Shown here piece after piece: positions 1-64,000 of a stretch of 64,000 bases of DNA. The stretch lies in contig NZ_AQPH01000011.1 of NCBI RefSeq assembly GCF_000442515.1, positions 1-64,000 of the forward strand, read 5' to 3'. A program made the translations under genes and the position numbers. Each line of letters begins with the position of its first letter. The stretch's first letter is position 1. The notes under the pieces are model-generated. The model had not been told where the DNA came from. It saw nothing but the letters and a program-made list of their open reading frames with translations, and did no database searches. Origin of the DNA: Magnetospirillum fulvum MGU-K5. GTDB lineage: Bacteria > Pseudomonadota > Alphaproteobacteria > Rhodospirillales > Magnetospirillaceae.

Positions 1-222
1 GGTCCGCAACGTCTCGGTCGCCGTCTGCGGCCCGACCGAAACCGCGACGATCTCGGTGGCGACGCCCGCTTCTTTCAGCCGAACCGCCTCCTCGACCGCG
101 ATCTCGTCAAACGGATTCATGCTGAATTTGATGTTGGCGGTCTCGACCCCGCTCTTGTCCGATTTGACCCGGACCTTGACGTTGTAATCAACCACCCGTT
201 TGACCGCGACCAGGATCTTCAT
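1..222 (-). CDS. etfB: Electron transfer flavoprotein beta subunit (N-terminal part, cut by window edge)
   Basis: Only the first 74 residues are in the window. The protein starts [20 protein letters not shown] and continues with [19 protein letters not shown], the conserved opening of the beta subunit (small FAD/AMP-binding half) of electron transfer flavoprotein. ETF passes electrons from acyl-CoA and other flavin dehydrogenases to ETF-quinone oxidoreductase. The start ATG is at 222 on the minus strand. etfA would be expected beyond the left edge but cannot be seen. The first strand and the NPFDE motif are diagnostic, so the family is secure. Confidence 0.93.
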
Positions 223-355
223 CTTCGACACAACCTCGCAGACCGGCCGGGCGGCCCTTAATATGGTGGCGCCAGGCGGAAATTGGTATTGCGATGCACA
301 ATAAAGGCGGGCGGTGGCGATGTCAACGTCACCCCAGGCGACAGAGGAAAGCGGG

Positions 356-1387
356 TCAAGTGCCCATATAGCGCTTTTCGACGTCTCGGATCAGTTCGAT
401 CCCCTGGATCATTTCAGTCATGATGAAGTCGGCCCGCTTGATCGGTCCGCCGGAATTGGGGCGGGGGAACATTCGGGCAAAGGAACTCATGATAACCGTC
501 AGGCCGCACAGCGCAGCGCCGATGGTAATATGATAGCGTTCGACCATGGTGCGGATCGCGCGAAATTCTTCCTGACTGATATTTTCCCACATTTCGCGGG
601 TGCGTTTCTCGAAGACTTCAAGCCGCCCGGTGATGGTCGCGCTCATCGAGTTGATGACTTCTTCGACCATGTCGCAGGTCTTCATCAAATTGACGTTTTG
701 TTTCAACTGAAAGTGGCTGCGGATCGGGGCCAGTGCGCGAACACAGGCAGTGAAATAGGGTTCCAGCCGGTCGAGGCAGTGGCGGAAGTAGCTGAGCGAC
801 ATGAAGGTGTCGCCGTAATCTTCCAGGAAGCGAGGGACGTCGAACACTTCGATATTGAGGCTTTGCGCCATCGATTCGAGGCGGACGCGGGCCTTCTTGA
901 CGTCGGGATCGCGAAACAGCCGCAACAGATCGTCATAGCTTTCGAAATTCACGTCCTCGCCCGAATAGATCATCTTCATCAGCGGGCGGGTGAACATCAC
1001 CATATAGCGGGTCAGCTCGGCCGCCTTTTCCGGCGACAGCTTCAACGCGGCGTAATCGTTGACCATGATCCCGTGCTCGCGCAGCGAAATCCGCAGCGAG
1101 TAGACATCGTAGCTGGGCAGCAAAGCGAGGCGGCGCAGGATCATCAGGTCGGGATGGACCTGATCGGCCGGCCAGTTGAACATCGCGGGCAGGGCCTCGA
1201 CCTCGATCTGGCCCGACCCGGTCTGAATGTCGGAGAAGATTTCGACAACGCTGCGCAGTCGGACGTTTTTGATCAGGCGGGCTGCCTGCAACGCCGGGGT
1301 CTGGAGCGGGATGATCGACAGCGGCAGGACGAACAGGGAATCCATGTCGCTGTCATTGATCGGCTTCAGCCCGTCGTCGTCGGTCAT
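356..1387 (-). CDS. Conserved-looking hypothetical protein, 343 aa, coupled to a MarR-type regulator
   Basis: I do not recognise this family. The protein is largely helical and charged, with no signal peptide. One moderately hydrophobic stretch lies near residues 295-315 ([16 protein letters not shown]). The start is set at ATG 1387, although the frame stays open to 1435, because the upstream regulator ends at 1389 and the ATG follows its TGA by a single base, the usual spacing for translational coupling. The two genes are therefore probably one operon and the regulator may act with or on this protein. Codon use matches neighbouring genes. A long plus-strand frame overlaps it, but the coupled arrangement favours this strand. 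Confidence 0.72.
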
Positions 1388-1388
1388 G

Positions 1389-1772
1389 TCAGACGGCGTC
1401 CGCTTTTGGGTTGGCCGCGCTGGCTTCGGCCGCACTGGCCGCGGTGGCGATGATGTCGCCGAATTCGCGCAAGAACACCGATCCCTTGACGGTGCGCTGG
1501 ATCAGCACCGAGCGGCGATCGTGATCATCGACCTTGCGCTTGATCAGGCCGTATTCGGTCAGCCGGTCAAGCGCCCGGGTGATCGCCGGTTTCGAGACGT
1601 TGAGATGCGCCGCCAGCCCCCGCACCGTGTGCGGCGGTGGGATCAGATAAACGGTCAGCAGCAGAGCCATCTGCCGCGCCGACAGATCCGGGGCGTCGCG
1701 GCGAACGCTCTCGACGATGGCACCACGCCACAGATCAAGAGCCTGTACGGCCTTGAGTTCTACACTCATCAT
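1389..1772 (-). CDS. MarR-like winged-helix transcriptional regulator
   Basis: A 127-residue protein whose middle part (about residues 30-105) reads as a winged helix: LSARQMALLLTVYL, then a recognition region VRGLAAHLNVSKPAITRALDRL and a wing IKRKVDDHDRRSVLI. The D-x-R-R-S wing is typical of MarR/DUF-like regulators that bind DNA as dimers and respond to small ligands. The C-terminus is Ala-rich. Start is ATG 1772 or the adjacent ATG 1769. It is followed one base later by the 343-aa hypothetical gene, so both are likely co-transcribed. The effector cannot be read from the sequence. Confidence 0.8.
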   Translation of the reverse strand: MMSVELKAVQALDLWRGAIVESVRRDAPDLSARQMALLLTVYLIPPPHTVRGLAAHLNVSKPAITRALDRLTEYGLIKRKVDDHDRRSVLIQRTVKGSVFLREFGDIIATAASAAEASAANPKADAV

Positions 1773-1880
1773 GGGCCCAGTAATCGTTGCGACGACGAAA
1801 TATTCTAGCCGAGCCGTTTCAACACGGCAATGACCGATTTCATTTTGCCCCCTTTGCGGCGGAACTAAAACAAATAGTCG

Positions 1881-3296
1881 CTAGGTCGCGACCAGAGGCC
1901 CGTCAGTCCTGGGAAACCGGGCGGCGATCACGGCGAACAACGCGCGCAGAGCCAGGGCTTCGCCGCCTTCGGGCCGACCGGGCCGGGCCGCGCCGTTCCA
2001 GGCCATCACGTCGAGATGGGCCCAGGCAATGTCCGGTCCGACGAATTCCTGGAGGAACAGGGCCGCGGTGATCGCCCCGGCATAGGGGCCGTCCGAAACG
2101 CTGGCGATGTCGGCAACCTTGCTGTCGAGCAGGCGGCGATAGGGGGTGTGGAGCGGCAGCCGCCACAGCGGATCGGCCTCGGCCCGTCCGGCGGCCAGAA
2201 TCTCGTCGGCCAGCCTGTCATCGTTGCAGAACAAGGCGGGCAGGTCGGGACCCAGCGCGGTGCGCGCCGCCCCGGTCAGGGTGGCGATGTCGATCAACAA
2301 TTCGGGAGCCTGCTGCGCCGCCTCGCTCAGGGCGTCGGCCAGGATCAGCCGCCCCTCGGCGTCGGTGTTGCCGATCTCGACGGTCAGCCCTTTGCGGGTG
2401 GTCAGCACGTCGAGCGGGCGCATCGCCTCGGCCGAGACCGCGTTCTCGACCGCCGGGATCAGCACCCGCAGCCGCACCGGCAGCCTCGCCGCCATGATCA
2501 TCAGGGCAAGGCCGAGGACGTGGGCGGCACCGCCCATATCCTTTTTCATCAGCTTCATCGAGGAAGACGGCTTCAAATCCAGGCCGCCGCTGTCGAAGCA
2601 GACGCCTTTGCCGACCAGGGTCACCCGGGGGGCGGTGTGATCGCCCCAGGTCAGGTCGATCAGGCGCGGCCGCCGCGCCGTCGAGGCGGCGCGGCCGACG
2701 GTGTAAATCGCCGGGTAATTTTCTGCCAGCAGACCATCGCCGACGATGGTGCGGCAATTGGCGCCGAACCGTGCCGCCAGGGCTTCGGCCGCCCCGGCCA
2801 GTTCGGCCGGGCCAAGATCGGCGGCGGGCAGGTTGACCAGATCGCGGACCAGCCGGGTCGCCTCGGCGCAGGACGAGACCCAGTGACGATCGGCCAAAGC
2901 GGGCCAGACCAGATCGGGACCGTCGCGGCGCGGGGCGTTTTTGTAGCGGTCGAAGCTATAGCCCGCCAGGGTCCAGCCCAACGCCGCCCATGATGCGGCG
3001 CGCGTGCTGTCGGGTTCGGGATCGAGCCGATAGCAACCAAGCGGCAGCCGGGCGGGCAGGGCGGCCAGGCTCCACGGGTCTTCGGGGTCGGCCAGCCCGG
3101 CCAGAGCGGCGGCCAGCCGTCCGTCCGGTCCGGGGATCAGGCACAGCGATCCCGCCTCGGCGGTAAAGCCGACCGACTCGACCCAGGCCCGGGCCGAGTC
3201 GTGGGAGTCCAGCCATGGCCCCAACTCCGCCTTGGTCAGAGGGACCAGCGCCACCGTTTTCGTATCCGCGCCAAGCTCGATCAGGTGTTCCGTCAC
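1881..3296 (-). CDS. M17 family leucyl aminopeptidase
   Basis: The 471-residue product carries the M17 metallo-aminopeptidase signature NTDAEGRL (about residues 310-317) and the preceding metal/active-site segment VGKGVCFDSGGLDLKP followed by KKDMGGAA. These supply the Lys, Asp and Glu ligands for two metal ions. The C-terminal catalytic half is complete and the N-terminal domain is short and divergent, as in the subgroup often annotated as leucyl aminopeptidase family protein. The start is taken as GTG 3296 because a GGGAG ribosome site lies about 7 bases upstream; the open frame extends further but that part reads as the antisense of the divergent GST gene. Role: cytoplasmic removal of N-terminal residues in peptide turnover. 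Confidence 0.9.
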   Translation of the reverse strand: MTEHLIELGADTKTVALVPLTKAELGPWLDSHDSARAWVESVGFTAEAGSLCLIPGPDGRLAAALAGLADPEDPWSLAALPARLPLGCYRLDPEPDSTRAASWAALGWTLAGYSFDRYKNAPRRDGPDLVWPALADRHWVSSCAEATRLVRDLVNLPAADLGPAELAGAAEALAARFGANCRTIVGDGLLAENYPAIYTVGRAASTARRPRLIDLTWGDHTAPRVTLVGKGVCFDSGGLDLKPSSSMKLMKKDMGGAAHVLGLALMIMAARLPVRLRVLIPAVENAVSAEAMRPLDVLTTRKGLTVEIGNTDAEGRLILADALSEAAQQAPELLIDIATLTGAARTALGPDLPALFCNDDRLADEILAAGRAEADPLWRLPLHTPYRRLLDSKVADIASVSDGPYAGAITAALFLQEFVGPDIAWAHLDVMAWNGAARPGRPEGGEALALRALFAVIAARFPRTDGPLVAT

Positions 3297-3422
3297 CGTG
3301 CGTCTCCCGCAACCATCTGCTTTGTAAAGATGGCCGAGTCGTCGCCCGCTGAAAAGAGGGCTGGATGCGGCCAAAGGGCGATGCGACAGTCTTTTCCGAC
3401 GTTTGATCTGGAGAACGAAGCC

Positions 3423-4043
3423 ATGTCTCTCATCCTGGTGGTCGGAACCAAGCGGTTTTCGTCGTGGTCGCTGCGTCCCTGGCTGGCCCTGAAGGCAACC
3501 GGGGCACCGTTCGAAGAGGTCGAGATCGCCCTGCGCCAGCCCGGGACCAAGGCCGAGATTCTGAAATGGTCGGCGGCGGGCAAGGTGCCGGTGCTGGTCG
3601 ATGACGGGGTGCAGATCTGGGACTCGCTGGCGATCTGCGAGTATCTGGCCGAACGTTTCCCCGAGGCCGGATTGTGGCCCGATGACCCGGTTGCCCGCGC
3701 CGTCGCCCGCTCTGTGTCGGCCGAGATGCATGCGGGGTTCCCCGTCCTGCGCCAGCAATGCTCGATGGATTTGCTGCTCGATTCGCCGCTGGCCGATCCT
3801 TCTCCCGAACTGCTGACCGAAATCGCCCGGATCGATGCGCTGTGGAGCGATTGCCGCGCCCGCTTCGGCGGCGGCGGTCGGTTCCTGTTCGGCCGCTTCA
3901 CCATCGCCGATGCGATGTATGCCCCGGTGGTGACCCGCTTTGCCACCTATCATCTGCCGCTGGGGCCGGTCGCCGCCGCCTATCGCGATGCCGTTCTGGC
4001 CTGGCCCGCTCTGGCCGAATGGAAGGCCGATATCCGGTCTTAG
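3423..4043 (+). CDS. Glutathione S-transferase family protein
   Basis: A 206-residue protein with the thioredoxin-like GST N-terminal domain (residues 1-80). It has the GTKRFSSWSLRPW active-site loop containing Ser residues, the cis-Pro GKVPVLVDDG motif and the glutathione gamma-Glu site IWDSLAICEYLAERFP. The all-helical C-terminal domain follows, with GRFTIADAMYAPVVTRF as its N-capping motif. It transfers glutathione to electrophiles or has a related redox role in the cytoplasm; the substrate is unknown. It is divergently transcribed from the M17 peptidase across a 126-bp gap. Start ATG 3423 precedes SLILVVGTKRF directly, fitting the first beta strand. Confidence 0.9.
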   Translation: MSLILVVGTKRFSSWSLRPWLALKATGAPFEEVEIALRQPGTKAEILKWSAAGKVPVLVDDGVQIWDSLAICEYLAERFPEAGLWPDDPVARAVARSVSAEMHAGFPVLRQQCSMDLLLDSPLADPSPELLTEIARIDALWSDCRARFGGGGRFLFGRFTIADAMYAPVVTRFATYHLPLGPVAAAYRDAVLAWPALAEWKADIRS

Positions 4044-4113
4044 GTCGTCACGGACGGCAGGGCGATTGACAGTCTTGTCGTCAGGCGAAAAGATGAGGCC
4101 GCAACGGCCCGTG

Positions 4114-4197
4114 GGGGACGTGGTGAAATGGTAAACACTGACGACTTAAAATCGTCCGGCTTCGGCCTTGCGGGTTCAAGTCCCGCCGTCCCCACCA
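4114..4197 (+). tRNA. tRNA-Leu (anticodon TAA)
   Basis: The acceptor stem GGGGACG (4114-4120) pairs with CGTCCCC (4187-4193), followed by discriminator A and an encoded CCA (4195-4197). The anticodon stem GACGA/TCGTC encloses CTTAAAA, giving anticodon TAA. A long variable arm (CGGCTTCGGCC) marks a class II tRNA, and the T arm is GCGGG-TTCAAGT-CCCGC. Leucine is the only class II tRNA with this anticodon. Confidence 0.96.
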
Positions 4198-4277
4198 TCT
4201 TTTATCTCCGTTCTGGCTCGAACGGAGCAGCGTGAAGGCAACCGACTGGACCTGTTTCATCATTCAACGGAGGGAAA

Positions 4278-4418
4278 ATGGGCTTTCATCGTCATTTTGG
4301 ACTGCCGAAGGGGGACCGGAATCAGACAGACAAAAGGACGCTCTCTCCCGTTTTGGTCTTTGGGGTGACCTTTGTCGCCGTGATTGCCGCTTTTTATGTG
4401 ATCGTCACCAAGTTCTAA
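4278..4418 (+). CDS. Small single-span membrane protein, 46 aa
   Basis: The short frame begins MGFHRHFGLPKGDRNQTDKR and ends with one hydrophobic helix (LVFGVTFVAVIAAFYVIVTKF, residues about 26-46), so it should be an N-in single-pass inner-membrane protein. A strong ribosome site GGAGGG lies 5 bases before the ATG, and an 8-bp hairpin follows the stop at once. It sits just behind tRNA-Leu. I do not recognise a family and no function can be given. The good ribosome site, bounded hairpin and clean membrane helix make it more likely real than chance. Confidence 0.62.
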   Translation: MGFHRHFGLPKGDRNQTDKRTLSPVLVFGVTFVAVIAAFYVIVTKF

Positions 4419-4440
4419 GCCCTTCCGGGGGCGGAAGGGC
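4419..4440 (+). terminator. Hairpin after the 46-aa membrane protein
   Basis: A perfect 8-bp stem, GCCCTTCC (4419-4426) with GGAAGGGC (4433-4440), loop of six bases, begins right at the stop codon. There is no T-run, so it may be a weak terminator or an mRNA 3' stabiliser. Confidence 0.5.
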
Positions 4441-4652
4441 GTATCCTCATCGACAGACATGTGAACCGTTGGTTTGTCGGGAGGGCCGCCTCCACACACC
4501 GGGAACCGCCGGTTCCCGGACCGGTCCCGATCTTAAACGGGGCCGGACGGGGCATGGGCTTACGTGCCGGGTGGATTTTCACCGCGCCAACGTCGGAGCC
4601 TTAATGTCGGGCCTGCGGGGATTTTCCCTCGCCGGATACCGGAGCGCCGCCA

Positions 4653-4847
4653 ATGCCAAGGTTTCGTGGGGCCATTCAGAACGCCAAGGACATGGTGGCC
4701 GAATCGACCAAGATGGTGGCGGATTCAACCAAGATGGCAGCGGATTCGGCGCGTCAGGCTGGAACCAACTTCGATGCCGACATCGCCGCGTGCCGCAAGG
4801 CGGTCGCCGACAGCCGCATTCTGTTGCAGCGCAGTCGTCTGAAGTAG
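4653..4847 (+). CDS. Small helical-repeat protein, 64 aa
   Basis: The frame encodes MPRFRGAIQNAKDMVAEST and then near-repeats of a seven-residue unit (STKMVAD, STKMAAD, SARQAGT). This is an amphipathic, coiled-coil-like helix, ending with a charged tail and one Cys (IAACRKAVADS). Codon choice is typical of this genome (GAC, AAG, GCC). A GGAG lies upstream of the ATG at about 9 bases. It is followed by a perfect 10-bp terminator hairpin and is convergent with folC. No family recognised. A phasin-like or surface-associated helix is possible, but only from its repeat pattern. The start could also be a little upstream. Confidence 0.5.
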   Translation: MPRFRGAIQNAKDMVAESTKMVADSTKMAADSARQAGTNFDADIAACRKAVADSRILLQRSRLK

Positions 4848-4851
4848 TCCC

Positions 4852-4875
4852 AACCGGCCAAAGACTTGGCCGGTT
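4852..4875. terminator. Bidirectional terminator hairpin between the 64-aa gene and folC
   Basis: A perfect 10-bp stem AACCGGCCAA / TTGGCCGGTT with an AGAC loop lies between two convergent genes. Its inner 16 bases (GGCCAAAGACTTGGCC) recur exactly in the hairpin at 55415-55438. Confidence 0.7.
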
Positions 4876-4890
4876 GACGTGTTCCGCGCT

Positions 4891-6201
4891 CTATTCCTCG
4901 CCGTTTTCGGCCAGCACGGTTCCCGCCAGATAGAGCGAGCCGCAGATCAGGATGCGGGCGGGGCCGGGCAGACGGGCGGCCAGATCATCCAGTGCCGCCG
5001 CGACCGAGATCGCGGTTTCGGCCTGATCGAATCCGGCACGGCGGGCGGCGGCCAGAGTGTCTTCGGCCGACAGCGATAGCGGCTCGCCCGGAATGGTGAC
5101 GGTGCGCAACTGGGCGATGCGGGGGGCAAGCGGCTGGAGGATGCCATCGGCATCCTTGGTTGACAGCAGCCCCATCACCGCCCCCAGCGGGCGGTCGTTC
5201 CAGGTTCCGATGTGGGCGGCCAGCGCCAGCGCGGCGTGCGGATTGTGCCCGCCATCGAGCCAGATGTCCCAATCCGCAGGCAGACGGTCGACCAGGGCCC
5301 CGGCGCCTAGGCGTTGCAGCCGGGCCGGCCATGTTACCCGGCCCAGCCCGGCGGCGAGGCGGTCGCGGTCAAAGCCGGGCAGGAGTGTCGGCTGGGCGGT
5401 CCGGGCCAGATGCTCGGCGGCAGCCAGCGCCACGGCGGCGTTCTGGCGTTGGAACGCGCCCGGCAAGGTGGGGGCGGGCAGCGTCATCGACCCGAACCGG
5501 CTAGTATACAGCAGCGATCCGTCCGGGGCGGTTTCGGCGGAAAAGTCGCGCCCCTCGACGATCAGCGGAACCCCCAGCGCGGCGGCACGCGCCTCGATCA
5601 CGGTCTGGGCCTCGTCGGGCTGCGCGGCCAGGATGCAGGGAACGCCGGGCTTTAAGATGCCCGCTTTTTCCCCGGCGATCGCGGCCAGGGTGTCGCCCAG
5701 ATAGCTTTGGTGGTCGAGCGCGATCGGGGTGATGATTGTCAGCGCCGGATGATCGACGACGTTGGTGGCGTCCAGCCGCCCGCCCATCCCGGTTTCCAGC
5801 AGGCACAGATCGGCCGGAGTACGGGCAAAGGCCAGCAGGGCGGCGATGGTGGTCGCTTCGAAAAAGGTGATGCTGCCTTCGGCATTGGCGGCTTCGACCT
5901 CTTCGAGCAAAGCCTCCAGAATCCTGTCGTCGGGCAGGGCTCCGGCGATTCGGATGCGCTCGGCAAAGCGGACCAGATGCGGCGAGGTATAGACATGCAC
6001 CCGCCGCCCGGCCGCTTCGGCCAGGGCGCGCAGGGTGGCGATGGTCGATCCCTTGCCGTTGGTTCCGGCAACGTGAACGACCGGGGGCAGGTGGCGGTGG
6101 GGATCGCCCACCACCGCCAGCAGCCGCCGCACCCGGTCGAGCGAAAGATCGATCACCGAGGGGTGCAGGCGGCCGAGGCGGTCGAGGACCGCCGAAATCA
6201 C
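4891..6201 (-). CDS. folC: Bifunctional folylpolyglutamate synthase/dihydrofolate synthase
   Basis: The 436-residue protein has the Mur-ligase-type ATP site HVAGTNGKGSTIATL (about residues 43-57), the LLETGMGGRLDATNVV segment with the family glycines, the DHQSYLG loop and the C-terminal domain with WLDGGHNPHA. It adds glutamate to dihydropteroate and to folates in the cytoplasm. It is the last gene of a minus-strand trpB-trpA-accD-folC operon and its ATG overlaps the accD stop by four bases (ATGA). The accD-folC pairing is common in proteobacteria, which supports the call. Length is normal for the family. Confidence 0.97.
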   Translation of the reverse strand: MISAVLDRLGRLHPSVIDLSLDRVRRLLAVVGDPHRHLPPVVHVAGTNGKGSTIATLRALAEAAGRRVHVYTSPHLVRFAERIRIAGALPDDRILEALLEEVEAANAEGSITFFEATTIAALLAFARTPADLCLLETGMGGRLDATNVVDHPALTIITPIALDHQSYLGDTLAAIAGEKAGILKPGVPCILAAQPDEAQTVIEARAAALGVPLIVEGRDFSAETAPDGSLLYTSRFGSMTLPAPTLPGAFQRQNAAVALAAAEHLARTAQPTLLPGFDRDRLAAGLGRVTWPARLQRLGAGALVDRLPADWDIWLDGGHNPHAALALAAHIGTWNDRPLGAVMGLLSTKDADGILQPLAPRIAQLRTVTIPGEPLSLSAEDTLAAARRAGFDQAETAISVAAALDDLAARLPGPARILICGSLYLAGTVLAENGEE

Positions 6202-7109
6202 GCTCCGGCGACCTCGGGGTCGGGAGCGTCGATCGGCAGCGGGACCACCGGCGCGGCCGGGCTGCGGTTGCGCAACAGCGAGACCACCCGGATCATGGTG
6301 TCGCGCAGATCGCGCCTGGGCACCACCATGTCGACCATGCCGTGTTCCAGCAGGTATTCCGCCTTCTGGAAGCCTTCGGGCAGCTTCTCGCGGATGGTGG
6401 TTTCGATCACGCGGGCACCGGCAAAGCCGATCACCGCACCCGGTTCGGCAATGGCGATATCGCCCAGCATCGCAAAGCTGGCCGAGACGCCGCCGGTGGT
6501 GGGATCGGTCAGCAGCACGATGTAGGGCAGCCGCTTTTCCTTGACCTTATCGACCGCGACGGTCGAACGGGCCATCTGCATCAGCGACAGAATGCCTTCC
6601 TGCATTCGCGCCCCGCCCGAGGCGGGGATCACGATCAGCGCGGCGTCCTGGACCACCGCCAGTTCAGCGGCGGCCACCAGACCCTCGCCGACGGCAACGC
6701 CCATCGATCCGCCCTGGAAGTCGAAATTGAACCCGGCAACCACCACCGCCTGACCGCCCATCCGGCCATGCGCAACGATGATCGCATCGGTCTCCCCGGT
6801 CTTGGTCCGGGCGTCCTTGAGACGGTCGATATACTTCTTCTGATCCTTGAACTTCAAAGGATCGTCGGCGACCTTGGGCAGCTCGATGCGCTGGTACAAG
6901 CCGTCGTCGAACAGCATCTGAAGCCGCGCCTTGACCTTGAGGCGCAGATGGTGGCCGCAATGCGGGCACACATTCAGCGCCGCCTCGAGATCGCGGTGGA
7001 ACACCATGTGGCCGCAGATGGTGCAGCGGTGCCACAAATTTTCCGGCACTTCGCGCGGCGCGACCAGCCGCTGGAATTTGGGGCGGACGAAGTTGGTCAG
7101 CCAGTTCAT
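6198..7109 (-). CDS. accD: Acetyl-CoA carboxylase carboxyltransferase subunit beta
   Basis: A 303-residue protein with the N-terminal four-cysteine zinc ribbon of AccD (CTICGH and CPHCGH, residues about 28-52), followed by the carboxyltransferase crotonase-like domain with VAVGEGLVAAAELAV, the IPASGGARMQEG oxyanion loop and the DPTTGGVSASFAMLGD motif. With AccA it transfers the carboxyl group from biotin to acetyl-CoA, forming malonyl-CoA for fatty acid synthesis. It lies 23 bases downstream of trpA and overlaps folC by four bases, an arrangement widely conserved in Alphaproteobacteria. All expected residues are present. Confidence 0.98.
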   Translation of the reverse strand: MNWLTNFVRPKFQRLVAPREVPENLWHRCTICGHMVFHRDLEAALNVCPHCGHHLRLKVKARLQMLFDDGLYQRIELPKVADDPLKFKDQKKYIDRLKDARTKTGETDAIIVAHGRMGGQAVVVAGFNFDFQGGSMGVAVGEGLVAAAELAVVQDAALIVIPASGGARMQEGILSLMQMARSTVAVDKVKEKRLPYIVLLTDPTTGGVSASFAMLGDIAIAEPGAVIGFAGARVIETTIREKLPEGFQKAEYLLEHGMVDMVVPRRDLRDTMIRVVSLLRNRSPAAPVVPLPIDAPDPEVAGA

Positions 7110-7132
7110 CGACAGGGCCCTTCTCTAGTGCG

Positions 7133-7942
7133 TTACCGCCGTGCGGCGCGGACGCCGGCGGCAAGTTCCTCGACCAGCGCCAGCGGCGCGGTGACCGTTG
7201 CGGGAGTTCCGATCGTGTCGGCGATCGCCTGGACGATGGCCGATCCGACCACCGCGCCTTCGGCCAGCCGGGCGACCCCGGCGGCCTGGGCGGGCGTGCG
7301 GATGCCAAAGCCGACGCAGACCGGAAGGTTGGTGTGGCGGCGGATGCGGCTCACCGCCTCTTCGATGGCGCTTTCCGAGGCCGAAGCCGTGCCGGTGACG
7401 CCCGCGATCGAGACGTAATAAACGAAGCCAGACGCATTGGCGAGCACGGCGGGCAGCCGGACATCGTCGGTGGTCGGCGTGGTCAGAACGATGAAGTCGA
7501 GCCCGACCGCGCGCAGATGCGGCACCAGTTCGTCGGCTTCCTCGGGCGGCAGATCGACGATGATCAGCCCATCGACCCCGGCCCGCGCCGCATCGGCGGC
7601 AAAGCGCTCGGCGCCCCAGGTGTGGATCGGGTTGTAATACCCCATCAGCACGATCGGGGTGCTGTTGTCGGTTTTGCGGAAAGCGGCGACCATCTCAAGG
7701 GTGGCGGCCAACGACGCCCCGGCGGCCAGCGCCCGTTGCGCCGCCAGCTGGATCGACGGGCCGTCAGCCATCGGATCGGTGAAGGGCATCCCCAGTTCGA
7801 TCAGATCGGCCCCGGCGGCGGGCAGCCGGTCCAGGATGCTCTGGCTGGTAGCAATGTCGGGATCGCCCGCGGTGATGAAGGTGACCAGGGCGGCGCGGCC
7901 CTCTGCCTTCAGATCCTGGAAACGTTTCTCGATACGGCTCAT
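7133..7942 (-). CDS. trpA: Tryptophan synthase alpha chain
   Basis: The 269-residue TIM-barrel protein contains FITAGDPD at its start, the catalytic Glu in [17 protein letters not shown], the catalytic Asp in [15 protein letters not shown], and the phosphate-binding [11 protein letters not shown] and GSAIVQ loops. It cleaves indole-3-glycerol phosphate to indole, which is channelled to TrpB. The start is the ATG at 7942, which overlaps the trpB stop as TGATG; a GTG one codon upstream is possible but the overlap argues for ATG. Second gene of the trpB-trpA-accD-folC operon. Confidence 0.97.
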
Positions 7943-9165
7943 CACACCAATCCCCCCAGATGGATGTCACCCAGCGCGCGGGCGATGGTGGCGACGTCCT
8001 TGTCGCCGCGCCCGGACAGGCAGACGACCATCAGATGATCGGCGGGCAGTTTGGCGGCGATCTTGCTGGCATAGGCGATGGCGTGGCTGGATTCCAGCGC
8101 CGGGATGATCCCTTCCAGCCGGGTGCAGCGCTGGAACGCCTCGACCGCCTCGGTATCGGTGACCGAGACATACTCGACCCGGCCGGTTTCATGCAGCCAC
8201 GCATGTTCCGGGCCGATGCCGGGATAATCGAGACCGGCCGAAATCGAATGGGCCTCGGCGATCTGGCCGTCATTGTCCTGAAGCAGATAGGTGCGGTTGC
8301 CGTGCAACACGCCGGGGCGGCCGCCGCTCAGGCTGGCGGCGTGGGCCTTGTCGAGACCGTGACCGGCGGCTTCGACGCCGATGATCCGCACGGTCGCTTC
8401 GTCGAGGAAGGGGTGGAACAGCCCCATCGCGTTCGAGCCGCCGCCGATGCAGGCGACCAGCGAATCCGGCAGCCGTCCTTCCTGAGCCAGGATCTGGGCG
8501 CGGACTTCATCGCCGATCACCGACTGGAAGTCACGGACCATCGCCGGATAGGGATGCGGACCGGCCACCGTGCCGATCAGATAATAAGTGTCGTGGACGT
8601 TGGTGACCCAATCGCGCAGGGCGTCGTTCATCGCGTCCTTCAGCGTCGCCGCGCCGGACTGCACCGGGCGGACTTCGGCCCCCAGCAGCTTCATGCGGTA
8701 GACGTTGGGCTGCTGCCGCTCGATGTCGGTCGCGCCCATATAGATGACGCAGTCCATCCCGAACAGGGCGCAAACGGTGGCGGTGGCGACACCATGCTGA
8801 CCGGCGCCGGTCTCGGCGATGATCCGCTTCTTGCCCATCCGCCGCGCCAGCAGGATCTGGCCGATACAGTTATTGATCTTGTGCGCGCCGGTATGGTTCA
8901 GATCCTCGCGCTTCAGGAAGATCTTGGCGCCGCCGAATGCTTCGGTCAGCCGTTTGGCATGATAAAGCGGGTTGGGGCGTCCGACATACTGGGACAGCAA
9001 CTGGCGGAACTCCGCCTCGAAGGCCGGGTCGGCCTTGGCGGCGGCATAGGAGCGTTCGACGTCGAGGATCAGCGGCATCAGCGTTTCGGCGACATAACGT
9101 CCGCCGAAAATGCCGAAATGACCACGCTCGTCCGGTCCGGCGCGGTAGGTGTTCAAGCTCTGCAT
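7942..9165 (-). CDS. trpB: Tryptophan synthase beta chain
   Basis: A 407-residue PLP enzyme with the cofactor-lysine motif HTGAHKINN, the substrate loop [10 protein letters not shown], the PLP-phosphate loop [10 protein letters not shown] and the C-terminal SGRGDKD. It condenses indole with serine to tryptophan. The frame is open far upstream, but the start is placed at ATG 9165, giving the family-typical [26 protein letters not shown]-terminus. The gene opens the trpB-trpA-accD-folC operon. About 140 bp separate it from the divergent PP2C-type gene, and this gap must hold both promoters. No trp attenuator was recognised. Confidence 0.97.
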
Positions 9166-9307
9166 CAGTTTCCCATGGGCCTGGGCGGTGAAAGGGTGCA
9201 ATAAAGCACGAAGTCCCCCCACCTGGGGAGTGGTTTTGTGGGCTTTTCTGCGCCCGATGTACAGAAGCCTCTTCGCCGGTTCGTCCCGGTCGCGGCATGA
9301 TGGAGCG

Positions 9308-10990
9308 ATGATACCGCCAGACCCGCCGGGAACCATCGCGGACGGCCCGTCCCGCCATCTCGACCTGATCGCCGAGATGATGGCCGCTTTCGCCCGCTCG
9401 CAGGATGTCGAGACGACCTTGCGGCTTGCCCTGATCCGCGCCGTCGAGCGGCTGGAAGCCGAGGCCGGATCGCTGTTTTTGCTTGAGCCCGATGGCGCGC
9501 TTCGCTGTCGTGCTGCGGTCGGGCCGGTCGATGTCACCGGGCTGCGCCTCGCCCCCGGCACCGGCATCGTCTGGCGCACAATCGAAACCAACAGCCCGCA
9601 ACGGGTGGCCGATACCGGCCGCGATCCCGATTTCGCGCCCAGGGTCGATGACGCCACCGGCTTCGTGACCCGGTCGATTCTGTGCGCGCCGCTGGCGGCG
9701 GGGCCGGAACGGTTGGGGGCGATCGAACTGTTCAACAAGCAGGGCGGCGCTCCCTTTTCCGATGCCGATCTGGGGCTGTTGCAGGCGCTGGCCGCCTCGG
9801 CGGCGCTGGCGATGATCAATGCCCGTCTGCTGGCCGGGCTGGCCGAGCAGGAAGCGATGCAGCGCGATCTTGACCTTGCCGCCGAGATTCAGCGGGCGAT
9901 GCTGCCGCCACCCCAGGGCGTGGACTCGCCGGTGCACGGACTCAATCGGGCTGCTCGCCGGGTGTCGGGCGATTTTTACGAGATCGTGCCCCTGTCCGAC
10001 GGGCGGATCGCCTTTGCCATCGGCGATGTCGCGGGCAAGGGGATGAAGGCGGCGTTGCTGATGGCCCGCACCGCGAGCCTGTTCCGCTGTCTGGTCAAGC
10101 GCGAGGATGGTCCCGGCCGGGTGTTGGCGGCGATCGAGGCGGAATTGCACGAGACCCGGCTGGCCGGGACCTTTGTCACGATGATCGCCGGTTTGCTCGA
10201 CCCCGCCCGGGGCCGGGTGGTGCTGGCCAATGCCGGGCACGAGCCGCCGGTGCTGGTTCATCAGGGCCGCTTCGTCGAGATCACCGAGGGGGTGCCGCCG
10301 CTGGGGATCGATCCCCGCTTGTTCGACGACGGCGTGCCCGAGACCGTGGTCGATCTCGATGGCGGTGCCCTGTACCTGTTCACCGACGGGCTGACCGAGG
10401 CGCGCGGTCTGGTCGGCGGGGTGATGCTGGGGGCCGATGGTGTGCTGGGGCTGTTGGCCGCCTTTGCCGCGATGGACGCGGCGGAGCGGTTGGAGACGGT
10501 GCTGCACGCGCTGGGTGGCGCGGTCAGCCTGGAGGACGACGTTACCCTGATGGTGGTCGAGGATCGCCTCCGTCCCCCCGTTCCGGCGGTGCAGCGTCTG
10601 TTTCCCGCCCGGCCCGAGGCGTTGGCGACGATCCGCGCCGCCGTCGCCGAGACCCTGGCCGGTCTGGGGGCAAGCGCCGAGGTGGCGGCGGATTGCGTGC
10701 TGGCGGTCGACGAGGCTTGCCAGAACATCATCCGTCATGCCTACAAGGGAGGCGAGGGTGATATCGTTTTGCACGTCGCCCGCGAAGAAAGCGACATTGT
10801 GATTCGATTGATGGATTTCGCGCCGCCGGTCGATCCGGCTAAACTGGTGTCTCGCCCATTGGACGAAGTGCGTCCGGGCGGATTGGGGACCCATCTGATG
10901 CGGTCGGTGATGGATACGGTCGGGTTCCGTCCGCCGCCGCCGGGGATCGGCAATCTGTTGGAAATGGTCAAGCGGAACGGTGTGCCATGA
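9308..10990 (+). CDS. GAF / PP2C (SpoIIE-RsbU) phosphatase / anti-sigma kinase-like three-domain regulator
   Basis: The 560-residue protein has three parts: a GAF sensor domain (about 14-165, ending [11 protein letters not shown]), a linker helix with [15 protein letters not shown] (about 187-201) that leads into a SpoIIE-type PP2C phosphatase ([27 protein letters not shown]), and a C-terminal GHKL ATPase like RsbW/SpoIIAB ([20 protein letters not shown] about 460-479, then [13 protein letters not shown]). This fuses a partner-switching phosphatase and an anti-sigma-type kinase in one chain. It overlaps a STAS protein gene by four bases; the STAS protein is its natural substrate. Start ATG 9308 is preceded by GGAG. 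Probable role: signal-dependent partner switching next to the chemotaxis operon. Confidence 0.88.
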
Positions 10991-11334
10991 ACATCACCTC
11001 CACCTTGTGCAACGAACTGGCCGTGGTGGCCCTGGAGGGCGACGTCGATCTTCGATGCAGCCCGGCTTTGCGCAAGGAATTGCTGGAACGGACCTTCGAA
11101 CGGCGCGACATCGTGGTCGATTTGTCCGGAGTCGGTTATATCGATAGTTCGGGGATCGCCGGGCTGGTCGAGGCCTATCAGGGCGCGCGCGACAACGGCA
11201 CCCGTTTTCTTCTGGCGGCCCCCAGCGAGCCGGTCCTGCGCGTGCTGCGTCTGGCCCGTCTGGACCGCGTATTCACGATCGTCGACAGCGTCGAGCCGCT
11301 TGCCGCCGCTTCTCCCGGAGAACCCTTGTCTTGA
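10987..11334 (+). CDS. STAS-domain anti-anti-sigma factor-like protein
   Basis: A 115-residue single STAS domain with the phosphorylatable-serine motif YIDSSGIAGLVEAYQ preceded by a beta strand IVVDLSGV, as in SpoIIAA/RsbV. In such systems the unphosphorylated STAS protein sequesters the anti-sigma kinase. The gene overlaps the GAF-PP2C-kinase gene by ATGA and the next methyltransferase gene by TTGA, so it is clearly co-translated with its partner. The downstream target (sigma factor or other output protein) is not in the window. Confidence 0.92.
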   Translation: MNITSTLCNELAVVALEGDVDLRCSPALRKELLERTFERRDIVVDLSGVGYIDSSGIAGLVEAYQGARDNGTRFLLAAPSEPVLRVLRLARLDRVFTIVDSVEPLAAASPGEPLS

Positions 11335-12656
11335 GAAAACCCGCCCGCCGTCCCCGTGCCCCCGCCAAACGGCAAGTGTCGCCCCGTCTGGTCGAACTGG
11401 AGATCGAACAGGTCGGTGCCCAGGGCGACGGTGTCGCCCGGTTCGAAGGTAATGTCGTGTTCGTGCCCTTTACCGTCGCGGGCGATCGCGTCCTGGCCCG
11501 GATCGAAGGGCGGCGCGGCGACGGACTGACTGCCGCCCTGGTCGAGGTGCAAAGCGCCGGGCCGGGCCGGGCCGATCCCGCCTGTCCGCATTTCGGACGC
11601 TGTGGCGGCTGCGCCCTTCAGCATCTCGACCCGGAGGCACATGCGGCGTGGAAGTCCGGGCTGCTGTCGCTGCATCTGGCCCGTGCCGGAATTGGCGACG
11701 AAACCCTGGCCCCGCTGGTGTCGGTGCCGCCCGGCACCCGGCGCCGTGCCGTGTTCGCCTGGAGCGTGCGCCGCGGCGAGGCGACTGTCGGCTTCAACGC
11801 CCGCGCCAGCCATGCGGTCATCGATCTGGAAACCTGTCCGTTGCTCGATCCGGCGCTGGTGGCGCTGCTCGAACCGTTGCGGCAGATGCTGGGCGGGATG
11901 GTCAAGACCGGCAGCGGCGACGCCACCGTGACCTTGACCGAGGGCGGCCCCGATCTGCTGATCGAGGGCGAGGCCCAACTGGACCTGTTCGGGCGCGAAA
12001 CGCTGGCCCGTTTTGCCGAAACCGCCGATCTGGCCCGGCTGCACTGGCGTCGGCCCGGCACCGGCTTTGCCGAGCCGATTGCCCGCCGCCGTCCCGCCTT
12101 GGTCCGCTTTGGGGGCGTGGCGGTCGAACCGCCGCCGGGCGCGTTCCTGCAACCCAGCCCCGAGGGCGAGCGCGCCATCGCCGACCGGGTGGTTGCGGCC
12201 TTGACCGAGGTCGGTGGGCCGGTCGCCGATCTGTATGCCGGGTGCGGTAGTTTCACCCTGCCGCTGGTGCGGCTGGGGGCGGTTCATGCCGTCGAGGGCG
12301 AAGCCGCCCCGCTGGAGGCGCTGGGGGCGGCGGCGCGGGCCGCCGGTCTGGCGGTAACCACCGAAATCCGCGATCTCGCCCGCCGTCCGCTCAGTCCGAG
12401 CGAACTGGCACCGTACCGCGCCGTGGTGCTCGATCCGCCCCGCGCCGGGGCGGCGGCTCAGGTCGCCGAACTGGCCCGCTGTGTCGATCCCCGCAAGGGA
12501 CCGGGGCTGGCGGCGATGGTTTCGTGCAATCCGGCGACGCTGGCGCGCGATCTGCGCGTGCTGATTGATGGCGGATGGACGTTAATCCAGATTATGCCTA
12601 TTGACCAGTTCCCTTGGTCTGCCCATCTTGAGGCTGTAGCGATACTTCGTCGCTGA
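11331..12656 (+). CDS. Class I SAM-dependent RNA m5U methyltransferase (TrmA/RlmC/RlmD family)
   Basis: The 441-residue protein has a TRAM-like N-terminal domain (LVELEIEQVGAQGDGVARF), a cysteine cluster CPHFGRCGGCALQHL (Cys at about 84, 90 and 93) that with a later Cys forms the [4Fe-4S] site of RlmD-type enzymes, and a C-terminal Rossmann methyltransferase (DLYAGCGSFTLPL). The catalytic motif is SCNPATLARDL, where the Cys attacks C6 of uridine. It probably methylates a uridine in 23S rRNA. The start is TTG 11331, overlapping the STAS stop by four bases with GGAG upstream. Whether it is RlmC, RlmD or TrmA cannot be settled here. Confidence 0.9.
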   Translation: MRKPARRPRAPAKRQVSPRLVELEIEQVGAQGDGVARFEGNVVFVPFTVAGDRVLARIEGRRGDGLTAALVEVQSAGPGRADPACPHFGRCGGCALQHLDPEAHAAWKSGLLSLHLARAGIGDETLAPLVSVPPGTRRRAVFAWSVRRGEATVGFNARASHAVIDLETCPLLDPALVALLEPLRQMLGGMVKTGSGDATVTLTEGGPDLLIEGEAQLDLFGRETLARFAETADLARLHWRRPGTGFAEPIARRRPALVRFGGVAVEPPPGAFLQPSPEGERAIADRVVAALTEVGGPVADLYAGCGSFTLPLVRLGAVHAVEGEAAPLEALGAAARAAGLAVTTEIRDLARRPLSPSELAPYRAVVLDPPRAGAAAQVAELARCVDPRKGPGLAAMVSCNPATLARDLRVLIDGGWTLIQIMPIDQFPWSAHLEAVAILRR

Positions 12657-12670
12657 TCGGTGAGGGGCGG

Positions 12671-13288
12671 GTGGACGGAAACGATCTCGATCTGGCCGAA
12701 GCATTGTGTGCCCGGCTCTGTCACGATCTGGCCGGTCCTTTGGGGGCGGTGGCGTCGGGCGCGGAATTGCTCGGCGAGGATCCCGACCCGGAAACGGCTC
12801 GTCTGGTGGCGTCGACCGCCGCCGATGCGGTTTCCCGTCTTCGCCTGTTACGGGCGGCGCTGGGGACGGCAGGGGGCGTTCGGCCCGAAGGAGAGTTGCG
12901 CGGACTGGCCCGCTGCTATCTCGATGCAGGGGCGTCGTCTGCCGCCCGCTTCGATCTGGTCTGGCAATCGGACCGGCCGGAGCTGACGGGCGAAATGGGG
13001 CGGTTGTTGCTGTCGCTGGTCGTGGTGGCCAAAGAGTCCCTGCCGCGCGGCGGACGGGTCTCGGTCGAGGTTTCGGCGGCTCCTGTCGCCGGTCGGTGCG
13101 GTGTGGCGGTTGGGTTTCACGGCCCGTCGGCCCGGCTCGAACCGGACAGTCGGGCAGCCCTGGGCGGGACGGTTCAGGTTTTTGGACCGCGTGCCGCAGT
13201 GGCGTGTTGGGTATCGAGACTGGCAGCGAGGGCCGATACTGCCATCGTTGTTGAGGATCAGGTCGATGGCGGATGGATAAGGACATGA
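12671..13288 (+). CDS. chpT: ChpT-like histidine phosphotransferase
   Basis: A 205-residue protein whose N-terminus has LCHDLAGPLGAVASGAELL (about residues 15-33), the helix with the phosphorylatable His of ChpT-type phosphotransferases, followed by a degenerate ATPase-like domain without intact nucleotide motifs. In Alphaproteobacteria ChpT relays phosphate from CckA to CtrA and CpdR, which control cell cycle and, in many Rhodospirillales, flagella and chemotaxis genes. It starts with GTG 12671 just after the methyltransferase stop and sits 185 bp before cheA, fitting a link to motility control. The symbol rests on the His motif and on context. Confidence 0.75.
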   Translation: MDGNDLDLAEALCARLCHDLAGPLGAVASGAELLGEDPDPETARLVASTAADAVSRLRLLRAALGTAGGVRPEGELRGLARCYLDAGASSAARFDLVWQSDRPELTGEMGRLLLSLVVVAKESLPRGGRVSVEVSAAPVAGRCGVAVGFHGPSARLEPDSRAALGGTVQVFGPRAAVACWVSRLAARADTAIVVEDQVDGGWIRT

Positions 13289-13473
13289 AACCGCCGCTGT
13301 CGACTTCGTTGCGCAAACGGTTTTATTGTCGTCAGTGGGTCGAGACGGTTCTTCCAGAGCCATCCCGACCGTGTTATGACTAATCCGAGCTGCCTTTCGC
13401 GATTCCATCCGGGAGGCGGGAGGATTCGGTGCCCTTGAGGCCAGTGCCCGCGAGGACCCAACTGGAGTCGACC

Positions 13474-16164
13474 ATGGATGATCTCCTCAGCGAATTCCTG
13501 ACCGAGACATCGGAAAGCCTTTCCGTACTCGATGTCGCCCTGGTGACCTTGGAACAGAATCCGAACGATCCCAAGATCCTCGGCAACATCTTCCGGTTGG
13601 TTCATACGATCAAGGGGACCTGTGGCTTTCTCGGCTTGCCCCGCCTCGAACACGTCGCCCATGCCGGCGAAAACGTGCTGGGCAAATTCCGCGATGGCGA
13701 GTTGGAAGTCACCCCCGATGCGGTGACGTTGATCCTGCAATCGATTGATTGCATCAAGTCGATCCTGTCGCATCTCGAACAGAACGAAGTCGAACCCGAA
13801 GGCGATGACAGCGCCCTGATCGCCCGGTTGAACGACATGGCGGAAGGCCGGTCGTCGTCCCCGGCTGCCGCTGCTTCCGCTCCGCCGCCGCCTCCTCCTC
13901 CTCCGCCGCCTGCGCCCGAACCCGTGTTCGAGGCCGCGCCGGAGCCGGAGCCCGAGCCGGTTGTTGCCGCCGCCCCGCCGCCGCCTCCCCCGGTCCATCA
14001 TCCCGAGCCGGTGCACGAGCCCGAGCCGGTTCATGCCAATCTGCCCGCGACCGCGGTGCAACCGGCCGCCGCCGCGCCGGTGCCGCTGGGCGAGGCCAAG
14101 GAATCCGCCGTCGCCGCCCAGACCATCCGCGTCAACGTCGACCTGCTTGAAAACCTGATGACCCTGGTGTCCGAGCTGGTGCTGACCCGCAACCAGCTGC
14201 TCCAGATGGTGCGCGGCAAGGACGACAGCGAATTCGCCACCCCGTTGCAGCGTCTGTCTCACATCACCACCGACCTTCAGGAAGGGGTGATGAAGACCAG
14301 GATGCAGCCGATCGGCAATGCCTGGGCCAAGCTGCCCCGTATCGTTCGCGATCTTGCCGTTGAAATGAACAAGAAGATCGACCTCCAGATGCTGGGGGCC
14401 GAAACCGAACTCGACCGTCAGGTTCTGGAACTGATCAAGGACCCGCTGACCCACATGGTCCGCAACTCCGCCGATCACGGGCTGGAAGGTCCGGACGAGC
14501 GCAAGCGGAACGGTAAGTCCGAGGTCGGCAAGATCGTGCTGAACGCCTTCCACGAGGGCGGCCACATCATCATCGAGATTTCCGACGATGGACGCGGCCT
14601 GAACCTTGACCGCATCAAGCAGAAGGCGGTGCAGAACGGGCTGGCCACCGAGTCCGAGCTGGAGACGATGACGTCCCAGCAGATTTATCAGTACATCTTC
14701 AAGGCCGGGTTCTCGACCGCTGAAAAGGTCACCAGCGTGTCGGGCCGTGGCGTCGGCATGGACGTCGTCCGCACCAATATCGAGCGGATCGGCGGCACCG
14801 TCGAATTGAAGAGCCAGCCCGGCAAGGGCTCGACCTTCATCATCAAAATTCCGCTGACGCTGGCGATCGTGTCCGCCCTGATCGTCGAATGCGCGGTCGA
14901 ACGCTTTGCGATCCCGCAGATCAGCGTGCTGGAACTGGTCCGGGTCACCGCCAATTCCGAGCACGGGATCGAGATGATCAACAGCGCGCCGGTTCTCCGG
15001 CTGCGCGACCGGCTGTTGCCGCTGGTGTCGCTGAAGCGCCTGCTGCGCCTCGCCGACGATACCGAGGAGCGGCAGGAGACCTTTATCGTCGTCACCCAGG
15101 TCGGCACCTACACCTTCGGCATCATCGTCGACCGGGTGTTCGATACCGAAGAAATCGTCGTCAAGCCGGTGGCGCCGATCCTGCGCAACATCACGATGTT
15201 CTCGGGCAATACCATCCTGGGCGACGGCTCGGTGATCATGATCCTCGACCCCAACGGTATCGCGGGCAGCGCGACCGGCGAGTCCGGGATGGTCACCAAC
15301 GCTCAGACCGCCGAGGCCCAGGTGCCGCGCGAAGCCCACGCCGATGCGAAGACCTCTCTGCTGGTGTTCCGCGCCGGTGGCGACGATCTCAAGGCGGTGC
15401 CGCTGGCTCTGGTCGCCCGTCTTGAAGAGCTCGACGTCAAGGATATCGAGCACAGCCACGGCAAGCCGATGGTCCAGTATCGCGGCCAGTTGATGCCGCT
15501 GGTCTCGATCGACGGCTCGACCAGCTTCCGCGACGAGGGACGCCAGCCGGTGCTGGTCTTCTCGGACCGCGAGCACACGATGGGGCTGGTGGTCGACGAA
15601 ATCGTCGATATCGTCGAGGACCGGCTCAAGGTCGAACTCAGCGCCGGATCGACCGGGATTATCGGTACCGCGGTGATCGCGGGCAAGGCGACGACGATCA
15701 TCGATGCCGGCTATTACCTGCCCCAGGCTTTCGGCGACTGGTTCGGCCGCAACGACAAGGAATTCGGGACGCTGGACGTTCATCAGCCCCGCATCCTGCT
15801 GGTCGACGACTCGCCGTTCTTCCGCAATCTGCTGACCCCGCTGCTGTCGGTCGCCGGGTACGAAGTGATCGCGGTCGATGGGGCCGACCGGGCCTTGGCG
15901 CTGCGCGAGCAGGGCAACGAGTTCGACGCGATCATCAGCGACATCGAGATGCCGGGGATGAGCGGGTTCGACTTCGCCGACGCGGTGCGCTCCGACCCAC
16001 GCTGGGCTCAGGTGCCGCTGGTGGCGTTGTCGTCGCACGCGACCGAAAAGGATTTCGAACGGGGACGGCAGGTCGGCTTCAACGACTACATCGCTAAATT
16101 CGATCGCGATGCCCTGTTGCAGTCTCTGGCCTCGACCATCGCCACCGCCAAAGGTGCCGCATGA
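13474..16164 (+). CDS. cheA: Hybrid chemotaxis histidine kinase CheA with C-terminal receiver
   Basis: The 896-residue protein has an HPt domain (1-105, phospho-His 44 in LVHTIKGTCGFLG), a long Pro/Glu/Ala-rich linker (about 125-210), then dimerisation and GHKL ATPase domains (HMVRNSADHGLE, ISDDGRGL, SGRGVGMDVV). Two CheW-like stretches follow, then a C-terminal receiver (about 771-893, phospho-Asp 823 in IISDIEMPGMSG). It autophosphorylates under receptor control and passes phosphate to CheY and CheB; the fused receiver may act as a phosphate sink. Start ATG 13474 is preceded by GGAG. It overlaps cheW by ATGA and opens the cheAWYBR operon. Confidence 0.97.
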   Translation: MDDLLSEFLTETSESLSVLDVALVTLEQNPNDPKILGNIFRLVHTIKGTCGFLGLPRLEHVAHAGENVLGKFRDGELEVTPDAVTLILQSIDCIKSILSHLEQNEVEPEGDDSALIARLNDMAEGRSSSPAAAASAPPPPPPPPPPAPEPVFEAAPEPEPEPVVAAAPPPPPPVHHPEPVHEPEPVHANLPATAVQPAAAAPVPLGEAKESAVAAQTIRVNVDLLENLMTLVSELVLTRNQLLQMVRGKDDSEFATPLQRLSHITTDLQEGVMKTRMQPIGNAWAKLPRIVRDLAVEMNKKIDLQMLGAETELDRQVLELIKDPLTHMVRNSADHGLEGPDERKRNGKSEVGKIVLNAFHEGGHIIIEISDDGRGLNLDRIKQKAVQNGLATESELETMTSQQIYQYIFKAGFSTAEKVTSVSGRGVGMDVVRTNIERIGGTVELKSQPGKGSTFIIKIPLTLAIVSALIVECAVERFAIPQISVLELVRVTANSEHGIEMINSAPVLRLRDRLLPLVSLKRLLRLADDTEERQETFIVVTQVGTYTFGIIVDRVFDTEEIVVKPVAPILRNITMFSGNTILGDGSVIMILDPNGIAGSATGESGMVTNAQTAEAQVPREAHADAKTSLLVFRAGGDDLKAVPLALVARLEELDVKDIEHSHGKPMVQYRGQLMPLVSIDGSTSFRDEGRQPVLVFSDREHTMGLVVDEIVDIVEDRLKVELSAGSTGIIGTAVIAGKATTIIDAGYYLPQAFGDWFGRNDKEFGTLDVHQPRILLVDDSPFFRNLLTPLLSVAGYEVIAVDGADRALALREQGNEFDAIISDIEMPGMSGFDFADAVRSDPRWAQVPLVALSSHATEKDFERGRQVGFNDYIAKFDRDALLQSLASTIATAKGAA

Positions 16165-16649
16165 CCCAGCAGATCGTTCCCACGGGGAAACGCCCCTCCA
16201 CGGATCTCGTTGCTCCCGAGACCCAGGATTTCGTCACCATGTTCATCGAGGGGCAACTGTTCGGCATTCCGGTGCTGACGGTGCAAGATGTTCTGGGGGC
16301 ACAGAAGATCACCCGCATTCCGCTCGCTCCGCGCGAGATCGCGGGCAGCCTCAATCTGCGTGGCCGGATCGTCACCGCGATCGACGTTCGTCTCCGCCTT
16401 GGCCTCCCCAAACGGGTCGAGGACAAGAAGGGCATGAGCGTCGTCGTCGATATGGGCGGCGAACTGTACTCGTTGATGGTCGATTCGGTTGGCGAGGTTT
16501 TATCGTTGCCAGCGGCGAAGTTCGAACGCAATCCGCCGACGCTTGATCTGCACTGGCGCGAATTCTCGATCGGAATTTATCGGTTGGAGGATAAGCTGCT
16601 GGTGGTGCTCGACGTCGCCAAGCTGCTGGACTTTACCCGCAACGAATAA
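16161..16649 (+). CDS. cheW: Chemotaxis coupling protein CheW
   Basis: A 162-residue CheW beta-barrel protein. It has FVTMFIEGQLFGIPVLTVQDVL at the start of the fold, ITRIPLAPREIAGSLNLRGRIVTAIDVR as the CheA/receptor-binding core, and VDSVGEVL followed by LDLHWREF and the C-terminal helix KLLDF. It bridges chemoreceptors to CheA. The ATG overlaps the cheA stop by four bases. A short N-terminal tail of about 18 residues precedes the domain. All family hallmarks are present. Confidence 0.97.
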   Translation: MTQQIVPTGKRPSTDLVAPETQDFVTMFIEGQLFGIPVLTVQDVLGAQKITRIPLAPREIAGSLNLRGRIVTAIDVRLRLGLPKRVEDKKGMSVVVDMGGELYSLMVDSVGEVLSLPAAKFERNPPTLDLHWREFSIGIYRLEDKLLVVLDVAKLLDFTRNE

Positions 16650-16748
16650 ATCGGGCATTGTCGCCCGTAATGACGCGTTCGTGTGACCATCGTGACAACC
16701 CGGTCCGCGGATCAGGGGCGTGGTTCGCCATCGGAGGAAAGCTTGGGC

Positions 16749-17114
16749 ATGAAGTCCTGTCTGATCGTCGATGATTCCAAGGTCATCCGCATGGTGGCCC
16801 GGAAAATCCTGCACGAGATGAGCTTCTCCACCGAAGAGGCCGAGGACGGTCTGGTGGCGCTCGAAGCCTGCAAACGCGCAATGCCCGATGCCGTGCTGCT
16901 CGATTGGAACATGCCGGTGATGAACGGGATCGATTTTCTGCGTGAACTCAGAAAATTGCCCGGCGGAGATCATCCGGTGGTCGTGTTCTGCACCACCGAA
17001 AACGATATAGAACATATCCAGGAAGCGATCACCGCAGGGGCGAACGAATACATCATGAAGCCATTCGACAGCGAGATTCTTCAGGCGAAATTCTCTCAGG
17101 TCGGTCTTCTCTAG
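16749..17114 (+). CDS. cheY: Chemotaxis response regulator CheY
   Basis: A 121-residue stand-alone receiver: CLIVDDSKVIR holds the acidic pair, AVLLDWNMPVMNG the phospho-Asp, VVFCTTENDIE the switch Thr, and EYIMKPFD the conserved Lys. Phospho-CheY binds the flagellar switch. The start is set at ATG 16749; a GGAGGA lies about 10 bases upstream, and an in-frame TTG at 16743 sits closer to it, so a two-residue longer form is possible. Lies between cheW and cheB in the operon. Confidence 0.95.
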   Translation: MKSCLIVDDSKVIRMVARKILHEMSFSTEEAEDGLVALEACKRAMPDAVLLDWNMPVMNGIDFLRELRKLPGGDHPVVVFCTTENDIEHIQEAITAGANEYIMKPFDSEILQAKFSQVGLL

Positions 17115-17179
17115 GCCGCTGGCAGCAACGCGATGCCCCCGTCCCCCCCAATGCCGCTTCTGCCGCAGACCCGATCCGG

Positions 17180-18289
17180 GTGATGCTGGTTGACGATTCG
17201 GCGGTGGTGCGCGGTCTGGTGACCCGGATTTTGGAATCCGAGCCGGATATCGAAATCGCCGCCTCGGTCGGCAATGGTCAAATGGCCCTGTCGACGCTGG
17301 AGCGCGTTTCCGTCGATGTCGTGCTGCTCGATATCGAAATGCCGGTGATGGACGGCCTGACCGCGCTGCCCAAGCTGCTTCAGGCCGATCCCGGCCTCAA
17401 GATCATCATGCAATCGACCCTGACGATGAAGGGGGCCAGCGTCTCGCTCCGGGCGCTGGAGATGGGCGCGGCCGATTACATCGCCAAGCCGACCGCGACC
17501 CGCGAATTGGCGGGGGGCGTCGATTTCCGGTCCGAATTGTTGGGCAAGATCCGGGCGCTGGGTCAGGCGCGTCGGCGCAATGCCAACCGTCCGCCCCGTC
17601 CCGCCGCCACCGGCGCGGCGACGGCACCGCGTCCGGCTGTGGCGATGGCTCCGGCTCGGGTGCCGCTGCATCCCTCGTCCACGGTGACGTTGCGGACCGC
17701 CCCGGTCGAATCCTTTGACGTGATCGCGATCGGCTCCTCGACCGGCGGGCCGCAGGCTTTGTTCACCTTGCTGGGCGCGATGCGCGCCGGAACGGTGACC
17801 CAGCCGATCCTGATTACCCAGCACATGCCCGCAACCTTCACCACGATCCTGGCCGAGCATATCTCGCGCGTGTCGGGGTGGGAGGCGCGCGAGGGCCAGG
17901 ACGGCGAAGCGGTGCGGTCGGGCCGGGTCTATATCGCGCCGGGCGACTTCCACATGGTGGTCGAGGTCCGGGGCACCGAAAAGATCGTGCGGTTGAACAA
18001 GAACCCGCCCGAGAATTTCTGTCGGCCCTCGGTCGATCCGATGCTGCGCAGCATCGCCGCGGCCTATGGGCGGCGGGTGATGACCTGCATCCTGACCGGT
18101 ATGGGATCGGATGGGTTGAAGGGCGGACAGGCGGTGGTGGCCTCGGGCGGTACGGTGATCGCTCAGGACGAGCCCAGTTCGGTGGTGTGGGGGATGCCGG
18201 GTGCGGTGGCGACGGCGGGCGTATGCTCGGCGGTGCTGCCTTTGCCCGAAATCGCTCCGTGGATCATGAAGCAGGCGGCGAGGCGCTAG
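17180..18289 (+). CDS. cheB: Chemotaxis protein-glutamate methylesterase CheB
   Basis: The 369-residue protein has an N-terminal receiver (MLVDDSAVVRGLV, phospho-Asp in VLLDIEMPVMDG), an Ala/Pro linker (about 130-170) and a C-terminal methylesterase with Ser in IGSSTGGPQA, His in ITQHMPATF and Asp in LTGMGSDGLKGG. It removes methyl groups from chemoreceptors and deamidates glutamines. The start is uncertain: the first usual start codon in this frame is GTG 17180, which leaves the first receiver strand cut short, while the residues encoded just upstream (DPIRV) fit that strand well. A rare start codon upstream is possible. Confidence 0.94.
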   Translation: MMLVDDSAVVRGLVTRILESEPDIEIAASVGNGQMALSTLERVSVDVVLLDIEMPVMDGLTALPKLLQADPGLKIIMQSTLTMKGASVSLRALEMGAADYIAKPTATRELAGGVDFRSELLGKIRALGQARRRNANRPPRPAATGAATAPRPAVAMAPARVPLHPSSTVTLRTAPVESFDVIAIGSSTGGPQALFTLLGAMRAGTVTQPILITQHMPATFTTILAEHISRVSGWEAREGQDGEAVRSGRVYIAPGDFHMVVEVRGTEKIVRLNKNPPENFCRPSVDPMLRSIAAAYGRRVMTCILTGMGSDGLKGGQAVVASGGTVIAQDEPSSVVWGMPGAVATAGVCSAVLPLPEIAPWIMKQAARR

Positions 18290-18293
18290 AACG

Positions 18294-19115
18294 ATGCGGC
18301 CCGATGAATTCGATTACGTCGCCAAATTGCTGAAGGATCGGTCGGGTCTGATCATCACGCCCGACAAATCCTATCTGCTGGAAAGCCGTCTGACCCCGGT
18401 GGCGCGCAAGCGCGGCCTGAAAGGTCTGGACGAGCTGATGAGCGGGCTTCGCTCGGCGGGAGAGGACCTCCTGCGCGAGATCACCGAGGCGATGACCACC
18501 AACGAATCGTTCTTTTTCCGCGACATCAAGCCGTTCGAACAATTCCGCACCATGGTTCTGCCCAAGATGCTGGAGGCGCGGGCGGCCCGCAAATCCTTCC
18601 GCATCTGGTCGGCGGCCTGCTCGTCGGGTCAGGAAGCCTATAGTCTGGCGATGATCCTGAAGGAAGAGGGTGCCCGGCTGGCGGGGTGGAAGATCGAAAT
18701 CGTCGGCACCGATCTGTCGAACGAGATGCTGGAGAAGGCCAAGGCCGGGTTGTATTCCCAGTTCGAGGTCCAGCGCGGTCTGCCGATCCAGCTTCTGGTC
18801 AAGTACTTCAAAAAAGCCAACGATATGTGGCAGATCGACCCGGCGATCCGGGCGATGGTGCAGTTCCGCGAATACAATCTGCTCCACGATCTGAAGCCGC
18901 TCGGTCAGTTCGACGTGGTGTTTTGTCGCAACGTGCTGATCTATTTCGATCAGCCGACCAAGACCCGGGTGCTCGACAATATCGACCGGGTGATGGCTGA
19001 CGACGGCTTCCTGTATCTCGGCGGGGCCGAGACCGTGCTGGGCATTTCCGACAAGTTCAAGCCGGTGCCGGAGCAGCGCGGCGTTTACGCCACCACTCGC
19101 GGCCAGGGCAAATAA
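18294..19115 (+). CDS. cheR: Chemotaxis protein methyltransferase CheR
   Basis: A 273-residue protein with the CheR helical N-domain (FDYVAKLLKDRSGL) and a SAM-dependent methyltransferase core: TTNESFFFRD, the SAM loop IWSAACSSGQEAYSLAM, IVGTDLSNEMLEKA and FCRNVLIYFD. It methylates glutamates on chemoreceptors, opposing CheB. It starts four bases after the cheB stop and is the last gene of the plus-strand cheA-W-Y-B-R operon. Normal family length. Confidence 0.97.
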   Translation: MRPDEFDYVAKLLKDRSGLIITPDKSYLLESRLTPVARKRGLKGLDELMSGLRSAGEDLLREITEAMTTNESFFFRDIKPFEQFRTMVLPKMLEARAARKSFRIWSAACSSGQEAYSLAMILKEEGARLAGWKIEIVGTDLSNEMLEKAKAGLYSQFEVQRGLPIQLLVKYFKKANDMWQIDPAIRAMVQFREYNLLHDLKPLGQFDVVFCRNVLIYFDQPTKTRVLDNIDRVMADDGFLYLGGAETVLGISDKFKPVPEQRGVYATTRGQGK

Positions 19116-19162
19116 GCCCCGCTGTCGCGGTTTAGGCGCTGGCCGACACCGTGACGAACACA

Positions 19163-19193
19163 GGCGGGAGCGGAGCGATCGTCTCGCCCCGCC
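19163..19193. terminator. Imperfect terminator hairpin between convergent cheR and the b561 gene
   Basis: GGCGGG (19163-19168) pairs with CCCGCC (19188-19193), continued inward by a bulged four-base stem. It lies in the 94-bp gap between convergent genes. There is no clear T-run, so the call is moderate. Confidence 0.45.
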
Positions 19194-19209
19194 CCCCGTC
19201 TGAGCAGAA

Positions 19210-19794
19210 TCAGACCTCGCGACCGAACATCTGGTTCAGGGTCTTGTGCCCGGCGAGCTGGTGAATGATCGCCAGGGTCGGATGAATTGCCAGATACCCC
19301 CACATCAGCGGACCAAAGGCTTCGTGAAGCTCTTTGATGTCGTGCAGGGTCGGCGACAAGGCCACGCCGGGGGTGATGGTCAAAGCGAGAATTGTTCCCG
19401 TCGCGGCCAGAAACAGACCGACCAGCAGGCCAAGGCCCTGGATCGCGGCAGGCAACGGCCGAATTTCATCGCCGTCGGGGGGAAGACGGAACCGCACCGC
19501 ATCGGCCAGGGTCGCGCCGATATCCTTGGCCAGCGCGCCAAGACGGGCGGCCGAAAACCAGGGAAACAGCATCAGGGGATCGCCGGTCCGGATGGTCTTC
19601 AGTACCGCTCGCAGCCAATAGACCACCAGAATTGCGAACAGGACGATGCCAAGGGTTTCATGCACCGAATACCAGCTATTGGGAATTCGGCCCGGCTTCG
19701 GTGTAATCATCACCAGACTGACAAACATCTGCGTGGTAATACCTACGGCCAGGGATAAATGGAGCAGGCGAGACAGCGAGTCGTATTTCTTCAT
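19210..19794 (-). CDS. Cytochrome b561-family membrane protein
   Basis: The 194-residue protein has four hydrophobic helices and histidines at matching depths: SLSRLLHLSLAVG in helix 1, SVHETLG in helix 2, IKELHEAFGPLMW in helix 3 and YLAIHPTLAIIHQLAGH in helix 4. This is the di-heme pattern of bacterial cytochrome b561 / Ni-Fe hydrogenase b-type subunits. Such proteins move electrons between quinols and periplasmic or membrane partners. The loop between helices 2 and 3 is longer than usual (about residues 70-110). No partner oxidoreductase gene is adjacent. It is monocistronic. Confidence 0.85.
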   Translation of the reverse strand: MKKYDSLSRLLHLSLAVGITTQMFVSLVMITPKPGRIPNSWYSVHETLGIVLFAILVVYWLRAVLKTIRTGDPLMLFPWFSAARLGALAKDIGATLADAVRFRLPPDGDEIRPLPAAIQGLGLLVGLFLAATGTILALTITPGVALSPTLHDIKELHEAFGPLMWGYLAIHPTLAIIHQLAGHKTLNQMFGREV

Positions 19795-20187
19795 GATGAA
19801 GATCCATCCTCATGCGGGAACATGAGTCGGAGTGTCGTCCCCTAATGATGAACCAGAGGTGAACCTCGGCGTCACTTCCGGTTCAGAAACGGCAGAATAG
19901 GTATAGTCCCTAGGTCGGCAGCGGCCATTGCGGCCACGGCCGAGGCTGAGGGGATAGGTCGAACGTCTAAAGCGTGACGTGGATTGATTTGACAGCCTGC
20001 GGAAGACCTCCGCTGCGCGGCTGGGCGACCGCCCAGACCCGTTCGGAGGCAGACGCCTCCGATCCTCCATTCTATTTTATATCAAAGATTTAAAAATATG
20101 GAGGGCTCGGGAGGCGGACGCCTCCCGATAGGGGCCGGGGGCAAAAGCCCCCGAAAGGCGTCCGGTCCAAAGCTTATCCGCAGCCTG
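19795..20187. other. 393-bp intergenic region between the b561 and FliD-like genes
   Basis: I see no gene here. The left part should hold the promoter of the b561 gene (minus strand). The middle (20062-20100) is an AT-rich patch. The right part holds three GC-rich hairpins, listed separately, just downstream of the FliD-like gene. Confidence 0.6.
20044..20153. repeat. Cluster of three GC-rich stem-loops downstream of fliD
   Basis: Three perfect hairpins lie in 110 bp: CGGAGGC-AGAC-GCCTCCG (20044-20061), CGGGAGGC-GGAC-GCCTCCCG (20108-20127) and CGGGGGC-AAAA-GCCCCCG (20136-20153). The first two share the core GGAGGC..GACGCCTCC and look like copies of one element. An AT-rich patch of about 40 bp separates them. 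They could be terminators for fliD or a dispersed palindromic repeat. Confidence 0.6.
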
Positions 20188-21552
20188 TTAGGTAAACAGC
20201 GCCGACAGGTCGGGGTTGGTCGCTTTGCCGCTGCTGAGGTAAGAGGCGAGATTGCTTTGTGCCGCCGTTCCGCTGGTCGCGCTGTTGCCGCCCAGCAGGG
20301 AGGCCAGACTGTTTTGGCCGCTCTGGGTATCGGCGGTGCCGTTCAGATAATCGAGCAGGCTGGGGCCGCCGCGCGCGACCATCGTACTCAGCAGATTGAC
20401 CTGGGATTTGAGGCTGCCCGACGAGCCGGTATAGGGTTTGACGGTATCGTCGATGGTGCTGGCGATCTGATTGACCAGGGCCTGCACCCCGTCGGAATCC
20501 TGGGTGATCGCGGCGTCCAGTTTGGTCGGGTCGATTTTCAGGGTGCCGTCGGATTGCAGCGTCACCCCGATGTCGGCCAGCGATTTGAACGGGCCTGCGG
20601 TGTCGACGGTCGCCGTCGCCGCATCGCCCAGATTTTTGAACAGACCGGCGGCAAGATTGGCGTCCTTGTCCAGCCCACCATCTTTCGAGGTCAGGGAAAC
20701 GATCGCCTTTTGCATCGCGTTGAAGGTGTTGGCGAGCGACTGGACCTGATCGCTGGCGGTCGATAGGGCAACGGTCTGGGTTCCGACCTGGGTAAAGCTG
20801 GTCCGGGTTCCGATCGCGACCGGAACATTATCGTTGGTGGCCGAACTGTAATCCTTCCCGCCGACCGAGAAATGGGCATCCTGGGCCGCGCTGACGGTCC
20901 CCATCGCCGAGCTGTTGGCCGCCGACGGGTCGTAGGTCAGGTCGGACAGACCGGAAATGGTAAAGGCGTTGCTGGCCCCGGTCGCCGCCCCGGTCAGGTG
21001 CAGGGCATAGCCGCCGCCTTCCTCGACCACCTGGGCGGTCACCCCGGCCTTGGCGGCATTGATCGACGTGGCGATGTCGTTCAGCGTTCCGCCCGTAATT
21101 GGGATCGACACCGCCTTGGCGCTGGAGCTGGCGGTAAAGGCGTTGGTGTCGGGATTAAGGGTGCCGGTCTGGATCGTCAGCGTGCCGGTGCCCAGCGATG
21201 CCTTGTCCGGATTGCCGATCGGGCTGGTGGCGATGCTCTGGGCCTGGGCCAATTGGGTGACGGTCACCGACACCGTGTTCGCTTGGGAGTTCGTCGGCGT
21301 TTCAAGCTTCGACACCTCGGTCTCGAATTTGTCGCCAAGCTGGGCTAGCCGGTTATAGCCGACCAGTGCCGCGCTGGTGTCCTGGGAACTGAGCGACAGG
21401 GTGAAGGCCGGATCGGCGCCCAATCGTCCCCCGGTGGGCTTCGGCGCGCTGTGCGACGACGTGTCCGTGGTCGAGTTAGTGGTGGTGTTGCCGTATTTGC
21501 TCAGCAGGGTCGCGAGCGAAGAGGGCAGGGCGGCGGTTCCGGTCGTGCTCAT
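20188..21552 (-). CDS. fliD: FliD-like flagellar filament cap (hook-associated protein 2)
   Basis: The 454-residue protein is rich in Ser, Thr and Ala, has no cysteine, and matches FliD architecture. An N-terminal helical part includes ALVGYNRLAQLGDKFETEVSKLE. It is followed by a D2/D3-type beta region (GTLTIQTG, ISIPITGG-like VSIPITGGTLNDIATSIN, GYALHLTG), and a FliD_C-like end with FNAMQKAIVSL, SLADIGVTLQSDGTLKID and PTKLDAAI. FliD caps the growing filament and folds flagellin. The N-terminus is Thr/Ser-rich and lacks the usual GLASGLD opening, so this is a divergent member. A sigma-54-like promoter lies 40 bp upstream. Confidence 0.8.
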   Translation of the reverse strand: MSTTGTAALPSSLATLLSKYGNTTTNSTTDTSSHSAPKPTGGRLGADPAFTLSLSSQDTSAALVGYNRLAQLGDKFETEVSKLETPTNSQANTVSVTVTQLAQAQSIATSPIGNPDKASLGTGTLTIQTGTLNPDTNAFTASSSAKAVSIPITGGTLNDIATSINAAKAGVTAQVVEEGGGYALHLTGAATGASNAFTISGLSDLTYDPSAANSSAMGTVSAAQDAHFSVGGKDYSSATNDNVPVAIGTRTSFTQVGTQTVALSTASDQVQSLANTFNAMQKAIVSLTSKDGGLDKDANLAAGLFKNLGDAATATVDTAGPFKSLADIGVTLQSDGTLKIDPTKLDAAITQDSDGVQALVNQIASTIDDTVKPYTGSSGSLKSQVNLLSTMVARGGPSLLDYLNGTADTQSGQNSLASLLGGNSATSGTAAQSNLASYLSSGKATNPDLSALFT

Positions 21553-21591
21553 GTCAGGGTCTCCGATGGAGCGGACTCATCGGACTCAACA

Positions 21592-21607
21592 AGCAATCCG
21601 TGCGCCA
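21592..21607 (-). promoter_or_regulatory. Candidate sigma-54 promoter for fliD
   Basis: On the minus strand the bases TGGCGCACGGATTGCT place the GG and GC elements exactly ten bases apart (consensus TGGCAC-N5-TTGCW, one key mismatch). It ends 40 bases before the fliD ATG. The sigma-54 activator FlbD is encoded in the same window, which supports the call. Confidence 0.55.
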
Positions 21608-21666
21608 GTGGGCGGAGCTGCTTATCCTTCTGATTTATATGGATTTGTTGAGAGTGGAAAAGGGCA

Positions 21667-21691
21667 GAGGGCGGCATCGTCTGCCGCCCTC
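21667..21691 (-). terminator. Terminator hairpin downstream of the CGL-type gene
   Basis: A perfect 10-bp stem GAGGGCGGCA / TGCCGCCCTC with a five-base loop, 39 bases past the stop of the minus-strand PLP-enzyme gene and followed on that strand by CTTTTCC. Confidence 0.65.
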
Positions 21692-21729
21692 CGTTTCCAA
21701 TCCGGCAAGAAGTGCCGGGACAGGTGAGA

Positions 21730-22884
21730 TTAAACCCGATCCAGCGCCTGGGCGATGTCGGCGATCAGATCGGCTTCGTCCTCGATCCCGACCGACAGGC
21801 GCACCAATTGCGGGGTGATCCCCAGCGCGTCGCGGCGTTCGGCCGGGATCGATCCGTGGCTCATGCTGGTGGGGTGGCCGACCAGACTTTCGACGCCGCC
21901 CAGGCTTTCGGCCAAGGTGAACAGCGACAGCCCGGTCAGGAAGCGGGTCACCCCCGCTTCGTCGCTGTTCAGTTCCAGTGTCACCATGCCGCCGAACCCA
22001 TTCATCTGCCGCGCCGCGACCGCATGTTGGGGATGGCTGGCCAAGCCGGGATAGATCAGCCGGGTTAGCTTGGGGTGGTGTTCGAAGGCCTGGGCGATCG
22101 CCAGCGCGTTGGCGGAATGCCGCTCGATCCGAAGCGCCAGGGTCTTCAGCCCGCGCAGCGCCAGGAAGGCGGCGAACGGGTCGAGAATCGCCCCGGTGGC
22201 ATTCTGGAGAAAGCCCAGACGCGCGGCCAGATCGGCGTCCCGCACCACGACGATTCCGGCGATGATGTCGGAATGGCCGTTCAGATACTTGGTCGCCGAA
22301 TGGACCACGATGTCGAAGCCCAGATCGAGCGGACGCTGCACCACCGGCGAGGCGAAGGTCGAATCCGCGACGGTCAGCACCCCGGTCTTGCGGCCGATCG
22401 CGGCAATCGCGGCCAGATCGGCGACCTTCAGCAACGGATTGCTGGGGGTCTCGATCCAGATCAGCTTGGTCTCGGGCCGGATCGCCGCTTCGATCGCGGC
22501 GGAATCGGTCGGATCGACAAAGGTGACGGTCAGCCCCGAGGTGCGGCTGCGCACCCGCTGGAACAGCCGCCACGACCCGCCATAAAGATCGTCACCGGCG
22601 ACGATGTGGCCGCCCTGGTCGAGCAGGTCGAGAATCGTCGTTTCCGCCGCCAGACCCGAGGCAAAGGCGAAGCCGAAGCCGCCGCCTTCCAACTGGGCCA
22701 CCGCCTGCTCGAACGCGGCGCGGGTGGGGTTGCCGGTGCGGGCATATTCCCAGCCGGTGTGAACGCCGGGCGCGCTTTGGGCAAAGGTGGACGAGGCGTG
22801 GATCGGCACCATCACCGCGCCAGTGGCCGGATCGGGGCCGGGACCGGCATGAACGGAGAGGGTGGAAAAACCGTGTTGGGTCAT
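21730..22884 (-). CDS. Cystathionine gamma-lyase/gamma-synthase family PLP enzyme
   Basis: A 384-residue Cys/Met-metabolism PLP enzyme: FSTLSVHAGPGPDPATGAVMVPI at the N-terminus, YARTGNPTRAAFEQAVAQLEGG, the substrate-pocket DSTFASPVVQRPLDLG and the cofactor-lysine motif HSATKYLNGHSD (Lys 199). The C-terminus has SLGGVESLVGHPTSMSHGS. Its ATG overlaps the stop of the cystathionine beta-synthase gene by four bases. In that pairing it most probably cleaves cystathionine to cysteine (reverse transsulfuration), although gamma-synthase activity cannot be ruled out from sequence. Start ATG 22884 was chosen over a longer open frame because of the overlap and the family N-terminus. Confidence 0.93.
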   Translation of the reverse strand: MTQHGFSTLSVHAGPGPDPATGAVMVPIHASSTFAQSAPGVHTGWEYARTGNPTRAAFEQAVAQLEGGGFGFAFASGLAAETTILDLLDQGGHIVAGDDLYGGSWRLFQRVRSRTSGLTVTFVDPTDSAAIEAAIRPETKLIWIETPSNPLLKVADLAAIAAIGRKTGVLTVADSTFASPVVQRPLDLGFDIVVHSATKYLNGHSDIIAGIVVVRDADLAARLGFLQNATGAILDPFAAFLALRGLKTLALRIERHSANALAIAQAFEHHPKLTRLIYPGLASHPQHAVAARQMNGFGGMVTLELNSDEAGVTRFLTGLSLFTLAESLGGVESLVGHPTSMSHGSIPAERRDALGITPQLVRLSVGIEDEADLIADIAQALDRV

Positions 22885-24248
22885 GCTGCTACTTTCCGCC
22901 GCAAATGGTTGAGCAGGTCGATACGGGTGATGAGGCCCAGGAAGCGTTCGCCATCGACGACGATCGCGACCCAGCCCCGGTCGAACAGGGGAAGAAGCCG
23001 TTCCGGCGGGGTGTCGATCCCGACGGTTTCGATATTGCCGGTCATCGCTACCCGGACCGGCAGGTCGAACCCGGCCGACCATTCGCCAAGCGCAATCAGG
23101 ACGTCGGATTCGTCCAGCATCCCGACGCATTGATCGCCCGCCAGCACCGGCACCTGCGAGACGTCGTGCAGCTTCATCCGCTGATAGGCAACCAGCAACG
23201 AATCCTCGGGCGCCACCGTCACCACCGCGCCTTCGTCATGGCGCCGCGAGATGATATCGCGCAGATCACCGTGACGCGGCCGCGTCAGCAAGCCCTGATC
23301 GGCCATCCAGAAATCGTTGTACATCTTGGACAGATACTTGTTGCCCGAGTCGCAGACGAAGGTGACCACCCGCTTGGGCGTCGTCTGTTCGCGGCAATAG
23401 CGCAACGCCGCCGCCAGCAAGGTTCCCGACGACGAGCCGATCAGCAGACCTTCGTCGCGCAGCACCTGACGCGCCACCGCGAAGCTTTCGCCGTCGGTGA
23501 TGGTATAGGCGTGCTTGACCCGCGACAGATCGGACACCGGCGGGATGAAATCCTCGCCGATTCCTTCGACCAGCCATGACCCGGCGGTGCCGACCTCGCC
23601 GGTCCGGGTGTATTCGGCCAGAATCGATCCCTTGGGGTCGGCCAGAACGATGTCGGTGGTGGGCGAGACGCGGGCGAAAAAGCGCGACAGCCCGGTCAGG
23701 GTGCCGCCCGATCCGACCCCGGCGACCACCGCATCGACCGCGCCGCCGGTCTGTTCCCAAATCTCGGGGCCGGTGGTGGTTTCATGCGCGGCGGGATTGG
23801 CCGGGTTGTTGAACTGGTCGGCGAAGAAGGCGCCGGTTTCGCGGGCGATCCGCTCGGCCAGATCCTGGTAATACTCAGGATGACCCTTGGCGACGTCGGA
23901 GCGGGTCAGCACCACCTCGACCCCCATCGCCCGCAAATGGGCGATCTTCTCGCGGCTCATCTTGTCGGGGATCACCAGGGTCAGGCGATAGCCGCGCCGG
24001 ATCGCCAGCAAGGCCAGAGCGAGGCCGGTATTGCCTGCGGTGGCTTCGACGATCTGCCCGCCCGGCTTTAACCGTCCATCCGCCTCGGCCGCCTCGATCA
24101 TCGATAGGGCGATGCGATCCTTGATCGAGCCGGATGGGTTCTGGTTCTCCAGTTTGACGAACAATCGGCACGGCCCGGCATCGAGCCGGGTCAGCTCGAT
24201 CAGCGGGGTGTTGCCGATGTGATTCAACGGGTCGGCATCGCGGGACAT
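22881..24248 (-). CDS. cbs: Cystathionine beta-synthase with C-terminal CBS-domain pair
   Basis: The 455-residue protein has a fold-type II PLP domain (residues 1-320) with IGNTPLIELT, the cofactor Lys 43 in NPSGSIKDRIA, EATAGNTGLALA, VAGVGSGGTLTGLSRF and SSSGTLLAA, followed by a CBS-motif pair (about 330-455: VAPEDSLLVAYQRMKLHDVSQVPVL and IDTPPERLLPLFDRGWVAIV). It condenses homocysteine or a related substrate with serine. The CBS pair suggests allosteric regulation. It is cotranscribed with the CGL-type gene and lies just downstream of the encapsulin operon, separated by a hairpin. Confidence 0.92.
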   Translation of the reverse strand: MSRDADPLNHIGNTPLIELTRLDAGPCRLFVKLENQNPSGSIKDRIALSMIEAAEADGRLKPGGQIVEATAGNTGLALALLAIRRGYRLTLVIPDKMSREKIAHLRAMGVEVVLTRSDVAKGHPEYYQDLAERIARETGAFFADQFNNPANPAAHETTTGPEIWEQTGGAVDAVVAGVGSGGTLTGLSRFFARVSPTTDIVLADPKGSILAEYTRTGEVGTAGSWLVEGIGEDFIPPVSDLSRVKHAYTITDGESFAVARQVLRDEGLLIGSSSGTLLAAALRYCREQTTPKRVVTFVCDSGNKYLSKMYNDFWMADQGLLTRPRHGDLRDIISRRHDEGAVVTVAPEDSLLVAYQRMKLHDVSQVPVLAGDQCVGMLDESDVLIALGEWSAGFDLPVRVAMTGNIETVGIDTPPERLLPLFDRGWVAIVVDGERFLGLITRIDLLNHLRRKVAA

Positions 24249-24285
24249 GGGAGATCTCCAGAACTCTATAAACAGATCGAATTGG

Positions 24286-24315
24286 TAGATAGTGCTGAAA
24301 CTACACGCACGTCAA
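24286..24315 (-). promoter_or_regulatory. Candidate sigma-70 promoter for cbs
   Basis: On the minus strand TTGACG (24315-24310) and TATCTA (24291-24286) are separated by 18 bases, 37 bases upstream of the cbs ATG, with a GGAG ribosome site in between. It lies after the hairpin that follows the desulfurase gene, giving cbs-CGL its own promoter. Confidence 0.45.
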
Positions 24316-24365
24316 GCCAAATAGACCAAAAGAGCACTGGATAAGTGGTTTTCCCAACGCCAAGC

Positions 24366-24391
24366 AGGGGGAGACCATGCCGTCTCCCCCT
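24366..24391 (-). terminator. Terminator-like hairpin after the cysteine desulfurase cargo gene
   Basis: A perfect 10-bp stem AGGGGGAGAC / GTCTCCCCCT with a six-base loop, 20 bases past the desulfurase stop. No T-run follows, so termination may be partial and cbs may be reached by read-through. Confidence 0.6.
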
Positions 24392-24411
24392 GTCCGACCG
24401 TCCCAATCCCG

Positions 24412-26262
24412 CTAAATCGTTCGCCGCGCTCCGTGGTTGCGCCGCAGGGCATCGACCAGGGCGTCGATATCCTCGCGGGTGTTATAAAGGGCCAGACTGG
24501 GCCGCACCGTCGCTTCGATTCCGAACCGGCGCAAGATCGGCTGGGCGCAATGATGCCCGGCCCGGACCGCGATTCCTTCGCGGTCGAGCGCCTTGCCGAT
24601 CTCGATCGGCGGGCAGCCGTCGATGACGAAGGACAGCACCCCGGCCTTTTCCGCCGCCGTGCCGATCAGGCGCAGCCCCGGAATCGATCGCAGCCCGGCG
24701 GTGGCATAGCCCAGCAGCTCGTGTTCCCAGGCGGCGATGTTGGCCATCCCGATCCCGTCGAGATAATCAATCGCGGCCCCCAGCCCCACCGCGTCGGCGA
24801 TGTTGCCGGTTCCGGCCTCGAACCGCGCCGGAGCGGGTTGATAGACCGTTTTCTCAAAGGTGACGTCGGCGATCATGTTGCCGCCACCCTGCCACGGCGG
24901 CATCGCGTCAAGGACGTCCTTGCGGCCGTAAAGGACGCCGATCCCGGTCGGGCCGAACACCTTGTGCCCCGAGAACACATAGAAGTCGCAGCCCAGCGCC
25001 TGGACATCGACCGGCATGTGCGATACCGCCTGGGCACCATCGACCAGGGCCAGGGCGCCGTGACGGTGGGCGATCGCCACCATCTCGGCCGCCGGGGTGA
25101 CGGTGCCGAGCGCGTTCGAGACCTGGGTGAACGAGGCGATCTTGGTGCGGTCGGTGAACAGCCGCTCGTATTCCTCGAGGATCACCTGACCGTGATCGTC
25201 AACCGGCGCAACCTTCAGCTTGGCCCCGGTGCGGGCGCAGAGCTGTTGCCAGGGAACGATGTTGGCGTGATGCTCGAGCCAGGAGACGACGATCTCGTCG
25301 CCCTCGCGGAGGTTGCGCCCGCCCCACGCCTTGGCCACCAGATTGATCGCCTCGGTCGCGCCACGGACGAACACGATTTCCTCGACCGACCCGGCTCCCA
25401 GAAAGCGGCGGACCTTCTCGCGCGCCGCTTCATAGGCGTCGGTCGAACGCGCCGCCAGGGCATGGGCAGCGCGGTGGATGTTCGAGTTCTCGTGCTCGTA
25501 ATAGCGGTCAAGCCGCTCGATCACCGCGCGCGGCTTCTGGGTCGTCGCCGCATTGTCGAGCCAGATCAGCCGCTTGCCGTGAACCTGCTCGGACAGGATC
25601 GGAAAATCGCGGCGGATCGCGGCGGCGTCGAACGCCCGCACCCCGCTGGTGGGGGCCAGATCGATTCCGAGCGGATGGGTTTCGGTCCGGGTCGGCAGCG
25701 ATGCGGTGGGGGCCTCGCGCAGGCTGATCCCCTCGGCATCGTCGATGAAGTAATAGCCCGCGACATCGGGAAGCGCGGGAGCCGCCGCGACCGGAGCCGA
25801 GGCCGGGGCCGTCGCGGGACTTGGCAGATCGGGCGCGGCCGCTTCGGGCAGATCGGGGCTGCCGACCGGGGCCACCGGACCGGCGGCATGGTCGGGCGGC
25901 ACCAGCGACAGCACCGCCCCCAGCAGGGTGGGGATGGTGCGCAGATCGCCATTGCCCGGAATCGGCGCGGGCGGCACCGCGGTCGGGTTGACCGGAGCGG
26001 GCTTGGGCGCCGCCGCCAGCGGCCCCAATCCAGGCAGAGCGGGGTTGGTGGTGAGATGGCCGACCGATGGCGGGGTCGGCGCTCCTGGGGGCACGAAGCC
26101 CCCGCTCGGCCCCGTCTCGACCAACGGTGTCGAGGGCAGGGCCACCCCCAGCGATGGCGCCGTCTGACCCGGCAAGGCCGCGAAGAAGGCGTTGGCCATC
26201 TGCGCGATCAAAGCCGGGTCGGGCGCCCCCGCGAAGGGGAGGGGAGGAACGGGGTCGCTCAT
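24412..26262 (-). CDS. Encapsulated SufS-type cysteine desulfurase with long disordered N-terminal extension
   Basis: The 616-residue protein has two parts. Residues 1-210 are low-complexity, rich in Pro, Ala and Gly, with short hydrophobic islands (MANAFFAALPG about 22-32, IPTLLGAVLSLVPP about 110-123, VAGYYFID about 167-174). Residues 211-616 are a complete group II cysteine desulfurase: FDAAAIRRDFPIL, LDNAATTQKP, the PLP Lys 434 in SGHKVFGPTG, and the active-site Cys 572 in RAGHHCAQPIL. It takes sulfur from cysteine as a persulfide. The start ATG overlaps the encapsulin stop by ATGA. This extension plus the neighbouring shell gene is the pattern of Family 2A encapsulin cargo, where the extension directs loading. 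A housekeeping SufS would lack it. Confidence 0.95.
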   Translation of the reverse strand: MSDPVPPLPFAGAPDPALIAQMANAFFAALPGQTAPSLGVALPSTPLVETGPSGGFVPPGAPTPPSVGHLTTNPALPGLGPLAAAPKPAPVNPTAVPPAPIPGNGDLRTIPTLLGAVLSLVPPDHAAGPVAPVGSPDLPEAAAPDLPSPATAPASAPVAAAPALPDVAGYYFIDDAEGISLREAPTASLPTRTETHPLGIDLAPTSGVRAFDAAAIRRDFPILSEQVHGKRLIWLDNAATTQKPRAVIERLDRYYEHENSNIHRAAHALAARSTDAYEAAREKVRRFLGAGSVEEIVFVRGATEAINLVAKAWGGRNLREGDEIVVSWLEHHANIVPWQQLCARTGAKLKVAPVDDHGQVILEEYERLFTDRTKIASFTQVSNALGTVTPAAEMVAIAHRHGALALVDGAQAVSHMPVDVQALGCDFYVFSGHKVFGPTGIGVLYGRKDVLDAMPPWQGGGNMIADVTFEKTVYQPAPARFEAGTGNIADAVGLGAAIDYLDGIGMANIAAWEHELLGYATAGLRSIPGLRLIGTAAEKAGVLSFVIDGCPPIEIGKALDREGIAVRAGHHCAQPILRRFGIEATVRPSLALYNTREDIDALVDALRRNHGARRTI

Positions 26263-27200
26263 GCGAATTTCTTGTCGTAATCGAAGTAGTGATCGACTTC
26301 GACGCCGTCGAGAACCGCGATTGCGTCTTCGGTCAGCACCGCCGCCGAGCAATAAAGCGAGATCAGGTAAGACGCGATCGCCTTGCGGTTAATCCCCATG
26401 AAGCGGACCGACAGTGACGGCGCGACTTCGCCCGGCACCCCCGGCTGGAACAGGCCGACGACGCCCTGCTTCTTCTCGCCGGTGCGCAGCAGCAGGATGT
26501 TGGTCTTGCCATCTTCGCCGATGGTCAGCTTGTCGGACGGCACGATCGGCAGGCCGCGCCAGGTGATGAAGGGATTGCCGAACAGATTGATCGTCGCGGG
26601 CGGCACGCCGCGCTTGGTGCATTCGCGCCCGAACGCGGCGATGGCGCGGGGATGGGCGATGAAAAAGGCCGGTTCCTTCCACACCTTGGTAATCAGTTCG
26701 TCGAGATCATCGGGGGTGGGGGCGCCGGTGCGGGTGTGAATCCGCTGTTGCGGCGCGATGTTGTTGAGCAGGCCGTATTCGCTGTTATTGATCAGCTCGT
26801 GTTCCTGCTTTTCCTTCACCTTCTCGATCAGCAGGCGAAGCTGTTCCTGAATCTGGTCGATCGGATGGGAATAAAGGTCGGAAACGCGGGTCTGGACGTC
26901 GAGAACCGAGGTCACCGCATTCAGCGAATATTCGCGGGGATGTTCTTCGTAGGGAACGTAGCTTTCGGGCAGGTCGGCATCGTTGCGCGGGCTGCACGTC
27001 ACGTCCGAAGCCCCGGCGGCGGCGGCTTCCTTGACGCGGTTCAGGCGATAGATACCGGCTTCGACCGGGGTCCAGGGCAGGAACGACACCAACCAGCGCG
27101 GGGTAATTCCCGACCACTGCGCCCGGGTCTTGGTGGCGTTGGCAAGCTGGCGCGCCGCCTGCTCGTTCAATGTGCGGCGAACCTCATTGTCCTCGGACAT
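26259..27200 (-). CDS. srpI: Family 2A encapsulin shell protein (SrpI-type)
   Basis: The 313-residue protein matches the SrpI group of HK97-fold encapsulins. It has an N-terminal arm with LNEQAARQLANATKTRAQWSG and WLVSFLPWTPVEAGIYRLNRVKE, an E-loop/spine region (HPREYSLNAVTSVLDVQTRVSDLYSHPIDQ around residues 88-120), NNSEYGLLNNI, WKEPAFFIAHPRAIAAFGREC and the C-terminal SVRFMGINRKAIASYLISLYCSAAVL. No cyclic-nucleotide-binding insertion is present, which distinguishes it from Family 2B. It should self-assemble into an icosahedral compartment holding the desulfurase encoded directly downstream (four-base overlap). A GAGGGAG ribosome site precedes ATG 27200. Confidence 0.94.
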   Translation of the reverse strand: MSEDNEVRRTLNEQAARQLANATKTRAQWSGITPRWLVSFLPWTPVEAGIYRLNRVKEAAAAGASDVTCSPRNDADLPESYVPYEEHPREYSLNAVTSVLDVQTRVSDLYSHPIDQIQEQLRLLIEKVKEKQEHELINNSEYGLLNNIAPQQRIHTRTGAPTPDDLDELITKVWKEPAFFIAHPRAIAAFGRECTKRGVPPATINLFGNPFITWRGLPIVPSDKLTIGEDGKTNILLLRTGEKKQGVVGLFQPGVPGEVAPSLSVRFMGINRKAIASYLISLYCSAAVLTEDAIAVLDGVEVDHYFDYDKKFA

Positions 27201-27262
27201 GCACGCGTCTCCCTCGAATGTGATGAGGACCGAAATCCTCTAACGATCTCTCTCTTCTACAC

Positions 27263-27276
27263 TTGATTTTCGTCAA
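27263..27276 (-). promoter_or_regulatory. Crp/Fnr-like palindrome upstream of the encapsulin gene
   Basis: TTGAT-TTTC-GTCAA differs from the FNR consensus TTGAT-N4-ATCAA by one base and is centred about 70 bases before the encapsulin ATG. It is in the 145-bp gap between the DUF2325 gene and the shell gene. Regulatory role is inferred only from the motif. Confidence 0.35.
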
Positions 27277-27345
27277 ATAGAGGCCCGTCCGAACCCGGAA
27301 GTGGCGCTTCCAGTCGGTTTCCTCCGTTATAGTGGAGGCGGGTTC

Positions 27346-27708
27346 TTAGATAGCGGAGGAGGTCCGGGCCGTGACCGAATCCAGCGCGGCGATGATCGCG
27401 GCGATCCCGGTGCTGCGGAGCGGACGGAACGGCTTGTCGAGGCGGCGGCACAGGCTCTTGACCCGGTCCTGGGCGGCGTGGCTGACGCAGCCCACCGGGA
27501 ACAGGACGGCGTCGGCCCGTTCAAGCTGCGCCGACAGCTTGCTCAGGCTCTGTTCGACCCCGCCGTCATGATGGACGAAGGCGCCGTTATGCGCCTCGAC
27601 GATCCGGCGCAGGTGGCTGACATGTTGGTGGCGGCCGCCGACATACAAGATCAGGCGTCCGGATAGATCGGGGCCGGTGGCGGCAAAACTGTCTAAGGGG
27701 GGCTGCAT
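27346..27708 (-). CDS. DUF2325-family protein, 120 aa
   Basis: The core reads ILYVGGRHQHVSHLRRIVEAHNGAFVHHDGG, then LSAQLERADAVLFPVGCVSHAAQD and CRRLDKPFRPLRSTG. This is the conserved DUF2325 pattern: a Rossmann-like fold with a VGG(R)xxH opening, paired His residues and a Cys-Ser-His that could bind a metal or ligand. The molecular role of the family is not established. It lies between cysE (17 bp) and the encapsulin gene (145 bp) on the same strand, so it probably belongs to the sulfur operon. The 120-residue length is that of the stand-alone form. Confidence 0.82.
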   Translation of the reverse strand: MQPPLDSFAATGPDLSGRLILYVGGRHQHVSHLRRIVEAHNGAFVHHDGGVEQSLSKLSAQLERADAVLFPVGCVSHAAQDRVKSLCRRLDKPFRPLRSTGIAAIIAALDSVTARTSSAI

Positions 27709-27725
27709 CGATGTCTCCCAGTGTG

Positions 27726-28586
27726 TCAGATGGAATAATCGAACGATTCGTAGGCAAGGGCGCCCAGCACCTCGCCCGGTGAGCGGGTGTCGGCGGCGGG
27801 ATTGGAGCGGATCACTTTTGCCGGGATTCCGGCGACGGTGGAGTTGGGGGCAACCTCGCGCAGCACCACCGATCCGGCGGCGATGCGGGAATAGGCCCCG
27901 ATTTCGATGTTGCCGAGGATCTTGGCCCCGGCCCCGATCATCACCCCCCGGCGAACCTTGGGATGACGGTCGCCGCTCTCCTTGCCGGTGCCGCCCAGGG
28001 TGACGTTCTGGAGCAGCGAAACGTCGTCATCAACCTCGGCCGTCTCGCCGACCACCAGCCCGGTAGCGTGGTCGAGGAAGATGCCGCGTCCGAAGATCGC
28101 CGCCGGGTGGATGTCGGTCTGGAATACGTCGGAGGAGCGGCTTTGCAGGTACAGCGCGAAATCGCGCTCGCCCCGCCGCCACAGCCAGTGGGCCAGACGG
28201 TGAGTCTGGACCGCGTGAAAGCCCTTGAAATAGAGGAACGGCTCGATCAGCCGCTCGGTCGCGGGATCGCGGTCCAGCACGGCGGCGATGTCGGCGCGCA
28301 GCGCGGTCCCGATCGCGGGGTCGTGGGCCAGGGCGCGGGCAAAGGTCTCGGTCAGCAGGGTCTGCGAGACCTGATCGTTCTTCAGCCGTCCGGCGATGCG
28401 GTGGAACACCGCCGCCTCGAACGTTTCCTGATCGAGGATCGAGCCGATGAACAGACCGGCCAGCATCGGCGAGCGGGCCAGGGCCTCGGTCGCTTCGGCG
28501 CGCAGTCGGACCCAGAACGCGTCGGCCTCGCCGCGCAGAGCTTCGAGCGTGTCAGGCAGGCCCCGGACTTTGCTGGCTTCGGTCAT
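27726..28586 (-). CDS. cysE: Serine O-acetyltransferase
   Basis: The 286-residue protein has the helical SATase N-domain (about 15-150, with FEAAVFHRIAGRLKN and FLYFKGFHAVQTHRLAHWLW) and a left-handed beta-helix hexapeptide domain with DIHPAAIFGRGIFLDHATGLVVGE, NVTLGGTGK and VGENL-like IAAGSVVL, ending in a tail with AGIPAKVI. It makes O-acetylserine for cysteine synthesis. The C-terminal tail ends YSI, compatible with CysK binding through a terminal Ile. It overlaps the XRE-cupin regulator by ATGA and leads to DUF2325, shell and cargo genes, so cysteine supply and storage or use are coupled in one operon. Confidence 0.96.
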   Translation of the reverse strand: MTEASKVRGLPDTLEALRGEADAFWVRLRAEATEALARSPMLAGLFIGSILDQETFEAAVFHRIAGRLKNDQVSQTLLTETFARALAHDPAIGTALRADIAAVLDRDPATERLIEPFLYFKGFHAVQTHRLAHWLWRRGERDFALYLQSRSSDVFQTDIHPAAIFGRGIFLDHATGLVVGETAEVDDDVSLLQNVTLGGTGKESGDRHPKVRRGVMIGAGAKILGNIEIGAYSRIAAGSVVLREVAPNSTVAGIPAKVIRSNPAADTRSPGEVLGALAYESFDYSI

Positions 28587-29203
28587 TCGGTGTGTTCCGG
28601 ATAAGTCATCACCAGATAGAACAAGGCCTCGATCGGCCCAGCATTGCGGTAGGAATGGGGGCGGTCGGCGACAAAATGGATCGCGTCGCCGTATTCGAGG
28701 CGGAACCGCTCGTCGGCGACGACCACCTCAAGGCTGCCCTGGGCCAGCACCAGATTCTCGGTCGTGCCGGGCGAATGGGGATCGGCGTCTTCGATGGTCT
28801 GGGGGGCCAGACGCATCTCGTAGAATTCAACGCGGCGGGGGCCGCTGAACGGGAACAGGGCCCGCGACGAAAACCGTCCGCTGCGCGATGTCAGCAATTT
28901 GGCCCGGTGAGCCCGCAGCACCGAGACTTCGCCGCTGCCGGTCGCGGCGGTGAAGGCCGAGAACGGAACTTCCATCGCCCGGGCAATCTTCCACAGCACC
29001 GCGACGCTGGGGACCGAGCGGCCCAATTCGATTTGCGACAGCATCGCCCGGCTGACCCCCGAGGCTCGGGCCAGACGCTCCAGCGACAGGCCGTTGCGGG
29101 TGCGCAGCCGCCGCAGATTCTCCCCGACCAGAGCGGTAAAATCGCTGGTTGAGGAATCCTCCGACGTCGGTTCCGGGGTCAGGTGGGAAACCGATTCGTT
29201 CAT
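28583..29203 (-). CDS. XRE-family regulator with C-terminal cupin domain
   Basis: A 206-residue protein. A helix-turn-helix spans about residues 25-80 (LVGENLRRLRTRNGLSLERLARASGVSRAMLSQIELGRSVPSV) and a cupin-2 sensor domain about 110-200 (RVEFYEMRLAPQTIEDADPHSPGTTENLVLAQGSLEVVV, then YGDAIHFVADRPHSYRNAG). Such SutR/PuuR-like regulators bind a small ligand in the cupin barrel. It overlaps cysE by four bases, so it most likely controls this sulfur operon; E. coli SutR, of the same architecture, acts in sulfur use. Start ATG 29203 is chosen; a GTG ten codons upstream is an alternative. Confidence 0.9.
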   Translation of the reverse strand: MNESVSHLTPEPTSEDSSTSDFTALVGENLRRLRTRNGLSLERLARASGVSRAMLSQIELGRSVPSVAVLWKIARAMEVPFSAFTAATGSGEVSVLRAHRAKLLTSRSGRFSSRALFPFSGPRRVEFYEMRLAPQTIEDADPHSPGTTENLVLAQGSLEVVVADERFRLEYGDAIHFVADRPHSYRNAGPIEALFYLVMTYPEHTE

Positions 29204-29217
29204 CTGCCTGACCGCCT

Positions 29218-29355
29218 TCAGCCGACCTGCCACACCGGCAGCATGACCCAGACGGGAACCCAGACGATGCCGGGGATCGACGTCGACGGAGCCGCGGCCA
29301 ATTGGCGGCGGCGGCGAACTTCGGTGAAATCGATGATGGTGGCGGACCGGCTCAT
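29218..29355 (-). CDS. Small protein, 45 aa, upstream of the XRE regulator
   Basis: The frame encodes MSRSATIIDFTEVRRRRQL, an Arg-rich basic stretch, and then a Trp- and Val-rich hydrophobic tail (IPGIVWVPVWVMLPVWQVG, about residues 27-45). The start ATG 29355 has AGGG about 9 bases upstream. It ends 14 bases before the XRE-cupin ATG, so it may be co-transcribed. The tail could insert in a membrane. No family is recognised. The positioned ribosome site and spacing make it plausible but unproven. Confidence 0.5.
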   Translation of the reverse strand: MSRSATIIDFTEVRRRRQLAAAPSTSIPGIVWVPVWVMLPVWQVG

Positions 29356-29694
29356 GGACTTACCCTTTCCTAACACTCTGTCAAGGCGGGAAGCCCGGTT
29401 TTCCGGGGATTCCGCCGCAGCAATCCGGCTGGGCGGGCCAACCTCTTTAGCTGCATTTGTTGAGCGCCCGCAAGCTGAAACCTCAAATCGGCGCTGTAGT
29501 AAGAGGCTACAATCCACAAGCCTCGGTGTCAATCCATAAGATCAGTAGAGATGTGAGTTTACATCCCGACGCGGCAACGGAGGAAACCGACGTCTCGCCG
29601 CCACGATCGGTTGAGGGCACCCCGGCAGCGGAGCATCTTGATGGAAGAGAAAGGGCGGACGGAGGGTCCGCCACAGGGCAAAAGGGGAACCACC
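29356..29694. promoter_or_regulatory. Divergent promoter region between the sulfur operon and the Met-rich gene
   Basis: No gene is seen in these 339 bp. It holds two inverted repeats that could be operators: TGTAG-N7-CTACA (29495-29511) and GATGT-N6-ACATC (29550-29565). A TTGACA lies at 29384-29379 on the minus strand, 24 bases before the 45-aa gene. A 7-bp hairpin GGCGGAC / GTCCGCC (29654-29672) sits just upstream of the Met-rich gene's ribosome site. Confidence 0.45.
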
Positions 29695-30075
29695 ATGATG
29701 ACCGCGATGCAGATGCCGACCGCCACGATGCCGATGCAAATGCCGATGATGAACGGCATGATGATGCCGATGATGAACGGTATGACCATGCCCATGATGA
29801 ATGGCATGACGATGCCGATGATGAACGGCATGACCATGCCGATGATGAACAACGGCATGATGATGCCGATGATGATGCCGACCCCGTGCTGTACGATGAC
29901 TTGTGAAATGACCGCCGAGGGCATGGTCTGTAAGATGATGCCGACGGCTGGCATGACCATGGACATGATGAAGGCGATGTGTGACCGCATGACCACGATG
30001 ATGGCGATGGGCATGCCGATGACGATGATGTGCAATGGGATGCCGATGATGGTCGGCATGACGATGAAGGCGTGA
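29695..30075 (+). CDS. Extremely methionine-rich protein (55 of 126 residues are Met)
   Basis: The N-terminal half is a tandem repeat of an eight-residue unit (MMNGMTMP and variants, about residues 18-57). The C-terminal half holds six Cys among more Met: PCCTMTCEMT, GMVCKMMP, KAMCDRM and TMMCNGMP. An AGGGGA ribosome site precedes ATG 29695. Met/Cys-rich motifs of this kind bind Cu(I) or Ag(I) through thioether and thiol groups, or act as a methionine-sulfoxide sink; neither is shown here. No signal peptide is evident. ATG-rich DNA also opens His- or Asp/His-rich frames on other strands and phases, but this frame alone has a good ribosome site and a stop just past the repeats. No family recognised with confidence. 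Confidence 0.72.
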   Translation: MMTAMQMPTATMPMQMPMMNGMMMPMMNGMTMPMMNGMTMPMMNGMTMPMMNNGMMMPMMMPTPCCTMTCEMTAEGMVCKMMPTAGMTMDMMKAMCDRMTTMMAMGMPMTMMCNGMPMMVGMTMKA

Positions 30076-30148
30076 CGATTTTTGGCCGGGGGCAAGGGCG
30101 CGTTGACAGCGTCTGCCCCCAGCCTGATCGGTTTTGTGCTGCTCTACA

Positions 30149-31420
30149 TCACGCCCGCGCAACCGGCAAGTCGGTCCAGGCGGTGGTGTAGTTGGGCGAA
30201 CGGTTGCCGCAGCGCATCTGCCACGGCGCATCCTTCGGGATCAGGCCGTATCCGACCAATCCCTTCCCCAGCCGCCCGTTGAGGCCGTCGACCGCTGCCA
30301 TCAGCGCCTGTCCGCGTGGATTTGGCGGCGGCGAGAACAAATCGCGGGGCACGTTGGCCGGATTGACCAGATCGAGCAGGATCACCCCGGCTTTCTTATA
30401 GGCATACCCCTCCCGCCACGCCGAGCGCAGCCCGGCGATTGCCGCCGCGATCACCCGTGGCGTCGATGACGTCGGCGGCGACAGCCGGACCATCGCGTTC
30501 AGCGAGATTTGCGGCTGGTCGCGGCGAAAACGGTCGGTATAGGCGAACACCTGAAGCGCTCCGGCGACCAGAGTCTCGGCGCGGATTTTCTCGGCGGCCC
30601 GGCTGGCGAAGGTCAGCACGGCGTCGTGGACATGCTCATAGGCGGTCACCGTCTCGGCGAACGAGCGGGAACAGCAGGTGGTTTGCTTGTCCGACGGTTC
30701 GGTGTCGAGGGTATGGACCGGAATGCCGCGCAGCTCCATCACGGTGCGCAGGCCGACCGCTCCCATCGTCTTCCTGATCCAGCCGTCTTCGGCCTGGGTC
30801 AGGTCATAAGCGGTGAGGATGCCATGCAGCCCGCAATGCCCGGCATAATTCCGCCCGATCCCCCAGACCTCGCGGACCGGGGTTCGCTTCAGCGCCGCTT
30901 CGACCCAGCCCGGATGTCCGGCCAGATCAAGCACCCCGTTGGCGCGGGGCGAGGTCTTGGCCAGCCGGTTGGCCAGCTTGGCCAGCGTCTTGGTGCCGCC
31001 GATCCCCACCGAGACCGGGATGCCGGTCCAGCGTTTCACCGTCGCCCGGATGTGCCGACACCATGCGGCCAGGTCCGGCACCGCCAATCCGTCAAGATCA
31101 AGGAAGCATTCGTCGATCGAATAGACTTCGGCCCCAGGGGCAAAGGTCGCCAGCACCGACATCACCCGCTCGGACATGTCGCCATACAGGGTGTAATTGG
31201 ACGATTGCAGGATCAGGCCATGGCGCTCGACCAGGGGGCGGAGCTTGAAGGCCGGCTCGCCCATCGGCACGCCGATCGCCTTGGCCTCGGCAGAGCGCGA
31301 CACCGCGCAGCCGTCATTGTTGGACAAGACGGCCACCGGCTTCCCCTCAAGGGCGGGATTGAACACCCGCTCGCAGGAGACATAGAAATTGTTGCAATCG
31401 ACCAGGGCGTAGACCGCCAT
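30149..31420 (-). CDS. umuC: DNA polymerase V catalytic subunit UmuC (Y-family)
   Basis: The 423-residue protein starts YALVDCNNFYVSCERVF with the catalytic acidic residue, has VLSNNDGCAVSRS, the second catalytic motif VYSIDECFLDLDG, the helix-hairpin-helix region PVREVWGIGRNYAG and the little-finger domain, ending with the DUF4113-like PRGQALMAAVDGLNGRLGKG. It carries out error-prone translesion synthesis after DNA damage. It lies 6 bp downstream of umuD on the minus strand, under one LexA box. Length and motifs are complete. Confidence 0.96.
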   Translation of the reverse strand: MAVYALVDCNNFYVSCERVFNPALEGKPVAVLSNNDGCAVSRSAEAKAIGVPMGEPAFKLRPLVERHGLILQSSNYTLYGDMSERVMSVLATFAPGAEVYSIDECFLDLDGLAVPDLAAWCRHIRATVKRWTGIPVSVGIGGTKTLAKLANRLAKTSPRANGVLDLAGHPGWVEAALKRTPVREVWGIGRNYAGHCGLHGILTAYDLTQAEDGWIRKTMGAVGLRTVMELRGIPVHTLDTEPSDKQTTCCSRSFAETVTAYEHVHDAVLTFASRAAEKIRAETLVAGALQVFAYTDRFRRDQPQISLNAMVRLSPPTSSTPRVIAAAIAGLRSAWREGYAYKKAGVILLDLVNPANVPRDLFSPPPNPRGQALMAAVDGLNGRLGKGLVGYGLIPKDAPWQMRCGNRSPNYTTAWTDLPVARA

Positions 31421-31426
31421 GGCGGA

Positions 31427-31897
31427 TCACCGCCGCGTCATCGCCGACACGGCGAAGGTGACAATTCCCCAAATCTGCACGCCGTCCTCCTCGTTGACGG
31501 GGAAGCTTGGATAATCGGGGTTGGCCGAGGCGAGTTCCCAGCCCGCGTCGGTCTTGCGCAAGGTCTTGACCGTCAGCCCGCCGTCCAGCGTCGCGACGAC
31601 GATGTCACCGTCCTGGGGCTGGACCGAGCGATCGACCACCAGCAGATCGCCACTTTGAATCCCGGCCCCGGTCATGCTGTCGCCATCGGCGCGGCAGAAG
31701 AAGGTTGCCGCCGGGCGCTTCACCATCAGTTCGTGCAGGTCGAGCTTGCCCTCAAGGTGATCGTCGGCCGGAGAGGGGAACCCGGCCGGAACCAGCGCCG
31801 AATAGATCGGGGCCGCGCCCTCGCCGGGAACGAAGGCTCGGGACGAGGCCCGGCAGGTGCCGGGGGGCAACGGGGCGTTGTGATCCGATGAGAACAT
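31427..31897 (-). CDS. umuD: UmuD-like S24 autoprotease subunit of DNA polymerase V
   Basis: A 156-residue LexA/UmuD-fold protein. The catalytic Ser lies in RADGDSMTGAGI and the catalytic Lys in GGLTVKTLRK, with GDLLVVDRSVQPQDGDIVVA between them. RecA filaments promote its self-cleavage to the active form that joins UmuC. The N-terminus (first ~30 residues) is the part expected to be removed. The ATG at 31897 sits inside the LexA box. A start further in, at another methionine, would remove the cleavage region, so this start is kept. Confidence 0.93.
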   Translation of the reverse strand: MFSSDHNAPLPPGTCRASSRAFVPGEGAAPIYSALVPAGFPSPADDHLEGKLDLHELMVKRPAATFFCRADGDSMTGAGIQSGDLLVVDRSVQPQDGDIVVATLDGGLTVKTLRKTDAGWELASANPDYPSFPVNEEDGVQIWGIVTFAVSAMTRR

Positions 31898-31906
31898 GAA
31901 GTGAAC
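31892..31906 (-). promoter_or_regulatory. LexA (SOS) box overlapping the umuD start codon
   Basis: On the minus strand GTTC-ACTTCAT-GTTC is an exact alphaproteobacterial LexA box (GTTC-N7-GTTC). It covers the umuD ATG (31897-31895), so repressor binding would block the very start of the operon. Confidence 0.8.
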
Positions 31907-31960
31907 AATAGCCCAAAACCGAGAGGTTGGGCAACAGGATCGTCACCCTCACCGACCGGG

Positions 31961-33112
31961 TTACCGTTCCAAACGTGGGGCCAAGGCAAAGGCGAACGGA
32001 ACAACCGTCAGCGCGACCAGGGCGGTCGCGGTCACCGCCCAAACCGGCCCGACCGCATCGCCCAGGGCCCCGTAAAGAACCGGGGACAGGGCCCCCGATC
32101 CGATCGTTCCGGTATAGAACAGGGCAAAGGCCCGCTCTTGGCTCTGATGGGGCAGGGTCACCTCGGGCACCGCTCCATACAGCACCGAGGAGGTGCCGTT
32201 CAGCACCATTCCCAGCAGCGGCAGCAGCAGGAGCGCTGGCAACAGCGGTGCGGCGAGAACAACGAAAATCAGCGCCGCCGTCCCGCCCTCGGTCACCACG
32301 ATTGTTCGCAGCGTTCCGAAGCGGGCTCCCAACCAGCCGCAGAGGAATTTTCCGGCGGCCCCGCCGACGAAGACCAGGGCAAGCCCGAGTCCGACCGTCG
32401 GTAGCGCGGCCCCTTTGTCGCGCAACAGGAAGGGCAGAAAGGTCAGCAACCCCATCCGCACCCCGGTATCGAGGATGCCGATCGTCAGCAGCAGCCGAAA
32501 TCCACCGCGCCCGCCGCCAATCCTCGGGCGTTTTTCCGCCGCCGCCGTCGCCGGGGCAATGGGCGGCATCCAGACCGCGATCACGACCGCCAGCGCCACG
32601 GTCAGTCCCGCGATCAGCCCCAGCGAAAGTTGCCACGACAACGCCATCAGCAGCAGCGACATCAAGGCCGGGATCGCCGCCTTGCCGATATCGCCGCTGA
32701 AATTGTAGACGCCAAGCGGGCCGCGCCCGGCCGACCCATAGGCGCGCGATACCGCCGCCGAGGCGATGGGATGTTGAGTGCTGGAGCCAAGACCGGCGAT
32801 TGCCAGACCGGCGCACAGTCCCCAAACGCTTCCGGTGCTGCCCGCGATGACGAAGCCCAGCCCGGTGAAAAGGGTGCCGCAAGCGAGAACGGCCCGTCCG
32901 TTCCAGCGCTCGGCCAGCCGTCCGGCTGGAACCTGCAACGCCGCCATCGATCCGGCATAAACCCCGCGCAACAGCGCCAGCGCGCCATAGCCCAGGCCGA
33001 ACTCGGTCTGCCACAGCGGCAGCAGAACATAGATCAGATCGGTACAGCCATCGTGGAGCGCATGGGCCGCGCCCGCGATGCCAAGAGTCCGCTTTGGACG
33101 AAGCGTCTCCAT
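31961..33112 (-). CDS. MFS transporter, 12-helix type
   Basis: The 383-residue protein is almost entirely hydrophobic with about 12 helices. Motifs of the major facilitator superfamily are visible: VPAGRLAERWNGRAVLACG between helices 2 and 3 and LCGWLGARFGTLRTI in the second half. The first helix has GAAHALHDGCTDLIYVLLP, similar to the fosmidomycin-resistance / Fsr-like group. The substrate is unknown. The start is placed at ATG 33112 (METLRPKRTLG) rather than further upstream, since the preceding residues are not membrane-like. It is a single-gene unit between umuDC and the antiporter. Confidence 0.85.
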   Translation of the reverse strand: METLRPKRTLGIAGAAHALHDGCTDLIYVLLPLWQTEFGLGYGALALLRGVYAGSMAALQVPAGRLAERWNGRAVLACGTLFTGLGFVIAGSTGSVWGLCAGLAIAGLGSSTQHPIASAAVSRAYGSAGRGPLGVYNFSGDIGKAAIPALMSLLLMALSWQLSLGLIAGLTVALAVVIAVWMPPIAPATAAAEKRPRIGGGRGGFRLLLTIGILDTGVRMGLLTFLPFLLRDKGAALPTVGLGLALVFVGGAAGKFLCGWLGARFGTLRTIVVTEGGTAALIFVVLAAPLLPALLLLPLLGMVLNGTSSVLYGAVPEVTLPHQSQERAFALFYTGTIGSGALSPVLYGALGDAVGPVWAVTATALVALTVVPFAFALAPRLER

Positions 33113-33185
33113 CTCATTCCCGCAGTTCCAAGGCCGTCGTTCGGCCTTATCGCACGTTCTGTTCTGACTGCGTAGGAACAAAGTG

Positions 33186-33214
33186 CCGGAAAGGGAAGGC
33201 GGTTCCCTTTCCGG
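33186..33214. terminator. Strong terminator hairpin downstream of the KefB-type gene
   Basis: A perfect 12-bp stem CCGGAAAGGGAA / TTCCCTTTCCGG with a five-base loop, 13 bases past the minus-strand stop at 33227. Confidence 0.7.
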
Positions 33215-33226
33215 TCGTTTGGGGGA

Positions 33227-34957
33227 TCACACCGGATTGGGCGGATCGGCGGGCCGGTGCGATCCGGTGAACCCGTCCAGGGCATAATCCATCATCGCCA
33301 GCGCCAGTTGATGTTCGCCCATCACCGCGAGGCCGACGCCTTGGCGCTGGAGGTAGTCGCGTTCCTCCTCGTTGTGGGTCCGGGCGACGATGTCGATCGT
33401 CGGGGAGGCGGTGCGGGCGATCTCGACAACCTGACGAACCTGGAACCCGTCGGGAATCGCGACGACCAGCAGCCGCGCCCGGTTGATATCGGCCTTGCTC
33501 AGCACGCCGGGCACGCTGGCATCGCCATACAGAACCGACAATCCTTCATCGCGCAGGGTGGTGACCAACTGGCGGTTCTGTTCGATCACGACATAGGGAA
33601 TCCGGGCGGAATCGAAGGCCTGGGCCACCGTCCGCCCGACCCGGCCGAACCCGACGATCACGGCATGGTCGCGGTGGCCGTGATCGTCCGGCGTCGGGGG
33701 GAGATCGGCCAGCCGGTCGTCTCCTGACCGCTCGATCAGGGCCAGCAAGCGCGGGTGGGCGCGCAGCCAGCGTTCCAGCGGTCCCATCGCCCAGAACACC
33801 AGCGGGTTCAGCGCGATCGACAGCAAGGCCCCGGCCAGAATATAGGCCTGTCCCTCGGGGGGCAGCAGCCCCAGTGACAGCCCGAGCGCGGCCAGGATGA
33901 ATGAGAACTCGCCGATCTGGGCCAGGCTGGCCGAGACGATCAGCGCGGTCGAGAGCGGATAGCGGAACAAAAGCACGATCGCGAACGCCGCCAGCGACTT
34001 GCCGACGATGATGACGGCCAGCACTGCCAACACCGCCAGCGGTTCCTTGATCAGGATGCTGGGATCGAACAGCATCCCCACCGAAACGAAGAACAGAACG
34101 GCGAAGGCTTCCTTCAGCGGCATCGAATCCGCGGTGGCCTGATGGCTGAGGTCGGATTCGCTCATCACCACCCCGGCAAAGAACGCGCCCAGCGCGAACG
34201 ACACCCCGAACAGCGCCGACGACAGATAGGCGATGCCGAGTGCAAGGGCGAGAACCGCCAGGGTGAACAATTCGCGCGACCCCTGCCGGGCGATCTGGTC
34301 CAAAATCCACGGCACCAGACGCCGCCCGCCGATCAGAACGATCGCGATGAACAGAGCGACCTTGGCCAGCGTCAATCCCAGGACGGGCAGGATGTCGGCC
34401 AGACCCGCCGCTCCGCTCGCATGGGGGCTGTTGATCGCCGTCGCCAAGGCGGGCAGCAGGACCAGGGCAACCACCGTCGCCAGATCCTCGACGATCAACC
34501 AGCCCACCGCGATGCTGCCGTTCAGGGTCTGGACCGCGTTACGCTCTTCGAGAGCGCGGAGCAGAACCACGGTACTGGCCACCGACAGGGCCAGACCAAA
34601 CACCAGCCCGGCCGGCAGGCTCCATCCCCAGATGCTTGCGAGGATCGCGCCGATCGTCGTTGCCACCGCGATCTGGGCCACCGCGCCGGGCAGGGCGATC
34701 CAGCGGACCGACCATAATTCCCGGACCGAGAAATGCAGCCCGACCCCGAACATCAGCAAGATCACCCCGATTTCGGCCAATTGCTGGGCCAGCCCGGAAT
34801 CCGCGACATAGCCGGGCGTGAACGGCCCGACCGCAATGCCCGCCAGCAAATAGCCGACCAACGGCGGTACTCTGAGCTTCGAAGCGATCCAGCCGCCGCC
34901 GAAGGCAAACAACAGACTCATCGAAATTGTTGCGATCAGGGATGCATCGTGATGCAT
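33227..34957 (-). CDS. CPA2-family cation:proton antiporter with TrkA-N domain (KefB/YbaL-like)
   Basis: The 576-residue protein has a 12-13 helix CPA2 membrane domain (about 1-395) with FGGGWIASKLRVPPLVGYLLAG, MFGVGLHFSVREL and FALGAFFAGVVMSESD. A cytosolic Rossmann RCK/TrkA-N domain follows (about 420-545: HAVIVGFGRVGRTVAQAF, then VVIEQNRQ and VLYGDASVPGVL). Such proteins exchange K+ or Na+ for H+ and are gated by nucleotides. No glutathione-binding partner KefF/G is seen nearby. Starts at ATG 34957, which lies in a 16-bp palindrome. Confidence 0.92.
   Translation of the reverse strand: MHHDASLIATISMSLLFAFGGGWIASKLRVPPLVGYLLAGIAVGPFTPGYVADSGLAQQLAEIGVILLMFGVGLHFSVRELWSVRWIALPGAVAQIAVATTIGAILASIWGWSLPAGLVFGLALSVASTVVLLRALEERNAVQTLNGSIAVGWLIVEDLATVVALVLLPALATAINSPHASGAAGLADILPVLGLTLAKVALFIAIVLIGGRRLVPWILDQIARQGSRELFTLAVLALALGIAYLSSALFGVSFALGAFFAGVVMSESDLSHQATADSMPLKEAFAVLFFVSVGMLFDPSILIKEPLAVLAVLAVIIVGKSLAAFAIVLLFRYPLSTALIVSASLAQIGEFSFILAALGLSLGLLPPEGQAYILAGALLSIALNPLVFWAMGPLERWLRAHPRLLALIERSGDDRLADLPPTPDDHGHRDHAVIVGFGRVGRTVAQAFDSARIPYVVIEQNRQLVTTLRDEGLSVLYGDASVPGVLSKADINRARLLVVAIPDGFQVRQVVEIARTASPTIDIVARTHNEEERDYLQRQGVGLAVMGEHQLALAMMDYALDGFTGSHRPADPPNPV
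34942..34957. promoter_or_regulatory. 16-bp perfect palindrome over the antiporter start codon
   Basis: ATGCATC-GT-GATGCAT reads the same on both strands and includes the start ATG. It could be an operator or an mRNA hairpin that hides the start. Confidence 0.4.
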
Positions 34958-35025
34958 TGTGTTCCTTAATATGACTGGTCTGTTTCAATGGATATTGTGA
35001 TCAAAGGTTTTGTATGCAAGGGCGT

Positions 35026-37542
35026 TTATGACACCTCTTCCCGTCTTAGGGGTTTCTCCTCATTACTGTCGGATTCAGGCGCGCGCCGCAGCCGATGTTC
35101 GCCCAGGAACAGCAGAATCGGCGCGGCGATGAAGATCGACGACGAGGTTGCCAGCACCACGCCGAACAACAGCACCAGGGCGAATTCCCGGATCGCCTCG
35201 CCGCCGAACAGGGCCAGCGGCAATGTGGCGAGGAACAGCGCGACCGAGGTGCCGACGGTCCGGCTCATCGTCTCGTTGATGCTCAGGTCGATCAGCTCGC
35301 GCAGAGGCATCTTGCGATAGCGGCGCAGGTTCTCGCGCACCCGGTCATAGACGACGACCTTGTCATTGATCGAATAGCCCATGATCGTCAGAATCGCCGC
35401 GATCGCGGTCAGGTTGAACTGCATCCCGGTCAGGGCGAAAAAGCCCATCGTCTTGGTCACGTCGAGAATCATCGTCACGACCGCGCCGACCCCGAACTGC
35501 CATTCAAAGCGGATGGTGATGTAGATCAGCATCGCCACCGCCGCCAGGGCCAGGGCCAGCATTCCGCTTTCGAACAGTTCGGCGCTGACCGAGGCCCCGA
35601 CCGATTCGACCCGCCGGATCGAGGCTGCGGGGAAGTCTTCGGCCAGCTTCTGTTCGATCAGGCTGACCGCCTGTTGTTGGGCCGGATCGCCGCCGGGCTG
35701 GCGTTCGAACCGGATCAGCAGATCGGTGGGCGCGCCGAATTGTTGCAACGCCACCTGCCCCAATCCCAATTGGCCCATCGAGTCGCGCAGGGCCGGGAAA
35801 TCGGCCGGTCCCTCGGTGCGAATCTCGACGATGGTGCCGCCGGCGAAATCGACGCCGTAATTCAGGCCAGGGGTGTAGACCAGCCCGACCGAGGCCAGAC
35901 TGAGGATCAGCGAGACAATCAGCCCGACATTCCTTCCCTTCATGAAGGGAATCCGGGTCACGTCGGGGACCAGCCGCAACAGCCGCGACAACAGCAGCAC
36001 CTTCGGCCGCTTGGCGCGGAACCACGCCACCATCAGCCAGCGGGCAACAACTGTCGCGGTGAACATCGAGGTGATGATGCCCAGGCTGATCGTCACCGCG
36101 AAGCCTTTGACCGTTCCGGTCCCGACCGCATAGAGCAGCAGCATCTTGATCAGGGTGGTCAGATTGCTGTCGACGATGGTGGAGAAGGCACGGCGGAACC
36201 CGGCCTCCATCGCCGCGGCGGGGGTTGCCCCCTTGCGCACCTCCTCGCGAATCCGTTCGTTGATCAGGATGTTGGCATCGACCGACATGCCCAGCGTCAG
36301 CAAGATACCGGCGATGCCGGGCAGGGTCAGCGTTGCCTGGAGCAGCGACAGCGCGGCCAGGGTCAGGGCCAGATTGAACAGCAGGGCGATGTTGGCGAAC
36401 AGGCCGAACAGGCCGTAGCTGACCGCCATGAAGCTGACCACCAGGACGAAGCCGACGGCGCAGGCGATCAGACCGGCCCGGATCGCATCGGCACCCAGAT
36501 CGGGACCGACGGTGCGTTCCTCGACCACGGTCAGCGGTGCGGGCAAGGCCCCGGCACGGAGCAGAACCGCCAGATCATGGGCGGATTGGGCCGAGAAATT
36601 GCCGCTGATCTGCCCCTGTCCGCCGGTGATCGGTTCACGGATCACCGGGGCGCTGATGATTTTGCCGTCCAGCACGATCGCGAAGGGGCGGCCGACATTG
36701 CGGGTCGAGATATCGGCGAAGCGCTTGGCCCCGACGCTGTCGAAGGCAAAGGTGACGACCCATTCCCCCGCCCGCGAATCCATCGTCGCGGCGGCATCGC
36801 GCAGGCGGGCCCCATCGACTTCGACCTTGGTGCGGACCGGCATCTTTTGTCCGGCCTGGGCGGAGTCCGCCATCGGCAGCAGCCGCACCCCCGGACCCGG
36901 TTCTTCGGCCAGCAGGTGAAAGCTCATCTTCGCGGTCTGACCCAACAGCCGCTTGATCCGTCCCGGATCGTCGATGCCGGGCAATTGGACCAGAATGCGG
37001 TTCTGCCCCTGGCGGGCGACCACCGGCTCGTTGACCCCGGTCTCGTCGATCCGGCGCCGCACGATTTCAACCGATTGTTCGACCGCGCGCGATTGGGCGG
37101 CACGGATCGCCGCCTCGGACAGGACGAGTCGGACCTGATCGGTCGGGGTGATCTCCAGATCGAAATCGCGCAGTCCCGGCGTCGCGCCGTTCAGCAGCGG
37201 CCGCAGCGCCGCCCGCATCGCGGATTCGCGGCCCCGGTCGATCAGGGTGAAGGAGACGTCGGTGGCACCGGCGGCAAGGTTGCGATAGCCGATCCCCGCC
37301 TCGCGTAGGGCGGTGCGGACCCCGTCGACGGTGCCGTCAAGCCGCTCCTTGGTCACGGACTCGCCATCGACCTCGAGCAGCAGATAGGCACCGCCCTGAA
37401 GATCCAGGCCAAGATGAACCCGAGGCGCGTTCAGCCAGTCGGGCAGGGCGTCGGGCTTGACGAAATTGGGAAGACTGAGGACGACCCCCAGGGCGCAGAT
37501 CACCCAGATCAGCGTCGTCTTTACTTTGGAAAAATACAGCAT
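35026..37542 (-). CDS. secDF: SecD-SecF fusion preprotein translocase subunit
   Basis: The 838-residue chain joins SecD and SecF. SecD part (about 1-520): VHLGLDLQGGAYLLLEVD, the periplasmic P1 domain, FGLFANIALLFNLALTLAALSLL and LGMSVDANILINERIREE. SecF part (about 535-825): GLNYGVDFAGGTIVEIRT, GAVVTMILDVTKTMGFF, MGYSINDKVVVYDRVRENLR and the Asn-Glu-rich loop SINETMSRTVGTSVALFLATL. It uses the proton gradient to aid late steps of Sec export. Most proteobacteria have separate secD and secF; no yajC is adjacent here. The start is ATG 37542 (MLYFSKVKTTLIW), where the first membrane helix begins. Confidence 0.96.
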   Translation of the reverse strand: MLYFSKVKTTLIWVICALGVVLSLPNFVKPDALPDWLNAPRVHLGLDLQGGAYLLLEVDGESVTKERLDGTVDGVRTALREAGIGYRNLAAGATDVSFTLIDRGRESAMRAALRPLLNGATPGLRDFDLEITPTDQVRLVLSEAAIRAAQSRAVEQSVEIVRRRIDETGVNEPVVARQGQNRILVQLPGIDDPGRIKRLLGQTAKMSFHLLAEEPGPGVRLLPMADSAQAGQKMPVRTKVEVDGARLRDAAATMDSRAGEWVVTFAFDSVGAKRFADISTRNVGRPFAIVLDGKIISAPVIREPITGGQGQISGNFSAQSAHDLAVLLRAGALPAPLTVVEERTVGPDLGADAIRAGLIACAVGFVLVVSFMAVSYGLFGLFANIALLFNLALTLAALSLLQATLTLPGIAGILLTLGMSVDANILINERIREEVRKGATPAAAMEAGFRRAFSTIVDSNLTTLIKMLLLYAVGTGTVKGFAVTISLGIITSMFTATVVARWLMVAWFRAKRPKVLLLSRLLRLVPDVTRIPFMKGRNVGLIVSLILSLASVGLVYTPGLNYGVDFAGGTIVEIRTEGPADFPALRDSMGQLGLGQVALQQFGAPTDLLIRFERQPGGDPAQQQAVSLIEQKLAEDFPAASIRRVESVGASVSAELFESGMLALALAAVAMLIYITIRFEWQFGVGAVVTMILDVTKTMGFFALTGMQFNLTAIAAILTIMGYSINDKVVVYDRVRENLRRYRKMPLRELIDLSINETMSRTVGTSVALFLATLPLALFGGEAIREFALVLLFGVVLATSSSIFIAAPILLFLGEHRLRRAPESDSNEEKPLRREEVS

Positions 37543-37665
37543 GGTCCAATCCCCGGCGCTCGCCGTGGCGGCGGGCGCAGTCTCGCGGGTGGGCAACGGC
37601 GCGAACGCTTCCGGGCACGAAGCCGAAATCCGAGCGTGTAACAGCCGTGAGGAGAGAGAAAACGC

Positions 37666-38109
37666 CTAAACGGCGCGAGACGCGGGCGCGGGTGGCCCGG
37701 TGGGGATGCGCAGGGTCAGATGACCGCTGGCAGAGGGCGGATAACAGCCGCCGCCAGCGCCGATCGCGGTGGCTTGGCCGAGCGGGCCGAAGGTCGCGGC
37801 CGCAGGCAGAAGGGCGAGCGGACGGAGGACTTCGCCCTGGGGCGGGCCGTCGGCGGCAGAGGGCTGACGGGTCAGCTTGGTCGAAAGACTGGGCCGGATC
37901 AGCGCCGCCGACGGATCGCTCTCGTCGACCGTCATGTCCGAGGCGCGATCGACGCTGGCAAAGGTCACCAGGGCGACGCGGGCGGTCGGGGCCAGCGAGA
38001 CCGACAGCCCCACCACCATCGCCAACACCAGCATCAACGCCGCCAATGCGGCCGTCAGCGGACGGTCGGGGCGGGGCATGGGGAGCCGGATGGGAAGGCG
38101 AGGCGGCAC
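37666..38109 (-). CDS. Small exported or membrane-anchored hypothetical protein, 147 aa
   Basis: A basic N-terminus with one hydrophobic helix (PLTAALAALMLVLAMVVGLSVSLAP, about residues 17-41) suggests a signal anchor. The rest is a 100-residue Pro/Ala-rich periplasmic region with a single Cys near the C-terminus. No family recognised. It precedes secDF by 123 bp on the same strand. A start ten codons inside (MPRPDRPL) is possible. Coding status is supported by the membrane segment but not by homology I can name. Confidence 0.5.
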   Translation of the reverse strand: MPPRLPIRLPMPRPDRPLTAALAALMLVLAMVVGLSVSLAPTARVALVTFASVDRASDMTVDESDPSAALIRPSLSTKLTRQPSAADGPPQGEVLRPLALLPAAATFGPLGQATAIGAGGGCYPPSASGHLTLRIPTGPPAPASRAV

Positions 38110-38221
38110 GGGAGTCTCCAGTGTCTAGCCCCTATTTGACCACATTCAGGTCGGTGTTGAGAAGGATTTTCACCGCCGCGTCGGCACTCTTTCGCCGGTT
38201 TCACGGCGACGGCTTGCCCAC

Positions 38222-38247
38222 AAAAAAGGGGGGATGCTTCCCCCCTT
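38222..38247 (-). terminator. Rho-independent terminator of the chemoreceptor gene
   Basis: On the minus strand a 9-bp stem AAGGGGGGA / TCCCCCCTT is followed directly by a T6 tract (A-run at 38222-38227 on the plus strand). It lies 22 bases past the stop. Confidence 0.85.
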
Positions 38248-38268
38248 CGTTCCCCGTCGCATCGTGGC

Positions 38269-39987
38269 TTAACTAGCCTTGACGACCTTGCTGACCGTGC
38301 TGCGCATGTCGTCGAGGAATGTCAGCAATTCCGCTCGCAATGTGTCGCTGGAGGTTGCCAGGGTCCGGGTGGTGCCGAGCACTTCGGTCGAGGCGGTGCC
38401 GGTGTCGGTCGCCGCCGTACTGACCCCGGAGATCGCCGCCGCGACCTCGTTGGTGCCCTGCGCCGCCTGCTGAACGTTGCGGGCAATTTCGGCGGTCGCC
38501 GCCGCTTGCTGCTCGACCGCCTCCGCGATTGCCGACCCGATGGTGTTGATCTCGTCGATCCGGGCGACGATGCCGCCGATCGCCGCGACCGCCTGCTGGG
38601 TCGAGGTCTGAACCGCGCTGATCTGGCTGCCGATTTCCTCGGTCGCCTTGGCGGTCTGGTTGGCGAGGTGCTTGACCTCACCCGCGACGACGGCGAACCC
38701 CTTGCCCGCTTCGCCCGCCCGCGCCGCCTCGATGGTGGCGTTAAGGGCGAGAAGATTGGTCTGGGACGCGATGTCGTTGATCAGATCGACCACTTCGCCG
38801 ATCCGGCTCGACGCCTCGGCCAGACCGCGCACGGTGGTGTTGGTCTGCTTGGCTTCCTCGGCGGCGGTCGAGGACAGGCGACTCGATTGTTCGACTTGGC
38901 GCCCGATCTCGCGGATCGAGGCCGATAATTCCTCGGCGGCGCTGGCGACGCTTTCGACATTGCTGGTCGCCTGCTGGGTGGCCGAGGCGACGGTGGTGAC
39001 CCGTTCCTGCGATTGCTCGGCGGTTCCGGCCAGGGTGCGGGCGGTTTCCTCCAATTCGGTCTGGGCCTGCTTGACCTCGGACAGAACGGCGGCGGCGCGA
39101 TTCTGGAACGCACTCATCAACTCGCCCACCGCCTTGCTGCGATATTCGCTGGTGGCAAGGCGGTCGCGGTCGCTCTGCTCGATCTCCTTGCGCTCGATCG
39201 CGTTCTGGCGGAACACCAGGATCGCCTGGGCGATGTGGCCCAATTCGTCACCGCGCTCATGATCGGTGACGACGATTTCGGTATCGCCCCGGGTCAGTTG
39301 ATCGACGGCGGTGCTGAGGCGGGAGAGCGGCTGAGTCACCAGTCGCGAGACGATCAGATACAACACCAGCAGGGCGATCACCGTCATCCCCGCCGCCAGC
39401 AGCACCAGTTCCAGGGTGATGGTGCCCAACAGCGACGTCATGTCCTCTTTCGAGGCCTGCATCGCCTTGACGTTGAACCCAACTCTGTCTTCGACCGCAT
39501 CGCCGAAGGCCAGACGGGCGGCGCGGGCCTCGTTCATGAAGATTTCGGCGCCGGCCTCGCGGTTCCCCGCCAGGATCTGGTTCATTGCTGCGCGGGTGGC
39601 CGAATCGTACCTCTCCAGCTTGGCCCGCAGATCCTCGGCGGCGGCGCGCCGTTCCGGGCTGGTCGCCATCGCCGAGCCCGCTTCCAGCGCCTTTCTGACT
39701 TGGGTGACGCTGCTTTGATACCGTTCCTGAACCATCTTCAGGTCGGTGGTGTTGGTTTGGAGCAGCGAGGACAGCGCCGCGACGGTGGCGTTGTTGACCT
39801 CGGCCTTCATGTCCATGGTGAGAAGCGAGCGTTTGACGTCGACATCAATGATGTTGGTCGCGCTCTGATTGAGCGTTTTCAGTCCGTGGAAGCTAATCGC
39901 GATCGTCACAACAATCGTCGTGATAACGAGAACCATCGGAAGAAGAATTTTGCTAAAGACACTCAGATTCAGAAGCCAACGTTTCAT
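38269..39987 (-). CDS. Methyl-accepting chemotaxis protein (4-helix-bundle sensor)
   Basis: The 572-residue receptor has a first membrane helix (about 12-34), a helical periplasmic domain of the four-helix-bundle type (35-188), a second helix (about 189-212, LVLLAAGMTVIALLVLYLIVS), and a HAMP domain (213-265, RLVTQPLSRLSTAVDQLTRGD). The cytoplasmic MA domain has the hairpin tip IASQTNLLALNATIEAARAGE. No C-terminal NWETF-type CheR tether is present. It signals to CheA through CheW. It is monocistronic, with a clear terminator, next to the T7-like module. Confidence 0.94.
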   Translation of the reverse strand: MKRWLLNLSVFSKILLPMVLVITTIVVTIAISFHGLKTLNQSATNIIDVDVKRSLLTMDMKAEVNNATVAALSSLLQTNTTDLKMVQERYQSSVTQVRKALEAGSAMATSPERRAAAEDLRAKLERYDSATRAAMNQILAGNREAGAEIFMNEARAARLAFGDAVEDRVGFNVKAMQASKEDMTSLLGTITLELVLLAAGMTVIALLVLYLIVSRLVTQPLSRLSTAVDQLTRGDTEIVVTDHERGDELGHIAQAILVFRQNAIERKEIEQSDRDRLATSEYRSKAVGELMSAFQNRAAAVLSEVKQAQTELEETARTLAGTAEQSQERVTTVASATQQATSNVESVASAAEELSASIREIGRQVEQSSRLSSTAAEEAKQTNTTVRGLAEASSRIGEVVDLINDIASQTNLLALNATIEAARAGEAGKGFAVVAGEVKHLANQTAKATEEIGSQISAVQTSTQQAVAAIGGIVARIDEINTIGSAIAEAVEQQAAATAEIARNVQQAAQGTNEVAAAISGVSTAATDTGTASTEVLGTTRTLATSSDTLRAELLTFLDDMRSTVSKVVKAS

Positions 39988-40341
39988 CGGTCGTTTCTCA
40001 CGTCATTGGTGCAAATTGGTAAGTATTTATTGAAATGATGAGTGATCGAGGGCCGGGTCGCGGATTGTTCTGCCCGACATGAACGAAGTCTGTTCTAAAA
40101 TGGCAATGATCGTAAAAATACGTATAGGATAAAATGGTAGCGTGAAAATAACGCGGGCAGACTGTGGCGCTTCCCGGATCGTGACAATCAGAAATATAGT
40201 CATAGGGGGTATGCGCTGCACGCATTGTCTGCGTCAGGTTTTTAATTTGTTTCGGTTCTTGATGATATATGACTTTTATTTACATTTAGCGCGCAAATCA
40301 ATAAAAACCGCGCAAAATGTAGCTTTTCCTTGAAGCCAGCT
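39988..40341. other. 354-bp AT-rich intergenic island at the left edge of the phage-like module
   Basis: No gene is supported here. It must hold the chemoreceptor promoter at its left end. The region is clearly lower in GC than its surroundings. It contains an imperfect inverted repeat, ACATTTAGCGC (40282-40292) with GCGCAAAATGT (40310-40320), one mismatch, 17-base AT-rich spacer. It also contains the palindrome-like GAAC-N7-GTTC at 40081-40095. A hairpin GCCAGC/GCTGGC (40335-40353) overlaps the end of the S24 gene. Confidence 0.6.
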
Positions 40342-40977
40342 TTATTGGCTGGCCCAGAGAATACGCGCCAGCCAGGCAACCTCTTCCGTCGCCAGGACGC
40401 GACCGGGATGGGCCGGGTTGATCGAGGCCAGCTCGATCCGCCGCGCCGTCAGGCGGGCCAGTTGCTTGACCATCACTTCGCCCTCGGTGGTGCGGACCAC
40501 CACTCGATCGCCCCGGCGAACGCTGGCCGATGGCGAGACGATCACGACGTCACCGTCGCGAAACAAGGGTTCCATCGAATCGCCGCTGATCTCCAGCGCA
40601 TAAGCGTGTGGGTCACCGATCTCCGGAAACGGAATTTCATCCCATCCACCACCGAGCGGATAGCCCGCATCGTCGAAGAATCCGCGGTCTCCCGCCTGGG
40701 CAAAGCCGATCAGCGGAATGGTCGGCGCCGGGCGGTTGGCCGAACCGCCATTTTCGATATAGCCGAGGAAGCGACCGAGATTAGCCCCTGTCGCATCAAG
40801 GACTTTGGCGACGCTCTCGGTCGAGGGCCAGCGGGCTTTTCCCTCGCGGGTGATCCGCTTGCTTTTATTGAAAGTAGTGGGATCAAGCCCGGCTTTACGC
40901 GCAAGAGCAGAGGCAGTCAGCCCGTTGTCGCGGGCCAGAGCATCGATTGCCGCCCAGATGTCGCTATGTTTCAGCAT
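40342..40977 (-). CDS. LexA-like/S24 repressor with helix-turn-helix
   Basis: A 211-residue protein with an N-terminal helix-turn-helix (LARDNGLTASALARKAGLDPTTFNKSKR, about residues 13-40, followed by TESVAKVLDATG). A cleavage-like Ala-Gly lies in FAQAGDRGFFDD, and the S24 peptidase domain has Ser in ISGDSMEPLFRDGD and Lys in GEVMVKQLARL. These are the hallmarks of cI/LexA repressors that self-cleave with RecA. It is divergent from the phage-like genes that start at 41098. Similar S24 regulators also occur as ordinary chromosomal genes in this order, so it may not belong to the phage. Start ATG 40977 begins MLKHSDIWAAID. Confidence 0.85.
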   Translation of the reverse strand: MLKHSDIWAAIDALARDNGLTASALARKAGLDPTTFNKSKRITREGKARWPSTESVAKVLDATGANLGRFLGYIENGGSANRPAPTIPLIGFAQAGDRGFFDDAGYPLGGGWDEIPFPEIGDPHAYALEISGDSMEPLFRDGDVVIVSPSASVRRGDRVVVRTTEGEVMVKQLARLTARRIELASINPAHPGRVLATEEVAWLARILWASQ

Positions 40978-41097
40978 GGGAAGATTGTCCCGCAGTTCGG
41001 TTGATTTCGCACCAGGAATAAATACCCGAATCTTCTTGACGCGTACCTGCTTTGGCGCCACAAGGTATATGGTTTGTTCCGCAAAAGGGAGAGTCAT
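40978..41097. promoter_or_regulatory. Divergent promoter region between the S24 repressor and the phage-like genes
   Basis: This 120-bp gap separates divergent genes, the classic position for a repressor's operators. A GTATAT (41065-41070) on the plus strand is a possible -10 element, with TTGACG upstream at a longer than usual distance. No convincing repeat operator was found. Confidence 0.35.
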
Positions 41098-41463
41098 ATG
41101 GCACGAGACAGGTATGTCGGTTGCGTTCTCAGCGATCGGGCAGCCGAACCATTCACAACTGTTGAGGAGGCGTGGCTGTGGTTCGTCCGCTGCTGCGTGG
41201 CGCGGGCGGAGGGTGCGCGCTTTGGTGCCGGGCGGGGTGAGGTGGCCCGTCCCTGCGAACCCGACGATATTGCCCGCGAGGTCGGTCGGCTCTATCGCGG
41301 CCGGATCTTGCGCCCCGCTCATCTGGCGGTGCTCGACCGCTTCGGTCGTCGCCTTGCCCCGCCCGATCCCTGGGCCGGGGACAGCCAAACCGACGCTTTG
41401 TTGTGGGCCGAAGCGCTCGATCGTCTGGCGACACCGCTGAAGCGCAAGGGGATCGTATCGTGA
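41098..41463 (+). CDS. Phage-associated hypothetical protein, 121 aa
   Basis: The first gene of the plus-strand module. The product is soluble and helical with EEAWLWFVRCCVARAEG, a basic region DDIAREVGRLYRGRILRPAHLAVLDRFGRRL and DALLWAEALDRLATPLKRKGIV. I do not recognise a named family. The arrangement of an acidic-basic helical protein just ahead of a lysis-type gene and the portal suggests a regulator or packaging accessory, but this is only context. Start ATG 41098 has GGGAGAG 3-9 bases upstream, and the stop overlaps the next GTG by four bases (GTGA). Confidence 0.68.
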   Translation: MARDRYVGCVLSDRAAEPFTTVEEAWLWFVRCCVARAEGARFGAGRGEVARPCEPDDIAREVGRLYRGRILRPAHLAVLDRFGRRLAPPDPWAGDSQTDALLWAEALDRLATPLKRKGIVS

Positions 41464-42221
41464 CGGAAGTCGGAAAAAGTGAAGAAAATCAGATGTTTTA
41501 TCGCCGCGCCCTGGTGATGTTTTCCGGCCGGGCCGATCTGTGCTGGCTGCGATTGCTGCGGCCGGGCTTTCGTCATTGCTTTGTCGTGGTGGAAACGCCA
41601 GGCGGCTGGGTCAGCCTGAACCCGATGGCGCATCGCACCGATCTGACTGTCTTGTCGATCCCGTCCGGTTTTGATCTGGCCGGGTGGTATCGCGCCCAGG
41701 GCTTGATCGTGGTGGAGACGGTTTCGCACCCGCCGCCCCGGCGTCAGGCTCCCTGGCGGCCCTATAGCTGTGTCGAGGCGGTCAAGCGGGTGTTGGGAAT
41801 TCATGACGGATTCGTGCTGACACCCTGGCAATTGTTCCGCTTTCTCGAAAATAGAGGAAAAAAATCATTGACAGGGCGCGGAGATTTGCGTGATGATCTT
41901 CCCATCAACACCACATTTGCGCCCGAAGCCGACCGGAGCCCCGCTCCGGCGGCTTTTTTTGTGGCCAAATCAGAACAAAACAAGATCAAACGCTCCGGAA
42001 AGGAATTCGCCATGGGTGGTTTTTTCGCTCCCTCATCCTCGCCCAGCCCGGCCCCGGTGGTGGTCGCCCCCACCCCCGATACCAGCACCGAAGACGCGGC
42101 CAAGGCCCGGCAGGAGACGGTCGAGCGTAATCGGCGCGGTTTGTACGGCACCATCGCCACCTCGGAATCCGGGCTGTTGTCGTCTCGGGCATCGGGCGGC
42201 AAATCGCTGCTGGGAGAGTGA
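41460..42221 (+). CDS. Phage papain-like (permuted NlpC/P60-type) protein, reading open into a second small protein
   Basis: From GTG 41460 one frame of 253 residues is open. Residues 1-140 hold LRPGFRHCFVVVE with a His, and later PYSCVEAVKRVLGI with a Cys at a helix start. This His-before-Cys order fits circularly permuted papain-like (NlpC/P60, LRAT) folds used in phage lysis or processing. The frame then runs through a run of seven A at 41858-41864 and over a perfect terminator at 41928-41960 before reaching the 69-residue protein that starts at 42012. A -1 shift at the A-run would stop at 41893. So the natural product probably ends near 41893, by frameshift or because of a one-base indel. 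Fold assignment is moderate. Confidence 0.6.
   Translation: MTEVGKSEENQMFYRRALVMFSGRADLCWLRLLRPGFRHCFVVVETPGGWVSLNPMAHRTDLTVLSIPSGFDLAGWYRAQGLIVVETVSHPPPRRQAPWRPYSCVEAVKRVLGIHDGFVLTPWQLFRFLENRGKKSLTGRGDLRDDLPINTTFAPEADRSPAPAAFFVAKSEQNKIKRSGKEFAMGGFFAPSSSPSPAPVVVAPTPDTSTEDAAKARQETVERNRRGLYGTIATSESGLLSSRASGGKSLLGE
41868..41897 (+). promoter_or_regulatory. Candidate promoter inside the papain-like gene
   Basis: A perfect TTGACA (41868-41873) is 18 bases upstream of GATGAT (41892-41897; four of six matches to TATAAT). A transcript starting near 41905 would meet the terminator at 41928 within about 25-55 bases. Confidence 0.35.
41928..41960 (+). terminator. Rho-independent terminator within an open reading frame
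   Basis: GCCG-A-CCGGAGC (41928-41939) pairs with GCTCCGG-CGGC (41943-41953) with one bulged A and a CCC loop, followed by seven T (41954-41960). This is a textbook terminator between the early genes and the structural genes. Confidence 0.85.
42012..42221 (+). CDS. Small phage protein, 69 aa, upstream of the portal gene
   Basis: MGGFFAPSSSPSPAPVVV starts after an AAAGGA ribosome site placed 7 bases before ATG 42012. The product is a Pro/Ser-rich head followed by a charged helix (DTSTEDAAKARQETVERNRRGLYG) and TIATSESGLLSSRASGGKSLLGE. Small proteins ending in a similar GKSLLG(E) lie just ahead of portal genes in other podovirus-like prophages. It follows the terminator at 41928-41960 and its stop is two bases ahead of the portal ATG, so it is most likely the true first cistron of the head operon rather than the tail of the preceding frame. 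Confidence 0.65.
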   Translation: MGGFFAPSSSPSPAPVVVAPTPDTSTEDAAKARQETVERNRRGLYGTIATSESGLLSSRASGGKSLLGE

Positions 42222-42223
42222 GG

Positions 42224-43768
42224 ATGACCCGCAATTCCCCTCGTGTAGAGGATGCGGCGGCGCGGGGTGAGCATCTGCTTGGCCCCGATGCCGACGATCC
42301 TTCAATCCTGCTCGGCCGCTTTCGCAAGGCCAAGCAACGCCGCGCCGTGTGGGAGTCGCATTGGCAGGAATGCTATGACTTCGCCTTGCCGCTGCGCGAT
42401 GCGATCCTGACCGCCTCGGTGCCGGGCGAGAAAAAAGCCGACCGCCTGTTCGATGGCACCGCGCCCGATGCGGTCGATCAACTGGCCGCCTCGCTGTTGT
42501 CCGAACTGACCCCGCCCTGGGCGCAATGGTTCGGCCTGACCGCCAGCGACCGGCTGGAGCCGTCCGAACGGGACCGGGTCGCCCCGGTGCTCGACCGCAT
42601 CGGCACGGTTCTGCAATCGCATTTCGACCGCTCGAATTTCGCGATCGAGATGCATCAATGCTATCTCGACGTCGTCACCGGCGGCACCGCCTCGCTGCTG
42701 TTCGAGGAAGCGGCTCCGGGCGAGTCCTCGGCCTTTCGCTTTACCGCCGTGCCGCTGGGTCAGGTCGTGCTGGAGGAGGGGCCGGACGGGCGGCTTGACG
42801 TCACCTTCCGCCGTTGCGAACTGACCGTCGCCGCGCTTCACGCCCGCTTTCCCGCCGCCCGCTTGCCCGAGGCGATCATCCGCGCCGCCGCCAACGATCC
42901 CGATCTGCGCATCGGCATCGTCGAGGCGGTGGTGCCGTCGCAGGGCTCGTATGGCTATGCCGCCGTGTTGGAGGCGGAGTCCGACGAAACCGTGCTGGCC
43001 CAGGGCCGGTTCGAGATGAGTCCGTTCATCAATTTTCGCTGGCTGAAGGCCCCAGGCGAGGTCTATGGCCGCTCGCCAGTGATGAAGGCGCTGCCCGACA
43101 TCAAGACCGCCAACAAGGTGGTTGAGTTGGTGTTGAAGAACGCCACCATCGCCGTCACCGGCATCTGGCAGGCCGACGATGACGGGGTACTGAACCCCGC
43201 CAACATCAAGCTGGTGCCCGGCACGATCATCCCCAAGGCGGTCGGCTCGCAGGGGCTTCAGCCGCTGGTCGCGCCGGGCCGGTTCGATACCTCGCAACTG
43301 GTGCTGGACGATCTGCGCGGCCGGATTCGCCACGCCTTGTTGGCCGACAAGTTGGGCCAAACCAACAGCCCCAAGATGACCGCGACCGAAGTGCTGGAAC
43401 GTTCCAGCGAGATGGCCCGGTTGCTGGGGGCGACCTATGGCCGACTGCAAAGTGAATTGCTGACCCCCCTGGTGTTGCGGGCGGTTCACATCCTGCGCCG
43501 CCGGGGCGAGATCCCCGATCTTGTGGTCGATGGGCGCGAGGTCGATCTGCAATACCGCTCGCCGCTGGCGCAATCACAGGCCCAGCGCGACGCCCGCAAC
43601 ATGCTGACTTGGCTGTCGTCGCTGTCGCACTTGGGGCCGGAGGCCCTGGCCGCGATTGATCCCGCCGCTGCCGCCCGCTGGCTGGGGCGCAGTTTCAACG
43701 TTCCCGCCGACATCCTTCGTCCCGTCGCCGCCGCCACCCCGACGGAGGCCAACGATGGACTCCGCTGA
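42224..43768 (+). CDS. Podovirus head-tail connector (portal) protein, T7 gp8 family
   Basis: The 514-residue protein matches the T7-type connector: RFRKAKQRRAVWESHWQECYDFALP at the start, KADRLFDGTAPDAVDQLAASLLSELTPPWAQWFGL, the wing and stem region with FINFRWLKAPGEVYGRSP, KTANKVVELVLKN, and the C-terminal helix TATEVLERSSEMARLLGATYGRLQSELL. Twelve copies form the DNA-entry ring of the capsid. The start is placed at ATG 42224, seven bases after GGGAG; a GTG two codons earlier overlaps the previous stop. Complete and without frameshift, suggesting selection or recent arrival. Confidence 0.93.
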   Translation: MTRNSPRVEDAAARGEHLLGPDADDPSILLGRFRKAKQRRAVWESHWQECYDFALPLRDAILTASVPGEKKADRLFDGTAPDAVDQLAASLLSELTPPWAQWFGLTASDRLEPSERDRVAPVLDRIGTVLQSHFDRSNFAIEMHQCYLDVVTGGTASLLFEEAAPGESSAFRFTAVPLGQVVLEEGPDGRLDVTFRRCELTVAALHARFPAARLPEAIIRAAANDPDLRIGIVEAVVPSQGSYGYAAVLEAESDETVLAQGRFEMSPFINFRWLKAPGEVYGRSPVMKALPDIKTANKVVELVLKNATIAVTGIWQADDDGVLNPANIKLVPGTIIPKAVGSQGLQPLVAPGRFDTSQLVLDDLRGRIRHALLADKLGQTNSPKMTATEVLERSSEMARLLGATYGRLQSELLTPLVLRAVHILRRRGEIPDLVVDGREVDLQYRSPLAQSQAQRDARNMLTWLSSLSHLGPEALAAIDPAAAARWLGRSFNVPADILRPVAAATPTEANDGLR

Positions 43769-44021
43769 GACCGGCTGGGACGGGTTGGCTCCGTCCTCCG
43801 CGCCACCGGGCGGGGCCGAATCTGCCCTGTTGGCCCGTCAGACCGCCCGGCTGTTTGCCTCCCCCGACGGGGTGGCCCTGCTGGCCCACCTGCGTTCGAT
43901 CACGCTGGACCGCTGCCTTGGCCCGCACTCCGGCGAGTCCGCGCTGCGCCACCTCGAAGGTCAGCGCCACCTTGTCCTCCACCTGCTGTCTCTGGCCGCC
44001 CGTGGCCGCGACGGACGGTGA
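43755..44021 (+). CDS. Bbp19-like small phage structural protein, 88 aa
   Basis: The core ARLFASPDGVALLAHLRSITLDRC and SALRHLEGQRHLVLHLLSLA matches the small Bbp19-like domain found between portal and scaffold genes of T7-like phages. It overlaps the end of the portal gene by 14 bases. Its function in virions is unknown. The N-terminal 25 residues are a Ser/Gly/Pro-rich leader. Confidence 0.75.
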   Translation: MDSAETGWDGLAPSSAPPGGAESALLARQTARLFASPDGVALLAHLRSITLDRCLGPHSGESALRHLEGQRHLVLHLLSLAARGRDGR

Positions 44022-44050
44022 GGACCTGTTTCAAACCAAAGGAAGACCCG

Positions 44051-44794
44051 ATGTTCGAAGACGATTCCCGCGACAGCTTTGCCGATCCCGATCTCGATTC
44101 CGCCCGTAAGCCCGCCGTCCGTCCCGCCTCGATTCCCGCCAAGTTCTGGGACCAGGCCAAGGGCGAATTGAGGACCGAAGCGTTGCTTCAGGCCTATCTT
44201 GAGCTTGAACGCCGCGTCTCGGCCCGGGGCGGTATCGACATTCCCGACAACGCCGAGAAATACGCGATCTCGGCCCGCCATCCCGCCGTCACCTCCGATC
44301 CCGAAATCAACAAGCGGCTGCACGAGGCCGGGTTTACCCAGCAGCAGGCTCAGTTGGTCTATGATCTGGCGTTCGAGCGGCTGGTGCCGTTGCTGGTCGC
44401 CGCCGGGGCCGAGGCCGGGCCGGACTCCGGGGCGGGGACGGACAGTGCCGCGCCCGATCCGCGCGACGGCGAGATTCTGCATCTGTGCGATCATTTCGGC
44501 GGTGAGGCGCGCTGGCGTCAGATCGCGCCGCAACTGGCGGCCTGGGGGCGCAAATCCCTGCCACCCGAGGCGTTCGAGGCCCTGGCCTCCAGCGTCGAGG
44601 GGGTTAAGACCCTGCATCGTCTGATGAGTTCGGGCGAGCCCAGCCTGGGCCGCGCCCCGGCACCGCGCGACGAGGCTCAGTCCGAAGATCAACTGAAGAA
44701 GATGATTCAGGACCCGCGCTATTGGAAGAACCGCGATCCGGCCTTCATCGCCAAGGTCTCCGACGGCTTCCGCCGCCTGTACGGCGAGGCCTGA
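44051..44794 (+). CDS. Capsid assembly scaffolding protein
   Basis: A 247-residue acidic protein, without Cys except one, containing PAKFWDQAKGELRTEALLQAYLELERRVS (about residues 29-57). It then has a long helical region with QAQLVYDLAFERLVPLLVAAGAEA, an Ala/Gly/Asp-rich linker, and a C-terminal SEDQLKKMIQDPRYWKNRDPAFIAKVSDGFRRLYG, the basic capsid-binding tail of podovirus scaffolds. It directs procapsid assembly and then leaves. Start ATG 44051 has AAGGAAG upstream. It is the last gene before the inserted minus-strand pair. Confidence 0.85.
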   Translation: MFEDDSRDSFADPDLDSARKPAVRPASIPAKFWDQAKGELRTEALLQAYLELERRVSARGGIDIPDNAEKYAISARHPAVTSDPEINKRLHEAGFTQQQAQLVYDLAFERLVPLLVAAGAEAGPDSGAGTDSAAPDPRDGEILHLCDHFGGEARWRQIAPQLAAWGRKSLPPEAFEALASSVEGVKTLHRLMSSGEPSLGRAPAPRDEAQSEDQLKKMIQDPRYWKNRDPAFIAKVSDGFRRLYGEA

Positions 44795-44805
44795 GGCACA
44801 CCCGT

Positions 44806-44829
44806 CCGTCGGGGGGACTCCCCCGGCGG
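44806..44829. terminator. Bidirectional hairpin between scaffold and the inserted ODP gene
   Basis: CCGTCGGGGG (44806-44815) pairs over ten positions (one G-T) with CCCCCGGCGG (44820-44829), loop GACT. It lies 11 bases past the scaffold stop and 12 bases past the ODP stop on the other strand. Confidence 0.7.
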
Positions 44830-44841
44830 GCGGGGTGTTGC

Positions 44842-45600
44842 CTAGCGATTCATCGCCGCAATGCCCGAGCCGATCTCGAGGGTGGCGAACCAGTCGAGGA
44901 AGCGTTTGACGTCGTCGCCCTTGAAGATCAGCCCGTGTTGCGGGGCCAGGATGTCGATGTCAAGCTTCGAGACCTGGGCGATCCAGGCGTCACGCGCCGG
45001 GGGAGACGGCATCCAACGGCGATGGAAGCCTTCCATATAGCCGATATGGCGGTTGAAATCGGTGACGAACAGGCTGTCGGCCGGGCGGTCGCGCGGAATC
45101 AGCGCCGCGCCGATGTCGCCCGAGAACAGGATGCGAGCCTGCGGGTCGTAGACATTGAAGTTACCCGAGGAATGAAGGTAATGCGCGGGCAGGAAGCGCA
45201 GCCGCAGCGACGGCGACAGCGCCACTTCCAGCCCCTCGTCCGGAATCGTGGTGAAAACGGCGTCACGGTCGAAATGCGACGCGAAGCTCTCCCACAACCA
45301 CGAAATATAGATGTCGATGTCGGGTTGGCAGACCCGCCGCCACAGCGGCAGCGACGAGCCGATATCCGGGTCCTGGTGCGAGATGAACAACGCCTTGACG
45401 TGCTCGACCGGAATCTCGCGGGTCAGCGCCGCCAGCATCGAGGGGAACACTTCGATCCCGCCCGGATCAAGCAGGATCGCCGAATCGCCCGAACGGATCA
45501 TGTATTGGTTGGTGTCGATGATGCGGTCGGGCTTTTCCGGATCCTGGCCGAACGCCTGCCAACAATGATCGTCCCGGCGGAACAGGGTGACGCATTTCAT
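44842..45600 (-). CDS. ODP-type oxygen-binding diiron protein (metallo-beta-lactamase fold)
   Basis: The 252-residue protein has the metallo-beta-lactamase fold used by flavodiiron proteins but lacks a flavodoxin domain. Metal-ligand motifs are ALFISHQDPDIGSSLPLW (His 75; the usual second His of HxHxDH is Gln-Asp), FLPAHYLHSSGNFNVYD, ILFSGDIGAAL and APQHGLIF. The SHQDPDI pattern is that of ODP of Treponema, which binds O2 at a diiron centre and signals to chemotaxis. It lies 18 bp downstream of an MCP-like gene on the minus strand, inside the phage head genes. Probable role: oxygen sensing for taxis. Confidence 0.88.
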   Translation of the reverse strand: MKCVTLFRRDDHCWQAFGQDPEKPDRIIDTNQYMIRSGDSAILLDPGGIEVFPSMLAALTREIPVEHVKALFISHQDPDIGSSLPLWRRVCQPDIDIYISWLWESFASHFDRDAVFTTIPDEGLEVALSPSLRLRFLPAHYLHSSGNFNVYDPQARILFSGDIGAALIPRDRPADSLFVTDFNRHIGYMEGFHRRWMPSPPARDAWIAQVSKLDIDILAPQHGLIFKGDDVKRFLDWFATLEIGSGIAAMNR

Positions 45601-45618
45601 CCGTGATGTTCTCCCGGT

Positions 45619-46353
45619 CTAGGCTTCGGCGGTTAGCCGAAAGGCCTTGAGTTCGTCCAGGCTATCCAATCCGAGCCGCCGCAAGGCCTCGCCCCGGTCG
45701 GCGGCGCGGCGGACCGCGTCGGAGGCATCTTCGATCATCACCCGCAAATCGTCGACATAGCGACGCATCGTATCGGCGACAGTGCGGAATTCCTTTTCAT
45801 GGACACCCGCCGCCGCCGCCTCGATCGCGATGTTGGTGGCGATTGAATCCGACTGGCTGACCACTTCTTCGACTGCATGGGTGCGGCGCGACAATTCACC
45901 GACCGCCGCCGCCATCCCGTCCAGCGTATCGACCATCCGTTCGGTCGCGGCGGCGAAGGCGCGTTCGGCCACCAGCGCGCCGGGGCCGCTGCCGCCGACC
46001 AGATCGACCGCCCGCTCGAACATCGTCATGTGTTGCAGGCCGAGCAGGATCGTCGAGGAGAAGGCAAAGGTGCGGCCGCGCAGCGCCTCCATCTCAAGCT
46101 GAATCTGCGCCAGACGGTTGACCAGTTCGCGGGTGTATTGGGTCAGCGCCCGCACGGCGCGCCCCTTGTCCCCGGCCCGGCCCGCCGCCAATTCGGCGTT
46201 CAGCGAGAGGATGCGCAGATTTTCGGCCAGTTCGTCCAGATCGGCAAAGGAATGAAAAGCCCGGCGGCAATCGCCCAGCAGGCCGCCTGCGCGCGCTTCG
46301 ATCCGGTTGGTGCGCGGAGTTGCGCTTCGGGCCGGTGCCAACGCCACGTTCAT
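45619..46353 (-). CDS. Soluble MCP-like protein with two degenerate chemoreceptor hairpin tips
   Basis: A 244-residue, all-helical protein without membrane helices. Two segments resemble the MCP signalling tip (consensus NLLALNAAIEAARAGE): LRILSLNAELAAGRAGDKGRAV (about residues 46-67) and IATNIAIEAAAAGVHEKEFRTVA (about 171-193). Both are followed by the usual helix. Thus one chain carries two tip-like copies, spaced by a central helical region. With the ODP gene directly downstream it is the natural partner that would pass an oxygen signal to CheW/CheA. No methylation-site consensus is clear. Exact function is inferred. Confidence 0.78.
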   Translation of the reverse strand: MNVALAPARSATPRTNRIEARAGGLLGDCRRAFHSFADLDELAENLRILSLNAELAAGRAGDKGRAVRALTQYTRELVNRLAQIQLEMEALRGRTFAFSSTILLGLQHMTMFERAVDLVGGSGPGALVAERAFAAATERMVDTLDGMAAAVGELSRRTHAVEEVVSQSDSIATNIAIEAAAAGVHEKEFRTVADTMRRYVDDLRVMIEDASDAVRRAADRGEALRRLGLDSLDELKAFRLTAEA

Positions 46354-46734
46354 CGACCCTCTTCTCCCCGACTGGTCGTCAGTTTACGGAAAACCTGGGG
46401 ATCATAATGATTTTTGTCGTCGGAAACAGAGGGAATATCGCGGAGGGACGCGATGGGGCGGAAAATGACGATCCCCATAAAAGGAATTTATTGACAGATA
46501 TGGGAATGTAAGTCTATAACCGTCCTTATCAACACCCGAACTGCGTCTGGCCCCCGGCCCGCCGGTTCCCCTTTCCCACATTGATCGATTTTGCCCCGGA
46601 GAACCGCTGATCCCAGCGGCCCGGCGCTCTTGCCCGTCTTCCTCTGGCCGCCCGAGGCCTTGGCCAGCCTTGCGGCGATAACCGGAAGAGGGCGGCTGCT
46701 GTGTCCTAACCCATGTCATCGAAAGGAACAAAAC
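46354..46734. other. 381-bp region ahead of the capsid gene (promoter and long leader)
   Basis: The left end should hold the promoter of the minus-strand MCP-like gene. The plus-strand promoter at 46491-46520 (separate entry) gives a leader of about 207 bases before the capsid ATG. No small gene with a ribosome site was found. Confidence 0.55.
46491..46520 (+). promoter_or_regulatory. Strong sigma-70 promoter for the capsid and tail genes
   Basis: TTGACA (46491-46496), an 18-base spacer and TATAAC (46515-46520) give a perfect -35 and a five-of-six -10. It points to the capsid gene and lies just after the inserted ODP-MCP pair. Confidence 0.75.
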
Positions 46735-47553
46735 ATGTCCACGAGTATCGTCAACGCCTATTCGGTCCAATATGGCCACGAGGTCCACGCCGCCTATCAG
46801 CGGATGGGCACCAAGCTGCGCAACACCGTCCGCGCCCGCAACAACGTCAAGGGCGCGGTTGCGGTGTTCCAGAAGGTCGGCAAGGGCACTGCCAGCACCA
46901 AGGCCCGTCACGGCAAGGTGCCGGTGATGAACATCGATCACACCGCCGTCGAATGCCAGTTGTACGATTATTACGCTGGCGACTGGATCGACAAGCTGGA
47001 CGAACTGAAGGTCGAGCATGACGAACGCGCCGTGCTGACCAATGCCGGGGCCTATGCCCTGGGCCGCAAGAGCGATGAACTGATCATCGCCGAACTGGAC
47101 AAATCGACCAATTTCGCCGCCGACGGCACCACCGGCCTGACCAAGGACAAGGTGCTGACCGCGTTCGAAATGCTGGGGGGCGCCGATGTCCCCGACGACG
47201 GCGAACGCACCGCGATCGTCGGCTGGAAGCAATGGTCCGAACTGATGCAGCTCGACGAATTCGCCAGCGCCGATTATGTCGGCGAGGACGATCTGCCGTG
47301 GAAGGGCACCCAGGCCAAGAAGTGGCTGGGCACGTTGTGGATGCCCCATTCCGGCCTGACCAAGACCGGAAACGTCCGCTCTTGCTACTGGTACCACAAG
47401 ACCGCGGTCGGTCATGCCTGCGGGGCCGAGGTCAAGACCGAGATCACCTATCACGGCGAGCGTGCCGCCTGGTTCGTCAACAATTTCATGTCGCAGGGTG
47501 CGGCGCTGGTCGATCCGTCCGGCGTGGTCGCGCTGCGGTGCCTCGAAGCCTAA
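46735..47553 (+). CDS. Phage major capsid protein (podovirus type)
   Basis: The 272-residue protein begins STSIVNAYSVQYGHEVHAAYQRMGTKLRNTVR and has DHTAVECQLYDYYAGDWIDKLDELK, AYALGRKSDELIIAEL and WFVNNFMSQGAALVDPSGVVALRCLEA. These are the features of HK97-fold capsid proteins in a group of podovirus-like prophages (Phage_capsid_2-like). Capsid identity is supported by length, by its position after portal and scaffold and by an abundant-expression promoter and AAAGGA ribosome site. It is intact. Confidence 0.88.
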   Translation: MSTSIVNAYSVQYGHEVHAAYQRMGTKLRNTVRARNNVKGAVAVFQKVGKGTASTKARHGKVPVMNIDHTAVECQLYDYYAGDWIDKLDELKVEHDERAVLTNAGAYALGRKSDELIIAELDKSTNFAADGTTGLTKDKVLTAFEMLGGADVPDDGERTAIVGWKQWSELMQLDEFASADYVGEDDLPWKGTQAKKWLGTLWMPHSGLTKTGNVRSCYWYHKTAVGHACGAEVKTEITYHGERAAWFVNNFMSQGAALVDPSGVVALRCLEA

Positions 47554-47564
47554 GGGAGGACCAG

Positions 47565-47834
47565 ATGGCTTATCTGTCGAAGGATCTGTCGGTCCTGGCT
47601 TATGCCAACGGCTTCACGCTGTGGCACTACACCACCCCCGATCTCGCCAGCGTCGTTGATACGACCGGCTATTTCAACCCCGCCGCCCAGATGTTGCGGG
47701 TCGGTGACATCGTGATCGCCAATGTCGATACCGCCGGGTCGATGAAGGCCGGTCTGTTCCTGGTCTCGGCCAATGCCAACGGCATCGTCGATGTCAACGA
47801 TCTGACCCAGATCGGCAGCGCCGACAGCCGGTAG
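47565..47834 (+). CDS. Small capsid-associated protein, 89 aa
   Basis: The product has YANGFTLWHYTTPDLASVVDTTGYF (a motif common in small phage proteins next to capsid genes), ML RVGDIVIAN and MKAGLFLVSAN. It looks like a compact beta domain and could be a decoration or head-fibre-like protein. It starts at ATG 47565 with an AGGGAGGA ribosome site 11 bases after the capsid stop, indicating strong translation. No function is proven. Confidence 0.75.
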   Translation: MAYLSKDLSVLAYANGFTLWHYTTPDLASVVDTTGYFNPAAQMLRVGDIVIANVDTAGSMKAGLFLVSANANGIVDVNDLTQIGSADSR

Positions 47835-47925
47835 CACCGGCTTTACCCTGGTTGGGACGAGAGGCCGGGCGGTGACGCCCGGCCTCTCTGACATTTCATC
47901 GGTCTTAAAGAAGGAATTCACCGCC

Positions 47926-48495
47926 ATGGCCTTGTCCGCCATCGGGCTGTGCTCGCGCGCGCTGTTGCGTCTGGGCGCGACCACCATCGCCAGTTTCGAG
48001 GAAGGCACCGCCGAGTCCGAGGTGGCGGCCAACCTCTATCCGCCGCTCCGCGACGCCGTGCTGTCGTCGCATCCGTGGAGCTTTGCCACCGCGCAGGCGA
48101 CGTTGTCTCGGCTGGCCGCGGATCCCGTCGCCGATTGGGAGGCGGCCTATCAATTGCCCGCCGATTTCCTTCGGGTGCTGTCGGCCGGGCCGGAAGGGAC
48201 GGGGCGGGGGCTATCCTATCGTCTGGCCGAGAAGCGGCTGTTGTGCAATTCCGACGACGTGACGCTGACCTACATCTTCCGCCCCGACGAGGCGGCGTTT
48301 CCGCCCTTCTTCGATCAGATGCTGATTGCCCGCCTGACCGCCGAATTCTGCATCCCGATCACCGAGAGCACCAGCCGCGCCCAGTTCCTGTTCCGGCTGG
48401 CCGAGGACGAGTTCCGCCGCGCCAAGCTGATCGACGCTCAGCAGCATACCCCCGTCGCGATTTCCGATTTCCCTCTGGTCGAGGTGCGGTCATGA
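47926..48495 (+). CDS. Tail tubular protein A (T7 gp11-like adaptor)
   Basis: A 189-residue protein with IGLCSRALLRLGATTIASFEEGTAESEVAANLYPPLRDAVLSSHPWSFA at the N-terminus, then WEAAYQLPADFLRVLSA and TLTYIFRPDEAAFPPFFDQMLIARLTAEF. These are the hallmark segments of podovirus adaptor (gp11-type) proteins, which form the ring below the portal. The ATG at 47926 has an AAGGA upstream. It overlaps the next gene by ATGA. Confidence 0.88.
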   Translation: MALSAIGLCSRALLRLGATTIASFEEGTAESEVAANLYPPLRDAVLSSHPWSFATAQATLSRLAADPVADWEAAYQLPADFLRVLSAGPEGTGRGLSYRLAEKRLLCNSDDVTLTYIFRPDEAAFPPFFDQMLIARLTAEFCIPITESTSRAQFLFRLAEDEFRRAKLIDAQQHTPVAISDFPLVEVRS

Positions 48496-50393
48496 GCCTG
48501 CTGACGCTGAACAAGACCAGCTTCACCGCCGGAGAACTGGATGTCGAGATGATGGGACGCGGCGATCTGTCGGCCTTTGCCAACGGTGCCCGCTGGCTGC
48601 GCAACGTCGTGATCGCGCCCACCGGCGGCGTGTCGCGCCGTCCCGGTCTGCGCTTCGTCGATCGGGCCAGGGGGGCGGGGCGGCTGATCCCGTTCGAGTT
48701 CAACACCGAACAGACCTATCTGTTCGTCGTCACCGCCAACCGGATCGATATCTATGCCGGGGACAGTCTGGTCGGCGGGCTGACGACGCCGTGGGGCGCG
48801 GCCGACATTCCTCGCCTCAACTGGACCCAAAGCGCCGATACTTTGCTGGTGGTGCATCCCGATATCGCGCCGCGCAAGATCACCCGGAGCGGCGACGGGA
48901 ATTGGACCATCGCCGAATGGAGCTTTCACGAATCGGGCGGGCTGCTCTATGTCCCCCACCACAAATTCGCTGCCGACGCGGTGACGGTGACCCCCAGCGC
49001 CACCAGCGGCACGATCACTGTCACCGCTTCGGCCCCGGTGTTTCAGGCGGGTCATGTCGGTCAGCGTCTGTGGATCGGCGGCAAGCAGGTCCGGGTTACC
49101 GCCTTTCTCTCCGCCACCCAGGTCTCGGCCGAGGTTCGCGCCACCCTCGGCGGCACCGCGGCGACTACCGATTGGGAGGAACAATCCTTCTCGTCGTTGC
49201 GCGGCTGGCCGGTGTCGGTCTGCTTCCATCAGGGACGGCTGGTGATCGGCGGCAGCCGCGATTTGCCCAACCGGCTGTGGCTGTCGAAATCGATGGATTT
49301 GTTCAATTTCGATCTTGGCACCGGCCTCGATGACGAGGCGATCGAATTCTCGATGCTGTCCGATCAGGTCAATGCGATCCGCGCCGTGTTCTCGGGCCGC
49401 CACCTTCAGGTGTTCACCTCGGGGGCGGAATACATGGTCACCGGAGCGCCGCTGACGCCGTCCAACATCCAGGTCACCCGCCAGACCCGGATCGGCTCGC
49501 CGGTCGATCGCACCGTGCCGCCCCGAGACGTCGATGGGGCGACCCATTTTGTGTCGAGGGACGGCCGCGACCTGCGCGAGTTTCTGTTTGCCGATGTCGA
49601 GCAGGCTTATCAGGCCAGCGATCTGGCGATGCTGGCCAAGCATGTGATGGTTCGTCCGCTCGATCAGGATTACGATTCCCGTAATCGCCTGTTCTACGTC
49701 ACGATGGGCGACGGCACCCTGGCGACGCTGACGATTTATCGCGGCGAGAAGGTCACCGCCTGGACGGTGCAGCAGACCGACGGTGCGTTCCGCTCGGTCG
49801 CGGTGGTCGATGGCGATGTCTTCGTCCTGGTCGAACGTGGCACCGCTTTTTTCATCGAGCGGTTCGATGCCGATCTGGCCCTTGATTGCGCCCTGTCTGG
49901 CCGCCGCGACGGTCCGACCGTGTCCTGGTCTGGCCTGTCCTATCTGGAGGGGCGTACGGTGCGGGTGCTGGCCGATGGAGGCTCGATCTCTGATCGGGGC
50001 GTCGCCGACGGGCGGGTTGTCCTGGCCGAACCGGCGGCGGCGATCCAGGCCGGATTGCCCTTTGCCCATCTGATCGAGCCGTTGCCGCCAGTCGGGTCAT
50101 CGGGGCAGGCCCTGCCGCCGGGCAGCGTTGTCCGTCTGGTTCAGGCCCATTTCCGCGTGCTGGAGACCGAGGCGCTGCATATCGACACCGGGCGGGGCGC
50201 GACCGCGATTCCGTTTCGCCGCTTTGGCAAGGCCCGGTTCGGCGACACTCCGCCCGGCTTTTCCGGCGACGTCCGGGTTCGCTCGGTCGGCTGGACCCGC
50301 GACGTGATGCAGCCCTTGTGGCGGATCAGCCAGGACGTCCCGCTGCCCTGCACCGTTTTGTCGGTTTCGACCGAAATCAAAGTCGCCGAATAA
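48492..50393 (+). CDS. Tail tubular protein B (T7 gp12-like nozzle)
   Basis: The 633-residue, beta-rich protein opens with LTLNKTSFTAGELDVEMMGRGDL and WLRNVVIAPTGGVSRRPGLRFV, followed by FEFNTEQTYLFVVTANRIDIY, RLVIGGSRDLPNRLWLSKSMD and VTRQTRIGSPVDRTVPPRDVDGATHFVS. These segments are typical of the gp12-like nozzle of T7-type phages. The nozzle closes the tail and forms the channel for DNA ejection. The start overlaps the adaptor stop by four bases. It is the longest intact phage gene besides the fibre. Confidence 0.92.
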   Translation: MSLLTLNKTSFTAGELDVEMMGRGDLSAFANGARWLRNVVIAPTGGVSRRPGLRFVDRARGAGRLIPFEFNTEQTYLFVVTANRIDIYAGDSLVGGLTTPWGAADIPRLNWTQSADTLLVVHPDIAPRKITRSGDGNWTIAEWSFHESGGLLYVPHHKFAADAVTVTPSATSGTITVTASAPVFQAGHVGQRLWIGGKQVRVTAFLSATQVSAEVRATLGGTAATTDWEEQSFSSLRGWPVSVCFHQGRLVIGGSRDLPNRLWLSKSMDLFNFDLGTGLDDEAIEFSMLSDQVNAIRAVFSGRHLQVFTSGAEYMVTGAPLTPSNIQVTRQTRIGSPVDRTVPPRDVDGATHFVSRDGRDLREFLFADVEQAYQASDLAMLAKHVMVRPLDQDYDSRNRLFYVTMGDGTLATLTIYRGEKVTAWTVQQTDGAFRSVAVVDGDVFVLVERGTAFFIERFDADLALDCALSGRRDGPTVSWSGLSYLEGRTVRVLADGGSISDRGVADGRVVLAEPAAAIQAGLPFAHLIEPLPPVGSSGQALPPGSVVRLVQAHFRVLETEALHIDTGRGATAIPFRRFGKARFGDTPPGFSGDVRVRSVGWTRDVMQPLWRISQDVPLPCTVLSVSTEIKVAE

Positions 50394-50442
50394 GGCGCTC
50401 CCCGTTTTCAGACTTAAATCCTTGCTCAAGGAAGCAAACGCC

Positions 50443-52488
50443 ATGACCGGACATATCCAGGTCGGCGATGTCGCGCCGCGCGTGCAATACGTCGCCAACG
50501 GCAGCCAGACCGTTTTTCCCTATCCCTTCCCGATCTTCACCGAAAGCGACATCGAAGTTTGGATTGGCGCCGCCCGTGTGGCGGCCTCGGCCTATTTCGT
50601 TGCCGGGGCGGGAAGCTCCGAAGGCGGTGCGGTGACTCTCGCCGCCCCGCCGCCCCCTGCCACCATCGTCACCCTGCGCCGTCGTCTGACCCTGCGCCGC
50701 ACCAGCGACTTTCACGATGACGGCATCATCCGCGCCAAGGTGGTCAATGACGAGTTCGACTATCAAACAATGTCGGTCCAGCAGGTCGCCGAGGATGTCG
50801 ATCGCGCCGTCAAGCGCGCCCATACCAGCAGCTCGAAGGCCGATCTGACCCTGCCCGATCCCGTGCCCGGCCGGGCGATCAAATGGAATGCGGCGGCCAG
50901 CGGGCTGGAGAATTCCGCGATCGATGTCGATCAGGTGCTGGCCCAGGCGATGGGCGGAGCGGCCGAGGCCGTGGCCAGCGCGGCTTCGGCCTCGGTGTCG
51001 GCCATGACCGCGACGGCGCGGGCGGCAGACGCAACCAGTGCCGCCAGTACCGCCACCGCCGCCGCCGACCGGGCGGTTGCCCTGGTCGGCTTCACCCTCG
51101 ATTCCGATCCGACCCTGGCCGCCAACAGCGACTCTCGGATCGCGACCCAGAAGGCGGTCCGGGCCTATGCCGAATCTGCCGCAGGACAGGCGACGAATGC
51201 TGCGATTGCGGCAATCGACCCTCTCAAGGCCCAGATCGCTTTGGCCAACCTGCGCCAGTTGCTGACCAGTTCAGTCGCCTCGGGGGCGTTGGTCCAGGGC
51301 TATCAGTGGGAGCTGGCAACTAACGAGTGGAGCGCCAGCACCGGCCAGACCTTGGTGACGGCATCCCCGAACTATTACACCAACGCGGTCTATGTCCGGC
51401 GCACCTTCGCCTATACGGGCGCGGTCCAGTCCGAAACCGTCCCGGCGGGGGCGATCGCAGCGACGGTCAAGCTGTGGGGTGCTGGCGGCGGCGCGACAAC
51501 CCAGGCCAGCCCCTACAATGATTATGGCGGTGCCGGTGGGTTTACCACCGCGACGATCCCGGTCACGCCCGGCCAGACCTTGGCGATTATCGTCGGCCAG
51601 GGCGGATGGAATAACACCTCTTCCACCTTTGGCGGCGGTGGCGGGGTGAGCGGCACGACCGACAGCGGTCACTACCCCGGAACGGGGGGCGGCTATACCG
51701 GCCTGTTCAACGGGTCCGTCTCCCAGGCCAACGCCCTCGCCCTTGCGGGTGGTGGTGGTGGCGCAGGAAATAAGTCTGATGATGGGTGGAGTGGTGGTGC
51801 CGGTGGCGGGACTTCTGGGGAAGCCTCTAAATCATCCGTTCAGGGGGGAACGCAGACGCAGGGAGGACAGAGTTGTAATCCTGGCTCTGCCCTGCAAGGC
51901 GGTAACGGAACGAACGGTGCTGGCGGCGGCGGTGGCGGCTACTATGGTGGTGCCGGTGGTAACGTAAGCTACTATCCCGGCGGCGGCGGTTCGGGCTACA
52001 TCACGCCGGGGGCAACGAACGCGGCCTTCATCACCAGCCCGGACCACGTCTCCGCACCCAACACGACCGACCCCGCATATCCTGGGGGAATCGTTGGTGC
52101 TGGAGGCAAGTATTCCCTGGACACGGGGCGTGCCGGGAACGGCTATGCCGTCATCACCTACACCATCAAATCCGACATGGTGCTGACCAGCGACGCCATT
52201 CCCGTCGCGTCCGCTCCGGCCTATGCCTCGCTCCATGCCCTCTATCGCGATGATAGCGGGACGGCCGTCCTCGGCACCGACTTGACCGCCGAAATTAGCC
52301 GCGATGGCGGAACGACGTGGACAGCGGCGGCGATCGCCGTCCTGGCCGCCTATGACGGCACCTATGCCTTGATCCGGGCTCGTGCCGCTTTGGCCGCGCA
52401 GCCGGTCGGCACGTCGTTGGTGGCCCGCATCAAGACCCTCAATCTCAAGGCCCAGCGCATCGCCGCTCCGGCCCTTTATGCGGAGTAA
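50443..52488 (+). CDS. Tail fibre with T7 gp17-like N-terminus and glycine-rich domain
   Basis: The 681-residue protein starts with GDVAPRVQYVANGSQTVFPYPFPIF, the virion-attachment domain of T7-like tail fibres (about 1-115). An Ala-rich coiled stretch follows (about 160-215), then residues 275-590 hold a glycine-rich domain (VKLWGAGGGAT, GGGGGYYGGAGG, GGGGSGYITPG), as in Gly-rich fibre tips. A C-terminal beta domain (about 590-681) binds no obvious ligand. It determines host receptor binding. Start ATG 50443 has AAGGAAG upstream; a TTG 7 codons earlier is an alternative. Confidence 0.88.
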   Translation: MTGHIQVGDVAPRVQYVANGSQTVFPYPFPIFTESDIEVWIGAARVAASAYFVAGAGSSEGGAVTLAAPPPPATIVTLRRRLTLRRTSDFHDDGIIRAKVVNDEFDYQTMSVQQVAEDVDRAVKRAHTSSSKADLTLPDPVPGRAIKWNAAASGLENSAIDVDQVLAQAMGGAAEAVASAASASVSAMTATARAADATSAASTATAAADRAVALVGFTLDSDPTLAANSDSRIATQKAVRAYAESAAGQATNAAIAAIDPLKAQIALANLRQLLTSSVASGALVQGYQWELATNEWSASTGQTLVTASPNYYTNAVYVRRTFAYTGAVQSETVPAGAIAATVKLWGAGGGATTQASPYNDYGGAGGFTTATIPVTPGQTLAIIVGQGGWNNTSSTFGGGGGVSGTTDSGHYPGTGGGYTGLFNGSVSQANALALAGGGGGAGNKSDDGWSGGAGGGTSGEASKSSVQGGTQTQGGQSCNPGSALQGGNGTNGAGGGGGGYYGGAGGNVSYYPGGGGSGYITPGATNAAFITSPDHVSAPNTTDPAYPGGIVGAGGKYSLDTGRAGNGYAVITYTIKSDMVLTSDAIPVASAPAYASLHALYRDDSGTAVLGTDLTAEISRDGGTTWTAAAIAVLAAYDGTYALIRARAALAAQPVGTSLVARIKTLNLKAQRIAAPALYAE

Positions 52489-52493
52489 GCGCG

Positions 52494-52745
52494 ATGACCT
52501 CCTGGATCGATCCCCTGATCGAAACCATTACCGCCAAGCTGGCGGAACAAGGCCTTGACCCGGCTGACGTCGCCTATGCGACCCGGCGGCGGATGGCCTA
52601 CGACCTGCGTTGGCCGGTCCGCCGCCAGATGGAAGCCCATCTCGACGCCGCCAACGGCAACGCCACGACGCTTGAGGCGATGAAGGCCGAGTTCGCCGAC
52701 ATCAAGGCCCATGCCTTTTTCGCCAAACCCGAAAGACCGTTTTAA
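52494..52745 (+). CDS. Phage hypothetical protein, 83 aa
   Basis: A small helical protein (WIDPLIETITAKLAEQGLDPADVAYATRRRMAYDLRWPVRRQME) with a basic centre. It lies between fibre and terminase genes, five bases after the fibre stop. No family recognised; a fibre-assembly or packaging accessory is only a contextual guess. Confidence 0.68.
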   Translation: MTSWIDPLIETITAKLAEQGLDPADVAYATRRRMAYDLRWPVRRQMEAHLDAANGNATTLEAMKAEFADIKAHAFFAKPERPF

Positions 52746-52755
52746 GGAGAGCACG

Positions 52756-53070
52756 ATGGCCGAGGATCTTGCCGGTTTGCGCCAGCATCTCGCGCTGCGT
52801 CTGCCCGACCGGATCGCGGCGGCGGTCGGCGGGTACGAGGCGTTCGTTACGACCGTTCCGCCCGACGATGCCAAGGGCTTTGCCGCCTGGCACGCCGCTG
52901 CCAAGGCGGCGCTGGCCCATGTCGATGCGCTGGTCAAACTGGCCCGCTGGGCCGAGGGCGGGACCAATGTCCGTGACGAGGCGGAGGGACTGGACGGCGT
53001 GCTGGCTCGCGCCCGTGCCGTTCTGGCCGGGTTCGAGGATGAGGACGAAGACAGTGGAGACGGGGAATGA
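52756..53070 (+). CDS. Probable small terminase subunit, 104 aa
   Basis: The helical protein (LAGLRQHLALRLPDRIAAAVGGYEAF, then WHAAAKAALAHVDALVKLARWAEGG and an acidic tail EDEDEDSGDGE) overlaps the large terminase gene by ATGA. In T7 the small terminase gene lies in the same place and is of similar size. Its acidic C-terminus and helical body fit a TerS role. There is no clear helix-turn-helix, so the call rests on position. Confidence 0.6.
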   Translation: MAEDLAGLRQHLALRLPDRIAAAVGGYEAFVTTVPPDDAKGFAAWHAAAKAALAHVDALVKLARWAEGGTNVRDEAEGLDGVLARARAVLAGFEDEDEDSGDGE

Positions 53071-54554
53071 ACCCCGTCGATTTTCCCGAATTCGTTCTGG
53101 TGTGGAACGAGCGCCAGGGACTGGGAACGCCGCGTCATCAGATCCGGATGGCGCGGTGGCTGGCGGAACGTCGTAATTGGAACGACCGCGAACTGCTGCT
53201 GATGGCGTTCCGTTCCAGCGGCAAATCAACCGTAGTCGGTCTGTATTGCGCCTGGCTGCTGCGGACCGATCCCAACCTTAGAATCATGGTGCTGGCCGCC
53301 GATCTGGCTCTGGCCAAGAAGATGGTCCGCAACGTCAAGCGGATCGTCGAGCGCCATCCGCTGACTCAGGGGTTGAAGCCGAAACGGCGCGACCAATGGG
53401 CCGCCGATCAGTTCACCGTTAACCGGTCGGGCGAGTTGCGCGACCCGTCGATGGTCGCGCGCGGGATCGGGGCCAACATCACCGGCTCACGCGCTGAAAT
53501 GGTAATCTGCGACGATGTCGAGGTGCCCAACACCTGCGACACCGCGCCGAAGCGGGCCGATCTGCGCGAGCGGCTGGCCGAGATTGATTACGTGATGGTG
53601 CCGGGGGGAACCCAGCTTTACGTCGGCACTCCGCACAGTTTCTACACGATCTATGCCGAGACCGCCCGGCTGGAGGCGGGGGAGACCCGCCCCTTCCTCG
53701 ACGGGTTTTCCCGTCTCGAAATCCCGTTGGTCGATCCGGCCGGGCGCAGCGCCTGGCCCGAGCGCTTCCCCCTCGACCGGATCGCGCAATTGCGCAAACG
53801 CTCAGGCCCGAACAAGTTCGATAGCCAGATGATGTTGCGCCCGGTCAACATCGCCGATGGCAGATTGGATCCCGACCGGCTGCGGCTCTACGAGTCCGAA
53901 CTGGTCTATGCCGAGGGCAATGGGATGCCGTTGCTGACCTTGGCGGGGAAGCGGATGGTGTCGGCCGCCTGCTGGTGGGACCCGGCCTATGGTGCTCCCG
54001 GCAAAGGCGATGCCTCGGTGGTCGCGGCGGTCTTTACCGATGAGGAGGGAGGCTATTGGCTGCACCGGGTCCGCTATCTCGAACACGATCCGACGCAGTG
54101 CGATGACCTTGACGAGGCCAGCCAGCTCTGTCGGCAGGTCGCCGCCTTTGCCGCCGATCTGCATCTTCCGGCGGTGCAGTTGGAGACCAATGGGCTGGGC
54201 CGCTTCCTGCCCGGTCTGCTGCGGCGCGAAATCGCCCGGTCGGGCCTGTCCTGCGCGGTGATCGAAGCCAGTTCGAGCCGGGCCAAGGACCAGCGGATCG
54301 TCGATGCCTTCGATGCGGTGCTGGCCGCCGGAGCCCTGCACGCCCATCGCAGCGTCTGGGACACCCCCTTTGTCGCCGAGATGCGGGAATGGCGGCCGGG
54401 GGGCAAAGGCCATGACGACGGATTGGACGCCGTCGCCGGATGCCTGCTGTCTCAGCCGGTGCGGCTGGGACGACGACGCAGCAGCACCCCGTCCCGTGCC
54501 GATTGGCGGCCCGGCGGCGGCAGTCTGCAAGCCCATACCGATTTTGAATTGTGA
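53067..54554 (+). CDS. Large terminase subunit (T7-like packaging ATPase-nuclease)
   Basis: The 495-residue protein has a Walker A motif AFRSSGKST (about 47-55, Lys 53), a Walker B EMVICDDVEVP (about 144-154), the coupling motif YVGTPHSFY, and an RNase H-like nuclease domain with WWDPAYGAPGKGDASVVAA, LPAVQLETNGLG and GHDDGLDAVAGC (metal-binding Asp residues). It cuts and pumps DNA into the procapsid. All motor and nuclease motifs look intact, so packaging could still work. It is followed by spanin-like and holin genes. Confidence 0.93.
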   Translation: MNPVDFPEFVLVWNERQGLGTPRHQIRMARWLAERRNWNDRELLLMAFRSSGKSTVVGLYCAWLLRTDPNLRIMVLAADLALAKKMVRNVKRIVERHPLTQGLKPKRRDQWAADQFTVNRSGELRDPSMVARGIGANITGSRAEMVICDDVEVPNTCDTAPKRADLRERLAEIDYVMVPGGTQLYVGTPHSFYTIYAETARLEAGETRPFLDGFSRLEIPLVDPAGRSAWPERFPLDRIAQLRKRSGPNKFDSQMMLRPVNIADGRLDPDRLRLYESELVYAEGNGMPLLTLAGKRMVSAACWWDPAYGAPGKGDASVVAAVFTDEEGGYWLHRVRYLEHDPTQCDDLDEASQLCRQVAAFAADLHLPAVQLETNGLGRFLPGLLRREIARSGLSCAVIEASSSRAKDQRIVDAFDAVLAAGALHAHRSVWDTPFVAEMREWRPGGKGHDDGLDAVAGCLLSQPVRLGRRRSSTPSRADWRPGGGSLQAHTDFEL

Positions 54555-54576
54555 GGATTGAAGGAGCGCCGTTGCG

Positions 54577-54876
54577 ATGGATCATGCCTTTCTCGACCCC
54601 GGCTGGTGGGTCACCGCGATCGAACTGCCCGCGCTGGGCGCGATGGCGCTGTTGCTGTGGCGGGCGCGCCAGGAGTGGGACAGCCGGATCGACGAGCTTG
54701 AACGCCGTTTCGATCTTGGCCTCGGTCAGATGCGCGAGGCGCTGGCCGCCTACAAGCTGGAGGTGGCGAAAAGCTATGCCACCACCGGCTATCTGAAGGA
54801 TGTCGAACGCCGCCTGACCGAACATCTGGTTCGGATCGAAGCGAAGCTGGACGCGGTTCAGACCGGCCAAAGATAG
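54577..54876 (+). CDS. Membrane-anchored coiled-coil protein, 99 aa (spanin-like)
   Basis: One hydrophobic helix near the N-terminus (VTAIELPALGAMALLLW, about residues 12-28) is followed by a charged coiled coil (WDSRIDELERRFDLGLGQMREALAAYKLEVAK, VERRLTEHLVRIEAKLDAVQ). This is the layout of inner-membrane spanin subunits, and it sits between terminase and holin as T7 gp18.5 does. A matching outer-membrane lipoprotein subunit was not found. Similar proteins occur in other prophages without known role. Confidence 0.65.
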   Translation: MDHAFLDPGWWVTAIELPALGAMALLLWRARQEWDSRIDELERRFDLGLGQMREALAAYKLEVAKSYATTGYLKDVERRLTEHLVRIEAKLDAVQTGQR

Positions 54877-54887
54877 GAGGAAATCCG

Positions 54888-55406
54888 ATGGACCCGATCT
54901 CGATTGCCCTGGGGCTTGCCCAATTTGTTCCTGGTTTGATCCGGTGGGTCAGCGGCGACGACCAGTCGAAGGCGGCCAAGGTCGCTGAAACCGCGATCAA
55001 CGTTGCCCGCGAGGTCACCGGCAAGGACAGCGGCGAGGCCGCCCTGGCCGCGATCAAGGACGATCCCGCGCTGGCGCTGGCGCTGCAAAAAGCCTGGATG
55101 GTTCACGATCTCGCCCTGGCGCGCGAGGAAACCCGCCAATTGGCCGAGATCAACGCGACAATGCGGGTCGAAGCCGCCAGCACCGATCTTTATGTCCGGC
55201 GCTGGCGGCCGACCTTTGGCTATGCCGTCGCCTTGACCTGGACCGCGACGATGGGCGCGGTGTCGTGGGCGATCATCGCCCAGCCGGTTCAGGCCCCCAC
55301 CATCATCACCGCCCTGGTCAACACCTCGCCGATTTGGGGCATTGCCTTGGGTGTGCTGGGGGTGTCGGTGGTCAAGCGCTCGCAGGACAAGAAAAACAAG
55401 GTTTAA
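54888..55406 (+). CDS. Holin of the three-helix GTA/prophage type
   Basis: The 172-residue protein has an N-terminal amphipathic region, LYVRRWRPTFGYAVALTWTATMGAVSWAII (about 105-130) and a last helix SPIWGIALGVLGVSVVKRSQDKKNK with a basic tail. The motif VRRWRPTFGYAVALTW is typical of the holin_3TM family first described in gene transfer agents and prophages. It would make membrane lesions for particle release. A clear endolysin is not encoded in the window apart from the papain-like gene at 41460. Confidence 0.85.
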   Translation: MDPISIALGLAQFVPGLIRWVSGDDQSKAAKVAETAINVAREVTGKDSGEAALAAIKDDPALALALQKAWMVHDLALAREETRQLAEINATMRVEAASTDLYVRRWRPTFGYAVALTWTATMGAVSWAIIAQPVQAPTIITALVNTSPIWGIALGVLGVSVVKRSQDKKNKV

Positions 55407-55414
55407 CGTATGGC

Positions 55415-55536
55415 GGTGGGCCAAAGACTTGGCCCACCGATTGCCCCTCGCCGGGCGCGCCCATCCGGGCGCTTGGCCGCCGCCGCAATGGCGGCCAGAT
55501 ACCGGCGAACGGCTCATTTCAACGGTTCGCCGGTAT
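55415..55536. repeat. Three strong hairpins between the holin and last virion gene
   Basis: GGTGGGCCAA-AGAC-TTGGCCCACC (55415-55438), TGGCCGCC / GGCGGCCA (55474-55497) and ATACCGGCGAAC / GTTCGCCGGTAT (55499-55510 with 55525-55536, 12-bp perfect stem) follow one another within 122 bp. The first looks like the terminator of the holin transcript. The last ends 27 bases before the next ATG. Confidence 0.7.
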
Positions 55537-55563
55537 CACATTCCAAGAGAGGAACAGACCCCC

Positions 55564-55995
55564 ATGTCCGGTTTTTCCAATATCGTTCCGTCCGCTTTGA
55601 CGCTGGCGGGCGATTTTTCCCAATCCGAAAGCGATAAGAACGCGGCCCAGGCGCGGGCCGATCAGGTCGCCCTTCAAAACGACCTGATCGAATCCGACCG
55701 CCAGACCCAGGCGGCGGAGCGGCGCGATCTGCTCGCCCGTCAGCAGGCGACCCAGCGGGCTCAGATCGCGACCTGGGGCGTCGGTGGCGAGGGTGGCTCG
55801 TCCGACGCGCTGTTGAGCGGGCTGTCCCAGCGCAGCACCAGCGAGCTTGCCGCTCTCGACCGCACTGCCGCGTTACGCTCGGCGCGCAATCGGGCCAGCC
55901 TGCTTGACGACGACAGCAAATCCAGCGCCTCGGCGCTCGATCTGGCCAAGAACGGCTATAAGGTGTTCAGCAGCTTTTATGATTGGATGGGGTAG
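55564..55995 (+). CDS. Phage internal/virion-like protein, 143 aa
   Basis: A highly helical, charged, Ala/Gln-rich protein: SESDKNAAQARADQVALQNDLIESDRQTQAAERRDLLARQQATQRAQIATWGVGGEGGSSDALLSGLSQRS. The segment ATWGVGGEGGSSDA is like that of small internal virion proteins in podovirus-like prophages. It is the last phage-like gene and stops directly before the flagellar genes on the opposite strand. Start ATG 55564 has GAGAGGAA upstream. Function inferred from similarity of pattern and place only. Confidence 0.68.
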   Translation: MSGFSNIVPSALTLAGDFSQSESDKNAAQARADQVALQNDLIESDRQTQAAERRDLLARQQATQRAQIATWGVGGEGGSSDALLSGLSQRSTSELAALDRTAALRSARNRASLLDDDSKSSASALDLAKNGYKVFSSFYDWMG

Positions 55996-55996
55996 G

Positions 55997-57745
55997 TCAC
56001 ACCATCAGGCTGGTGGCGGCGGCCGGGCTGGGTGGCAATTCGACGAAGGCCCGCCCGGCCTGAAACGACACGCCGCCCTTGATCCCGGTCAGTTGGGCGC
56101 ATTCGGCGAAGATTCCGGCGATGTCGCGGCAGATGGCGGGGTCGAGCGGCTGGCGGGTCCGCACGATCAGGTCGAACCGCTTGGTCTCGCGCAGCACCAG
56201 CCCGTCGAACTGAATCCGGCCCAACCGGCTCATCTCGATATCGAGGATGAAGCGCTTTTCACCGCCGCCGCCGCTCTGTTTCCGCTCCTCCGTATCCGAT
56301 GGGGTCTGGACATGGAGCCGGATCGGATCAATCTGCGCCCCGTTCAGGAACGGCATCGTCAGGGTCTGCCATTCCCCCGCCGGACCCTTGGGCTTCGCTG
56401 CGTCCTCAGCCAGGGACTTCATGTCGCCCAGCAGCCGGTCGGCCAGATCGTGCCGTCCGATCTTGTCCAGTCCGCGCTGAGTCGCCTCACCGCCCGGCAG
56501 GCGGGAGTCACCGTTGCGCACCGCCGCTGCAAACCCGGCCAGCGCCGCCGCCAGTCGCGGCCCGGCCTGGGGCAAGGCCTGCATCAGCACATTGGCGGCC
56601 TGAAGATCGCTGCGGGCCAATTGGTCGATCGCTTCGGACAAAGCGGGCCAGCCGCCGGTGCCCAAGCCCGGAATCGTCGGTGGCGGGGCCGGGGGCGGCG
56701 GCAGCGGCTGGCCGACCACGTCAAGTCGCACCGTTCCGCCGACCGGCAGCGCCAGACCCGAGGGCAGCGATAACAGTCCGGCCTCGGTCTGCACCAAGAC
56801 ACCGCCGCCTGGAACCGAATTGCTCAGCACCCGGCCAGTCAGGCTCAGCGGTGCGGCGGGCGTTGGCGGCGCGAGCGAAAGTCCGCTCCCTGCTCCAGGC
56901 GGGACTCCGCCTCCCGTCGGCGGCGCGGCCGGATTGGCGGTGGGGAGGGACGGAGCGGCCGGAGCATTGCTGTTTCCCTCCGCCGGTCGCGCCTCGGCCA
57001 GACGCAGCGGAATTTGAGTCCCCGGGGTCAGGTTGGTCCAGGCGGAGGGCAGGGTGCCGGGCGTGGCGACCGCTGGCAGCGGGGATCCGGCTTGGGCGGT
57101 TGCCGGGCCTTGGCCAGGGCCTGGGGACGTGGCGGTCGATTGCTGTCCCAATGGGGGGAAAGCCCCGCTGCTGGCTCCTCCCGGCACTGGCGCTGTCCCC
57201 GGACGGAGCACAATCGCGGTCAGGCCGGGCAATCCGTCCGCCAGTATGCCCGGTGCCGAGGCATTGGTCAGACCGGCGGTGGCCGTCCCCAGGTTTTGCC
57301 CCGTCAGACTCTTGGCCTGAGACAGGCCGGTGCCACCCAAAGGGGAAAGGGATGGGGACAGCAGGGGCGGCAGGCCGCCGCCCGCCGCCGTCAGCGTTGC
57401 CGCCGGAGTGCCTGCGGTGGCGCGTCCGTTGACCGCCGCCAGCCGCAGCACGAAGCCGTCGTTCTGTTGCACGAACTGAAAGGTGAGGCTGGCGCCGGGG
57501 CTGGCCGAAAATCCCGGCGGAATCTTCAGATCGAGGAACGAGCCGTCGGGCAAAGCCAGCCGGGCCGTGGTGCGGGGCTGGCCCGAAATCGAGACCAGGG
57601 TCGCCTCCAGAGTCTTCAGGCCTGCTTCCGCCAGCCGGGTTACCGCCTCGGCGGTTTCGGCATTGGCCGGACTCGTCACCACCGCCGGACTGGGCGGTGA
57701 GGACGAACTGGCCGGTGGGGCGGACGGCAGGACGCTGTCGACCAT
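55997..57745 (-). CDS. FliK-like flagellar hook-length control protein
   Basis: The 582-residue protein has a long disordered Ala/Pro/Gly-rich region (about 90-400) and a folded C-terminus typical of FliK_C: WQTLTMPFLNGAQIDPIRLHVQ, RFILDIEMSRLGRIQFDGLVLRETKRFDLIVRT and FAECAQLTGIKGGVSFQ. An N-terminal compact part (LEATLVSISGQPRTTARLALPDGSFLDLKIPPG) precedes it. FliK measures the hook and switches export specificity. Its 4-bp gap from flhG puts it in the flhA-flhF-flhG operon. Name is kept as FliK-like since the central region is not conserved. Confidence 0.82.
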   Translation of the reverse strand: MVDSVLPSAPPASSSSPPSPAVVTSPANAETAEAVTRLAEAGLKTLEATLVSISGQPRTTARLALPDGSFLDLKIPPGFSASPGASLTFQFVQQNDGFVLRLAAVNGRATAGTPAATLTAAGGGLPPLLSPSLSPLGGTGLSQAKSLTGQNLGTATAGLTNASAPGILADGLPGLTAIVLRPGTAPVPGGASSGAFPPLGQQSTATSPGPGQGPATAQAGSPLPAVATPGTLPSAWTNLTPGTQIPLRLAEARPAEGNSNAPAAPSLPTANPAAPPTGGGVPPGAGSGLSLAPPTPAAPLSLTGRVLSNSVPGGGVLVQTEAGLLSLPSGLALPVGGTVRLDVVGQPLPPPPAPPPTIPGLGTGGWPALSEAIDQLARSDLQAANVLMQALPQAGPRLAAALAGFAAAVRNGDSRLPGGEATQRGLDKIGRHDLADRLLGDMKSLAEDAAKPKGPAGEWQTLTMPFLNGAQIDPIRLHVQTPSDTEERKQSGGGGEKRFILDIEMSRLGRIQFDGLVLRETKRFDLIVRTRQPLDPAICRDIAGIFAECAQLTGIKGGVSFQAGRAFVELPPSPAAATSLMV

Positions 57746-57748
57746 CGC

Positions 57749-58546
57749 CTATCTCGTGCGGACCAGACGCTCGACAATCGCCTCGACATCAGCGGCGGCT
57801 TCGGCATTGGGCGACCGGGTCATGATCGGGGTCTGGTTGCGGATTGCCTCGCGCACTTTGAGATCGCGGCGGATCACCCCGGCCAGCGGCGGCGAGATTT
57901 TCAGGAAGCCCTCGCACGCCTTCAGCAGGGTGTTGTAGATCCGCTCGCCCTCGCGGGTCGAGTTGGCCATGTTGACAACAACGCGCAGATCGCTGCCCGG
58001 CCGCTCCATGCTGGTGACCTTGATGAAGGCATAGGCGTCGGTCAGCGAGGTCGGCTCGTCGGTGGTCACCACCATGATCGTCCCGGCCGATTGCGAGAAG
58101 GTGCGGATCGACTTCTCCACCCCGGCCCCGAGATCGACCACCACCCGGTCATAGCCGCCCGCCAGCGTCACCAGATCGTCGCCCAGCAATTGCAGCCGCG
58201 ACAGCGGGATGTTCGCCAGCGTGCCCGAGCCGGAGCGTCCGGCGATGACGTCGAACCCGCCCGCGTCAAAGCTGACCGCCGCCTGATTGAGCGTCATCCG
58301 CCCGGCGACGACGCTGCCCAGGTCGGTTTTCGGCATTAGACCAAGCTGGATATCGACATTGGCCAGCCCAAGATCGCCATCGAACAACAGAACCTTTTGC
58401 CCGGCGCGCGCCAAGGCGTGCGACAGGGTGATGGCGAACCATGTCTTGCCCACCCCTCCCTTGCCCGAGGCAATGGCGATGATGTTGCGCCCCTTGGCCC
58501 GAACGGTCGGGCGGGGCGCGAGGGTGGGAGCGTCGGGCGTGCTCAT
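57749..58546 (-). CDS. flhG: Flagellar number regulator FlhG (MinD-like ATPase)
   Basis: The 265-residue protein has the deviant Walker A IASGKGGVGKTWFAITLSHALA (about 25-46), LFDGDLGLANVDIQLGLMP, and VVDLGAGVEKSIRTFSQSAGTIMVVTTDEPTSLTDAYAFIK. A typical C-terminal amphipathic membrane helix lies at the end. It restrains flagellar number through FlhF. Overlaps flhF by ATGA, as in many polar flagellates. The N-terminal 20 residues are Pro-rich and may hold an FlhF-activating element. Confidence 0.93.
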   Translation of the reverse strand: MSTPDAPTLAPRPTVRAKGRNIIAIASGKGGVGKTWFAITLSHALARAGQKVLLFDGDLGLANVDIQLGLMPKTDLGSVVAGRMTLNQAAVSFDAGGFDVIAGRSGSGTLANIPLSRLQLLGDDLVTLAGGYDRVVVDLGAGVEKSIRTFSQSAGTIMVVTTDEPTSLTDAYAFIKVTSMERPGSDLRVVVNMANSTREGERIYNTLLKACEGFLKISPPLAGVIRRDLKVREAIRNQTPIMTRSPNAEAAADVEAIVERLVRTR

Positions 58547-59544
58547 GATGCGGATGCCTCGGTCCAGAAGGTTTCGTCTTGGGGGGCGGCGGCTGCGGGC
58601 GGTGGGGGCATGATCAGCCGGGCCAGGGAAATCGCGGAAATCGACGACAGGCCTGACGCGACATGCGGGCTGGCCGAGACGTCGCACAAAGCCAATTGTC
58701 CGGCCTCGGCTCCGGCCAGGATCGCGCCGAGACGGCGGGTGGTGTCGAGCCGGGTGGCGAACAGCCGGGTCGCCCCGGTCGAGGCGAAGGATTCGGCCAG
58801 TTCGCCCGCTTCGATCGCGTCGCCACCGGCGGCCAGCACCAGGATCGGTTCGACATCGGCGGCTTCGATCAGGCTTTGCAGATAATCCATGTCGCTGGGT
58901 TTAAAGCCGTTGAGGCCGGGGGAATCGATCAGGGTCAGGTCGAAACGTCCCTGGGAGTCTTCGACGGCGCGGGCCAGCGAATCCGGTCCCCGCGCCCGCA
59001 CCAGATCAATTTCCAGGATCGAGGTGAAGGCGGCCAGTTGCTCGACCGCTCCGGCGCGGATGTTGTCGCAGGTGATGACCCCGACCCGGCGCTGTTTCAG
59101 CACCGAGCGCGCCGCCAGCTTGGCCACCGTGACGCTTTTGCCCGCGCCATTGGGGCCGACCAGCATGAAGGGGCGCGGCGCGGAATGTTCGGGCAGATGG
59201 GCAAAGGCGAACCCGGCTTCCAGCGCGGCGGCGCAGGCCAGGACCGGGTCGGAGATTTCGGCGGCGCGGGCGGCATTGACCAGCCGGTCGATCAGGCGCG
59301 GCGGCGTGCCATGGTCGGTCAGCGCCGCCCGGATCGCGTCGGCGGCGGCCGAGCCGTCGCTTTCCCCCAGCATCTCGGCGACGGCAAGGTCAGCATCGGC
59401 GGATTCCAGAGCGGCGGTGATCCGTACCCCCTTGGTGCCCGCCGCCCGCTGGGTCGAGACGATGATGGCGTCATCGCCCAGTTCCGAGCGGACCATCTCC
59501 ATCGCCTCGGACATCGTTGCCGCTGTGAAGGATTTCAGCCGCAT
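58543..59544 (-). CDS. flhF: Flagellar SRP-like GTPase FlhF
   Basis: The 333-residue protein has an N-terminal MRLKSFTAATMSEAMEMVRSELGDDAIIVST segment, the family hallmark, then the G domain with GPNGAGKSVTVAKLAA (P loop), TCDNIRAGAVEQLAAFTSI, LIDSPGLNGF and TRLDTTRRLGAIL. FlhF places the flagellar base at the cell pole. The P loop has GAGKS rather than the usual GxGKTT, with Ser and Val in place of the Thr pair. It overlaps flhG and follows flhA by 40 bp. No sign of truncation beyond the short B domain. Confidence 0.93.
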   Translation of the reverse strand: MRLKSFTAATMSEAMEMVRSELGDDAIIVSTQRAAGTKGVRITAALESADADLAVAEMLGESDGSAAADAIRAALTDHGTPPRLIDRLVNAARAAEISDPVLACAAALEAGFAFAHLPEHSAPRPFMLVGPNGAGKSVTVAKLAARSVLKQRRVGVITCDNIRAGAVEQLAAFTSILEIDLVRARGPDSLARAVEDSQGRFDLTLIDSPGLNGFKPSDMDYLQSLIEAADVEPILVLAAGGDAIEAGELAESFASTGATRLFATRLDTTRRLGAILAGAEAGQLALCDVSASPHVASGLSSISAISLARLIMPPPPAAAAPQDETFWTEASAS

Positions 59545-59584
59545 CGGCGCACCCTGGGTCCGGGGGAGTTAGTCCGTGTCGTCA

Positions 59585-61699
59585 TCATACCTGCCCCAAT
59601 GTCTTGATGCGGGCCTTGGGGTGAATTTCGGACTGCCCCATCACCACCGTCATCGGGCGGAACCGCTCGACGATCGAACGGACATAGGGGCGCACCATCG
59701 GGCTGGTCAGCAGCACCGGGGTCTCGCCCTGCATCGCAAAGCGTTCGAAGGTCTGGCGGACCCGGCCGATGAAATCCTGCAACTGGGTGGGCGCCATCGA
59801 AATCTGCTTTTCCTCGCCCGCGCCGACCAGGGATTCGGCAAAGGCCTGTTCCCATTCCGGCGACAGGGTCAGCAGCGGGATGAAGCCCTGCGGTCCGCAA
59901 TTGGCGTCGGAAATCTGACGGGCGAGGCGCGAGCGGACATGCTCGGTAATCATCGTGATGTTGCGGGTGTGGCCGCAGGCCTCGGCGATGCCTTCGAGGA
60001 TCGTCGGCAGGTCGCGGATCGAGACCCGCTCGCCCAGCAGGTTTTGCAGCACGCGTTGCAGCCCGCCGACCGTCATCTGGCCGGGGATCAGTTCGGCCAC
60101 CAGCTTCTGCTGCTCCTTGTCGAGTTCGTCGAGCAGCTTTTGCGTCTCGGCGTGACTGAGCAGTTCGGGCATGTTGTCCTTGACCACCTCGGTCAGGTGG
60201 GTGGTGATCACCGTTGGCGGATCGACGACGGTATAGCCGCGGAACAACGCCTCTTCGCGCGCCGCCGCGTCGATCCACATCGCGGGAAGGCCAAAGGTCG
60301 GCTCGCGGGTCTTTTCGCCCGGCAGCGAGATATCCTCGCCGCGCGGGTCCATGATCAGCAGCATGTTGGGGCGCAGATCGCCGCGTCCGGCCTCGACCTC
60401 CTTGATGTGGACGACATAGGTGTTGGCCGGAAGCTGCATGTTGTCCTGGATGCGGACGCTGGGCATCACAAAGCCCATCTCGGCGGCGACGGCACGGCGC
60501 AGCGACTTGATCTGATCGGTCAGACGCTGGCCCTTGGGGTTGTTGATCAACTGGAGCAGCCCATAGCCCAGTTCCAGCCGGATCAGATCGATCTTGAGCG
60601 CGGTCGAGATCGGTTCCTCGGGCACCGGGGCCTGTTGCAGCGCCTGCTCGGCCTGAACCTGAACCTCCTCGTCGGCCTTGGCCCGCTTGCGCCGGTCGAG
60701 ATAGAACGCCGCCGCCCCCATCCCGCCGCCCAGTACGGCGAAGGGCAGGAACGGCATCCCCGGTACCAGCGCCATCATCATCATCAGGCCCGCCGCCATG
60801 CCGACGGCACGGGGATAGCCCGCCAACTGGGCGAACAGGGCCTGATCGACCGATTCCTGAATGCCCGCCTTGGTCACCAGCATACCGGCGGCGACCGAAA
60901 CGATCAGGGCAGGAACCTGGGTGACCAGACCGTCGCCGACCGTCAGCTTGGTATAGATGTCGGCGGCCTGGGCAAAGGTCAGCCCGTTCTGGGCCATCCC
61001 GATCACCATCCCGGCGATGACGTTGATCGCGGTGATCAGCAGACCGGCGACGGCGTCGCCCCGGACGAATTTCGACGCACCGTCCATCGCGCCGAAGAAG
61101 GCGGATTCCTGTTCCAGTTCGGACCGGCGTTTGCGCGCGGTCGGCTCGTCGCATAGTCCGGCCGACAGATCGGCGTCGATCGCCATCTGCTTGCCCGGCA
61201 TCGCATCAAGGGTGAAGCGGGCGGCCACTTCGGCGATACGGGTCGAACCCTTGGTGATGACGACGAAATTGACGATCACCAGAATGGCAAAGACGATAAT
61301 GCCGATGACGAAATTGCCGCTCATGATGAAGCTGGAGAAGGCGGCGATGACCTGACCCGCGCCTTCGACCCCTTCATGGCCGTGCGACAGAATCAACCGC
61401 GTCGAAGCCAGATTCAACGCCAGCCGGATCAGGGTGGTGATCAGCAGAACCGTCGGAAAGGCACTGAATTGCAGCGGCTTCTCGATGAAGATCGCCACCA
61501 TCAGAATCAGAACCGAAATCGTGATCGACAGCGACAGGCCGACGTCCAGCGCCCAGGCCGGCAACGGCAGGATCAGCACGGTCAGAATCAGCATGACGCC
61601 TGCGGCCAGGGCAACGTCGCCCCGCCGCATCGCCGCGCCTAACCGGCCGAATGCCTGCCGTGTCGCCAGGGTTCCGCTTCCCGCGTCGCCTTCGGCCAT
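59585..61699 (-). CDS. flhA: Flagellar export gate protein FlhA
   Basis: The 704-residue protein has eight hydrophobic helices in its first half (VALAAGVMLILTVLILPLP, FPTVLLITTLIRLALNLASTRLIL, the FHIPEP region GKQMAIDADLSAG) and a soluble C-terminal domain (from about 360) with LELGYGLLQLI, GFVMPSVRIQDN, WIDAAAREEALFRGYTVVDPPTV and ITEHVRSRLARQI. It forms the nonameric ring that docks export substrates. Start ATG 61699; a TTG two codons upstream is possible. First of the flhA-flhF-flhG-fliK run. Confidence 0.97.
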   Translation of the reverse strand: MAEGDAGSGTLATRQAFGRLGAAMRRGDVALAAGVMLILTVLILPLPAWALDVGLSLSITISVLILMVAIFIEKPLQFSAFPTVLLITTLIRLALNLASTRLILSHGHEGVEGAGQVIAAFSSFIMSGNFVIGIIVFAILVIVNFVVITKGSTRIAEVAARFTLDAMPGKQMAIDADLSAGLCDEPTARKRRSELEQESAFFGAMDGASKFVRGDAVAGLLITAINVIAGMVIGMAQNGLTFAQAADIYTKLTVGDGLVTQVPALIVSVAAGMLVTKAGIQESVDQALFAQLAGYPRAVGMAAGLMMMMALVPGMPFLPFAVLGGGMGAAAFYLDRRKRAKADEEVQVQAEQALQQAPVPEEPISTALKIDLIRLELGYGLLQLINNPKGQRLTDQIKSLRRAVAAEMGFVMPSVRIQDNMQLPANTYVVHIKEVEAGRGDLRPNMLLIMDPRGEDISLPGEKTREPTFGLPAMWIDAAAREEALFRGYTVVDPPTVITTHLTEVVKDNMPELLSHAETQKLLDELDKEQQKLVAELIPGQMTVGGLQRVLQNLLGERVSIRDLPTILEGIAEACGHTRNITMITEHVRSRLARQISDANCGPQGFIPLLTLSPEWEQAFAESLVGAGEEKQISMAPTQLQDFIGRVRQTFERFAMQGETPVLLTSPMVRPYVRSIVERFRPMTVVMGQSEIHPKARIKTLGQV

Positions 61700-61711
61700 C
61701 GTCAACTATCC

Positions 61712-63088
61712 TTAAATCGCGGCGCGGTCGGGTTCGCCGCCCGCAGGTGGCGGCACCGCAACGCCGTCATCGGCGTATTGCTTCAGCTTGTTGCGTAGCG
61801 TCCGGATCGAAATCCCCAGAATGTTGGCGGCATGGGTCCGGTTGCCGAGATAGGCGTTCAGGGTGTCGAGGATCAAATCGCGCTCGACCTCGGCGACGGT
61901 CTTGCCGACCAGCCCGGTCGCGCTGCCCGCCGTCACCGACGCCGCCGCGACGGCGGCCTGGGCCACCACCGGATCGGGATTGGTGCCGACCGCTCCCCCC
62001 GACAGCAAGATCGCCTCGGCTCCGATCTCGGGGCCTTGGGCCAGCAGCACGGCGCGATGCATGCAGTTTTCCAGTTCGCGGACATTGCCGCGCCAGGAAT
62101 GGCGGACCAGCATCTGCCGCCCCTCGGCCGACAGCGGGCGGGAGGGCAGGCCGTTGGCTTCGCTGTAGCGTTTGATGAAATGGTCGGCCAGCACGGTGAT
62201 ATCGAGCGGACGCTCGCGCAGGGCGGGCAGGGCCAGGGTGACGACGTTGAGGCGGTAATACAAATCCTCGCGGAAGGTGCCCTTGCGCACTTCCTCTTCC
62301 ATGTGGCGGTTCGAGGTGGCGAGGATGCGGACATCGACCTTCACCGGCTGGCTGCCGCCGACGCGGTCGATTTCCTTTTCCTGAAGCACACGCAGCAGCT
62401 TCGATTGCAGCCGCACATCCATTTCGGAAATTTCGTCGAGCAGCAGGGTGCCGCCATTGGCTTCCTCGAACTTGCCGACCCGCCGCGCTACCGCGCCGGT
62501 GAACGCGCCCTTTTCATGGCCGAACAATTCGGATTCCAGCAGATTTTCCGGGATCGCGGCGCAATTGACCGCGACGAAGCGCTTGTCGGCGCGGCGGCTT
62601 TTCTTGTGGATGAAGCGGGCGACCAGTTCCTTGCCGGTGCCGGACTCGCCGGTAATCATGATCGAGGCGTCGGAATTGGCCACCTGTTCGGCCAGCTTCA
62701 ACGTCTGGGACATCCGCGGGTCTTTGAAGACGATGTTGTGGCTTTCCTGGGTCACCGCCGCGATTACCGCCGCGATCAGTTCGGCATCGGGAGGCAGCGG
62801 GATGTATTCCTTCGCGCCCGCCTTGATCGCCCGCACTGCCGCCGAAGCGTCCGAGGCGATGCCGCACGCCACCACCGGCACGACGATCCGTTCCGCTTCC
62901 AGCGAATCGATCAGGGTGCGGATGTCGCATTTAACGTCGATCATCACCAGATCGGCACCCTGGCCTCGCAGTTCCTCAAGCCCTGCTTCGAGGGTGACGA
63001 CATGGCGGACCTTGGCCCCCCGCGCCATCGCGATCTGGCTGGCGGCACCAATCTGCCCGTCCAGAGTGCCGATGATGAGAAGTCGCAT
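61712..63088 (-). CDS. flbD: Sigma-54-dependent flagellar regulator FlbD
   Basis: The 458-residue protein has a divergent receiver (1-120) where the acidic-pair region is MRLLIIGTLDGQ and the phospho-acceptor site LVMIDVKCD; the first is not canonical. The AAA+ domain has GESGTGKE, GAFTGAVARR (sigma-54 contact loop), GGTLLLDEISEMD and RHSWRGNVRELENC. A C-terminal Fis-type helix-turn-helix ends ANILGISIRTLRNKLKQY. It switches on class III/IV flagellar genes with sigma-54. Start ATG 63088 has GGAGAG upstream. Context fliN-flbD-flhA is as in Caulobacter. Confidence 0.95.
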   Translation of the reverse strand: MRLLIIGTLDGQIGAASQIAMARGAKVRHVVTLEAGLEELRGQGADLVMIDVKCDIRTLIDSLEAERIVVPVVACGIASDASAAVRAIKAGAKEYIPLPPDAELIAAVIAAVTQESHNIVFKDPRMSQTLKLAEQVANSDASIMITGESGTGKELVARFIHKKSRRADKRFVAVNCAAIPENLLESELFGHEKGAFTGAVARRVGKFEEANGGTLLLDEISEMDVRLQSKLLRVLQEKEIDRVGGSQPVKVDVRILATSNRHMEEEVRKGTFREDLYYRLNVVTLALPALRERPLDITVLADHFIKRYSEANGLPSRPLSAEGRQMLVRHSWRGNVRELENCMHRAVLLAQGPEIGAEAILLSGGAVGTNPDPVVAQAAVAAASVTAGSATGLVGKTVAEVERDLILDTLNAYLGNRTHAANILGISIRTLRNKLKQYADDGVAVPPPAGGEPDRAAI

Positions 63089-63117
63089 CTGGTAACTCTC
63101 CCTCCTCAAGCCGCCGT

Positions 63118-63444
63118 TCAGGCGCGGTCGGTCTTGATGATTTCCGTCATGGTCACGCCCAGGCGGTCTTCGACCACCACCACTTCGCCGCGTGCCACCA
63201 GCCGGTTGTTGACATAGATGTCGATCGCTTCGCCGACCTTGCGGTCCAGCTCGACCACCGCGCCACGCCCCAGCTTCAGCAATTGGTTAACCTGCATCGT
63301 CGATTTGCCCAGCACCGCCGAAACCTGCACCGGGATGTCGTACACCGCCTCCAGATCGCGGGCCGAACGCGGGCTGTCGGGCACGTCGCCACGCTGTTGG
63401 TCGTCGCCCTCGGACTTCAGATCGTTCAACTCGAAATCAGGCAT
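63118..63444 (-). CDS. fliN: Flagellar motor switch protein FliN
   Basis: A 108-residue protein whose C-terminal 80 residues are the SpoA-type switch domain (VYDIPVQVSAVLGKSTMQVNQLLKLGRGAVVELDRKVGEAIDIYVNNRLVARGEVVVVEDRLGVTMTEI). The N-terminal 30 residues are acidic. With FliM and FliG it forms the C-ring and also aids export. It lies 29 bp upstream of flbD and follows the fliH gene on the same strand. Length is normal for a short FliN. Confidence 0.96.
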   Translation of the reverse strand: MPDFELNDLKSEGDDQQRGDVPDSPRSARDLEAVYDIPVQVSAVLGKSTMQVNQLLKLGRGAVVELDRKVGEAIDIYVNNRLVARGEVVVVEDRLGVTMTEIIKTDRA

Positions 63445-63506
63445 AGTGTCCTCCGCGTCCGGCTGGTGGCCGGGAATTCTTTATTAACGCCCTCAGTCGC
63501 CGGGTC

Positions 63507-64000
63507 TCAGCTTTCGGCATCGGCGGCCTCCGATCCTCGTTCCGGTGGGGCCAATGCCCGTTCGACCGCCGCCTCGATGTCGGCGATCAGGCGGACCTGA
63601 TCGCGCTCGGCACCGCCGTCGGTCCATTCCACCCGGCAATCGCCGGGGGGCAGCCGGGGGTCGGCCTGCACCACCACGCGTCCCTCGAATCCATGCAGCC
63701 CGGCTTGGCTTTCCAGCCGTTCACGCACCGGATCGACCAGGCTGGGGACGACGCGGACGATGATCCGCGGTTCGTCGAGGACATTGGCGAAGCAATCGAG
63801 CACGGTACGAATCACTTCTTCGAACGCGTTGGTTTCGCAAGTCGCGGGCAGAACCTTGCGCAACACCGCCATCGCGACACGGGCGGCGACCCGCTGCGCT
63901 TCGTCGGCGGACTGGGCTTCGGCCTCCTTCAGCGAGGCGAAGCCACCCGCCAGCATCGTCATTGCGTCGGCCAGTTGACGCTCGGCCGATTGAGCCGCTT
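63507..64000 (-). CDS. fliH: Flagellar assembly protein FliH (C-terminal part, cut by window edge)
   Basis: The visible 163 residues run off the right edge with no stop upstream. They show a charged helical region (FASLKEAEAQSADEAQRVAARVAMAVLRKVLP) followed by the C-terminal FliH domain with VIRTVLDCFANVLDEPRIIVRVVPSLVDPVRERL and DCRVEWTDGGAERD. FliH holds the export ATPase FliI. Position before fliN matches the fliF-fliG-fliH-fliN order in this group. An internal ATG at 63962 is not the true start. Confidence 0.85.
   Translation of the reverse strand, partial: AAQSAERQLADAMTMLAGGFASLKEAEAQSADEAQRVAARVAMAVLRKVLPATCETNAFEEVIRTVLDCFANVLDEPRIIVRVVPSLVDPVRERLESQAGLHGFEGRVVVQADPRLPPGDCRVEWTDGGAERDQVRLIADIEAAVERALAPPERGSEAADAES

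Follow-up and report, generated by a model that had tools for sequence, protein, structure and literature searches.

Among the described systems closest to the cluster examined here is the SrpI/CyD system of S. elongatus, in which a family 2A encapsulin shell (6x8m) packages a cysteine desulfurase via the N-terminal domain of the cargo (PMC8049743, in the text available) and which, according to the accessible part of PMC8346489, is upregulated by sulfur starvation. The same part of the latter study covers 1281 family 2A operons with a desulfurase, in which serine O-acetyltransferase and rhodanese are the most enriched accessories, and the combination of shell, desulfurase and serine acetyltransferase is a system already described in the available portions of these two papers. 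Family 2A loci on Azospirillum plasmids (for example NZ_CP007795), annotated as such, carry shell, cargo and cysE together with a divergent XRE gene.

We compared with these systems a cluster of Magnetospirillum fulvum MGU-K5 that lies in a window of 64,000 nucleotides (the whole stretch of DNA analysed, positions 1 to 64,000 of contig NZ_AQPH01000011.1). A preliminary description had placed cysE and a DUF2325 gene ahead of shell and cargo on one strand, within 24412-28586, and our coordinates agree with it (Table 1). The shell resembles that of S. elongatus over nearly its full length and the cargo is of the same type with forms of both loading motifs, but the window adds cysE, DUF2325, an XRE-cupin regulator and CBS/CGL-type neighbours. 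Whereas shell, desulfurase and serine acetyltransferase also recur together in the surveyed operons, DUF2325 is not among the accessories reported in the available part of that survey (PMC8346489). The Azospirillum loci differ from the window in having cysE downstream and no DUF2325 in the stretch shown. What is new here, by computation, is the co-occurrence of DUF2325 with the shell, a motif common to the loci of relatives, and a methionine-rich gene preceded by a 12-base element. In the open-access literature, DUF2325 was tied to encapsulins only in one anammox paper (PMC6934571), encapsulins were linked with Rrf2 only in an iron review, methionine-rich proteins were linked with sulfur storage only in plant work, and no paper was found that joined encapsulin, Magnetospirillum and cysteine desulfurase.

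Table 1. Positions in the window of the encapsulin genes and the features around them
Feature	Positions	Strand	Basis or remark
Cys/Met metabolism PLP enzyme (cystathionine gamma-lyase/synthase family)	21730..22884	-	domain models
PLP enzyme with CBS domains (cystathionine beta-synthase/cysteine synthase family)	22881..24248	-	domain models
Encapsulin cargo, SufS-type cysteine desulfurase	24412..26262	-	profiles, motifs, alignment
Family 2A encapsulin shell (SrpI-like HK97 fold), 313 aa	26259..27200	-	profiles, SrpI match
Imperfect 18-base palindrome CCTCCACTATAACGGAGG and adjoining element CGGAGGAAACCGAC	27313..27338	-	between DUF2325 and shell
Short DUF2325 protein, 120 aa	27346..27708	-	PF10087
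cysE, serine O-acetyltransferase with SATase_N	27726..28586	-	profile models
XRE-cupin transcriptional regulator (HTH_3 + Cupin_2)	28583..29233	-	4-base overlap with cysE
Second copy of CGGAGGAAACCGAC	29578..29591	+	103 bases ahead of Met-rich gene
Methionine-rich protein gene, 126 aa	29695..30075	+	divergent from XRE-cupin regulator

Shell, cargo and sulfur-amino-acid genes

The 313-aa protein scored 524 bits against the family 2A shell model (NF041162 encap_f2a, cut-off 380) and 8e-106 against PF19307, and no other domain was found in it, so the cNMP-binding domain that marks family 2B is absent. It also passed the 2B shell model (434 bits, cut-off 400), but with a lower score than for 2A. 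Among solved proteins it matches SrpI 6x8m best by sequence (phmmer E 7e-137; 67% identical over 97% by tblastn), in line with the preliminary assignment as an SrpI-type shell. A structure search had been proposed as a check on the HK97 fold, and Foldseek on the predicted model placed solved 2A and 2B shells at the top, with phage capsids ranking much lower; because that model is poor (pLDDT 54), the weight rests on the sequence match.

Shell and cargo genes overlap by four bases (ATGA), as had been noted. The cargo scored 855 bits against NF041166 f2_encap_cargo1 (cut-off 800) and 576 bits against the SufS subfamily model TIGR01979 (cut-off 475), has a Pro/Ala-rich N-terminal domain of about 200 residues and bears forms of both published loading motifs (IAQMANAFF and GYYFIDDA), all of which upholds its description as a SufS-type desulfurase with the long extension of encapsulated cargo. 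Its SGHK and RAGHHCAQP segments, presumably the catalytic Lys and Cys sites, lie where the protein aligns with solved SufS enzymes (8kg1). The protein is 616 aa long from its ATG and 646 aa from an upstream TTG in the mechanical ORF list. A family 2A shell with an encapsulated-type cysteine desulfurase within a sulfur-amino-acid gene cluster is thus supported by the sequence, and the identifications in the cluster are not due to chance.

Besides the cluster's cysE (227 bits against TIGR01172, cut-off 210.65), the genome has a second full-score copy. This copy, on contig C25, lies close to two further strong matches to Aminotran_5, the desulfurase family, so the desulfurase/cysE set of the cluster is probably not the housekeeping one. 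Cysteine synthesis had been thought to be joined to its breakdown inside the organelle, but neither cargo loading motif was seen by eye in the CysE translation, so CysE was rejected as cargo and is more likely a cytosolic neighbour of the shell. The two PLP-enzyme genes downstream of the cargo overlap by 4 bases; the one with PALP and CBS domains reached 379 bits against TIGR01137 (cystathionine beta-synthase), under the cut-off of 510, and the other scored under the equivalog cut-offs. The preliminary description did not include this pair, the XRE-cupin regulator, the methionine-rich gene or the gap between DUF2325 and the shell. This gap spans 145 bases and contains an imperfect palindrome that is unique in the genome, so a single transcript is not shown and the proposed single operon is unproven.

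Distribution of DUF2325 and a motif common to relatives

The DUF2325 protein (80.8 bits against PF10087, gathering cut-off 33.6) is the least described part of the cluster, and the preliminary description assigned it no role. It is predicted to adopt a four-strand alpha/beta fold, and GGRHQH (24-29), HHDGG (46-50), C74xxH77 and C87 are invariant in eight aligned sequences. A sequence search found no solved relative, and its matches in fold comparison were all generic alpha/beta folds (Foldseek E 0.0055 and VIA-align Z about 10 at best).

Within the GTDB family of the window, a short DUF2325 gene occurs in all 15 genomes that have the shell and in 3 of the 40 that lack it (Fisher p 7e-11, uncorrected for kinship). 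It adjoins the shell in all ten shell-bearing genomes of the genus, and by genus the short form is found in 10/10 shell-bearing versus 0/7 shell-less genomes (g1), 2/2 versus 0/11 (g15) and 1/1 versus 0/4 (g5), also where DUF2325 and shell sit on different contigs. Genus g17 breaks the pattern (2/2 versus 2/3). The two contigs concerned in genome G004 are short (about 21 kb each), so the genes may be nearer to each other than they appear. The short DUF2325 of G027 groups among long forms in the tree, on a long branch.

Farther afield, DUF2325 was found in none of the five shell-bearing genomes from other families of the order, nor in either of two more that came from a class-wide sample of 289 genomes. 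Of 80 named loci, 73 have no DUF2325 near the shell, and an iterated profile found none in the 73 non-Magnetospirillum loci; the order cysE-DUF2325-shell-cargo is limited to Magnetospirillum relatives among the 80. DUF2325 is therefore ruled out as a general family 2A part. Among 50 shell-bearing genomes outside the genus, chosen from 73, any DUF2325 above the cut-off was present in 17; in seven of these the frame was shorter than 260 aa, and two of the seven, G050 and G052, are already counted above.

The motif CTAYTA-N2/3-TASTAG precedes the cysE-DUF2325-shell operon of one relative (L004) and the DUF2325-shell pair of another (L007). In G004 it stands before the shell and before DUF2325 on two contigs (L135 and L129), and in G029 it stands ahead of a DUF2325 gene remote from the shell (L130). 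Exact sites number eight in 1.62 Mb, each before a shell/cysE operon, DUF2325, an Rrf2 gene or an Rrf2/TauD pair. By sequence, this appears to be a rare operator-like motif that, in several relatives, shell or cysE operons have in common with DUF2325 genes located apart from them, and an Rrf2-family gene is often close by. With up to one mismatch, it is absent from the window, M. fulvum, M. molischianum, L006, the g17 loci and the shell locus of G029. The Rrf2 gene of L007, divergent from TauD, passed the Rrf2 superfamily model (119.8 bits, cut-off 73.3); it has the Rrf2 family in common with CymR and IscR, but its best equivalog model, CymR (NF047409), gave 91.2 bits, under the cut-off of 195. 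CymR is a cysteine regulator. CTATTATCTACTAG sites are a candidate target of the L007-type Rrf2 protein.

A probable sulfur module and other readings of DUF2325

We consider it probable that the whole makes up one sulfur module around a family 2A encapsulin, with shell, desulfurase, cytosolic CysE, PLP enzymes and a DUF2325 accessory; for the DUF2325 part taken alone, the balance is only a little better than even. The 313-aa protein would assemble into a shell that the desulfurase enters by way of its N-terminal domain, and the enzyme would turn cysteine into alanine and persulfide sulfur, which would be kept or otherwise handled inside the shell and let out on demand. Elemental sulfur has reportedly been found in a family 2A shell by Benisch and others in 2024. 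CysE would provide O-acetylserine in the cytosol, and the downstream PLP enzymes might shift sulfur between methionine or homocysteine and cysteine. DUF2325 would be a cytosolic accessory made under a shared sulfur-limitation programme; because of its conserved C74xxH77 and His-rich strand ends, it may bind metal or ferry sulfane sulfur or redox equivalents to the shell or away from it, which would parallel the part that rhodaneses have been suggested to play in other operons of family 2A. As a protein that tracks the shell, in relatives with a likely common operator even when the two are apart, DUF2325 is a concrete candidate for a missing sulfur partner.

Alternatively, DUF2325 might be a general oxidative-stress or metal protein that has sat in the locus by chance since the Magnetospirillum ancestor, with shell, cargo and CysE acting as published. 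C. jejuni Cj1384c, which shares the Pfam family name but lacks an encapsulin, is part of a katA cluster, responds to violet-blue light with strong induction and is controlled by PerR and RacRS (PMC9426514, in the text available), and elsewhere the contexts of DUF2325 are diverse, with catalase, heme or molybdenum genes as neighbours. Cj1384 has seven Cys residues versus two in the window protein. The restriction of the DUF2325-shell link to one GTDB family would also suit a chance passenger, but such a passenger would hardly track the shell within g1, g15 and g5, nor would the off-contig genes of G004 and G029 be expected to bear the same rare motif as shell operons, and we regard this explanation as rather unlikely. 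It is still less probable that DUF2325 is a second cargo. The accessible part of the anammox paper names a DUF2325 protein as a possible secondary cargo (PMC6934571), but that setting involves cytochrome-fused encapsulins and shares with ours the family name and the tie to an encapsulin, and the window protein has only 13 residues, variable between species, ahead of its first invariant one, with neither published loading motif seen by eye. For the desulfurase itself, Fe-S assembly or removal of excess cysteine, rather than sulfur storage, would fit the SufS-type catalytic domain, but is unlikely given the two other desulfurase-family genes beside the second cysE, and encapsulation with cysE and PLP neighbours points to the handling of a sulfur pool.

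Regulator, methionine-rich gene and upstream elements

The palindrome between DUF2325 and the shell is symmetric at 14 of 18 positions, and no other match to its 16-base core pattern, with up to one mismatch, was found in the genome. Repeat searches at default lengths pass over it. Palindromes common to the regions upstream of other shells gave nothing consistent (8-base arms, one mismatch, a scan that also misses the window's own), an RNA element in the gap was rejected (folding z only −0.87), and predicted sigma-70 promoters and terminators were no commoner than in shuffles. The 12-base element occurs twice in the window, ahead of the shell and ahead of the methionine-rich gene.

The operon in the window starts with the XRE-cupin regulator, whose likely start is an internal ATG near 29203. 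SutR is only a lead as a name for it. It is 51 and 54% identical to two regulators that adjoin Met-rich genes on Rhizobium plasmids, and a homologous regulator lies near the plasmid Met-rich relatives in nine of the ten loci read. The methionine-rich protein (55 Met in 126 residues, 44%, and 6 Cys) is kept in M. fulvum and M. molischianum, both of them phototrophs that can be cultured and are not pathogenic, and matches no Pfam or NCBIfam family. Methionine runs with few Cys fit Cu(I)/Ag(I) binding or oxidant scavenging, and the gene may accordingly encode a copper/silver-binding or oxidant-scavenging protein that has nothing but the regulator in common with the encapsulin. One Rhizobium locus has RND efflux genes close by and lacks msuE, a Mesorhizobium locus is without a sulfur gene in the stretch shown, and no Met-rich gene was found in loci L004-L008, all of which would suit such a role. 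Against it, the 12-base element precedes Met-rich gene and shell alike in three species, and msuE is near in five of seven annotated plasmid loci, with an LLM oxidoreductase in four of the seven and sulfonate ABC genes with a TIGR01244 sulfur-transferase in one. We give this explanation somewhat less than an even chance.

DUF2325 and the Met-rich protein look like unrecognised parts of one sulfur system, in which the latter may serve as a second sulfur reserve and would then be an unusual bacterial sulfur store. In a doubtful extension of this reading, the locus would hold two stores, sulfane sulfur in the encapsulin and organic sulfur in the cytosolic 44%-methionine protein, under one XRE-cupin switch, linked by transsulfuration and with DUF2325 as a relay. 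The regulator/Met-rich pair might then be a wider bacterial sulfur-reserve module, found also in the sulfonate-use clusters of rhizobial plasmids, where annotations often put it on the wrong strand.

The encapsulin locus and its ordinary core

The preliminary description had placed cysE, a DUF2325 gene, a shell gene and a desulfurase gene together in the window, and all four were found at that place on the minus strand, the shell (313 aa) and desulfurase (616 aa) genes overlapping by four bases. The shell scored 524 bits against the NCBI family 2A model (cut-off 380) and was matched by SrpI (6x8m) at E = 7e-137; the cargo scored 855 bits against the family 2A cargo model (cut-off 800). In a Foldseek search made with a predicted but poor query model (pLDDT 54), the top of the list was taken by solved shells of families 2A and 2B, in agreement with the encapsulin fold first proposed. 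In the catalytic domain of the cargo, the alignment with solved SufS enzymes spans SGHK and RAGHHCAQP, where we take the catalytic Lys and Cys to reside. Its N-terminus carries IAQMANAFF and GYYFIDDA, which are forms of the SrpI-cargo motifs LARLANEFFS and AASPYYFLDG (PMC8049743).

Beyond the four genes first named, an XRE-cupin regulator gene overlaps cysE on its upstream side, and downstream lie two PLP-enzyme genes that overlap each other, one from the cystathionine beta-synthase family and the other from the gamma-lyase family; both score below the equivalog cut-offs and are assigned at family level only. The 145-base gap between DUF2325 and the shell contains an imperfect palindrome, CCTCCACTATAACGGAGG (14/18 positions), whose 16-base core pattern has no other site in the genome at up to one mismatch. 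Because this gap parts DUF2325 from the shell, we read the locus as three tight gene blocks (regulator-cysE-DUF2325, shell-cargo and the PLP pair), for which a single transcript is only putative. A second full-score cysE is present on contig C25 of the genome, with two more strong matches to Aminotran_5 (the desulfurase family) close by, and the encapsulin set therefore looks like an extra system. Among named records, those of M. fulvum and M. molischianum come closest (shell identity 99% and 98%).

Cargo loading of a family 2A desulfurase encapsulin has been published for S. elongatus (PMC8049743), and 1281 such operons have been reported, in which the accessory genes most enriched are those for serine O-acetyltransferase and rhodanese (PMC8346489). 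Out of 283 relatives, the best 80 named loci (many cut by contig ends) were scanned within 8 kb of the shell; at the score limits applied, cargo-like genes were matched in 72, CysE-like in 58, regulator-like in 12 and DUF2325 in seven. In Azospirillum and Methylosinus plasmids, shell and cargo are both already named in the record annotation. Given the published operons and these neighbour counts, the system as first described is ordinary; its core is confirmed, and what is new concerns DUF2325, the regulation that it likely shares with the shell in relatives, and a Met-rich gene. None of these links was found in the literature searched, save for a figure legend that mentions DUF2325 as a possible second cargo for the encapsulin systems of anammox bacteria (PMC6934571).

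Association of short DUF2325 with the shell

The seven DUF2325-bearing loci among the best 80 of 283 (L002-L008) all belong to Magnetospirillum relatives, and the remaining 73 lacked DUF2325 even by iterated profile. Of the 55 genomes in the window's GTDB family, 15 carry the shell and 26 carry DUF2325. Short DUF2325 (open frame <300 aa; real genes ~120-140 aa) occurs in 18, namely in 15/15 genomes with the shell and in 3/40 without it (G013, G051 and G054), an association with a Fisher p of 7e-11 over the family, kinship not being corrected for. By genus, shell-bearing versus shell-less genomes have short DUF2325 in 10/10 versus 0/7 (g1, the window's genus), 2/2 versus 0/11 (g15), 1/1 versus 0/4 (g5) and 2/2 versus 2/3 (g17).

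In g1, DUF2325 adjoins the shell in all ten shell-bearing genomes, and in the other five shell-bearing genomes of the family it lies apart. In G027 it shares a contig with a shell piece that sits at the contig end, ~12 kb away, and in G029 it is on a contig of >700 kb other than that of the shell; both genomes have a contamination value of 7, and the G027 copy is divergent and placed among long forms in the tree. In G004, G050 and G052 the two are on different contigs, some of them short, such that the real distance may differ from the apparent one. Besides the divergence and contamination values noted for G027 and G029, further results weigh against the association. Elsewhere in the order, DUF2325 was matched in 0/5 shell-bearing genomes. 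Among 289 genomes across the class, shell and DUF2325 each passed their cut-offs in three, both together only in the window's genome. Of 50 genomes from other genera that bear the shell, 17 had any DUF2325 over the cut-off and seven a short frame (<260 aa).

A 49-domain tree groups the DUF2325 sequences linked to the shell in Magnetospirillum with the G004 copy (95/83) and, less surely, the G029 copy (83/70), and all members are from shell-bearing genomes. The group keeps C74xxH77 and C87 and lacks the CxxC present in many other DUF2325 domains. Structure prediction (pLDDT 73) gives a four-strand alpha/beta domain with generic fold matches only.

We consider it most likely that sulfur limitation or shifts in cysteine supply would cause shell and desulfurase to be made, that cysteine sulfur would become sulfane sulfur inside the shell, and that CysE and the PLP pair would tune cysteine supply. 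DUF2325 might aid in moving or reducing sulfane sulfur in the cytosol, and a second reserve may exist in the Met-rich protein, two steps that we infer. The main rival explanation is that DUF2325 is a hitchhiker with a stress role, as a C. jejuni relative suggests (PMC9426514).

In g17, locus L127 has CBS- and CGL-type genes among its neighbours, together with a NIL-domain ABC transporter, its permease and an NlpA-type lipoprotein; L128 has CBS- and CGL-type genes by Pfam and the transporter by translation only, and L134 was assessed by translations only. A second kind of DUF2325, ~420 aa with the domain C-terminal, occurs in the window's genome and in relatives (Table), and long forms in some plasmid records lie beside molybdate transport, gephyrin-like or NifQ genes.

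Operator-like sites

A motif that first emerged when the shell locus of G004 was compared with its DUF2325 locus, CTAYTA-N2/3-TASTAG, suggests that regulation of DUF2325 is likely shared with the shell in relatives. It has eight exact sites in 1.62 Mb (116 records), in records picked for these genes, such that the evidence is rarity elsewhere and not the site count; a slightly wider pattern occurs four times in the 80 loci but not at all in five order-1 resampled sets of them. A one-mismatch form, CTATTGATCTAGTAG, precedes cysE in L008, G038 and G039, and other one-mismatch sites are near a regulator-like gene in L005, before the CBS-type gene of G027 (L198) and, once more, in L004. At up to one mismatch there is no site in the window, L002, L003, L006, the g17 loci or the G029 shell locus.

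Features and motif sites by record
Feature	Record	Position	Strand	Description
Regulator-cysE overlap	window	28583-28586	-	four bases
Met-rich gene	window	29695-30075	+	126 aa, 55 Met (44%), 6 Cys; divergent from XRE-cupin regulator
UmuC-like and Peptidase_S24 genes	window	30149-31897	-	just past Met-rich gene
Long DUF2325	L131 (contig C17)	9652-10914		~420 aa
Rrf2-TauD pair	L007	13089-14637		divergent
Three Rrf2 genes	L135 (G004)	4960-13629		around one family 2A locus
Motif sites	L004			two, overlapping, just before cysE-DUF2325-shell operon
Motif sites	L007			one before DUF2325-shell; one between Rrf2 and TauD genes
Motif sites	G004			before DUF2325; before shell
Motif site				one, before an Rrf2 gene
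Motif site	G029			one

With phmmer at E 1e-6, Rrf2 genes like that of L007 turned up in 10 of the 80 named or other shell loci, those among the 80 being L007, L014, L016, L027, L039, L043 and L066; for the L007 regulator, CymR is the best equivalog model, with a score under the cut-off. In L007, CTATTATCTACTAG lies between the Rrf2 gene and a TauD-type dioxygenase gene, and a like motif precedes DUF2325-shell on the same contig. Of the three Rrf2-family genes of L135, one precedes a solute-binding-protein gene, one precedes the shell and one follows the hexapeptide acetyltransferase gene. About 100 bases upstream of the shell, L071 and L072 have palindromes centred on TATA, ACCGCCTATAGGCGGT and ACCGGCTATACCCGGT, which perhaps act as a further family 2A shell operator in another lineage.

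The palindrome, the cysE-adjacent XRE-cupin gene and the Met-rich gene co-occur in the window, M. fulvum and M. molischianum, each of which has CGGAGGAAACCG twice, before the shell and before the Met-rich gene. L004-L006 have the form CGGAGGAAASCG only before the shell, and the only further site among the 116 records is in L052.

The Met-rich gene

Base changes in this gene fall at third positions in 19/33, 19/26 and 24/38 cases in comparisons of three species, across which the ribosome-binding region is also conserved. Since the antisense frame has the same third positions, this bias is uninformative on strand; the strand call is based on the start signal, on the clean stop and on relatives. 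No Pfam or NCBIfam model covers the Met-rich proteins tested.

The rhizobial Met-rich gene is matched by 45 plasmid records, among them plasmids of Rhizobium, Shinella, Microvirga and Mesorhizobium. The plus-strand frame is kept in all ten that we read, shortened in L227, and nine of them (all except L230) encode a regulator homologous to that of the window (168-201 bits) within ~1.6 kb and mostly within 0.2 kb; the two that were compared are 51% and 54% identical to the window protein. In five of the seven annotated loci (L222, L223, L225, L229 and L230) msuE is close by, with an LLM oxidoreductase in four of these. L225 also has sulfonate ABC genes, a 2-oxoglutarate/iron oxygenase and a TIGR01244 sulfur transferase, the last with a phosphatase-like domain by Pfam. 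L221 and L227 lack all of the genes just named over the stretch covered. An annotated gene occupies the strand opposite the Met-rich frame in 5/7 annotated loci. Just past the gene in the window are a UmuC-like polymerase gene (IMS family with DUF4113) and a Peptidase_S24 (UmuD/LexA-like) gene.
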